DNA of 33,759 nt. It comes from Bacteroidota bacterium (GTDB lineage: Bacteria; Bacteroidota; Bacteroidia; B-17B0; Aurantibacillaceae). The notes beneath the pieces are model-generated. The model searched no databases, was not told where the DNA came from, and saw nothing but the letters and a program-made list of their open reading frames with translations. Made by a program: the position numbers and the translations under genes. Position 1 is the first letter of the stretch. Every line of letters begins with the position of its first letter. Positions 1 to 33,759 of this stretch are shown piece after piece. Location: positions 1-33,759 of the forward strand of contig JACDED010000040.1 in the NCBI GenBank assembly GCA_013816615.1, in the 5' to 3' direction.

Positions 1-127
1 ACATTAAATGATTATATAAACTCAAAGGTTTAGGACTAAAACGACAAAATACTGTCTATGATTTTAAAATTTTTGTCGCGAAACAAAATCAAAAAAAACT
101 TATCGGAGTTTTGCAGCGCTCTCAATC
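1..127. other. left-edge sequence with no recognisable gene
   Basis: No convincing gene is seen here. The frame of the DUF3987-like segment that follows stays open back to a TAA at 65-67 but has no ATG and does not look like the part of DUF3987 that should precede the P-loop-like motif. It may be unrelated DNA joined to the DUF3987 fragment. Confidence 0.4.
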
Positions 128-2917
128 TTGTACTCAATAAATTGTGCGCCTGCAGCAAGTGGAAAAGGTGTACAGGATTTAGTTTTTGAATTTTTGGACG
201 TAATGCAAGAGTATTTGATACAAAAGCAGGGACAAAAACACAATTTCGAGCAGATTATTTGTCCAGGTAATTCTAGTGCTGCTGCAATAATGAATTTCTT
301 GATGAAGCATTGGATAGGCATGGTCAATGAAACTGAACTTGATATTGTAATTAATGCATTAAATCAGGATTGGGGTGATTATACAACGATCCTTCGTCAA
401 AATTATCAAAGTGAAAGAATTACTATTAATAGAGTAGAAGGTGGATGTAGAACCTTGCGAAATTCTAGAATGGCGGTCTCGCTTGCTGGGACTAGAGATC
501 AGTTAATCAAATTTTTTAAAAACACAGAAAATGGCCTTTTTAGCAGATTTATGATATACACTTTTGACGAGGCGCCAGTTTTTAATTCTGTAAGACCTGA
601 TAAGCACAAAAAGGATTATGATAAAATAATAATTGAAAGTTCTAAAAGTCTTTGGGCAATTCTAGACGAAATCTACAAACAAGAAATCAATTTCACGTTA
701 ACTGAAGAACAGTGGACAACCATTGAAAGTAAATTTGATGATCTTGTAAAAAGTAATCACCAACGATTCGGAAGCACTGTAAGCAGTACAGTGATACGTA
801 TGGGTTCTATGTATTTTAGACTTTGTATGATTTTATCGGTTTTTAGGCATGCAGAAGAAGGTACGATTACAAAAGCCGACCTGGTTTATAAATGCGATTT
901 TGAACCCAACGATCCGGCCTGGGTGCCATATAATGAAACAGGGTTTACATCTAAAACAGTAAATGGTAAATTTATTTTACAACATACTGGTAAAGACGAA
1001 GCCTGGAATCAAACCAACAATATGAATATTAATCCTTCTATGGATTATGAAGTTGAGGTGTATATGTGCCAGATGAGCGGGATTGAAAATCAAGGTTATG
1101 GTATAAGCTATAATTACAAAGATGCCAATAACTCAAATACATTTTGTATAAGCTCTAATGGATATTTTTCAATTACTCATTATTCTAAAGGTGTGTATAA
1201 AGATGATATTGCCTGGAAAGAATCAGAGAAAGTTATTAAAGGGTTTAATAAATACAATAAATTATCCATTGCGCGTAAAGGGAATAACCTGCATTATTTT
1301 ATAAACGGTACAGAAGTAGCTTCTTTACCGGCTCCTAAATATAATGCAGAATTTATAGGATTTCATATTGGTGGCGTAATGAAAGTAGAAGCGGATTACG
1401 CATATGCTTATCAAAAAAAGAAAGTAATACGTTTAGTTGAGAATTATAATTCTTTCGGAGAAAAAATTCATCTAGGAAACAACATCAACTCAGGTGCCGC
1501 AGAAATTTGTCCTGTTATTAGTGCGGATGAAAAATCATTATATGTTACACGTACTTTTTGTAAAGAAAATATTGGAGGTCACGATGATTATGATATTTGG
1601 GTAAGTACCATGAATAAAGATAGTACCTGGGGTAAACTAAAAAATCTTGGAGCACCACTTAATAATAGAGGCAATAATTTCGTTATCGCGGTAAGCCATG
1701 ACAACAATACATTGATATTAGGAAATGTTTACAATGGCGAAGGTAAGGATATGAGTAGAGGAATGTCTTTTAGCCGTTGGACAAAGAACGGATGGTCTTA
1801 CCCAAAACAAATGAAGATCAAGAATTTTTATAATAATAACGCCTATAACGAAGCTTGCCTGGCTCCCGATGGAAGAACGATCTTATTATGTGTTGAACGT
1901 GATGATACACATGGCGATAAAGATCTTTATTTCTCACATTTATTACCTGACAGTACATGGAGTGAGCCTGAAAACCTTGGTGCCGTTGTAAATAGTTATT
2001 CAAGTGAAACTGGTGGTTTTTTAGCTTCGGATGGCAAAACACTTTATTTTTCTTCTGCGGGCCATCCGGGTTATGGCAGTAATGATATTTTTATGACCAA
2101 ACGTTTAGACGATACATGGAAACATTGGAGCGAACCAAAGAATTTAGGACCAAAAATAAACACCAAAGCCTGGGATGTTTATTACACAATGCCAGCTTCT
2201 GGTAAATATGCTTATATGGTTTCAGAGGGAAAAGAAAACGAAAAAGCTGATATCTATAAGATCCAGCAACCAGAAAGCGTAAAGCCAGAACCCGTTATGT
2301 TAATACACGGTATTGTGCATAATAGCGATACAAAAAAGCCAATGCAGGCAGTTATTACATATTATGAGCTGGGCTCAAAAAAAATACTTGGTACCGCCAA
2401 TTCAAATGCAGAAACCGGTGCTTTTACATTTGCATTGCCTAAAGGAAGAAAATATTGTTTTCATGCGCAACATGAAGGTTTTATTTCGGTAAACGCAAAC
2501 AAAGATGTAACAGTACTTGACACTTATAAAGAAGAAAATATTGATCTGTACCTTAGTCCTATAAAAACCGGGCAAAGCGTTGTTCTTCATAATATATTTT
2601 TCGTATCCGATGAACATAGAATATTGCCGGAATCTTTTCCTGAATTAGATAAGCTTCATGATCTATTGGCAGAGCATCCTACAATGAAGATCGAGATCAC
2701 AGGGCATACAAGCATTAATAGTTCTGGCGAAAAGTACAATCACAACCTTTCTACGGGTAGAGCTGAAGCAGTAAAAAATTATTTAATTATGAAAGGCATA
2801 AGCGAAAAACGAATTACAGCAAAAGGTTATGGTTTTTCAAAACCAATTTACACTGAGAAAAAGGAAGAGTTACAAGCCAAGAACCGCAGGATAGAATTCT
2901 TGATAATTAGCAGTTAA
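128..2917 (+). CDS. chimeric reading frame: DUF3987 fragment fused to PD40/OmpA-family envelope protein
   Basis: Two unrelated proteins share one frame. Residues 1 to about 255 resemble the middle of DUF3987, a mobile-element, primase-associated family: P-loop-like APAASGKG near the start, then an ENGLFSRF motif and LTEEQW. From about residue 257 the protein is an envelope type: a LamG/concanavalin-like domain (about 258-430), PD40 WD40-like repeats (about 440-740), a carboxypeptidase-regulatory-like domain (about 755-825) and a C-terminal OmpA domain (about 830-929, TGHTS, LSTGRAEAV, NRRIEF). The start is a TTG and no signal peptide is present, so the OmpA half could not be exported as drawn. 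The join falls near 881-907. The OmpA half is probably a native gene that lost its 5' end; recombination, deletion or an assembly error are all possible. The OmpA motif has Ser where Asp is usual (TGHTD). Confidence 0.75.
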   Translation: MYSINCAPAASGKGVQDLVFEFLDVMQEYLIQKQGQKHNFEQIICPGNSSAAAIMNFLMKHWIGMVNETELDIVINALNQDWGDYTTILRQNYQSERITINRVEGGCRTLRNSRMAVSLAGTRDQLIKFFKNTENGLFSRFMIYTFDEAPVFNSVRPDKHKKDYDKIIIESSKSLWAILDEIYKQEINFTLTEEQWTTIESKFDDLVKSNHQRFGSTVSSTVIRMGSMYFRLCMILSVFRHAEEGTITKADLVYKCDFEPNDPAWVPYNETGFTSKTVNGKFILQHTGKDEAWNQTNNMNINPSMDYEVEVYMCQMSGIENQGYGISYNYKDANNSNTFCISSNGYFSITHYSKGVYKDDIAWKESEKVIKGFNKYNKLSIARKGNNLHYFINGTEVASLPAPKYNAEFIGFHIGGVMKVEADYAYAYQKKKVIRLVENYNSFGEKIHLGNNINSGAAEICPVISADEKSLYVTRTFCKENIGGHDDYDIWVSTMNKDSTWGKLKNLGAPLNNRGNNFVIAVSHDNNTLILGNVYNGEGKDMSRGMSFSRWTKNGWSYPKQMKIKNFYNNNAYNEACLAPDGRTILLCVERDDTHGDKDLYFSHLLPDSTWSEPENLGAVVNSYSSETGGFLASDGKTLYFSSAGHPGYGSNDIFMTKRLDDTWKHWSEPKNLGPKINTKAWDVYYTMPASGKYAYMVSEGKENEKADIYKIQQPESVKPEPVMLIHGIVHNSDTKKPMQAVITYYELGSKKILGTANSNAETGAFTFALPKGRKYCFHAQHEGFISVNANKDVTVLDTYKEENIDLYLSPIKTGQSVVLHNIFFVSDEHRILPESFPELDKLHDLLAEHPTMKIEITGHTSINSSGEKYNHNLSTGRAEAVKNYLIMKGISEKRITAKGYGFSKPIYTEKKEELQAKNRRIEFLIISS

Positions 2918-2979
2918 GCCCGTAAATTTGAATCTCTTATTTAATGGCAAACATTTTGCATGTTTTTCAATAAAAGATC

Positions 2980-3471
2980 ATGCAAAAAATAACAAATAAC
3001 CTTTGGTTCGATACGCAGGCCGCAGAAGCCGCAAAATACTATACTTCTATTTTTAAAAATTCCGCTATTGGTAAAACTTCCTGTTATGGTAAAGAGGGAC
3101 ACGAGATCCATAAAATGCCTGAAGGAAGTGTAATGACAGTTGAATTTGAAATAGAAGGGCAAACATTTATGGCATTAAATGGTGGCCCTGTATTTAAATT
3201 TAACGAAGCGGTTTCGTTTATTGTAAATTGTAAAGATCAGGAAGAAGTAGATTATTATTGGGAAAAATTGAAAGAAGGCGGCGATGAAAAAGCGCAGCAG
3301 TGCGGTTGGTTAAAGGATAAGTATGGCGTTTCGTGGCAAATTGTTCCCAAAATTTTATCTGAGATGATGAGTGACCCTTACCTTGGAAATACAGAGGCGC
3401 TTATGCGGGAAATGTTAAAGATGAAAAAACTGGATATTGAAAAATTGAAAGCGGCGTACGAAGAAAAGTAA
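2980..3471 (+). CDS. VOC-fold protein, PhnB / 3-demethylubiquinone methyltransferase-like
   Basis: A 163-residue protein of the vicinal oxygen chelate superfamily, PhnB-like subgroup. The start MQKITNNLWFDTQAAEAAKY and the later FNEAVSFIVNC, DYYWEKL and CGWLKDKYGVSWQIVP are typical of this family, in which two beta-alpha-beta-beta-beta modules form one open barrel. Family members are usually annotated as glyoxalase or antibiotic-resistance-like proteins, and most have no proven substrate. It is cytoplasmic with no signal peptide. It lies 62 nt after the chimeric gene and 24 nt before a DinB-like gene that has its own promoter, so it is probably transcribed alone or with that gene. The family call is firm; the reaction is unknown. 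Confidence 0.88.
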   Translation: MQKITNNLWFDTQAAEAAKYYTSIFKNSAIGKTSCYGKEGHEIHKMPEGSVMTVEFEIEGQTFMALNGGPVFKFNEAVSFIVNCKDQEEVDYYWEKLKEGGDEKAQQCGWLKDKYGVSWQIVPKILSEMMSDPYLGNTEALMREMLKMKKLDIEKLKAAYEEK

Positions 3472-3483
3472 AGATTTAAAATA

Positions 3484-3491
3484 TATTTTTG
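3484..3491 (+). promoter_or_regulatory. -7 box (TATTTTTG) of the DinB-like gene
   Basis: It matches the Bacteroidota -7 consensus TAnnTTTG and ends only 4 nt before the ATG at 3496, so the transcript probably starts at or next to the start codon (leaderless). Confidence 0.5.
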
Positions 3492-3495
3492 TAGC

Positions 3496-3969
3496 ATGAG
3501 TGTAAACAATGATATAATTAAACAATTAAATGATCTTGTTAACGGACCATTATGGTTAGATGAAAATTTTAAGAAGAAAATAACCGGCCTTAGTGAGTCA
3601 GATGCCATGCGAAGACCCATTGCTGAAATTCATAGCGTGGCTGAGTTAATTTCTCATCTTAATGTTTGGATCAATGCCTGTGTGGATAGGATGAGCGGGA
3701 TACCAAACGATCTTAAGGATAATGATTTAAATGACTGGAAAAATAACGAACTGCTAAGTGATTTTGGTTGGGATAACTTAAAAAATGAGTTTTTTTCTGC
3801 TCATAACCGGCTTGTTGAACTCACTAAAACATGTGATGAAGAATTTTTAAATAAGGGATATCAATCTTCTGAATTTACAAATAAGGATATACTTTTTGGC
3901 CTTATCCATCACGATGCATATCATTTAGGCCAAATTGGTATTACAATTAAATTACTAAAGCTTAAATGA
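3496..3969 (+). CDS. DinB-family (DinB_2) putative metal-dependent protein
   Basis: A 157-residue all-helical protein of the DinB/YfiT-like superfamily. The metal-site histidines are visible as SHLNVW (His54) and HHDAYHLGQI (His138/139 and His143), the usual three-His arrangement on a four-helix bundle. Superfamily members include bacillithiol or mycothiol-dependent transferases and many unassigned proteins induced by stress. The substrate cannot be told from sequence. The gene converges on the HxlR gene with a 14-nt gap. The ATG at 3496 is supported by a -7 box directly upstream. Confidence 0.85.
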   Translation: MSVNNDIIKQLNDLVNGPLWLDENFKKKITGLSESDAMRRPIAEIHSVAELISHLNVWINACVDRMSGIPNDLKDNDLNDWKNNELLSDFGWDNLKNEFFSAHNRLVELTKTCDEEFLNKGYQSSEFTNKDILFGLIHHDAYHLGQIGITIKLLKLK

Positions 3970-3983
3970 TTTTTTTTTGCATT

Positions 3984-4364
3984 TTATTTTCTTGCAATAA
4001 TCCTTTTCCTGTGTTTGGCTCCCCATTTATATAATTCTTCTATTAGCGGTTTTAATGTTTTGCCATAAGGTGTTATTTCATATTCAACGGTAACAGGAGA
4101 AGTATCATAGACATGACGACTGGCGAGCTCATTTATTTCCAACTCTTTTAATTCTTTCGACAACATTTTTGGTGTCAGGCCAGGTATCTCACGCTGTATT
4201 TGCTTAAAACGTTTTTTACCAAACGTCAGTGAAATAATTATCTGCAACTTCCATTTACCACTTAAAATATCCAGCGCATCTTTTACAGGTAATAACCTTG
4301 CTGTGCATTCGTGACCGGAAATATGTGCAGGAAGTTTTCGTTTATCGTTTTCCATCAATTCCAT
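3984..4364 (-). CDS. HxlR-family winged-helix transcriptional regulator
   Basis: About 126 residues with the HxlR signature: a Cys close to the N terminus in GHECTARLLPVKDAL, then LSGKWKLQIIISL, the recognition helix region GLTPKMLSKELKELE, and a wing YEITPYGKTLKPLI. In characterised relatives such as YodB and HypR of Bacillus subtilis, the N-terminal Cys senses quinones or disulfide stress and the regulator controls a neighbouring azoreductase or nitroreductase. Here a nitroreductase is divergently transcribed, which suggests the same logic. I prefer the ATG at 4364 to the upstream GTG at 4379, because a -7 box (4369-4376) would overlap the longer form. The effector is inferred. Confidence 0.9.
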   Translation of the reverse strand: MELMENDKRKLPAHISGHECTARLLPVKDALDILSGKWKLQIIISLTFGKKRFKQIQREIPGLTPKMLSKELKELEINELASRHVYDTSPVTVEYEITPYGKTLKPLIEELYKWGAKHRKRIIARK

Positions 4365-4368
4365 AATA

Positions 4369-4376
4369 CAAATGTA
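4369..4376 (-). promoter_or_regulatory. -7 box (TACATTTG) of the HxlR gene
   Basis: It matches TAnnTTTG on the minus strand and ends 4 nt before the ATG at 4364, implying a leaderless or nearly leaderless transcript and deciding the start. Confidence 0.5.
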
Positions 4377-4399
4377 CACTTTTATACTTTCTTTTTTAT

Positions 4400-4441
4400 A
4401 CCGGTTTCCTAAAGTATACCGCTTTCCTTTGGGAAACCGGT
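4400..4441. promoter_or_regulatory. probable HxlR operator: perfect 10-bp inverted repeat
   Basis: ACCGGTTTCC at 4400-4409 and its exact reverse complement GGAAACCGGT at 4432-4441 lie 22 nt apart in the divergent regulator/nitroreductase intergenic region. The segment ends 23 nt before the nitroreductase -7 box. A second imperfect pair, AAGTATACCG (4412-4421) and CGGATACTT, is interleaved. This is a reasonable autoregulatory site for the adjacent HxlR protein; binding is inferred. Confidence 0.5.
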
Positions 4442-4464
4442 ACCAAACGGATACTTAATCTCTA

Positions 4465-4472
4465 TAACTTTG
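4465..4472 (+). promoter_or_regulatory. -7 box (TAACTTTG) of the nitroreductase gene
   Basis: An exact TAnnTTTG match, 26 nt before the ATG at 4499, with an A-rich leader ending AAATAAAAAA. No clear -33 TTTG is seen at the usual distance, which would fit a regulated promoter. Confidence 0.5.
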
Positions 4473-4498
4473 TTTTCGAATTAAAAACAAATAAAAAA

Positions 4499-5131
4499 AT
4501 GAACCTTATAGAAAAATTAAACTGGCGTTATGCAGTAAAAAGATACACTAACGCAAAAGTACCAACAAATAAATTAAACAGGATATTGGAAGCAATACGT
4601 TTATCAGCCTCGTCAGCCGGATTACAGCCATATAGTATATTGGTTATTGAGAACGAAGAACTCAAAAAACAATTATTAGCTGCTGCAAATAATCAGCCGC
4701 AGGTAACAGAAGCGTCGCATCTTTTAGTATTTGCAACCTGGGAAAATATAACCGAAGAAAAAGTAAATAATTATATACAGCATGTTGCTACTGTACGTGA
4801 TATGGCGTTAGAATCATTGGATGTTTATAAGAACAGGTTGTTGGGTTTAACGGCACGTAACGCTGAAGAGAATTTTAACTGGGCTGCCCGCCAAACATAT
4901 ATTGCAATGGGAACAGGATTAGTTGCCGCGGCAGACGAGCAAGTGGATGCTACGCCAATGGAAGGTTTTGATTCGGTCGGTTTTGATGATATCTTAAAAT
5001 TAAAAGAAAAAGGGTTAAAAAGTGTTGCTATTATGACTTTGGGCTATAGAGATATAGTAAATGATCCAACTGTGAACTTCAAAAAAGTAAGACGATCAGG
5101 CGAAGATTTATTCATTCATTTTAAAAACTAA
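4499..5131 (+). CDS. nitroreductase-family NAD(P)H-dependent FMN oxidoreductase
   Basis: A 210-residue nitroreductase-fold protein close in type to NfsB/YodC/HypO. Seen in the sequence: the N-terminal WRYAVKRYTN flavin-phosphate motif, RLSASSAGLQPY for the FMN-contacting helix, and GTGLVAAADEQVDATPMEGF with the later LKSVAIMTLGYR. Enzymes of this family reduce quinones and nitro compounds by two electrons using FMN as a homodimer in the cytoplasm. It is divergent from an HxlR regulator across a palindrome-bearing promoter, and a DoxX gene follows after 4 nt, so the two probably form an operon induced by electrophile or oxidative stress. Substrate unknown. Confidence 0.92.
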   Translation: MNLIEKLNWRYAVKRYTNAKVPTNKLNRILEAIRLSASSAGLQPYSILVIENEELKKQLLAAANNQPQVTEASHLLVFATWENITEEKVNNYIQHVATVRDMALESLDVYKNRLLGLTARNAEENFNWAARQTYIAMGTGLVAAADEQVDATPMEGFDSVGFDDILKLKEKGLKSVAIMTLGYRDIVNDPTVNFKKVRRSGEDLFIHFKN

Positions 5132-5135
5132 ACCT

Positions 5136-5504
5136 ATGTCAGCAAAAACAAAACGTATCATCTCGATCATCCTTATGGTGATCCCTTCGCTTATGTTAAT
5201 TATGAGCGGTATTATGAAAGTAACCGGTGCCGAACAAATAGTGACTGGCTTAACAAAAGCAGGTCTTGGTAATTTTATTATGCTTATTGGCATAATAGAA
5301 CTGGTATCTGTAGCGCTTTTTCTTTATCCTAAAACCTACAAAATTGGTTTTTTATTATTATGTAGTTATTTGGGCGGCGCATTATGTATTGAGTTGGCTG
5401 GCGGACAACCACCAATGGCGGCTATATTTATTGCCCTTATCTGGATCTCTGTATTTTTGCGTGATAAGAATATGTTAGTTGTATCAGCCGAAAATAAAGC
5501 GTAA
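5136..5504 (+). CDS. DoxX-like membrane protein
   Basis: A 122-residue integral membrane protein with four predicted hydrophobic helices. The first contains MLIMSGIMKVTGAE, the region DoxX-family proteins use after helix one; the middle shows GIIELVSVALFLYP and the third LGGALCIELAGG. DoxX proteins associate with respiratory or thiol-redox enzymes in several bacteria, but small DoxX_2-type members are mostly uncharacterised. It starts 4 nt after the nitroreductase stop and is followed by a terminator, so it is the second and last gene of the HxlR-controlled pair. Confidence 0.82.
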   Translation: MSAKTKRIISIILMVIPSLMLIMSGIMKVTGAEQIVTGLTKAGLGNFIMLIGIIELVSVALFLYPKTYKIGFLLLCSYLGGALCIELAGGQPPMAAIFIALIWISVFLRDKNMLVVSAENKA

Positions 5505-5523
5505 GCCACATTATTATTACAAG

Positions 5524-5558
5524 AAAGGTTTCAAACAGTTTTGTTTGGAACCTTTTTT
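5524..5558 (+). terminator. rho-independent terminator after the DoxX gene
   Basis: AAGGTTTCAAAC (5525-5536) pairs with GTTTGGAACCTT (5543-5554) with one G-U pair and a 6-nt loop, then a T run. It closes the nitroreductase-DoxX operon. Confidence 0.8.
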
Positions 5559-5602
5559 ATTCACTAAACTTATTTTAGTAAAAAAATCTGTAATTTGCCG
5601 CG

Positions 5603-5995
5603 GTGAAATTGCTTAACGAAATAAAATTTAATTACGGTAAAGTTCAGTTATATGAATCTAAACTTGTACGTATAGAAGTTTTTTCGGGAACCATTATTGG
5701 CTTAGCAGAATCGAAAAGCATGAACGATGCAATTGGCACACTCTCTGAAGGAAAGGAATGTCTTATACTTATTGTGGCCGATGAGTTTGCGCAATTTGAC
5801 AGAGATACCAGCGATTTTTCTGCAAGTGAAGAAGGGCAGCGTTATACCATTGGTGATGCATTGGTAGTTAAAAGCTTGTCTCAAAAAATTCTTGCTAATT
5901 TTTATCTTAAATTTAATAAACCCACAAAGCCCACCCGCATCTTTACTAATGAAAAAGAAGCTGCGGAGTGGTTGCTTTCTTTAGAGACTAAATAA
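5603..5995 (+). CDS. STAS/SpoIIAA-like small protein (DUF7793 type)
   Basis: A 130-residue cytoplasmic protein read from a GTG start. The pattern of beta strands, a central VADEFAQFDRDTSDF segment, then ALVVKSLSQKILANFYL and RIFTNEKEAAEWL is what I associate with Bacteroidota proteins of STAS-like fold, often left as hypothetical or DUF7793. Their role is unknown; several lie beside regulatory genes. Here an alpha/beta hydrolase starts 3 nt downstream, so the two are probably co-transcribed. The family assignment is from memory of the pattern and is moderate. Confidence 0.6.
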   Translation: MKLLNEIKFNYGKVQLYESKLVRIEVFSGTIIGLAESKSMNDAIGTLSEGKECLILIVADEFAQFDRDTSDFSASEEGQRYTIGDALVVKSLSQKILANFYLKFNKPTKPTRIFTNEKEAAEWLLSLETK

Positions 5996-5998
5996 AAA

Positions 5999-6685
5999 AT
6001 GCAAACATTAATTCTTACACACGGCGCCCTTGGATTTAAAGGTGATCTTGAAAACTTAAAACTTGATTTAATAAAAGAAGGTTTTAATGTGCATACATTT
6101 TCTTTTTCGGGGCACGGACAAACTGCTTTTAAAAATGAATTTAGTATTCCGCAGTTTTCTTTAGAGCTTAAAAATTTTATTATAGAAAATAAATTAACGC
6201 AGCCTTCTGTTATTGGTTATAGTATGGGCGGTTATGTAGCGCTGAATTTAGCGTTAAAAGATCCTACAACATTCAATAAAATAATTACCCTGGCCACAAA
6301 ATTTAACTGGAGTAAAGAAAGTGTTGAGAAAGAAACGCGCATGCTGGTACCTGAAACAATTATCGAAAAAGTTCCTGCATTTGCAAAAAGCCTTGAAGCA
6401 AAACATGGCAATAACTGGAAAGAGCTATTATTGAGAACTGCCGGGATGATGCACGATATTAATAAGAACAATTATTTAAATACCGAAACTTTAAAAACCA
6501 TTCAAACAAAAGTATTGCTTGGGCTGGGAGATAAAGATCAGATGGTAACTTTAGAAGAAACCGTTAATGTTTATAAAACTTTGCCAAACGGCAATATGTA
6601 TATGTTGCCCGCCACCAAGCATCCGGTTGAAGGCCTTAACATCCCCGCGTTTATTGCACTTGTGCGCGATTTCTTAAAAAATTAA
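5999..6685 (+). CDS. alpha/beta hydrolase
   Basis: A 228-residue alpha/beta-hydrolase fold protein. The nucleophile elbow is GYSMGGY (Ser75); the likely acid is in GLGDKDQ (Asp178 or Asp180) and the general base is His208 in ATKHPVE. The oxyanion region near the start reads LTHGALGFKGD. The protein has no signal peptide and is of a compact type with a short lid (about residues 105-160). The substrate class (esterase, thioesterase or other) cannot be told. It follows the STAS-like gene with a 3-nt gap and no new promoter. Confidence 0.87.
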   Translation: MQTLILTHGALGFKGDLENLKLDLIKEGFNVHTFSFSGHGQTAFKNEFSIPQFSLELKNFIIENKLTQPSVIGYSMGGYVALNLALKDPTTFNKIITLATKFNWSKESVEKETRMLVPETIIEKVPAFAKSLEAKHGNNWKELLLRTAGMMHDINKNNYLNTETLKTIQTKVLLGLGDKDQMVTLEETVNVYKTLPNGNMYMLPATKHPVEGLNIPAFIALVRDFLKN

Positions 6686-6724
6686 CAAACTGCCGGTGGG
6701 TTATTTAAATTTAACGCCAAAAAA

Positions 6725-6732
6725 TAAATTTG
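6725..6732 (+). promoter_or_regulatory. -7 box (TAAATTTG) of the XRE/S24 regulator gene
   Basis: An exact TAnnTTTG match, 45 nt before the ATG at 6778. The leader after it holds two similar palindromes (next entry). Confidence 0.45.
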
Positions 6733-6738
6733 CAAATA

Positions 6739-6776
6739 ACTACAATTAATAGTAATTTTAAACTATAAATTATAGC
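6739..6776. promoter_or_regulatory. two candidate operators ACTA-N7-TAGT and ACTA-N7-TAGC
   Basis: ACTA-N7-TAGT spans 6739-6753 and ACTA-N7-TAGC spans 6762-6776; the second contains the perfect CTATAA-A-TTATAG. Their centres are 23 nt apart, about two helical turns, and both lie between the -7 box and the start codon. This is a plausible autorepression site for the downstream regulator; no binding evidence. Confidence 0.4.
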
Positions 6777-6777
6777 A

Positions 6778-7545
6778 ATGAGCAAAATATCATCTAACAT
6801 CCGTTTTTTACGCCAGCTGAAAGGCTTATCACAAGAGCAACTGGCAGACGATCTTAAAGTAACACGTTCGCGTATTGGCGGCTATGAAGAAGCGCGTAAC
6901 GAACCACCAATAGATCTGTTGATCCGTTTATCGGAATATTTTCACATTGCTATTGATGCTTTGGTAAGAGGTGATCTTAAAAAAACAAACTTGGATGGTT
7001 TAATGAAGGTAGGAAAGAACCGTATCCTTTTTCCTATTTTATTAGATAGCGATGGTAATGATATGGTAGAGCTTATTCCTTTAAAAGCTTCTGCGGGATA
7101 TACACGCGGTTATTCCGATCCGGAGTATATTGAAAAATTACCGCAAATGAAATTGCCTTTTTTACCATCGGGCAAGCACCGCGCTTTTCCTATTAAAGGA
7201 GATAGTATGCCTCCTATAAGAGAAGGTTCTTTTGTAATTGCAAAATATTTAGAGCGTTTTGAAGAAGTAAAAATGGGGCAAACCTATATTATTGTTACCA
7301 AAGAAGACGGTTTATCTTACAAACGTATTATGGCTTTTAATAAAAAAGAAGCGGCTTACGAATTACATTCGGATAATAAATTATATGCGCCGTTTAAAGT
7401 AAAATCTAACGAAATTTTAGAGATCTGGGAATATACCTGTTGCATTAACATGAACCAGTATCAAAACGATGAACTTAATTTAGACAGCATTATGAATATG
7501 CTTAAAGGTTTAAAGGTAGAGATATCGGAAATTAAGAAGAAATAA
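6778..7545 (+). CDS. XRE helix-turn-helix regulator with S24 (LexA/CI-like) peptidase domain
   Basis: 255 residues. Residues 5-62 are an XRE helix-turn-helix (LRQLKGLSQEQLADDL, RSRIGGYEEARNEP). Residues about 98-225 are an S24 peptidase domain: candidate self-cleavage Ala106-Gly107 in KASAGYTRGY, catalytic Ser143 in KGDSMPP and Lys182 in LSYKRI. The catalytic pair is intact. Such LexA/CI-like proteins are common as single chromosomal regulators in Bacteroidota and need not respond to DNA damage. The last 35 residues form a charged, probably helical tail. It sits 27 nt upstream of the YidD-A-B cassette, which has its own -7 box, so control of the cassette is possible but not shown. Confidence 0.92.
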   Translation: MSKISSNIRFLRQLKGLSQEQLADDLKVTRSRIGGYEEARNEPPIDLLIRLSEYFHIAIDALVRGDLKKTNLDGLMKVGKNRILFPILLDSDGNDMVELIPLKASAGYTRGYSDPEYIEKLPQMKLPFLPSGKHRAFPIKGDSMPPIREGSFVIAKYLERFEEVKMGQTYIIVTKEDGLSYKRIMAFNKKEAAYELHSDNKLYAPFKVKSNEILEIWEYTCCINMNQYQNDELNLDSIMNMLKGLKVEISEIKKK

Positions 7546-7559
7546 TAATTTTATTATTC

Positions 7560-7567
7560 TATCTTTG
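7560..7567 (+). promoter_or_regulatory. -7 box (TATCTTTG) of the first YidD-A-B cassette
   Basis: An exact TAnnTTTG match ending 5 nt before the ATG at 7573, implying a nearly leaderless transcript. Readthrough from the regulator gene is also possible, as no terminator separates them. Confidence 0.5.
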
Positions 7568-7572
7568 CTTTA

Positions 7573-7998
7573 ATGCATCGGTTTATTTTATTTTTATTAC
7601 TCTTATCTGCATCTGCCTCATATAGCCAGACCGAAAATAGCATTAACGAAAAAATGCTAAGTGTTTCTTTCGATCATTCTGAAAAACCTGAGAAACGTAA
7701 ATTACTTACTTTTAAAAAGAAAAGCTCTTATTTTAATCCGCTTAATTATTTAGGTGCAGGCGCCTTATTTGTGTATCAGAATATATTTTCAGAACAAATT
7801 CAGGCCAGCTGTACTTATGAGATCAGTTGCTCACAATACACAAAAATTTCCATTCAAAAATTCGGATTTTTTAAAGGCGTTTTAAAAGGCTTTAATCAAT
7901 TGTCGGAATGTGCGCCAACAGCCATTTATGAGCATCCACCGGTTTATGTAAATGGCGACCAACAAATAATTAATCATTTTGAAGAAACAGGTAAATAG
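7573..7998 (+). CDS. exported YidD-like protein (cassette copy 1)
   Basis: 141 residues. A clear Sec signal (MHRFILFLLLLSASASYSQ) is followed by a linker and then a YidD domain at about 65-115: FVYQNIFSEQIQASCTYEIS, CSQY, FGFFKGVLKGF and a last Cys in LSEC (Cys80, 86, 113), matching the family pattern of YQ...SPxxxxxCR(F/Y)xPxCSxY...GxxKG. YidD of Escherichia coli is a small inner-membrane-associated cytoplasmic protein that helps membrane-protein insertion. Here the signal peptide would place the domain in the periplasm, which is unlike the classical protein. It overlaps gene A by 20 nt. A paralogue lies at 17622-18086. Confidence 0.85.
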   Translation: MHRFILFLLLLSASASYSQTENSINEKMLSVSFDHSEKPEKRKLLTFKKKSSYFNPLNYLGAGALFVYQNIFSEQIQASCTYEISCSQYTKISIQKFGFFKGVLKGFNQLSECAPTAIYEHPPVYVNGDQQIINHFEETGK

Positions 7999-8734
7999 TT
8001 TTATTTTATTTTTTTGCGTTGTTTTTTCTTCTGCCCAGGTTAATGTTAAGTTTATTGATCACCTCTCAGCAAATAATCTTGCCAGGGAACATACAACTTA
8101 CTTAAATTCGTTACCGGAATCAGATTCTGTTTTTTATTTTAAAGCAAAATTTGCAGCAAAGTATGATCAGGGCGCTTTTATAATAAATAATTATGTTTTA
8201 AGTCAGGCTTTATGTAATGCCGATACTAATCTAAATAACAAGGCAAGCATTCACTTTTTAACAGCAGCTGATCAAAGAAATACGCAGGCCTGGTTTGGTA
8301 TACCGGGCGCATTTTCTGCCGGTAAAGAAAACAATTTTAATACTGTTTATAAAGCATCACTTAATCCTAATTTATTTTCCGAAGAAAATTTCCCTCTCGA
8401 ATTACAAAAGTCGTATTTAAAATACAAACGCAGTTATAATAAGAAACCTGTGTTGGCTGCTGTTTTCTCTACTATACTTCCCGGTTCAGGAAAATTATAT
8501 GCCGGTAAAACAAAAACATTTTTTCTTACGTTTCTTTTAAATGCAGCTTATGCCGTGCAAACAGTTGAAAGCGGTAAAAAGTTAGGTATTAAACATCCTT
8601 TAACGATCATAAATGCAACAGCGTTTACTGTTTTTTATCTATCAAATATTTATGGCAGCTACAGAGCCGTTATCGATCTTAGAAAAGAACGCAAAAAACA
8701 ATTTATAACAGATGCTACGAATTTTTATAATTAG
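7979..8734 (+). CDS. cassette protein A1: exported TPR-like protein with C-terminal PGxG membrane hairpin
   Basis: 251 residues from a TTG start that gives a complete signal (KKQVNSFILFFCVVFSSAQ). The middle is helical with TPR-like character. From about residue 155 a membrane-hairpin domain follows: STILPGSGKLYAGK, a hydrophobic stretch, then FTVFYLSNIYGSYRAV. This closely parallels protein A2 at 16762-17622 (STVVPGLGKFYAGK ... FTFFYVGNIFGSVFSV). The PGxGxxYxG start resembles TM2/DUF5683-type domains. It overlaps the YidD-like gene by 20 nt and gene B by 23 nt, so the three are translationally linked. No function is known to me. Confidence 0.8.
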   Translation: MKKQVNSFILFFCVVFSSAQVNVKFIDHLSANNLAREHTTYLNSLPESDSVFYFKAKFAAKYDQGAFIINNYVLSQALCNADTNLNNKASIHFLTAADQRNTQAWFGIPGAFSAGKENNFNTVYKASLNPNLFSEENFPLELQKSYLKYKRSYNKKPVLAAVFSTILPGSGKLYAGKTKTFFLTFLLNAAYAVQTVESGKKLGIKHPLTIINATAFTVFYLSNIYGSYRAVIDLRKERKKQFITDATNFYN

Positions 8735-9533
8735 TTTATTGTTATGTAACAGCACAATTGTTTTTAGCCAAAATGCTTTAAACGATAGCTTGTTATCGTA
8801 TGAGTATGCTTATTTTAAAAGTAATAATGATACAGTAAAGCAAATGCTACTTTTAAAAAAGATAGATCTTTATTTAAAACAAAACATAACGGATGTTAAT
8901 GTGCTGAATGAGGTTAACCGTGTTAATGTAAATGCCTTAACAGATAATACTGCCAAAGTGAATTTTTTATGGAATGCCACAGCTATTGCGTATTTAAATA
9001 ATAATACTGATCGTGCCCGCTTTTTTTTAGCGGAGTATTCAGAATTAAAAAAAGACACATCGGTTACTTTTAATTTATTGGCTATTCTTATAAATAAATA
9101 TGCAGATACCAGTGATGTAAACAAACGCATAGCTTATTTAGCAAATAAGGATACAGTGTTTAAAGATCTAAGTTGTTTTTTGGATATAATTAATTACAAC
9201 CGGAAGCATTTAAAATTTTATCTGATCTCTTCGGCTATTATTCCAGGTTCGGGAACAGCCATGAATGGTTATGTGTTTAAAGGCATTACTTCTTTGGCTT
9301 TAATGGCAGGCAGCGTTTATGGCATTATAAAAATGGTTGAGTATGGCTTATACATTAATGCAGTTTTATGGGGCACGGGCGTTAGTTTAAAATTTTATGC
9401 CGGTAATATAAAATTAACCCAGCAATCGTTTTATAAAGCAGAAGACAAGAAAAAAAATAAGCTCACAAATTCTTGTGAGCTTAAATTAAAAAATGTTCTT
9501 AATAGGTATCCGCTTACTTTAAAGGGGCTATAG
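8712..9533 (+). CDS. cassette protein B1: exported TPR-like protein with C-terminal PGxG hairpin
   Basis: 273 residues with a signal peptide (MLRIFIISLLLCNSTIVFSQ), a helical, TPR-like region (AIAYLNNNTDRARFFLAEY) and a C-terminal domain starting SSAIIPGSGTAMNGY with two hydrophobic segments and LKFYAGNIKL. It parallels protein B2 (STFFPGFGQCYAGN ... GKFYLGGIKRAE). The last 25 codons run through a hairpin that serves as terminator for the convergent gene on the other strand, and the 3' end overlaps that gene by 20 nt. Function unknown; likely works with the YidD-like and A proteins at the periplasmic face of the inner membrane. Confidence 0.78.
   Translation: MLRIFIISLLLCNSTIVFSQNALNDSLLSYEYAYFKSNNDTVKQMLLLKKIDLYLKQNITDVNVLNEVNRVNVNALTDNTAKVNFLWNATAIAYLNNNTDRARFFLAEYSELKKDTSVTFNLLAILINKYADTSDVNKRIAYLANKDTVFKDLSCFLDIINYNRKHLKFYLISSAIIPGSGTAMNGYVFKGITSLALMAGSVYGIIKMVEYGLYINAVLWGTGVSLKFYAGNIKLTQQSFYKAEDKKKNKLTNSCELKLKNVLNRYPLTLKGL
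9450..9483 (-). terminator. terminator of the 9514-11274 gene, inside the 3' end of gene B1
   Basis: TAAGCTCACAA (9458-9468) and TTGTGAGCTTA (9473-9483) form a perfect 11-bp stem with a 4-nt loop. On the minus strand it is followed by TTTTTTT, so it terminates the minus-strand transcript while lying inside plus-strand coding sequence. Confidence 0.75.
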
Positions 9534-11274
9534 TTCCAAAGTAGCCTGTACCTTTTCGTGAATTACCTGAAAGAAAAACAAAATAAAACACCGGAGGACA
9601 TAAGCATGATAACCACGTAAGAGGTTTTATTTTTGTTTTTACACAATCAGTATACATTTTATTATCATATACCTGTATGTTATCTGCGCTAATAAATTTT
9701 TTATCAGCCTTTTTTGCATTAACAGAATTTATTTGGTGCTCGGCTTTTTTATAATCACCTGTTTGTCCTGAAAACACAGCGTATTCAAATCTATCAGTTA
9801 ATTGTTTGCCTGATTTTGCGCCTTTTCTGTTTTTCTTTTTAGCATTTATTTGATAAGATGAACCATATACTACATAATAACTCGATTCTTTTCTCATTAC
9901 ATTGAGGTCATACACATTCCAACGTGAATAGGTAATTGAACGGTCAAGATTTTTTGCCCACAAAATATCACCACTTCCGCTTAATCTAAATGAGGTTACG
10001 TTACTTTTTGTGCAATAGTAATAAGTCTGACAAGTTCTAGAACCTCTGCTATCAGTGGTACAAACGGTTCTTGACCAGTTATTCATGATCGAACAAAATA
10101 ATAATATATCGTTACCGTCTTCAATTACTTCTTCAATTACATAATTGTCATCAAGACTTTCATCATCCGATGCTTTTGCTTTATCACTTTTAAATAAACC
10201 TCTTCCTTTTTTCTGATTTTCTTTATCAGCAGCGTATAATTGATCCAGGAATGGTTTATCGAAATAAGAAAATTTAGTGTCTTTAACCTGGAAGCTCTTA
10301 CTATCAAGGGTTATGTAAAAAATGCCATGTGAATCGCTTCCTTTTTCATCTTTATCAAGATCGCTGAAAAAGCCATATAATCTAACGCCATTTTTAGTGA
10401 TCAATGAAGAAAAGTTAAATGTATTCTTTTTAGGAAACTTTAAATGGTATTCTTTAAGAGAGCCGGTTTCCATAACAATTTGCATGATGTGAGGATAAAC
10501 AGAAGCTTCACCTTTTTTTAATTGTTTTTTCTCGTCACCGGTTATTTTTATCGATTCCTGAACGTATAAATTTCCATCATCAGCCAATTCGTAAGAGCAA
10601 GAAGAATATTCTGCCGAGCTAAAAAGGCCTTTACGTTTTTTTGTTACCATTATCGGTAAGGTAACTTGTTTAGAAGTAACAAAAGAAAAATCAGGGTTTA
10701 GTAATTTGTACTCAATTTTTAAATTCTCATTTTCTTTAGCCGAAAATTCTTTTGCAAGCAATATCTTATCATTAAGCGTTTGATTGTAAATTAAAATTAA
10801 CTTGTCAGTACCAAGAGCTTTTGAACCTGAGTTTATTTCATAAACCTTTTTAAGCTTGTTTATTTTTTTTAGTTTCGGGTCAAACGTTTCAACATAAAGT
10901 TCTAAAACATCCTTACGCTTATCAACGTTAGTCCAAAACACATAAATTAAATTATTAAGCGTTATTGTTTTATAATAATCATAGTCATCTTTATCTCCTT
11001 TGCCGTAACCTCTTAATGGGGCTTCGCCAACCCTTTTCATAGTAACCTTATCAAACGCTACTAATTTTATTTTTTTATTTTGTTTTTTTGGTAAAGAGGC
11101 GAGGTTACTGAATTTACCATAAATATAAGTGTTGTTACTACCGATAAATTGGTCAAAAAAGCCGTCTTGCTTGTTATCAAACGTGTATTGCTCGCTCCAT
11201 TTTACATCTATACTTTGCGCGCGTGTAATTAATGCAAATGCCACCATTAAAAATGGTAAAATAATTTTTTTCAT
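9514..11274 (-). CDS. secreted protein of unknown function
   Basis: 586 residues with a Sec signal (MKKIILPFLMVAFALITRAQ). The body is rich in beta-strand and Lys/Asp, reading like a long propeller or repeat protein, with strands such as YIYGKFSNLA, LIYVFWTNVD and YYVVYGSSYQ. An acidic stretch (DDESLDDNYVIEEVIEDG) lies near residue 375, and a Cys-containing loop TVCTTDSRGSRTCQTYYYC follows. The C terminus has a hydrophobic segment with paired Cys (LSCLCPPVFYFVFL). I do not recognise the family. It is the fourth gene in the minus-strand run below the protease and barrel genes, separated by 77 nt, and may have its own promoter (a TATCTTGG box upstream is weak). Confidence 0.7.
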   Translation of the reverse strand: MKKIILPFLMVAFALITRAQSIDVKWSEQYTFDNKQDGFFDQFIGSNNTYIYGKFSNLASLPKKQNKKIKLVAFDKVTMKRVGEAPLRGYGKGDKDDYDYYKTITLNNLIYVFWTNVDKRKDVLELYVETFDPKLKKINKLKKVYEINSGSKALGTDKLILIYNQTLNDKILLAKEFSAKENENLKIEYKLLNPDFSFVTSKQVTLPIMVTKKRKGLFSSAEYSSCSYELADDGNLYVQESIKITGDEKKQLKKGEASVYPHIMQIVMETGSLKEYHLKFPKKNTFNFSSLITKNGVRLYGFFSDLDKDEKGSDSHGIFYITLDSKSFQVKDTKFSYFDKPFLDQLYAADKENQKKGRGLFKSDKAKASDDESLDDNYVIEEVIEDGNDILLFCSIMNNWSRTVCTTDSRGSRTCQTYYYCTKSNVTSFRLSGSGDILWAKNLDRSITYSRWNVYDLNVMRKESSYYVVYGSSYQINAKKKNRKGAKSGKQLTDRFEYAVFSGQTGDYKKAEHQINSVNAKKADKKFISADNIQVYDNKMYTDCVKTKIKPLTWLSCLCPPVFYFVFLSGNSRKGTGYFGTIAPLK

Positions 11275-11351
11275 AAATAAAGATTTTTTTTAAAACGTTG
11301 CCAAGATAATGTTAAATCCTTTATTAGCAATAAAAAATAATCTAAATATAT

Positions 11352-12194
11352 TTAGAAACCAATACCAAAGGAATAGCCAATATTAAGCGATCCAAGGCTT
11401 GCCGAAGATCTATTACCATTGGAAATATAATAAGGATCTACAACGCCGTTTTGAATATTAGACAGGTCGTAACTTTTGGCAAAGGAACTATATGAGTTTA
11501 TTTTTACGCCAAGCCCCAGGTAAAAATCATGCACTGTTTTAATTTTTCCATGCGTAGCGAATGAATAACCAATACCACTATTGATCATGGTGCACTGAGA
11601 TCTAAACGTCCTGTCGCCGTAAACAAAAACACCCTTAACGGTAGAGGGCAAAAGATACGAGTAACTAAAATAACTAACTTTTAAAAAAGAGAATAATCCG
11701 CTAAAAGCAGTGCCATCGGCAGCATAAAACCCAAGCCAGTTAATGCCCTCGGAATAAGCTTTATATCCTATAGATGCAAATACACCACCTTTAATGTATT
11801 TACCACTAGAAAGTGCATCATAAACAGTAAGATAGTTTTTAGAAGTTGACCAGCCACGAAGATCAGCAAAATTTTCTTCAATAAAATTTCCAAAAGTATT
11901 GTAACCTAATCCAAATGTGAGGTTTGAGCCATTGTAAATATTTATTTCGTTTTCCAACACAAGATTGCCTCTTAAAAGATCAAAAGGTAAAAATTTTAAA
12001 CTGTATACTATATTCGGAGAGTTATTAAGAAATTTATTTGATTTTTGATTATTGTTTTGCCCAAATGCGCCACCATTTGGTGTGTAAGAATTATCAAGAT
12101 TGTTTAAACGGCCTGAAGAATCTTTTTGCGAATACGAAAAACAACCTATTGTTATAAAAAACAAAAGTATTAATTGCTTTTTTAGCGCAGCCAT
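11352..12194 (-). CDS. outer-membrane beta-barrel-like protein 1
   Basis: 280 residues. It has a signal peptide (LKKQLILLFFITIGCFSYSQ) and then an extended low-complexity segment (PNGGAFGQNNNQKSNKFLNN) leading to alternating hydrophobic/polar strands, ending in an aromatic residue (NIGYSFGIGF), as outer-membrane barrels recognised by BAM do. It is paralogous to the next gene upstream: both carry YTPN near the N terminus, a KFxPxxxLR motif and the IGYSFGIGF / MGYSFGFGF end. The two genes are 6 nt apart and likely arose by tandem duplication. The function is unknown. Confidence 0.7.
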   Translation of the reverse strand: MAALKKQLILLFFITIGCFSYSQKDSSGRLNNLDNSYTPNGGAFGQNNNQKSNKFLNNSPNIVYSLKFLPFDLLRGNLVLENEINIYNGSNLTFGLGYNTFGNFIEENFADLRGWSTSKNYLTVYDALSSGKYIKGGVFASIGYKAYSEGINWLGFYAADGTAFSGLFSFLKVSYFSYSYLLPSTVKGVFVYGDRTFRSQCTMINSGIGYSFATHGKIKTVHDFYLGLGVKINSYSSFAKSYDLSNIQNGVVDPYYISNGNRSSASLGSLNIGYSFGIGF

Positions 12195-12200
12195 TTTTTT

Positions 12201-13013
12201 TTAAAAACCAAAACCAAATGAATAACCCATATTAAATGCCGGAACAATGCGTGCGCTTAACGTTGGCGAGCCGGCAGTATAATAAACCTGAGTAGCTCCA
12301 AAGGCGCCGGTAGCCTCAATTCTGTTAAACCGCGTAACCTCAAACATCTTAATGCCTACATTCATGTATAGATCGTGTATTAAATTATTTTTTGGTCCGG
12401 TAACAAATGTGTGCCCAAAGCCAAAATAAACAGCATTCATTTTAAAAGTGCATTTTCGCGAACCTCTAACTTCATAATCAAACACTTTTGTATTCAATAA
12501 ATAATCTGTGCGTTCAAAAGCATAACCAAATTCAACATATCCTTCGTCAAAAGATTTGCCTGAATAGTAAACTCTTAAACTTGGTGAGACCAATGGAGAG
12601 CTTGCATCGTAAACAGAATACGATGACGCATCGCTGGGAGAAAGTACATTGTTATTATATGTTTCAAAAACTGAAAAATATGCCATTTGCATAACATCTT
12701 TTCCGAAGGCCTTACCAATAGAAAGGTTTGCAGCTATGCCATTGTAGATCTCTCTTTGATATGAAAAGGATGCTTTTAATCTTAAAATTGAAGTGGGAGA
12801 AAATTTAATGGCATTTTTTATTTCTACCGGGCTGGATGAACTTACCTGTGGATTATTTTTGTTGAGGTTATTAAATATGGAGCTTTCGTTTGGTGTATAT
12901 TTTTTATCGTACTCGTTATCCTTATCGTTAACAATAACCTGGCTGTATAATGCAGAAAAACTAAAAGCAGCTATAATAAATAATATGTACCTGGTAGGAT
13001 TGACTTTTTTCAT
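12201..13013 (-). CDS. outer-membrane beta-barrel-like protein 2
   Basis: 270 residues, paralogue of the adjacent barrel gene. It shows a signal peptide (ILFIIAAFSFSALYSQ), a polar linker with YTPNESS, the shared KFSPTSILRLKASF strand and a terminal MGYSFGFGF. Its ATG overlaps a TGA of the out-of-frame protease tail (ATGA at 13010-13013), which argues that it was originally translationally coupled to the protease. I infer an outer-membrane location; partner or cargo unknown. Confidence 0.7.
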   Translation of the reverse strand: MKKVNPTRYILFIIAAFSFSALYSQVIVNDKDNEYDKKYTPNESSIFNNLNKNNPQVSSSSPVEIKNAIKFSPTSILRLKASFSYQREIYNGIAANLSIGKAFGKDVMQMAYFSVFETYNNNVLSPSDASSYSVYDASSPLVSPSLRVYYSGKSFDEGYVEFGYAFERTDYLLNTKVFDYEVRGSRKCTFKMNAVYFGFGHTFVTGPKNNLIHDLYMNVGIKMFEVTRFNRIEATGAFGATQVYYTAGSPTLSARIVPAFNMGYSFGFGF

Positions 13014-13130
13014 TTTACTTTTATCAAAACAACATAATTAGTAAGTACTTTAATTTTTTCTTCTAAAGAAAGAGCGTTTATAGAATTATCTGCAGGCATA
13101 TCTATTTTATCTGAAAGTAATTCAATAAGA
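13010..13130 (-). pseudogene. out-of-frame C-terminal tail of the upstream protease
   Basis: Just past the A6 tract (plus-strand T6 at 13131-13136) the frame different from the protease reads NLIELLSDKIDMPADN and on for about 40 codons to a TGA that overlaps the next ATG as ATGA. NLIELL after SYAIK is the expected continuation of trypsin-like proteases of this type. This is the natural 3' end of the protease gene, now cut off by a 1-nt net frameshift. Confidence 0.7.
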
Positions 13131-14645
13131 TTTTTTATATAATTTAATGGCGTAAGAAACGTTATCGGTATTTTTAATACTTGCATTTATTACGCCAATT
13201 AACTGGCCATTTTCATTAAATACCGGGCCGCCGCTATTACCCGGTTGAACTGGTATTGTTGATTGAAAAGAATTAATAGCACCATCGTAACCGGTTTTTG
13301 CACTTATTTTTCCATCAGTAAATTTTGCATCTTTGCCCATGCCGGTTAAAGCATGCGGATAACCAATTGTAAATACTGTTCCGCCAACATCTAATTGTCC
13401 ATTTTCTTTAAATGAGTATTTAAGAGGGGGTAAGTTGGAAAATTGATCATCCTTGATCTTTAAAATTGCAAGATCATTTTCTTTATCCTGTGTTACAATT
13501 TCGGCTTTATAATTTTTTTTAACTGCGTTCTGAGTTATTTCAACTACAAATTTATTTGAATTTTCGATCACATGATAATTAGTAATAATGTATCCGTTAG
13601 AGCCAAAAAATATACCCGACCCGGTTCCTTTCACATCCTGATCGGTAGCGTTTGTAATGCTTTTAGCGCCGGAAACACCAATGGATTTTACAACTAGCTT
13701 TTCTATTTTTAATTTTGTATTGCCGCCTAATACAAAGCCCACGTTATTGCCAAATAATTTATGGTTGCTGCTATTGTATTGTATTTCGCCATTAATTGAG
13801 AAATAAGTTTTATCACCACTGCATAAAATTTTAATTACATTATTATCTAAAGGATTAATGGATGAGGCGAACATAGCATCTGCTTCGGTTGATTTTACAC
13901 CCTCATACATTGAACCTATGAAAATATTTTTTTTGCTAATTGCAAAATAATTATAGTTCTGCCAATCTTTAAAGCCATATATAATTCCAACTCTATCATT
14001 CTCTTTTATATCTTTAATATTTATGATCGCTTCAATGGTGTATTCGTCAGATTCTATCGTATGATTAATGTACCTCGACGTGCCTTCTTTTGAAGTTGAA
14101 ATGATCTCAAATACACCAGCCGAAATACTTGCAGAGCTTTTATCACTTAAATAAAGATCCCACTCGTTTAAATTATTATCAAAATTCTCTTCAAATAATT
14201 TACTTTTTGTGCCGTCTTCATTATATTCCACAAAAGAATTTTGAGCTACTTTGCCATTTTGAAACTCTACTTCTTTCCAGATCTTTCCCGATTCATAATA
14301 ATATTTGGAAATACCTGTTTCTTCTCCTTTTGCATTAAAGCTTCTTATCTGTTTTACATTCCCGTTTTTGTAATACCAGGTGCATAAACCGGTATAAAGA
14401 TTTTTATTTTCATCACCTGCCGAAGGTGATTGTATACGTCCTTCAAAAAATAATTTGTTATTAACGGCATAATAGCTTCTAAAATAACCGGCAGTATCAC
14501 TTTCCTGTCTAAAAGAATAAGACATACTTTCAATCGAAGCTTTGCCCGATTTGTCAAAATAATTTTTTGGATGTGTGTTTTGTGAAAAAGCGTTTACTAC
14601 AGCTATAAAAAATAATAGCATAAACAGAAAAAAATTTCTTTTCAT
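13122..14645 (-). CDS. secreted HtrA-like serine protease with MORN-type repeats and LamG-like domain, frameshifted at 3' end
   Basis: 507 residues as read. A Sec signal (FFLFMLLFFIAVVNAFSQ) precedes MORN_2/YwqK-type repeats at about 60-145 (GLCTWYYKNGNVKQIRSF, GISKYYYESGKIWKEVEF), a LamG/concanavalin-like domain at about 150-322, and a trypsin-like domain at about 338-500 with His358 (ITNYHVI), Asp391 (ENDLAIL) and Ser471 (PGNSGGP). The triad is complete, so it is probably an active periplasmic or surface protease. No PDZ domain follows. The frame ends early in YAIKLYKKSY; a one-base change at the adjacent A6 tract would extend it by about 40 residues to 13010. The LamG-like domain resembles the one in the OmpA chimera at the left edge. 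Confidence 0.85.
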   Translation of the reverse strand: MKRNFFLFMLLFFIAVVNAFSQNTHPKNYFDKSGKASIESMSYSFRQESDTAGYFRSYYAVNNKLFFEGRIQSPSAGDENKNLYTGLCTWYYKNGNVKQIRSFNAKGEETGISKYYYESGKIWKEVEFQNGKVAQNSFVEYNEDGTKSKLFEENFDNNLNEWDLYLSDKSSASISAGVFEIISTSKEGTSRYINHTIESDEYTIEAIINIKDIKENDRVGIIYGFKDWQNYNYFAISKKNIFIGSMYEGVKSTEADAMFASSINPLDNNVIKILCSGDKTYFSINGEIQYNSSNHKLFGNNVGFVLGGNTKLKIEKLVVKSIGVSGAKSITNATDQDVKGTGSGIFFGSNGYIITNYHVIENSNKFVVEITQNAVKKNYKAEIVTQDKENDLAILKIKDDQFSNLPPLKYSFKENGQLDVGGTVFTIGYPHALTGMGKDAKFTDGKISAKTGYDGAINSFQSTIPVQPGNSGGPVFNENGQLIGVINASIKNTDNVSYAIKLYKKSY

Positions 14646-14759
14646 TGCAATGGAATTTCTTGATTTTTAGGAATACGCAAGTATAGGAAATTTTGATGAG
14701 TTATAGTAAGATATATTTAGCCTTTGTAGGTGGTAAATGCAAATGTTTGATTTAAAAGG

Positions 14760-14781
14760 TCATACCCGTTATTGGGTATTT
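14760..14781. promoter_or_regulatory. fourth, looser copy of the AAATACC-N8-GGTATTT palindrome
   Basis: Reads TCATACC-CGTTATTG-GGTATTT, sharing the ten central ATACC/GGTAT positions and the 8-nt spacer with the three sites in the imelysin locus. No -7 box sits at the 20-nt spacing in either direction, so its role is less certain. Confidence 0.35.
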
Positions 14782-14837
14782 CTTGATAAAAAAGGAAAAA
14801 CTATCGTTTAAAAAAGCCAATATATTTTTACGATGTA

Positions 14838-14845
14838 TATATTTG
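14838..14845 (+). promoter_or_regulatory. -7 box (TATATTTG) of the lipoprotein gene
   Basis: An exact TAnnTTTG match, 89 nt before the ATG at 14935, giving a leader of roughly 80 nt. Confidence 0.4.
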
Positions 14846-14934
14846 CGCTGTATATAACCACTCTTATATATTTAAACTAAAAATTAACCCTTTAATTAAC
14901 AAGCGGTTGGGTGGAATCGCGCAAAAACAAAAAC

Positions 14935-15390
14935 ATGAAAAAATTATTATCAATTGTAGCACTTGCTGCCGGTATTTTTTTAACAAGCTGTACGAATATC
15001 AACAAAAGTATGCGTGAGCCAAACACAAGATTAAATCTTGAGAAAAAAGATTTTACTTTATCTGATCAGGTAACAGGTGAAGCAACATCTACAAAGATCA
15101 TTGGAATTGATTTTAAACGTTTATTTTTAAAAGAAACGGGCACTCATGTTAATGATAATGCTTCATCGGTTTTACCTTTCAGCCTTGCTTCAATTCCGGT
15201 ACTTGGAGGTATTATAGTTGACGCTACTGCGGGTTATGCATTACATGATATGATGCAAAAAAATCCTGGTTTCGATGTGGTTTTTTACCCGCAATACGAA
15301 ACTACAGTTAAACGCCCTATTGGTCTTGGTTTTATTTACAAGGTTACTACTGTTAAGGCAACTGCAAGATTGGGTAAATTGAATAAATAA
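14935..15390 (+). CDS. small lipoprotein of unknown function
   Basis: 151 residues from the ATG at 14935 (an upstream in-frame GTG at 14911 would spoil the signal). MKKLLSIVALAAGIFLTSC is a lipoprotein signal with lipobox LTSC, so the mature protein begins at Cys19. The rest has a polar strand-rich part, a Gly/Ala-rich hydrophobic stretch (SIPVLGGIIVDATAGYALHD) and a C-terminal strand pair (FDVVFYPQYET, GLGFIYKVTTVKATARLG). Similar small lipoproteins occur in Bacteroidota beside TM2 proteins, but I know no function. It lies 64 nt upstream of the exported TM2 gene on the same strand, so the two may act together. Confidence 0.75.
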   Translation: MKKLLSIVALAAGIFLTSCTNINKSMREPNTRLNLEKKDFTLSDQVTGEATSTKIIGIDFKRLFLKETGTHVNDNASSVLPFSLASIPVLGGIIVDATAGYALHDMMQKNPGFDVVFYPQYETTVKRPIGLGFIYKVTTVKATARLGKLNK

Positions 15391-15454
15391 TATTTGTTTT
15401 TTTGATTAAAATGGGTATTTTTAGCCCCATAACTATTAAAACCCAACACAAACT

Positions 15455-15874
15455 ATGAAAAAATTAACATTAGTATTAGGTTTAGCTTTAGGGATCAGCT
15501 TTGGTGCCCAAGCTAACAAGTACAAAATGGATGAGATTCAATTAACTCAAACATTTGAAAACAGCCAGGAAGTAACATTTAACGAAATGTATGCTGCAGA
15601 TTTTAATACTGCAGATGTTAACAACCTAAACCTTAGCAGTAAAGATGGTTCTAAAACACGTGGCGGTTATTTATTACGTTCATTCTTTTGTGGAGCGTTT
15701 GCTATTCACCGTTACTACATGGGAACTGGTAAAAAATACATGTGGGCTTTATATTTCTGCGTTCCTGTAGCCGGTGGTGTTGCAGCTTGCGTAGATTTCT
15801 GGGGCGCTGTATTCAGCAAAGATTTCTATAAGAAATTTGAGAATAATGATAAGTGGTTTGTTTGGTTAGACTAA
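15455..15874 (+). CDS. exported TM2-domain protein
   Basis: 139 residues: signal peptide (LVLGLALGISFGAQA), a polar linker of about 55 residues, and a C-terminal TM2 domain. The domain shows the family pattern of a short hydrophobic helix, a conserved HRYYMGTGKKYMW turn and a second helix ending in Asp (GGVAACVDFWGAVF). TM2 proteins are found in many bacteria and in animals with little known biochemistry. Its location next to the B2-A2-YidD cassette, whose A and B proteins also end in PGxG hairpins of TM2-like layout, suggests a shared process. A bidirectional terminator follows. A possible promoter is TTTG (15393-15396), 19 nt, then TATTTTTA (15416-15423). Confidence 0.85.
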   Translation: MKKLTLVLGLALGISFGAQANKYKMDEIQLTQTFENSQEVTFNEMYAADFNTADVNNLNLSSKDGSKTRGGYLLRSFFCGAFAIHRYYMGTGKKYMWALYFCVPVAGGVAACVDFWGAVFSKDFYKKFENNDKWFVWLD

Positions 15875-15892
15875 GCAATTGCATTTGATCTT

Positions 15893-15926
15893 AAAAAAAG
15901 CCGGTTAATTTTAACCGGCTTTTTTA
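15893..15926. terminator. bidirectional rho-independent terminator
   Basis: AGCCGGTTAA (15899-15908) pairs perfectly with TTAACCGGCT (15911-15920); A-run on the left and T-run on the right. It can end both the TM2 transcript (plus) and the long minus-strand operon finishing with gene B2. Confidence 0.88.
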
Positions 15927-16811
15927 GTTTATAAAATGTTGTTTTACCTGCTCTTTTAAAGATTGATTGTAGTTTTTTGAATGCAGATAATTATACTTCT
16001 CAGCTAAAAATTCTGCGCGCTTTATTCCTCCTAAATAAAATTTACCTATTAAGAGATTGCCAACAAATATAGATGTAAAATAGTACTGGTAAATTACGCC
16101 CGCCACCATCGCCCCCGCAATAACAGCAATGGCAAAGAACGAAGAAATACCCTCGGCATAATTGCCGGCATAACATTGGCCAAAACCAGGAAAAAAAGTA
16201 GATATTCTGCCTGCTTTTTCTACATTTTTTAACTTAGGAATGTTTTTGGTGCTATAAATAGAATCAATGACCCTTTTATTAAAATTAAATGCCTCTGAAT
16301 TATTTAAATTAAGACCGTTGTTTAGTTTACCTAATTTCTCTTTTGCCTTTGTCCACTTATACTGTTCATTTAAAACAAAAACATGAAGCATTAACGATTT
16401 AATTATATAGGAAGAATCTTTTATAAGATAATTTAATTGTTCTAAGAACGATTCTGCCTGTGTGAGATCGTTATTTAAATAACTCATTAAAGCACTTTGA
16501 TATTTAACTCTAAAAATAACCGAATCTGCTGCGCCTTCAATACCAATACTATTTAATTGGTTAATGCCGGCGGTATAATTATTGTATTGTTTATAGCAGT
16601 TTGCAGCAGAGAATTTAGCTTCATTTTTCATCGTTTCACTTTGAGAAAAAAAATCAAGCTTTTGATAAAATATAGAAGCCTCGTAATACTTTTTATTTAA
16701 AAGTAAGCTATCTGCAATGTGTTTTAACTGCAGTGTGTCGTTTACCGAGTAGGCACTAAGCTTACTTAAAAAAACGAACAATAGGAACGTGTATGCTTGC
16801 AAGCACTTCAT
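15924..16811 (-). CDS. cassette protein B2: exported TPR-like protein with C-terminal PGxG hairpin
   Basis: 295 residues. Signal peptide (YTFLLFVFLSKLSAYS), TPR-like helices (HIADSLLLNKKYYEASIFYQ, FSAANCYKQYNNYTAGINQL, ALMSYLNNDLTQAESFLEQL), then a membrane hairpin beginning STFFPGFGQCYAGNYAEG with two long hydrophobic segments and GKFYLGGIKRAEFLAEKY. It corresponds to B1 at 8712-9533. Its first 50 nt lie inside the end of gene A2 in another frame, so its signal peptide is encoded by overlapping sequence. It is the last gene before the bidirectional terminator. The likely topology is a periplasmic TPR part anchored by the hairpin. Function unknown. Confidence 0.8.
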   Translation of the reverse strand: MKCLQAYTFLLFVFLSKLSAYSVNDTLQLKHIADSLLLNKKYYEASIFYQKLDFFSQSETMKNEAKFSAANCYKQYNNYTAGINQLNSIGIEGAADSVIFRVKYQSALMSYLNNDLTQAESFLEQLNYLIKDSSYIIKSLMLHVFVLNEQYKWTKAKEKLGKLNNGLNLNNSEAFNFNKRVIDSIYSTKNIPKLKNVEKAGRISTFFPGFGQCYAGNYAEGISSFFAIAVIAGAMVAGVIYQYYFTSIFVGNLLIGKFYLGGIKRAEFLAEKYNYLHSKNYNQSLKEQVKQHFIN

Positions 16812-17622
16812 TATTTATTCTTCCGTTAACTGATCTTATTTGTTGTTTTACACTAAACACACTTCCAAAAATATTACCCACATAAAAAAAAGTAAATAAA
16901 GCACTGAAGGTTATAAATTGCGGACTCTTAAAATTATCTGTTCTGTAATACGATTCAAAGGCCATAGCGGCTAAAGCACCGTTTGCAGCAAAGGCAGCCA
17001 GGCCGGCGCCTTTTTTACCGGCATAAAACTTTCCTAAGCCCGGAACCACTGTAGATAAAAGCCCGGCCACAAGTGGCGATTTTTTCTTTACTTTTTGAGA
17101 ATACTGTTTTAGTTCCATTAATTTTTGTTGCTCATTGGAATATTTATAATCATCAAACAAAAAAGTTTTACTTACCGAATCAAAATCTTTATAATCCCTT
17201 AATAATAAATAATTACCGGCATTTACAATATTTAAAAGCGGTTTATACTTCAAAATAGTGTCTTCAGAAAAGGAAGATATACTTTGTAAAGCAATTGTGT
17301 ATTTTTTAGAATAAGAAAGATTGATGGATTCAAAAAAACGGGCACCGGTAAAAAAATTACTACTTACAGAAACTGCGTGAAAGTAATTAGCGGCAGAGTC
17401 GGTTTTTTTTAAAAGATAATAATTCATTCCTTTTAAATAGTTTACAGTATCAGCATTCGTAAGCTCGTTGGTATTATTTAATAAGAATAAAGCTTCGCGG
17501 TTTTTACCTGTTTCGGTTAAATGTTGTGTAAATAAAAAATCAGGGTTTTGTTTTTCCTGCGAAAAGCCTGTATGCGCGGTAATACAAAATAATAAAGAAA
17601 GCAATATTAAAATAAACTTCAT
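16762..17622 (-). CDS. cassette protein A2: exported TPR-like protein with C-terminal PGxG hairpin
   Basis: 286 residues: signal peptide (ILILLSLLFCITAHTGFSQ), TPR-like helices in residues about 30-190 (NREALFLLNN, VNYLKGMNYYLLKKTDSAAN), then a hairpin domain starting LLSTVVPGLGKFYAGKKGAG and ending FTFFYVGNIFGSVFSVKQQ. It matches A1 at 7979-8734 across the hairpin. The ATG shares one base with the TAA of the YidD-like gene (TAATG), typical of translational coupling. GLGK is not a Walker A site because no GK[ST] follows. Function unknown. Confidence 0.8.
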   Translation of the reverse strand: MKFILILLSLLFCITAHTGFSQEKQNPDFLFTQHLTETGKNREALFLLNNTNELTNADTVNYLKGMNYYLLKKTDSAANYFHAVSVSSNFFTGARFFESINLSYSKKYTIALQSISSFSEDTILKYKPLLNIVNAGNYLLLRDYKDFDSVSKTFLFDDYKYSNEQQKLMELKQYSQKVKKKSPLVAGLLSTVVPGLGKFYAGKKGAGLAAFAANGALAAMAFESYYRTDNFKSPQFITFSALFTFFYVGNIFGSVFSVKQQIRSVNGRINNEVLASIHVPIVRFFK

Positions 17623-18086
17623 TATTTGTTTTTGAATGTGTAGTCGTTGGGGTGATCATAAATTTTATGAGTTCTCGAATTAAAATCAACCCCTTCTATC
17701 ATATCAATGCCGGCAAGCTTTGTGCATCGGGTTAAACGATCGGCTGTTAATGGGATGCCCTTTAAAATACCGTAATTTTGAATGCACTGCTTACTAAAGT
17801 TACTGCAATTTACTTCGTAAGGACAAGCAGCACCTATTTGAACAGAAATTGTTTTTTGATAAACATACAATAGGCCGCCAAACGCAAGGGAAACCGGGTT
17901 ATACTTTACAAACGCATTTTTTCCGGCAAATAAATAAGTTACATGTCTTTTGTTTTCAAACGCCGGTTCAAAAGTTGTTTTTTCAAAAAGAAGATCGGTA
18001 TCTGTTTTTGTTTGAGAAAATAAAACAGAGTTGATCAGGCAAAACAGACCGATCCATATTTTATTTACCCGATACCACTTTTGCAT
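17622..18086 (-). CDS. exported YidD-like protein (cassette copy 2)
   Basis: 154 residues from the ATG at 18086; the in-frame TTG at 18107 is less likely. An N-terminal signal or anchor (IWIGLFCLINSVLFSQ) precedes a YidD domain at about 70-125: LLYVYQKTISVQIGAACPYE, CSNFSKQC, YGILKGIPLTADRLTRC. It is more complete than copy 1, including the final DRLTRC motif typical of exported Bacteroidota YidD-like proteins as I recall them. The start overlaps the LolA-like gene by 26 nt and the stop overlaps the A2 start. The signal peptide implies periplasmic exposure, unlike classical YidD. Confidence 0.85.
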   Translation of the reverse strand: MQKWYRVNKIWIGLFCLINSVLFSQTKTDTDLLFEKTTFEPAFENKRHVTYLFAGKNAFVKYNPVSLAFGGLLYVYQKTISVQIGAACPYEVNCSNFSKQCIQNYGILKGIPLTADRLTRCTKLAGIDMIEGVDFNSRTHKIYDHPNDYTFKNK

Positions 18087-18783
18087 TTGCAGGAATTTTA
18101 AAATCAAGGTAAGTTAAATTAACTTCGTTATTGATCTTTGGGTTGGAATAGACTTTAATGGTAACAGTTGAATCGTTTTTTTCTTTATAAGCTATCTCTG
18201 TGATCTTTAAAGGAATATTTACATTTCCTATTTTTTGATAAGATGAAAAAAATATTTTTCCTAATGGTTTATTTTTTGCGTCAATAAATTCAAGATAGAT
18301 CGGAAGGCTTTTTTCATGAGCCATTTCTATTTTTTGAATTGGCGAATTTAAACCCGGCTTCGGCACCCAATTGGTAATAAAAACGCCATCATCTACTTTA
18401 GTATCTTTAATTACATAACCAATTTTAGCAAAACCAAGATCATTATAATTTCCATTTAAAAAATACCAAAAGTAACTCGATTCGGATGAGGTTAATGCAG
18501 AACTTGATTGTAGTAATGTATTATCAAGCACGTCGTAATTTTTCATATCACCGTTAGCATTAACAATGGTAACATTTTCAAATGGCTTTGTTAAGTGGGT
18601 AGTAAGAACACCACCTTGCCTTTTAAAATAAACTTCGCCTTCAACCGTAATGTATTTTTTCTTTTCAAGTATCTTCGAAATAAAATTTAAGCTTAACGCA
18701 TCTGTATTAGTTAAACAGAAGGACGCGCTGCTTATGGCTATAAGCAATGGAATTGGCCATTTTAATATCAGCTGTTTAAGCAT
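18061..18783 (-). CDS. exported LolA-like (outer-membrane lipoprotein-sorting fold) protein
   Basis: 240 residues with a signal peptide (PIPLLIAISSASFCLT). The mature part alternates strands as in LolA/LolB-type half-barrels: YITVEGEVYFKRQGG, LTTHLTKPFENVTIV, YLEFIDAKNKPLGKIFFSSY, LPLKITEI-like GNVNIPLKITEIAYKEK, and a final NEVNLTYLDFKIP strand. The fold call rests on this pattern and on its place between a DedA gene and a YidD-like gene; it could be another periplasmic lipid- or lipoprotein-binding protein. The start overlaps the DedA stop by 8 nt. If right, it would bind a lipid or lipoprotein in the periplasm. Confidence 0.55.
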   Translation of the reverse strand: MLKQLILKWPIPLLIAISSASFCLTNTDALSLNFISKILEKKKYITVEGEVYFKRQGGVLTTHLTKPFENVTIVNANGDMKNYDVLDNTLLQSSSALTSSESSYFWYFLNGNYNDLGFAKIGYVIKDTKVDDGVFITNWVPKPGLNSPIQKIEMAHEKSLPIYLEFIDAKNKPLGKIFFSSYQKIGNVNIPLKITEIAYKEKNDSTVTIKVYSNPKINNEVNLTYLDFKIPANAKVVSGK

Positions 18784-19414
18784 TAGGAGCTTTTCTTTTT
18801 CCTTTTAAATAAGCAAAAATGATTGGCAGCACTGATATCAAAATAATGCCAAGGCAAACAAGATCGATATGCTTCCTGATAATTTCTACTTCACCTAATA
18901 AATAACCGGCTATTGTTAAGCTCCCGATCCATAAAGCACCACCTAAAATATCAAAACTAAAAAATCTTCTGTAATTCATTTCGGCCACACCTGCTGCAAA
19001 AGGCGAGAAGGTGCGTACAATTGGCACGAAGCGTGCCATGATAATGGCTTTAGTGCCATGCTTTTCAAAAAATGAATGTGTTTTAGCGAGGTATTCTTGT
19101 TTTACAATTGGCCTGCCTTTTATTTTTAATGAAAAGATCTTTAGGCCTATTTTTCTACCGATCCAATAATTACAATTATCACCTAAAACCGCGGCAATAA
19201 ATAAAAGAATAAGTAAGTAAGATAAATTTAAATGGCCTGAGCGCGCAAATAAACCTGCTGTAAATAATAATGAATCGCCTGGTAAAATGGGCATAGCAAC
19301 AAGGCCTGTCTCAATAAAAATTACAAGAAATAAAACCACATAAATTGTGGTTCCATAATTGGCAAACAACCAATCAAAATCTAAGTGTAAAATGTGTTTA
19401 AATAATTCAATCAT
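18776..19414 (-). CDS. DedA-family membrane protein
   Basis: 212 residues, polytopic. Family motifs are clear: FIETGLVAMPILPGDSLLF near the N terminus, AVLGDNCNYWIGRKIG, and the re-entrant segment ARFVPIVRTFSPFAAGVAEM. DedA proteins are inner-membrane flippase-like proteins; some members recycle undecaprenyl phosphate or translocate other lipids. The Asp, Glu and Arg positions usually needed are present. The gene lies 56 nt after the rhodanese gene and overlaps the LolA-like gene by 8 nt, so it heads the envelope half of the operon (DedA, LolA-like, YidD-like, A2, B2). The lipid moved is not known. Confidence 0.93.
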   Translation of the reverse strand: MIELFKHILHLDFDWLFANYGTTIYVVLFLVIFIETGLVAMPILPGDSLLFTAGLFARSGHLNLSYLLILLFIAAVLGDNCNYWIGRKIGLKIFSLKIKGRPIVKQEYLAKTHSFFEKHGTKAIIMARFVPIVRTFSPFAAGVAEMNYRRFFSFDILGGALWIGSLTIAGYLLGEVEIIRKHIDLVCLGIILISVLPIIFAYLKGKRKAPNA

Positions 19415-19470
19415 AATTTTTAGTGAATAGTGATAAGTGCTTAGAGTTAAATTTATTTCTTTTAATTGTA

Positions 19471-19773
19471 TTACAAGCCAATTTCTTCAATATAAGCTAA
19501 TATCCCGCCTTTTAAATTATAAAGGTTGGTATAGCCTTGCTGGCTTTCCAAAGCATTAATAACTGTTGCGCTGCGTTTACCGCTACGGCAATGTATTATC
19601 ACTTGTTTATCTTTTGAGATCTCTCCAGATCTTTCTAATGCTTCACCCATTGGAATTAAAATCCCTTTTAAGTTAGCCTCATCAAATTCGTGTTCTTCGC
19701 GAACATCAATTAATTGAAAATCTGCTTTAGAATCTACTAATTGTTTTAATTCCTGTACGGTTATTTCTTTCAT
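19471..19773 (-). CDS. single-domain rhodanese-like sulfurtransferase
   Basis: 100 residues, one rhodanese domain: FQLIDVREEHEFDEANLKG at the start and the active-site loop HCRSGKRSAT with catalytic Cys62. The six-residue loop is of the sulfurtransferase type like GlpE/PspE rather than the phosphatase type. It is cytoplasmic, with no signal. It lies 9 nt after the ComA-like gene and is probably in the same transcript, which suggests a role with sulfur metabolism, but this is inference. Confidence 0.92.
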   Translation of the reverse strand: MKEITVQELKQLVDSKADFQLIDVREEHEFDEANLKGILIPMGEALERSGEISKDKQVIIHCRSGKRSATVINALESQQGYTNLYNLKGGILAYIEEIGL

Positions 19774-19782
19774 GATCTGATT

Positions 19783-20574
19783 TTATAAAGTTTGTTTCAT
19801 TTCTTCGGGTAAGTAAGTAAAGAAGGTATCGCCGCGTAATCCTAAGCGTAAAGTTTCTAATGGAATAACATCATCAACACCAATATTACCAACGTTTACA
19901 TTGCAACCAAACAATTTTATGAAATAAACCTGCTGGCTTTTTTGTGGCGTTTCCCAAATAATATTTTCAATTTTTACTTTGTTCACAATACGGTTGATCA
20001 GCATTGTATGTGCGCTTCCGTTCTTATGAAAAATACCGGTGGTGCCACTTTCTCTTGCTTCAGCAATTACTTTAAAAGCGCCTGCCTGCAATTCGTTTTC
20101 CATCATTTTTATCCAACGTGCGGGATGAATGATCACGCCTTCTTCTTTACTACCAACTTCGCTTAATACAGTATAATTTTTTGCAAGCTTGCTAATGTAT
20201 TCACATTTCAGGTCATGTTCCAGCTCAATACTTCCATCACTTACTTCGGCACAATCCATCCCAAGATCTTCAATGTACCTTAAATAATCATCAAACTTAT
20301 TACGCACAATAAACGCTTCAAACAAAGTACCACCAACATAAACTTTTATGCCTGCATCTTTGTAAATTTTTACTTTTTCTTTTACGTTCTTAGAAACGAT
20401 CGAGGTACCAAAACCAAGCTTTATAAAATCAATATAATCCGATGAAGATGCGAGCATATCTTCTGCTTGTCTAAGACTGATGCCTTTATCCATTACCATT
20501 GTAACTCCATTTTTGCGTGGATGTACATCGCGTTCGGGTAAGTGTGTAAGGTTAAAATTATAATTTGTTGCCAT
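19783..20574 (-). CDS. comA: ComA-like phosphosulfolactate synthase
   Basis: 263 residues of the (2R)-phospho-3-sulfolactate synthase family (TIM barrel, EC 4.4.1.19), which adds sulfite to phosphoenolpyruvate in archaeal coenzyme M synthesis. Family segments seen: YIDFIKLGFGTSIV, IKVYVGGTLFEAF, CAEVSDGSIEL, TVLSEVGSKEEGV, VIAEARESGTTGIF. Bacteroidota do not make coenzyme M, so the product probably feeds another sulfonate route; sulfolactate or sulfonolipid-related metabolism is one idea but nothing in the window proves it. It begins 2 nt after the TPR gene and ends 9 nt before the rhodanese gene. Confidence 0.87.
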   Translation of the reverse strand: MATNYNFNLTHLPERDVHPRKNGVTMVMDKGISLRQAEDMLASSSDYIDFIKLGFGTSIVSKNVKEKVKIYKDAGIKVYVGGTLFEAFIVRNKFDDYLRYIEDLGMDCAEVSDGSIELEHDLKCEYISKLAKNYTVLSEVGSKEEGVIIHPARWIKMMENELQAGAFKVIAEARESGTTGIFHKNGSAHTMLINRIVNKVKIENIIWETPQKSQQVYFIKLFGCNVNVGNIGVDDVIPLETLRLGLRGDTFFTYLPEEMKQTL

Positions 20575-20576
20575 AG

Positions 20577-21989
20577 TTATTTTTTAAAATTTGAAATTAA
20601 GTTCAATATTTCTTTATCATTTTGTAATACAGGTGCGTATTCAAATATTTCAGTATGCTTGGAGTAATCCATTGATAACGCTTTTTCAAAATACTCTAAC
20701 GATTCTTTCCTGTTTTCTTTATCTAATAAGATCACTCCCATGCGGTAATACAATTCAACCACATCCGGAAAATACTTTATGCCTTCACTTAATGTTTCAA
20801 GCGCATTGGTAATGTATCCGTTCTGATGGAGTAATTTACTATAATCCAACCACACATCATAATCAGGATATTCTAATTCAATAACGCGCTGATATGCCAT
20901 TGCAGCTTCTTCCATAAAGCCAAGTTTTTCCTGAACTTCTGCAAACACATACCAATACTCGGCATCGTTAGGGTTTATTTCAATGGCTTTTTTAATATAG
21001 TGTACGCCTTCTGTTAAACGGTTCAATGCATCCAACACCACACCAATACCTAACCAGGCATCCGCGTTTGCCGGATCAAGCTTTACACATTTGTTATAAT
21101 TTACAAGCGCTTCTTCAAAACGGTTTAAGTTTTCGTAACACTCTGCAATATAAAAATAGGTCGTAGGTTCGTGTTCTTCGTGTTTAAATGTTTCTTTATA
21201 AACTGCTATAGCTTCTTCATATTGCTCTAATTGCGCTAACGAATTTGCTTTATTAAAATAAGCGGAACTAAAATTCTCGTTAATAGCAATGGAGTAATCG
21301 TATGCTTCAATCGCTTTTTCAAATAAACCCATACGGCTATAACCAAGGCCTAAATTAAACCAGGCAAAATAACTGTAAGGATGATTATCAATATAATTTT
21401 CGTAAAAGCCAATAGCCTCGCTTGATTTGCCAGTAAGATCAAAACACAAAGAAAGTTCATTTAAAGCAACTTCGTTTTTTGGATTTAATTTTATTGCTTT
21501 TTTTAAATAGTAAAGCGCATCATCGGGTTTATCTTCATTTAAAAATTCGACACCTAATGCAACATACACTTCATCTTTATTTTCTGCTAAAGGAATTGCA
21601 TTCTTAAAATTTTCAATGGCTTGTTCACCAAGTCCCATTTGGCTATAGATATAACCACGGGCCATATACAGATCAAAATTATTTTGCTCGATCTGTTCTA
21701 CTTCATTTAAAATAGCTAAAGCTTCGTGTGTGTAATGTTGGCTTGATAAATATTGTGCATGACGAATTTTAATGATACTCGAAAAAGGAAAGCGCTCTAA
21801 ACCATAATCAATGGCTTTTTTAGCCATTTCATAATTTAACCATTGCAGATAATAATCAATTATTTCTTCAATATCATCAGCGTCAAAAAATTGAGTCTGG
21901 CCTGTAGCCAGCATATCTTCAAAAAGTTTTAAATTCTCTTCAAATTCATTTTCATTCAACCCGTCTGAATCGTCATCAAAAGCACTCAT
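20577..21989 (-). CDS. tetratricopeptide-repeat protein
   Basis: 470 residues, almost all TPR. At least ten 34-residue repeats can be read from about residue 65 to 450, e.g. ALAILNEVEQIEQNNFDLYM, DALYYLKKAIKLNPKNEVAL, ALVNYNKCVKLDPANADAWL. There is an acidic N terminus (FDDDSDGLNENEFEENLKLF) and no signal peptide, so it is cytoplasmic and should act as a scaffold. It is first in a closely spaced run with the ComA-like and rhodanese genes (gaps of 2 and 9 nt). The partner is unknown. Confidence 0.92.
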   Translation of the reverse strand: MSAFDDDSDGLNENEFEENLKLFEDMLATGQTQFFDADDIEEIIDYYLQWLNYEMAKKAIDYGLERFPFSSIIKIRHAQYLSSQHYTHEALAILNEVEQIEQNNFDLYMARGYIYSQMGLGEQAIENFKNAIPLAENKDEVYVALGVEFLNEDKPDDALYYLKKAIKLNPKNEVALNELSLCFDLTGKSSEAIGFYENYIDNHPYSYFAWFNLGLGYSRMGLFEKAIEAYDYSIAINENFSSAYFNKANSLAQLEQYEEAIAVYKETFKHEEHEPTTYFYIAECYENLNRFEEALVNYNKCVKLDPANADAWLGIGVVLDALNRLTEGVHYIKKAIEINPNDAEYWYVFAEVQEKLGFMEEAAMAYQRVIELEYPDYDVWLDYSKLLHQNGYITNALETLSEGIKYFPDVVELYYRMGVILLDKENRKESLEYFEKALSMDYSKHTEIFEYAPVLQNDKEILNLISNFKK

Positions 21990-22095
21990 ACTCTAATACT
22001 TATAAACACTAAAATTACAAGAATAATTTTAGAAAAAAGATTGATTATTTCAAAAAAATGTGTATAAATAGTAACGTATTGATTTTTACCCGTTT

Positions 22096-24312
22096 TTAAA
22101 GCTTAACCTGGATGGTAAAGTAAGCATTTATAGGGTCTGCGGGCAATATTCCGGGCCCGGGATACCCTTCTGCCCTGCGTGTAAAATAACTGCTGTTGGC
22201 CACATTATTTACCCCTGCGCTAAATCCTAAAAAACGCCAGCTGTAATTAGCCGAAATATCCATTATTGAATAAGCTGGAATAATGCCATAAATAGCCGAT
22301 GAAGTTGACAAGGAATTATCGGCATCTGAAAATTGTTGTGCCGTGTAAGAGTATTGGTAAGTAAGGCTGAATTTTTTGTATGCATATGTTACACCTGTTC
22401 TAAAAATAACATCGGGCACGTATTCTACTTTTTTATTATTGTAAGCGCTTTGCTGACTGCTTACATAAATAGCGTTGATGTATGACATGTTTACAAATGT
22501 GGAGAGCTTATGTTTTGAAGTTTTTTTAATAAGCTTTATCCAGTCAATTTCACCAAAGGCTTCAATGCCTGTGTTTTTGCTATCGCTGATGTTAGTGCGG
22601 AAACGAATAATGTTGTAAGTTGTGGAGTCTACTCTTAAAACACTTCCAATTCTGTTTTGATAGTTTAAGAAAAACCCGCTTACATCAAAATATAAAATAT
22701 TTTTTACAACGCCTCTAAATCCCCCGTCAGCAGTAAATCCGGTCTCATCTTTCAAATTAGGATCTACCTGGAAGTTTGGATTTAAAACACGCATATCATT
22801 AAAATTAATGGAGCGGTAATTCTGAGAAAAATTCGCATACAACTCAACCGATTTATTTAATTTTAATTGTGTGCCAATACCTGCCAACATAAAACTGCGG
22901 TTGTTACTGCGGTTATCGGCAATTTTCATATCCAATAAAACATTTCCGGCAAGATCTTTATTTAGTAAACGGTAATAACCATCAGAGCTCGTAACAATGT
23001 TTTCTAATCTTACACCGGGTGTTACACTCCATTTTCTTGTGAGCTGAAAAATATTTTCAATAAATAAAGCGTAGTTAGATGAAGGAAAAATATAAGAAGA
23101 GTTCTCTAAATCATCAGGATTTAAAAATTTAAAATGTGGCTTATCTGTTTTATTGGCATCGCCTTGCTTTCGGTTGGTATTACCTTTGTAAATACGCGCA
23201 CCAATTAAAAAATGGCTATTGTTGTTGAACAATATGTAACGCTGTAAAAAGCGTAATTCACCTCCGTAATTGTTGTAGCTATCACTCAATAAATTACGGT
23301 AAGTTGCGGTATCATCGATTCTGTCTATTCTTCCTAAGTTACCTAATGCATCACGACCAGCATTTAATCCAAAAAATAAAAAATTAAACCTTCCTTTATC
23401 AGAAACTTTATAGTCGGCACTTACCGAAAATAGATTCCAGTTTACTTTAAACCAATTTCTGTAACGGTTAACTAATGTTGGATCTTTTTCAAATTGTTTA
23501 TCGGTTAAACCTCCGGGTTGTTGTGCGAGATAGGAAAGAAAAGTGTACTCGCCTTTAATAAAAAAACGATCGTTGAATTGATATTTTAAGCTTGCAAATG
23601 CTGTGTGGCTGTGCAATTGCGAGCGTTCACGCCAGCCGCTATATTGTTTGTATTGGTAAAAGGTATTGTAGGAGAATTTTTTTACAGTACCTGAAAGTTG
23701 ATTGAAAGAATTTACAAAACCAAATGAGCCACCCGTTTGCCGAAATTTTGCGGCTATCTTTTTATTTGTTGGCGCTTCAGTAAATTTATAATTGATCATG
23801 CCGCCAAATTGCGTTCCAAATTGTAAACCTGCTGCTCCGCGTAAGATCTCAATTCGCTCAATGGCCTCAGTTGGTGGGGTATAATAACTTTCAGGATAAC
23901 CCAATGCATCTGCAGAAATATCGTAACCATTTTGTCGCGTATTAAAATTTGAGATCCGGTTAGGGTTTAAGCCACGGCCACCAATACCAACGGTAGCGCC
24001 AGAACCATCATTCTCAAAAATATTAATGCCCGCAATTTTTGAAAATATTTGTCGACTGTTATTTGCTGCGAGATTTGCATTCAGATCTTGCAAATAAATT
24101 GCTTCTGTTTTTTTTCCGGCATAAATAGTTGTGCCTTCTACATTATTTAAGCGCGAGATGCCGAATGTATTATCTTTTTCGACAACAATTTCTACTTCTT
24201 TTAATTCAATGTCTTTATTTTTTTTCTTTATAGAATCAGTTTTAAGCGAATCGTTTTGAGAAAAAACAAAACAGTTTATGAATAAAAATATGTAAAGTAA
24301 AAGTAAGCGCAT
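22096..24312 (-). CDS. TonB-dependent outer-membrane receptor, FecA-like
   Basis: 738 residues. Signal peptide (LLLLYIFLFINCFVFSQ), a possible TonB-box region (ELKEVEIVVEKD), a plug domain at about 60-170 with LQDLNANLAANNSRQIFSKI, VGIGGRGLNPNR and IERIEILRGAAGLQFG, then a barrel ending TIQVKL. The plug motif and gene neighbours fit ferric-siderophore or ferric-citrate type uptake. It is the last gene of the transcript starting with an imelysin lipoprotein and HTTM gene, 4 nt after the latter. The exact ligand cannot be told, and no carboxypeptidase-like extension precedes the plug. Confidence 0.92.
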   Translation of the reverse strand: MRLLLLYIFLFINCFVFSQNDSLKTDSIKKKNKDIELKEVEIVVEKDNTFGISRLNNVEGTTIYAGKKTEAIYLQDLNANLAANNSRQIFSKIAGINIFENDGSGATVGIGGRGLNPNRISNFNTRQNGYDISADALGYPESYYTPPTEAIERIEILRGAAGLQFGTQFGGMINYKFTEAPTNKKIAAKFRQTGGSFGFVNSFNQLSGTVKKFSYNTFYQYKQYSGWRERSQLHSHTAFASLKYQFNDRFFIKGEYTFLSYLAQQPGGLTDKQFEKDPTLVNRYRNWFKVNWNLFSVSADYKVSDKGRFNFLFFGLNAGRDALGNLGRIDRIDDTATYRNLLSDSYNNYGGELRFLQRYILFNNNSHFLIGARIYKGNTNRKQGDANKTDKPHFKFLNPDDLENSSYIFPSSNYALFIENIFQLTRKWSVTPGVRLENIVTSSDGYYRLLNKDLAGNVLLDMKIADNRSNNRSFMLAGIGTQLKLNKSVELYANFSQNYRSINFNDMRVLNPNFQVDPNLKDETGFTADGGFRGVVKNILYFDVSGFFLNYQNRIGSVLRVDSTTYNIIRFRTNISDSKNTGIEAFGEIDWIKLIKKTSKHKLSTFVNMSYINAIYVSSQQSAYNNKKVEYVPDVIFRTGVTYAYKKFSLTYQYSYTAQQFSDADNSLSTSSAIYGIIPAYSIMDISANYSWRFLGFSAGVNNVANSSYFTRRAEGYPGPGILPADPINAYFTIQVKL

Positions 24313-24316
24313 GAAA

Positions 24317-25663
24317 TCAATATTTTTTTACCCAGTTTTTGTTTTGAAAAAATGAATTGCTTTGAATACTAAGATCTACCTGTGGATCAATGAACTCGCG
24401 AGAGCCACGTCCGTTAAGGGTTACATAGCTTTGAGCGCGAATGATGGGATCTTTAAAGCCTTGTTTTATATATTCAGCCTTTAAAAATTTAGCATAATCT
24501 ATCATCATGTCGGGTTGAGTGGCCATCATTTTTTCCTGCATGTAGGTTAAATATGTTTTATTGTCTATTTCAATTTCACCGTTGGTTGTTCTGTCGTGCA
24601 CATAAAAAAAAGCGGTGCCGGCTTTCTCCATTAGCATTACGCGCCATGAGAAACGATAGCCTTGTTCGGTCCAGTATAAATTACCGGGATACATCAAATA
24701 ACGAAACGGGAGTATTAATTGAATAAGAAAGTGAAGCGTTAAAAGATAAACAAATGCTTTGATGGGTAAAGGCTTTGGTGAAAATGTTATTTGGCTATCG
24801 TTCAAAGGACGTTTAAATATTTTTTTGATCGTTTGAATTATTTTAATATGAAAACTCTCTGTAAAAAAAATTGTGGTAAGACATATCATAATGTATGGGA
24901 ACATACCAATATTAAAAAATAAAGAAGTAGCCAGGTGAAAAACGATCACTAAAAAATAAGTCGGCTTTATAAAACGCGGAATGAACAACAGGAAAGGAAT
25001 AAAAAGATCGTAAGCGCAGCCAAACCAGCTAAAAACATAAGCTACCCATTCTTTTGTCAATAATGATCCTATCCATGGCATCTCGCTATGGGCTGGAAGC
25101 CAGATCTTTAAAGGTTGTGCATGAAACAGCCAATCTGAATTTAGTTTTGCCAGGCCCGCGAAAAAATAAACAATAAATACCTGGAATTTAAGAATGAGAA
25201 TAAAATAGTTTGGCGCATAAGTGGCAGCTGTTTTTTTATTAAGAGATACATCAATTGAAAAATAGCGTTGTGCGGGTAAAAAAATTATAAGAAAGCTAAT
25301 AATGCTAACAAAATAATAATGGTTAAGATAATTGGTTTTATCTATCAGTTCGATATAGGTAAATGCCAGGAAAAAGAAAATGGTAGAGATCCTGTATAAA
25401 AAGCCCAAGGCGATAAATAGCGCGGCAACTGCAAGTGCAATAAATAAAACATACATTCCGGTTTCACCAAAAGGTTTTACCCATTCAAAACCAAAATAAG
25501 GAAAGAATAATTTTGGTTTAATGTACATATCATACACCCAGCCTTTAGCAATAAAGCGTAACACAGAGGCAAGCATTAAAAAGCCAAAGGCCATTCTAAA
25601 AATGGCCAAGGGAGCAAGGTGTACTGGTTTTAAAAAATATGATCTGATGTGGTTAATCACCAT
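24317..25663 (-). CDS. HTTM-domain (vitamin K-dependent gamma-carboxylase-like) membrane protein
   Basis: About 448 residues from the ATG at 25663, overlapping the preceding imelysin gene by 11 nt; a longer form from TTG at 25687 is less likely. Several transmembrane helices with the HTTM pattern: PLAIFRMAFGFLMLAS, LNHYYFVSIISFLIIFLPA, then VYFFAGLAKLNSDWLFHAQP, which aligns in type with the region around the active-site Lys of vertebrate gamma-glutamyl carboxylase. A soluble tail (about 340-448) follows. Bacterial HTTM proteins are mostly uncharacterised; in Bacteroidota they recur beside imelysin genes, so a role in metal uptake or lipoprotein modification is suspected. Confidence 0.85.
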   Translation of the reverse strand: MVINHIRSYFLKPVHLAPLAIFRMAFGFLMLASVLRFIAKGWVYDMYIKPKLFFPYFGFEWVKPFGETGMYVLFIALAVAALFIALGFLYRISTIFFFLAFTYIELIDKTNYLNHYYFVSIISFLIIFLPAQRYFSIDVSLNKKTAATYAPNYFILILKFQVFIVYFFAGLAKLNSDWLFHAQPLKIWLPAHSEMPWIGSLLTKEWVAYVFSWFGCAYDLFIPFLLFIPRFIKPTYFLVIVFHLATSLFFNIGMFPYIMICLTTIFFTESFHIKIIQTIKKIFKRPLNDSQITFSPKPLPIKAFVYLLTLHFLIQLILPFRYLMYPGNLYWTEQGYRFSWRVMLMEKAGTAFFYVHDRTTNGEIEIDNKTYLTYMQEKMMATQPDMMIDYAKFLKAEYIKQGFKDPIIRAQSYVTLNGRGSREFIDPQVDLSIQSNSFFQNKNWVKKY

Positions 25664-26780
25664 CTCCGTCCTGGTAAGTAATAACAATGCCTAAAGCTGA
25701 AGGTGTATCTGTTTTTAATAACACTAATAATTTTACCATTTCTAAATACGCAGCATCAACGGTTGAAGTTGCATTATTAACGGAAGCAGATAAAGGTTCG
25801 GCAACAAGGTTTAATTTTGATTTTGCAAGCGTAAATTGATTTTTAATGGCGGTGTTTAACGATTCAGTGCCGTGTTGTGCATTAAGATCTTCAAGCAGAT
25901 CATCCAAACCTTTTCCATCCGTACCAGCAGCCGAACGGCCCAAATAAACATCTTCAATATTCAATAAACATTCTTTTGCTAAATTAACCGAGATGTTGTT
26001 AGCATAAAAAGATTCACACTTTTCAGGAAGTACAACACCTAATGATTTTTTTCCGAGAGGAATTCCAATTTTACCATTTTTTAAAAGATCGATCTCAAAA
26101 TTCAATTGGTTTACCATTAAACCTAAAGAGCTTCCGATTTGTGATCCTGTAGAAGACGTAAATGAGCTTCTATAACTGTTGTTCCAGGCATTAACAATTG
26201 CATTTGTTTTGTTTTGCATTTCCGTTAAGCAGTCGTTCACATAAGTAATGCGGCTGGCTGCTTTTGGATCTGTATCAAACAAAGTAATAAGCGATGCGTC
26301 TGTTTCATTCTTTCCAAAAATTAAATAATCCAATGCAGGAAATCCTTTTGCGTCAAGGTTACTAATGGTTCCTAAATTGTATGAACCTGAATTAATGTTT
26401 GAATTTACCTGAACGGTATTTGTAGGATAAGTATTAAAATTTGAGCGAACGATCTCTGATTCTGACGGGCCAAATTCAAATGTAGATACATGTTGAAATT
26501 TTACATTTGCAGCAATATATTTTTGACGAAGTGTAGCAAGCGTAGCAGGCGATTTAGTTTGTATAAATGCATTGAATGAAATTACGAACGAATCCAATGA
26601 TACTTTAAACGATTGAAAGTTTGGAATGATAACGTTATCTGCATAATTGCTTAGCATGGCAGTTTTATCAAATGTTGTTTCTTCTTCTTCTTTTTTATCC
26701 TGGTTTTTCTTTTTGCAGGCAACAAAAACTACTGCAAGTAAACTAACGCTTAAAATAAATATAGAGTTCCTTATTTTCAT
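25653..26780 (-). CDS. imelysin-family (M75-like) lipoprotein 2
   Basis: 375 residues from the ATG at 26780. MKIRNSIFILSVSLLAVVFV then AC gives a lipoprotein signal, followed by a Lys/Glu-rich linker. The imelysin-type two-bundle fold is suggested by FEFGPSESEIVR and the degenerate site GFPALDYLIFG, in which the GxHxxE motif of EfeO/IrpA proteins is replaced by GxPALD. This subclass is usual in Bacteroidota imelysin loci. The probable location is the periplasmic face of the outer membrane. Its promoter carries the AAATACC-N8-GGTATTT palindrome. HTTM and TonB-receptor genes follow in the same transcript. The metal bound, if any, is not shown. Confidence 0.88.
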   Translation of the reverse strand: MKIRNSIFILSVSLLAVVFVACKKKNQDKKEEEETTFDKTAMLSNYADNVIIPNFQSFKVSLDSFVISFNAFIQTKSPATLATLRQKYIAANVKFQHVSTFEFGPSESEIVRSNFNTYPTNTVQVNSNINSGSYNLGTISNLDAKGFPALDYLIFGKNETDASLITLFDTDPKAASRITYVNDCLTEMQNKTNAIVNAWNNSYRSSFTSSTGSQIGSSLGLMVNQLNFEIDLLKNGKIGIPLGKKSLGVVLPEKCESFYANNISVNLAKECLLNIEDVYLGRSAAGTDGKGLDDLLEDLNAQHGTESLNTAIKNQFTLAKSKLNLVAEPLSASVNNATSTVDAAYLEMVKLLVLLKTDTPSALGIVITYQDGDGD

Positions 26781-26796
26781 GAATTGAGGTAGATGG

Positions 26797-26846
26797 CAAA
26801 GTTGCAATTTATAGGGGTGTGTATCAATACCTCAAAAATGGTATTT
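26797..26846 (-). promoter_or_regulatory. palindromic operator and -7 box of the imelysin 2 - HTTM - TonB receptor transcript
   Basis: CAATACC-TCAAAAAT-GGTATTT spans 26825-26846. On the minus strand its last base is followed by exactly 20 nt and then CAACTTTG (26804-26797), a near match to TAnnTTTG; the ATG is 16 nt further on. The -33 element would fall inside the palindrome, which suggests repression by a protein bound there. Confidence 0.65.
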
Positions 26847-26892
26847 CCTCATCAAAATCAAGTGGTTGTCAATTATTTAACAAATGATAATA

Positions 26893-26925
26893 ATAAAAAA
26901 AGCGCCGTTGAGCGTCGCTTTTTAA
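26893..26925 (-). terminator. terminator of the DUF4856 gene
   Basis: AAAAAGCG and CGCTTTTT pair around an 11-nt loop on the minus strand, followed by a T-rich run. It separates the DUF4856 transcript from the next promoter. Confidence 0.75.
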
Positions 26926-26944
26926 ATTTAATAAAGGGTTGCTA

Positions 26945-28096
26945 TTATGGAATAAGTGAAGCGTTTAAACTAAATACTGATTCTAATTTTGCAATTGCAA
27001 GATCTAAGTTTGCAGTTTGTAAGTTATACAAGTTGGTTCCAAAATAACCTAGCAATGTTGCTATATCTCCGTTAGAAATTATTTTATTAGGGTTGTATTG
27101 AAATGCTAACACAAAGCCATAACCTTCAGATAAATTGTGGTGTAATGTTGCAGGATCTGATAAATTATTTTTTGCACCTTTTAAGTAGCTGATACATTTT
27201 GCAGCAGCAACTTTTTCCCATGTAGCAATAACTATATCACGCGCGGCATCACGGCCTGCGTTATCGCCATTAACAATAGCAGCGCGGCCTTTTAAGAAAG
27301 CATTCATGATCATTGTATTTGAGCCAATAGCAACGTTTACTGAATTGCAATAACTACCCCAGTTTTTTAATCCTGTAGTATTTGTTGGAAAATCAACAGG
27401 CACGCCAAATAAACCAAATGCTTCGTCCCAAGCTCTTTCTTGTGCAGTAGCGCCATTAACTAAAGTTAAAGTAGTGTTATCAAGCGCAGCAATACCGGCT
27501 AAAAGAGTAGTAGCCTGGTAATAGAAAGTTGCACCCATAAGACCTTTTTCTGCAAATTCTTTATACTCAAAACCATTTGCATCAACCAAAACAGCTCTTG
27601 CGGGCGAAACTAATTTACCTCTTGCACCGCTTGAAGCAGTTGAAGTTGTTGGGTTTGCAGCAGAAGTAATACTTGCAGGTTGTGCATCATCAAAATTTGC
27701 ATTTTGTAATGTTGGAAAATTAAGTGTAGTACTTGTTTTAGCCATTAAGCTAATACCACTTGTATTTAATGTAGAAAGTGTAAACTGATTGTTTGCATTA
27801 GCGTACATATCTTTTAATTTTTGTGCGCTTAATGTAGGTTGTGTAGCCGCTGTTGTAGTATGTGAAGACCTGATGTAAGTAGTTATTTCACCTAACATAG
27901 CAATACAGTTAGTTGCAGTTGTAACGCCTGTAGTGGTGTTTGTGTAATTATAAGTTGTTGGTATGTTATACGAAGGTGTTACCGGTGTTGGAGTTACCGG
28001 AGTTTCAGGCTCAGGCTCAGTTGTTTTCTTTTTACAGCTGCTAAATGATGCAATTGCAACTAATGCAATAGCCGGTAAATAAATGTATTTTTTCAT
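26945..28096 (-). CDS. DUF4856 imelysin-like lipoprotein
   Basis: About 383 residues from the ATG at 28096 (upstream residues of the longer frame lack a signal). MKKYIYLPAIALVAIASFSS then Cys is a lipoprotein signal. A Thr/Pro-rich linker (PEPETPVTPTPVTPSYNIPT) leads to the DUF4856 domain: ERAWDEAFGLFGVPVDFP, NVAIGSNTMIMNAFLKGRAA and TLHHNLSEGYGFVLAFQYNP with a His-His-Glu cluster. The family lies in imelysin/iron-uptake loci and shares that fold type. It has its own palindromic promoter and a terminator, so it is monocistronic. It is thought to bind metal in the periplasm; this is inference from context. Confidence 0.88.
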   Translation of the reverse strand: MKKYIYLPAIALVAIASFSSCKKKTTEPEPETPVTPTPVTPSYNIPTTYNYTNTTTGVTTATNCIAMLGEITTYIRSSHTTTAATQPTLSAQKLKDMYANANNQFTLSTLNTSGISLMAKTSTTLNFPTLQNANFDDAQPASITSAANPTTSTASSGARGKLVSPARAVLVDANGFEYKEFAEKGLMGATFYYQATTLLAGIAALDNTTLTLVNGATAQERAWDEAFGLFGVPVDFPTNTTGLKNWGSYCNSVNVAIGSNTMIMNAFLKGRAAIVNGDNAGRDAARDIVIATWEKVAAAKCISYLKGAKNNLSDPATLHHNLSEGYGFVLAFQYNPNKIISNGDIATLLGYFGTNLYNLQTANLDLAIAKLESVFSLNASLIP

Positions 28097-28125
28097 ATTA
28101 ATTTCTTTGATTTTAATTTGTAGTG

Positions 28126-28175
28126 CAAAGTTCTTAATCAAAATTGTTTTACAAAATACCTTAAAGACGGTATTT
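28126..28175 (-). promoter_or_regulatory. palindromic operator and -7 box of the DUF4856 gene
   Basis: AAATACC-TTAAAGAC-GGTATTT spans 28154-28175. Exactly 20 nt later on the minus strand comes GAACTTTG (28133-28126), and the ATG is 29 nt further. The geometry is the same as at the two imelysin promoters. Confidence 0.7.
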
Positions 28176-28183
28176 AATGGAGC

Positions 28184-29581
28184 TTATAAAGATTCAATGA
28201 ATTTAAGTAAAGAGCTTCTTTCCTTTTTGTTAAGCTTAAAGTAATAATCTCTTGACATTTGCGCTTCACCACCATGCCATAAAATAGCTTCCTGTATATT
28301 TCTTGCTCTGCCATCGTGTAACAAATAAGTATGGCGATTTACCGTTTTTATTAAACCAATTCCCCAAAGTGGCTGTGTACGCCACTCGTTGCTCTTAGCT
28401 AAAAAATCCGCGCGATTATCTGATAAGCCAATGCCCATATCATGCACTAAAAAATCCGAATACGGATGTATTATAATATTATTTAGCGCGGCAATATCAG
28501 AATTATTTGAAGTAACAAATTTTGAAGTATGGCATTTATCGCAACCTGCATTTTTAAAAATGTACTTTCCTTTTAATACTTCTTCATCTTTATAATTTCT
28601 TCTTATGGGTACACCCAAAACTTTGGTGTATAAAACAACATAATTTAATTTTATGCTATCAATCTCAGGAGTCCCACCAGTTATGGCGTTTTGACAATCA
28701 TTTTGTACCGATGTGCAATTTTGATCTTTAAATAACCAGGAAGTAATTCCAAGATCGCCAATAAAAGCACCTGCAGTTTGATGGTATAAATTTGGCACGT
28801 TTGCCTTCCAGCCAAAGCGTCCAAGATCTGTAGTTTTTGTAAGCGCGTTATAAACATAATTTGCTTTTCCAGAAATACCATCCATATTAATATCGGTTTC
28901 ATCTGCATTGGTAAGTATATCTGTAATACTTATGTTCTCTATTAATCCAAGGCCTATCATTTGTTGGCCAATGCGCGGCGAAAATAAAATTCCACTTTGC
29001 ATGTTACCATAATTAAGATTAGAAAATGAATATGTTGGCGCGCGTAAAGAATATACTTCGCCATCAGCAAACGCTCCTGGTATTTCAGTGTAAAAAATTG
29101 AAAAGGCGCCTTCGCTTGTAATATTTGGAAGAGCGTAGTCTTGTAACTGTCCACCGTAATTTATATCAGGCATTGGTTCCCCACTAGAACCTGTTGATCC
29201 GGTACTTAATCGTAATAATAATCCCTTTGCCGAAAACGGTTCGCCCCTTCCATCGTTTAAATGACAGCCGCTGCATGACCTTGAATTGAACAACGGACCA
29301 AGCCCATCTCTTGCAGAGGTTGAAGAAGGCGCTTCTACCCAATTTTGTGAGAAGAAAGAATTGCCTGTAAAAAAATTACCACCCTCCACGGTGCTTAGGC
29401 CTGATATTCTATAGCTGAAAGCAAGAGAAGATTCATCATTAATTGTACGAATACCGGCCGATAATTCTTCACCTATTTCATAACCTGGTATTTGTTCAGA
29501 TAATGGTTCGATCTTACTGTCTTTTTTGCAGGAAAAAAATAATACGAAAAATAATATGTTTAGCCTAAAAATGTATCTCAT
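28184..29581 (-). CDS. di-haem (thiol) oxidoreductase-like c-type cytochrome lipoprotein
   Basis: About 465 residues from the ATG at 29581, which gives a lipoprotein signal (LNILFFVLFFSCKKD). Two covalent haem sites are visible: CSGCH near residue 95 (SRSCSGCHLNDGRGEPF) and CDKCH near residue 350 (GCDKCHTSKF). The layout matches the DHOR family (di-haem peroxidase relatives) found beside imelysin genes in many bacteria. It sits 60 nt downstream of imelysin 1 without a terminator, so the two probably form an operon. A periplasmic redox role in iron handling, comparable in logic to EfeB with EfeO, is plausible but unproven. Confidence 0.88.
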   Translation of the reverse strand: MRYIFRLNILFFVLFFSCKKDSKIEPLSEQIPGYEIGEELSAGIRTINDESSLAFSYRISGLSTVEGGNFFTGNSFFSQNWVEAPSSTSARDGLGPLFNSRSCSGCHLNDGRGEPFSAKGLLLRLSTGSTGSSGEPMPDINYGGQLQDYALPNITSEGAFSIFYTEIPGAFADGEVYSLRAPTYSFSNLNYGNMQSGILFSPRIGQQMIGLGLIENISITDILTNADETDINMDGISGKANYVYNALTKTTDLGRFGWKANVPNLYHQTAGAFIGDLGITSWLFKDQNCTSVQNDCQNAITGGTPEIDSIKLNYVVLYTKVLGVPIRRNYKDEEVLKGKYIFKNAGCDKCHTSKFVTSNNSDIAALNNIIIHPYSDFLVHDMGIGLSDNRADFLAKSNEWRTQPLWGIGLIKTVNRHTYLLHDGRARNIQEAILWHGGEAQMSRDYYFKLNKKERSSLLKFIESL

Positions 29582-29641
29582 TAAAGTAAAAAACTCTGTC
29601 AAATAATAAAATTAACGGTTGAAAAAGTATAATAAGTTTTA

Positions 29642-30841
29642 TTACAATTGAATTCCTAAAGCTAAAGCAATTGCTTTTGTTTTAGTGTCCTGATCTAATA
29701 AAGCATTAATTCCTGCTAAAACTTTTGGCCTGTCTGGCGAAGCACCAAGAATAGCCTGATCGAACGGTGCAGGAATTGCAATTATTTTTGTAATAGAGTT
29801 GCTTATAGCATTTACAAGATCAGTGCTTTTGCTGCTATCGTAAAGATCAGAAAGGTCTTTTAAAGAGTAACCACTTACTACTGTTGCATTAGTTCTTGTA
29901 TACGAACCTTTAAATAAAATTTCCATACCTTTTGCGTTTGCATAAAGATCTTTATGAGTGTTGTCAGAAAAGCAACTGTGCTCATCTTCCTGGTCAGAAT
30001 TATCGTAAGCTGTTTGCATGCGCTCGCCTGATAATTCAGTACCTGCAAGTACGCTTAAACTGTTAAACATTTTTCTGATCGCAGTATTATTATCCATGCC
30101 AACAAAAGTTTCGCGGTAATTTCCGCTAATTGTTGGATCCCACGCATCCTTCACTTGTTTTAAACCTGCAATTAAAATATCCATTGTAACTGAAAGATAT
30201 TGTGCTCTGCGCATTTGGTTAGCAGCAGTTCCGCCGGTTATAAGATAATCTGTGTAAGGACGCATACCTGCTGCTGTTGCAGAAAGATCTTGCCCCCATA
30301 ATAAAAACTCAATAGCATGAAAACCTAATGAGATATTTTTTTCTCCACCATTTTCATTTGCAGATAATAATGTAGCTTCATCAATTGTTGGATACGTTGT
30401 TGCGTTATTGATAATACCAACCGTTGGACTTCCCACAACATAATCAACAAAAGCCTCATCCATTGGCCAGGCATTGATAAAACCTTCAGGTCCATCTGCG
30501 GGATTATCGATAGGGCCATCAACAAATCTAAAAGTTTCGGTTAAGCCATAAATATCTCTTACAGATAACCATGCTGTTTTACAATCAGTATAATTCTGCG
30601 ACGTGCGGTTAGCTAAGAACGCGGTAATTTTGTTTTTTAAATTAATTGCACCCTGGTAACTGTCGTCATACATAGCAAATGCAAGCTTAGCATACGTTTC
30701 TTTTGCTTGTTGTTTTTGACTTGCATTCGGATCTGCCGGTGTAACAGGTGTTGGTATTGGTTCCGGATCTGTTTTTTTATCTTTTTTGCAAGCTGCAAAT
30801 GTTAAAAAAAATGCTGAGGCAACAATAAATAGTTTTTTCAT
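29642..30841 (-). CDS. imelysin-family (IrpA/EfeO M75-like) lipoprotein 1
   Basis: 399 residues. The signal ends in the lipobox FAAC at Cys18, followed by a Lys/Pro linker. The imelysin domain is complete: FRFVDGPIDNPADGPEGFIN, the GxHxxE motif at 173-178 (GFHAIEFLLWGQ; His175 and Glu178), LAGTELSGERMQTAYD and EDEHSCFSDNTHKD. The GxHxxE motif is the feature that the EfeO and IrpA iron-uptake proteins share. It is the first gene of the locus and its promoter carries the palindromic site. Peptidase activity is doubtful for this family; iron binding is the likelier role. Confidence 0.92.
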   Translation of the reverse strand: MKKLFIVASAFFLTFAACKKDKKTDPEPIPTPVTPADPNASQKQQAKETYAKLAFAMYDDSYQGAINLKNKITAFLANRTSQNYTDCKTAWLSVRDIYGLTETFRFVDGPIDNPADGPEGFINAWPMDEAFVDYVVGSPTVGIINNATTYPTIDEATLLSANENGGEKNISLGFHAIEFLLWGQDLSATAAGMRPYTDYLITGGTAANQMRRAQYLSVTMDILIAGLKQVKDAWDPTISGNYRETFVGMDNNTAIRKMFNSLSVLAGTELSGERMQTAYDNSDQEDEHSCFSDNTHKDLYANAKGMEILFKGSYTRTNATVVSGYSLKDLSDLYDSSKSTDLVNAISNSITKIIAIPAPFDQAILGASPDRPKVLAGINALLDQDTKTKAIALALGIQL

Positions 30842-30860
30842 TAAGTAAATTTTAGTTACG

Positions 30861-30910
30861 TAAAGATGCTGAAATCTGTCTATAATATAAATACCTAAAA
30901 AGAGGTATTT
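30861..30910 (-). promoter_or_regulatory. palindromic operator and -7 box of the imelysin 1 - DHOR transcript
   Basis: AAATACC-TAAAAAGA-GGTATTT spans 30889-30910; exactly 20 nt later on the minus strand is CATCTTTA (30868-30861), then 19 nt to the ATG at 30841. The palindrome extends outward (AAATACCT / AGGTATTT). Confidence 0.7.
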
Positions 30911-30921
30911 TTTGTTGGGTA

Positions 30922-30960
30922 AATAAAAAAACCTCTTTAAATGAATAAAGAGGTTTTAAT
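30922..30960 (-). terminator. terminator of the acyl-CoA dehydrogenase gene
   Basis: AAAACCTCTTT (30928-30938) pairs perfectly with AAAGAGGTTTT (30947-30957), loop 8 nt, followed on the minus strand by a T run. It insulates the dehydrogenase from the imelysin promoter. Confidence 0.85.
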
Positions 30961-30980
30961 AAATTTAAAATAAATTGATC

Positions 30981-32120
30981 TTAAGCTAATACCGCTCTTG
31001 AAATAACAATACGTTGCACTTCACTCGTTCCTTCATATATCTGCGTGATCTTTGCATCGCGCATTAAACGCTCAACATGGTATTCTTTTACGTAACCATA
31101 ACCACCGTGCACTTGAACTGCTTCTGTAGTAACCCACATAGCGGTTTCACTTGCGAATACTTTTGCCATTGCACTTTCTTTATCTAAAGGTAAATGTTGG
31201 TCTTTTAACCACGCACTTCTATAAATTAATAAACGTGACGCTTCAATTTTTGTAGCCATATCTGCTAATTTAAATTGAATGGCCTGATGGTTACAAATTT
31301 CTTTACCAAATGCTTTACGCTCTTTTGAATAGGCTAATGCTAATTCATAAGCGCCACTTGCAATACCTAAAGCCTGAGAAGCAATGCCAATACGGCCACC
31401 ACTTAAAGTTTTCATAGCAAATTTAAAACCAAAACCATCTTCACCAATACGGTTTTCTTTTGGCACTTTTACATCTGTAAACATTAATGAATGTGTATCG
31501 CTTGCGCGGATACCCATTTTATTTTCTTTTGGTCCAACTGTAAATCCGGGCATTCCTTTTTCTACAATTAAAGCATTGATACCACGGTGACCAGCTTCAA
31601 CATTTGTTTGTGCAATTACTAAATAAGTAGATGCGCTGTTACCATTCGTGATCCAGTTCTTTGTACCGTTCAATAAATAATGGTCACCCATATCAATTGC
31701 AGTAGTTCTTTGAGAAGTGGCATCGCTACCTGCTTCTGGCTCTGATAAACAGAAGGCGCCAATTTTTTCACCTTTAGCCAAAGGCACTAAATATTTTTGT
31801 TTTTGTTCTTCGTTTCCAAATGTTTCAAGTCCCCAGCAAACTAAGGAATTATTTACACTCATTACAACGCTGCAGGAAGCATCTATTTTAGAAATTTCTT
31901 CCATTGCTAAAACATAAGAGATAGCATCCATACCGCCACCGCCGTATTTAGGATCAACCATCATTCCTAAAAACCCAAGCTCACCCATTTTTTTAATTTG
32001 CTCAGTAGGAAATTTTTGAAGTTCATCGCGCTCAATTACTCCCGGCTTTAATTCAGTTTGTGCAAACTCACGCGCTGCTTTCTGGATCATTAAGTGCTCT
32101 TCAGATAACTCAAAATGCAT
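30981..32120 (-). CDS. acyl-CoA dehydrogenase
   Basis: 379 residues, the standard length for a short- or medium-chain acyl-CoA dehydrogenase. Motifs: CLSEPEAGSDA (flavin/substrate contact), LNGTKNWITNG, SGGRIGIASQALGIASGAYE, and the catalytic base in KITQIYEGTSEVQR (Glu363). These FAD enzymes form the trans-2 double bond in fatty-acid or branched-chain amino acid breakdown and pass electrons to ETF. Chain length preference cannot be read off. It is divergently transcribed from anmK; its -7 box is TATATTTG at 32162-32169. It is a single gene, ending at a terminator. Confidence 0.95.
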   Translation of the reverse strand: MHFELSEEHLMIQKAAREFAQTELKPGVIERDELQKFPTEQIKKMGELGFLGMMVDPKYGGGGMDAISYVLAMEEISKIDASCSVVMSVNNSLVCWGLETFGNEEQKQKYLVPLAKGEKIGAFCLSEPEAGSDATSQRTTAIDMGDHYLLNGTKNWITNGNSASTYLVIAQTNVEAGHRGINALIVEKGMPGFTVGPKENKMGIRASDTHSLMFTDVKVPKENRIGEDGFGFKFAMKTLSGGRIGIASQALGIASGAYELALAYSKERKAFGKEICNHQAIQFKLADMATKIEASRLLIYRSAWLKDQHLPLDKESAMAKVFASETAMWVTTEAVQVHGGYGYVKEYHVERLMRDAKITQIYEGTSEVQRIVISRAVLA

Positions 32121-32145
32121 TATATTTATGTTTTAAGGTTTATAC

Positions 32146-32169
32146 TATTTTTGTAACCTTGCAAATATA
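32146..32169. promoter_or_regulatory. back-to-back -7 boxes of anmK and the acyl-CoA dehydrogenase gene
   Basis: TATTTTTG (32146-32153, plus strand) and TATATTTG (32169-32162, minus strand) face each other within 24 nt. The two RNA polymerases could not bind at once, so the divergent genes may be mutually exclusive in initiation. Confidence 0.45.
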
Positions 32170-32222
32170 TATGATTTCACCTATCAAAGCAACAAAACTT
32201 GCCTAAAGAAAATTCACATAAA

Positions 32223-33284
32223 ATGACCGTTTTAGGGCTAATGAGCGGCACTTCGCTGGATGGGCTCGACCTTGCCCTGTGTGAGTTTGAAAGCAAGAAT
32301 GGAAAATACAAGTACAAGATCCTTAAGGCTGAAACAGTTGCCTATACTAAATTGTGCGCCAGTACTTTAAAGAATGTACACACGTTTAAAGCCCTGCAAT
32401 ACGCCTCGGTAAACGCTTCTTACGGTAAATTAGTAGGCGAAGAAATAAACAGATTTTTAAAGAAAAGTACCCGAAAAGCAAAAGCAATTGCCTCGCACGG
32501 ACACACTGTTTTTCACAAGCCGGATCTTGGATTTAGTACACAAATTGGTTGTGGTGCAACGATTGCGGCGATAACAAAATTGACTACCGTTTGTGATTTT
32601 AGAAGTTTAGATGTTGCCAATGGCGGACAAGGCGCACCTTTAGTGCCGATTGGTGATAAATTATTATTTGGAGAGTATGACGCCTGTTTAAATATTGGTG
32701 GCATTGCAAATATTTCTTTTGATAAAAAAGGCAAACGTATTGCTTACGATATTTGCGAAGCCAATATGTTCTTAAATTTTTTGGCAGAAAGAACGGGTAA
32801 AGCTTTTGATAAAGACGGCAAAACTGCAAGATCAGGAAAAGTAAATACTAAACTTTTAAAAGAATTAAATGCTTTGGAATATTATTCTAAAACAGGAGCA
32901 AAGTCTATTGGCCGTGAATGGTTTGCTGAAAATATTTTAAAGCGTATTGAAAAAAGCAGGGTTGAATTGAATAATTTATTGGCAACAGCAACCGAACATG
33001 TTGCGCAAATGATAGCGAACGATCTTAATAAAAATAAAATTAAAAAAGTGTTGGTAACCGGTGGCGGCGCTTTTAATAAATATTTAATTGAATTGGTAAG
33101 CGAAAAAACAAATTGCGAAATTATTATTCCTAATGCACAAACTGTAAATTTTAAAGAAGCATTGATCTTTGCTTTTTTAGGTTATTTACGTTTAAATGAA
33201 AAGATTAATACACTAAGTTCTGTGACTGGTGCGAAGAGTGATAGCGTTGGAGGGGCGGTTTATCTTTCAGTCAACAGTCGTTAG
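32223..33284 (+). CDS. anmK: anhydro-N-acetylmuramic acid kinase
   Basis: 353 residues from the ATG at 32223; the upstream TTG at 32199 adds residues not seen in the family. It phosphorylates and opens 1,6-anhydroMurNAc to MurNAc-6-phosphate in cell-wall recycling (cytoplasmic, EC 2.7.1.170). Family motifs are all present: LGLMSGTSLDGLDLAL, AIASHGHTVFHKP, CDFRSLDVANGGQGAPLVP containing the catalytic Asp, LNIGGIANIS and VLVTGGGAFN of the sugar-kinase/actin ATPase fold. No murQ lies beside it. Its promoter overlaps that of the divergent acyl-CoA dehydrogenase. Confidence 0.96.
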   Translation: MTVLGLMSGTSLDGLDLALCEFESKNGKYKYKILKAETVAYTKLCASTLKNVHTFKALQYASVNASYGKLVGEEINRFLKKSTRKAKAIASHGHTVFHKPDLGFSTQIGCGATIAAITKLTTVCDFRSLDVANGGQGAPLVPIGDKLLFGEYDACLNIGGIANISFDKKGKRIAYDICEANMFLNFLAERTGKAFDKDGKTARSGKVNTKLLKELNALEYYSKTGAKSIGREWFAENILKRIEKSRVELNNLLATATEHVAQMIANDLNKNKIKKVLVTGGGAFNKYLIELVSEKTNCEIIIPNAQTVNFKEALIFAFLGYLRLNEKINTLSSVTGAKSDSVGGAVYLSVNSR

Positions 33285-33317
33285 TTTTTAGTCACAATTA
33301 CAAAGTTACTTTTAGAT

Positions 33318-33662
33318 TTATTTATTGGGAAACGAGATTTGTCCACATGGAATAACATAAGGATTATCAAGATATAATACAATTGGTAAGATTAACGATT
33401 TTCCGGTTTGAGGTTTAGTCTGAGTAATACTATCCTGTTTATGAGATTGAAAATTGTTCGTCTTTAATTTCAATCCAAAATAAAAAGGCACTTTGTATTT
33501 TGTGTCTGTTAGTATACCAAAAATTATAATATATTTTCCTTTTGGGTTTAATGTTTTATTTAAAATCACTGGAGCATCAACGCTTGTTTTTAAAAACTTT
33601 TTTAATTCTTCCATGCTTAAATCATTTAGTTCTTTTTCTGAAGTCAATTCTCTTGGTAATAA
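33318..33662 (-). pseudogene. 3' fragment of a gene cut by an IS3-like element
   Basis: About 114 codons read into the frame on the minus strand: LLPRELTSEKELNDLSMEEL, a strand-rich middle (GKYIIIFGILTDTKYKVPFY) and a terminal NPYVIPCGQISFPNK. The frame continues across the IS boundary at 33663 only by chance; no start codon or signal peptide is seen before it. The genuine 5' end should lie on the far side of the IS, outside the window. I do not recognise the family. Confidence 0.65.
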
Positions 33663-33759
33663 TGTAAGCTCCCCCAAAATTAGGACTATTTGTTAGTAGA
33701 AAAAAAACTAATAAATTAACCTAATCAAAAATGAAGAAAAAACGATTCAGTCCAGAACA
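33663..33759 (+). mobile_element. left end of an IS3-family-like insertion sequence (continues beyond window)
   Basis: TGTAAGCTCCCCCAAAATTA at 33663 onward looks like an IS3-family terminal repeat (5'-TG, then a C-run and CAAAA). About 68 nt inside it an ATG at 33731 begins MKKKRFSPE, matching the usual start of an IS3 OrfA helix-turn-helix transposase subunit, truncated by the window end. The right end and target duplication are not visible. Confidence 0.65.
33731..33759 (+). CDS. start of IS3-like transposase OrfA (partial)
   Basis: Only nine codons are in the window (MKKKRFSPE). The opening is that of IS3-family OrfA proteins, which bind the terminal repeats and are joined to OrfB by a programmed frameshift. 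Confidence is limited by length. Confidence 0.55.

Follow-up and report, generated by a model that had tools for sequence, protein, structure and literature searches.

YidD is nearly universal; the ordinary protein is short and cytoplasmic, has no signal peptide, lies at the inner leaflet and aids Sec/YidC insertion, and cytoplasmic YidD has been proposed to help insertion at the cytoplasmic face of the inner membrane. LolA, which shields acyl chains, has a conserved arginine in its beta2-beta3 loop, LolB is lipid-anchored and has an exposed leucine in a loop, and RseB and MucB share the LolA fold. Relatives of these proteins were found in the window, i.e., the whole stretch of DNA that was analysed (33,759 nt, Bacteroidota contig JACDED010000040.1), in two gene cassettes whose members carry Sec/signal-peptidase I type signals. 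The longer form, an operon of four exported proteins occurring in many Bacteroidota, appears to be undescribed: the open-licence literature searched yielded no account of such a cassette. Our reading, held as plausible though short of likely, is that the window contains an exported cassette for membrane-protein delivery in two lineages. The logic proposed resembles Lol sorting in pairing a soluble LolA-fold carrier with a membrane acceptor, but the cassettes contain no ABC transporter genes and almost no lipoboxes, and have YidD and TPR-TM2 partners instead. If true, this would be a phylum-wide envelope machine built from parts known only in other roles (a YidD located across the membrane from its usual site, and a LolA fold linked to partner proteins), and the cassette would make testable both the role of the YidD fold and the placement of helical proteins in the Bacteroidota envelope after Sec export.

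Layout and relationship of the two cassettes

Proteins were named Y (exported YidD), A and B (TPR-like hairpin proteins), L (LolA-fold protein), T (TM2 protein) and P586, with the numerals 1 and 2 denoting cassette 1 (plus strand) and cassette 2 (minus strand). Cassette 1 consists of Y1 (7573..7998, plus), A1 (7979..8734, plus), an exported TPR-like protein with the hairpin PGSGKLYAGK that starts at a TTG codon and overlaps Y1 by 20 nt, and B1 (8712..9533, plus), an A1 paralogue with a PGSG hairpin that overlaps A1 by 23 nt. Cassette 2 has the four genes L-Y-A-B: L (18061..18783, minus), exported and of predicted LolA/LolB fold, overlaps the start of Y2 (17622..18086, minus; YidD domain and signal peptide), A2 (16762..17622, minus; signal peptide, TPR-like domain, C-terminal TM2/DUF5683-like hairpin PGLGKFYAGK) overlaps Y2 by 1 nt, and B2 (15924..16811, minus), an A2 paralogue of the same layout with the motif PGFGQCYAG, overlaps A2 by 50 nt. 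Convergent to B2 lies T (15455..15874, plus), a small exported TM2 protein with the aromatic C-terminus NNDKWFVWLD. Inspection of the sequence between the two ends revealed a perfect inverted repeat with a T tract (15894..15925, no strand assigned), probably a terminator shared by B2 and T, which are therefore not one transcript; scans for sigma-70 promoters and terminators gave scores no better than shuffled sequence. The earlier note had described two YidD-A-B cassettes in opposite orientation, and the order, overlaps and export signals it reported were all present; L, T and an ordinary 75-aa YidD of the same genome had been overlooked.

With composition correction off, Y1 and Y2 share 29% identity (E 5e-19), A1 and A2 26% (E 1e-15), and B1 and B2 22% (E 7e-12). 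The copy-1 members fell into the same 9-member clade in the trees of Y, A and B (support 0.999, 1.0 and 1.0, respectively), and, judged by these trees, copies 1 and 2 are two ancient cassette lineages. The copies are truly homologous, but the term "duplicated" in the earlier note is misleading, since copy 1 stems from an old lineage of its own; a recent tandem duplication was ruled out, as the copies lie in separate old clades. The "three-component" unit proposed there is incomplete, as the cassette 2 type is L-Y-A-B, usually accompanied by T. No L or T adjoined the cassettes of copy-1 type, nor the Y-A-B loci inspected in a further family (f33).

Exported YidD and its hairpin partners

Both Y proteins passed the curated YidD cut-offs (Pfam PF01809, 44.7 bits for Y1 and 49.6 bits for Y2, cut-off 27; TIGR00278, 49 and 60.3 bits, cut-off 40), which bears out their assignment to YidD, and they keep the three core cysteines (C88, C94 and C121 in Y2, all conserved) as well as the DRLxRC region. 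They differ from ordinary YidD in having a signal peptide and a linker of about 60 residues before the core, in lacking the PWGGHGYDPVP-type tail, and in adjoining L, A and B while existing besides the ordinary copy of the genome, a third YidD of cytoplasmic type. The N-terminal export signal of Y2 is MQKWYRVNKIWIGLFCLINSVLFSQ. Export signals proved to be a genuine family trait: a strong N-terminal hydrophobic stretch was present in 85 of 90 exported Ys and followed by Q in 84 of 90, and the YidD core begins near residue 88 in exported Ys vs. about residue 24 in ordinary YidDs. A structure search with the Y model matched no solved fold, which is not evidence of a new fold. Some further YidD matches were set aside: an 82-aa match (genome G024, locus L033) was unconfirmed as a cassette, with no A or B there, and second or long YidD frames at L095, L089, L099 and similar loci resemble ordinary YidDs or spurious long frames.

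A and B are weakly related to one another (composition correction off). Their TPR domains are sub-threshold in A1, A2, B1 and B2 and clear in orthologues (TPR_2, 5e-10), with B of loci L034 and L035 reaching 39.2 and 33.8 bits (cut-off 27) and A orthologues remaining below the cut-off. With the TM2 (PF05154) and DUF5683 (PF18935) families they share hairpins of the type GxGxHRxYxG/PGxGxxYxG, but they add a signal peptide and a TPR domain and score below both family cut-offs (13-19 bits; cut-offs of 26.7 for DUF5683 and 27.9 for TM2).

The gene-neighbourhood survey for exported YidD with PGxG partners that the earlier note had suggested showed strong co-occurrence. Across 129 sampled genomes of the class, the counts for Y with A were 33/2/2/92 (Fisher 6e-26), exported Y and A being together in 33 of 35, and L occurred only alongside Y and A (21/21), always adjacent to Y; in a sample of the phylum (n = 138), L was found in three genomes, all A-positive. 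The order L-Y-A-B was kept in 71 of 80 named genome loci, including one in which the Y and A frames overlap, and one further locus has L, a Y-A fusion and B. Start-stop spacing had a median of -4 nt for both L-Y and Y-A, and A and B always overlap. Natural fusions were a 400-aa Y-TPR-hairpin protein (L098) and a 412-aa Y-A protein (L191); Y-A fusions are thus present in two lineages. Because operon conservation, co-occurrence, natural fusions and congruent trees agree, it is nearly certain that L-Y-A-B or Y-A-B is a conserved functional unit, as had been argued before from the window. That the Ys are ordinary paralogous YidDs without dedicated partners, adjacent to A and B by chance or shared genome history, would suit the near-universal distribution of YidD and the retained core motif, but is hardly credible given that Y and its partners co-occur and adjoin in dozens of families, that their genes overlap closely, that fusions exist and that the trees are congruent. 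The compact operon is missing from many relatives and is therefore probably dispensable. A PADLOC search of nine proteins gave no match, and an anti-phage defence system was rejected.

The LolA-fold protein

The predicted model of L (pLDDT 92.5) matched LolA 2w7q in Foldseek (E 1e-11), and the VIA comparison gave Z scores of 16.1 for DUF1329 (4z48), 15.9 for Porphyromonas gingivalis LolB, 15.4 for LolA3, 12-13 for LolA and about 9-10 for RseB and MucB. At the level of profiles, L was below the cut-off of PF17131 (19.5 bits, cut-off 30), and 25 of 51 relatives had a Pfam LolA_like match below the cut-off. An arginine at position 55 occurred in only 5 of 51 cases, with no conserved arginine in the loop where LolA has one; the loop compared with that of LolB reads P-x-E and has no conserved leucine. 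L is thus predicted to have a LolA/LolB fold without the hallmark residues of either protein: it resembles Bacteroidota LolA3 (9tp6) and LolB (9tpm) in predicted fold (Z 15-16) and in being exported, but lacks the LolA loop arginine and the LolB leucine and is tied to Y-A-B. LolA3 also lacks both residues, and no YidD is mentioned alongside it (PMC13103446).

The predicted fold, together with the specialised LolA/LolB pairs proposed in Bacteroidota, e.g., the LolA2-LolB2 pair for flexirubin (PMC11885536), would fit a route in which L takes a lipid, or a protein with a lipid anchor, to the outer membrane and Y-A-B serves as the acceptor, as in LolA-LolB. We regard this as doubtful, since L has neither hallmark residue, lipoboxes are very rare among cassette members (a lipobox-like sequence in 3 of 76 L proteins) and no lipid-synthesis gene often recurs beside the cassette; a lipid or pigment cluster was ruled out, as there was no frequent enzyme neighbour. 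The RseB and MucB matches raise a role for L in envelope-stress sensing with Y-A-B relaying the signal, but a sigma/anti-sigma gene was absent from the recurrent neighbours and A and B lack an evident cytoplasmic domain for a relay, making such a sensor very unlikely.

Candidate clients and proposed mechanism

T adjoins the cassette in 65 of 80 named loci, and a W lies within its last six residues in 73 of 80. T of the window scored 19.6 bits against Pfam TM2 (cut-off 27.9) and relatives scored 40.6 and 48.5 bits; T differs from the TM2 family in adding a signal peptide and the conserved C-terminal aromatic motif. Close T homologues were found in cassette-bearing genomes, and only there (8/8). 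Looser T-like TM2 proteins are also frequent where the cassette is missing, and this genome encodes one such paralogue at another locus; the TM2 class as a whole therefore does not depend on the cassette. T is a candidate cargo or partner of cassette 2.

We infer that the cassette serves to deliver exported helical membrane proteins and to insert them. Its products would work in the periplasm, where L would shield the hydrophobic segment of an exported client much as LolA does acyl chains and pass this client on to A and B, assembled together, the TPR domains gripping it and the hairpins lying in a membrane, while Y on the membrane surface would help insertion. The target may be either the outer membrane or the inner membrane at its periplasmic face. 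For cassette 2, the likeliest client would be T, an exported TM2 hairpin protein with a conserved aromatic C-terminus. Delivery of such a helical protein appears to fit the neighbourhood better than the beta-barrel outer-membrane protein assembly suggested earlier, for which no support was found. A narrower version is improbable as a whole: L-Y-A-B as a post-Sec insertase for alpha-helical hairpin outer-membrane proteins, with the LolA-fold chaperone ferrying TM2 proteins, recognisable by the aromatic motif at their C-terminus, through the periplasm and exported YidD and the TPR-TM2 partners inserting them.

Alternatively, A, B and T may together make up a single complex that resides in the envelope, e.g., a channel or a scaffold, to which Y and L would be accessory; T would then be a subunit and not cargo. 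TM2-like helices in A, B and T, the single T copy in most loci and the Y-A fusions, which suggest a stable complex, agree with this, but T numbers 0 to 6 beside one cassette (2 to 6 at some single cassettes, i.e., L121, L133 and L139), often in opposite orientation, and cassette 1 is without T, so that we consider a resident complex rather unlikely.

Under the delivery reading, the client of cassette 1 would possibly be P586 (9514..11274, minus), an exported 586-aa protein without a Pfam match that has a C-terminal hydrophobic segment (residues 552-570, by hydrophobicity). P586 is a steady neighbour of copy-1 cassettes, which have no L, adjoining type-1 Y-A-B or lying close to it in L039, L045, L046, L047, L048 and L049.

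Two YidD cassettes and the export of Y

Two YidD-A-B cassettes lie on opposite strands of the window, and the coordinates claimed for them in the earlier note were borne out. Copy 1 (plus strand) consists of an exported YidD (Y1, 7573-7998) and two TPR-like proteins with a C-terminal hairpin (A1, 7979-8734; B1, 8712-9533), and copy 2 (minus strand) of their counterparts Y2 (18086-17622), A2 (17622-16762), and B2 (16811-15924). Y1 and Y2 both scored above the Pfam and NCBIfam cut-offs for YidD. Counterpart members of the two copies were homologous (22-29% identity), and A and B were weakly homologous to each other. The Y-A-B set proposed as a three-component unit is conserved but too small, as a further exported protein, L (18061-18783, minus strand), overlaps the Y2 start and precedes Y in most loci.

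A genome search retrieved one further YidD, an ordinary protein of 75 aa encoded on another contig, whose N-terminus (MLKKIAIGFVKFYQYAIRPLL) has no signal peptide. A strong N-terminal hydrophobic stretch was present in 85/90 exported Ys, with a Q after the stretch in 84/90, and the YidD core started at about residue 88 vs about 24 in ordinary YidDs, which upholds the proposed export. Since a simple hydrophobicity measure also flagged a moderate N-terminal stretch in 11/29 ordinary YidDs, core position and Q motif are the better discriminators of exported Y. Residues C88, C94, S95, G106, G110, D116, R117, R120, and C121 (Y2 numbering) were conserved in at least 96% of Ys.

Conservation and co-occurrence of L, Y, A, and B

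Across the loci read from the genus and from four further families of the class Bacteroidia, N-terminally extended second YidDs were followed by A and B, except in L033, which held an unlike YidD match of 82 aa. A scan of species genomes yielded 339 A relatives. Eighty of them were retained, and with few exceptions their titles name Bacteroidota groups (Runella, Flectobacillus, Fibrisoma, Arcicella, Ancylomarina, Marinifilum, Flavobacterium, Chitinophagaceae, Bacteroidales, and others). A metagenome bin titled Williamsia among the A relatives is probably mislabelled. The order L-Y-A-B was found in 70 of the 80 kept loci, and in one more (L129) these genes were present with Y and A frames that overlap; the remainder were Y-A-B (seven), a locus cut by a contig end (one), and L-(Y-A fusion)-B (one). 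Three loci (L123, L143, L148) carried two complete, diverged L-Y-A-B units side by side, convergent or divergent, resembling the pair of cassettes in the window. In the family f33 (same phylum, other class), 56/57 genomes had an A match, mostly with a second match directly adjoining, and Y was located 5' of A and B in 8/8 loci read. Genome G034 contained an A-like match with two in-frame stops (contig C16, 198403-198762), perhaps a decayed cassette; exported Y was looked for in this genome and none was found.

Co-occurrence of the components in other genomes was confirmed in an even sample of 129 genomes from the class: 33 contained both exported Y and A, 92 contained neither, 2 had Y without A, and 2 had A without Y (Fisher p 6e-26, to be taken as indicative, the sampled genomes being related). 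L was present in 21 of the 129, every time with Y and A and directly adjoining Y, and in 3/138 genomes of a phylum sample, all three with A. The median spacing was -4 nt for both L-Y and Y-A, and A and B overlapped by at least 50 nt in all cases (longest-ORF reading). Fusions were also encountered: a single 400-aa protein combining Y with a TPR-hairpin part (L098, 6099-7301), and, in another lineage, a 412-aa Y-A fusion whose Y no longer has the third core cysteine (L191, 5530-6768). In L143 (2993-4807), B was fused to a TPR-like protein, a possible further component of the cassette; proteins of this kind are encoded separately beside the cassette in 17 loci.

L, the TM2 neighbour T, and a possible relay

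The AlphaFold2 model of L (pLDDT 92.5) matched LolA and LolB structures, with LolA 2w7q as the top Foldseek match (E 1e-11) and VIA Z of 16.1 against a DUF1329 protein, 15.9 against P. gingivalis LolB, 15.4 against P. gingivalis LolA3, and 12-13 against several LolAs. The sequence of L scored below the Pfam LolA_like cut-off, and despite the alike predicted fold, L has neither the LolA arginine nor the LolB leucine. In F. johnsoniae, which carries LolA1-3 and LolB1-2, the flexirubin operon includes LolA2/LolB2 (PMC11885536), and P. gingivalis LolA3, in which both hallmark residues are absent, binds LolB very weakly (PMC13103446); neither paper mentions YidD.

When neighbours were counted without prior choice, the commonest family adjoining the cassette (65/80 loci) was T, a small exported TM2 protein, in most cases located either past B in convergent orientation or immediately 5' of L. 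In the window, T (15455-15874) is convergent with B2, and a perfect inverted repeat between their ends (15894-15925), read from the sequence, is probably a terminator common to both. T has TM2 helices, a YxxDDxxIExxF-like segment, and a signal peptide, and it ends in an aromatic motif (consensus NPKFFMW), with a W among the final six residues in 73/80. At some cassettes, the number of T genes is two to six; in L139, six surround one L-Y-A-B cassette. T matches at E <1e-26 occurred in 8/129 genomes, each of which also had L, Y, and A; less closely related TM2 proteins that share a similar tail were widespread in genomes without the cassette.

L, Y, A, and B form a conserved, closely overlapping, and co-diverging exported set. 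Its members combine a predicted LolA fold (L), a YidD core (Y), and, in A and B, TPR domains and TM2-like hairpins. Hydrophobic groups are what the LolA fold binds, and TPRs bind peptides. E. coli YidD has been associated with insertion into membranes (Yu et al. 2011, as cited in PMC8082313). Judged from these families, the most parsimonious interpretation is a relay in the periplasm for a hydrophobic client, in which L would keep the client soluble and Y, A, and B would insert it. T is the leading candidate client because of its adjacency, variable copy number, and own hairpin. Very strong evidence supports a real unit, but that for its function is circumstantial, and the relay is put forward tentatively, at slightly less than even confidence. 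The earlier note suggested assembly or delivery of outer-membrane proteins; beta-barrel assembly found no support in this analysis. The parts are all distant members of known domain families, the whole being no variant of any described system found, and the open-licence literature yielded no description of an exported YidD or an L-Y-A-B operon.

Two cassette lineages and the neighbours of copy 1

Copy 1 fell into the same nine-member clade in separate Y, A, and B trees (support 0.999, 1.0, and 1.0), and copy 2 lay outside it in all three. The copies, described earlier as a duplication, are homologous but represent two lineages rather than a recent duplication. No L adjoined copy-1 type cassettes. 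Next to or near them recurs P586 (9514-11274, minus strand), an exported protein of 586 aa with a hydrophobic C-terminal segment, no Pfam match, and no known family, and a possible client of cassette 1; in G014 (L047), it lies between two copy-1 type cassettes.

Directly upstream of cassette 1, a regulator with HTH and S24 peptidase-like domains is encoded (6778-7545, plus strand), which also adjoins cassette 1 in L039, L045, L048, and L049 and is still present in L041 and L044, where no cassette 1 was seen. Between the cassettes, MORN_2 repeats and a trypsin-like protease domain are combined in one exported protein (13122-14645, minus strand), which adjoins two paralogous exported proteins (11352-13013). 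L039 retains this block, and L045 and L049 retain part of it. At 22096-30841 (minus strand), a row of genes encodes a TonB-dependent receptor, an HTTM/vitamin K-dependent gamma-carboxylase-like protein, two imelysin peptidases, a DUF4856 protein, and a di-haem oxidoreductase.
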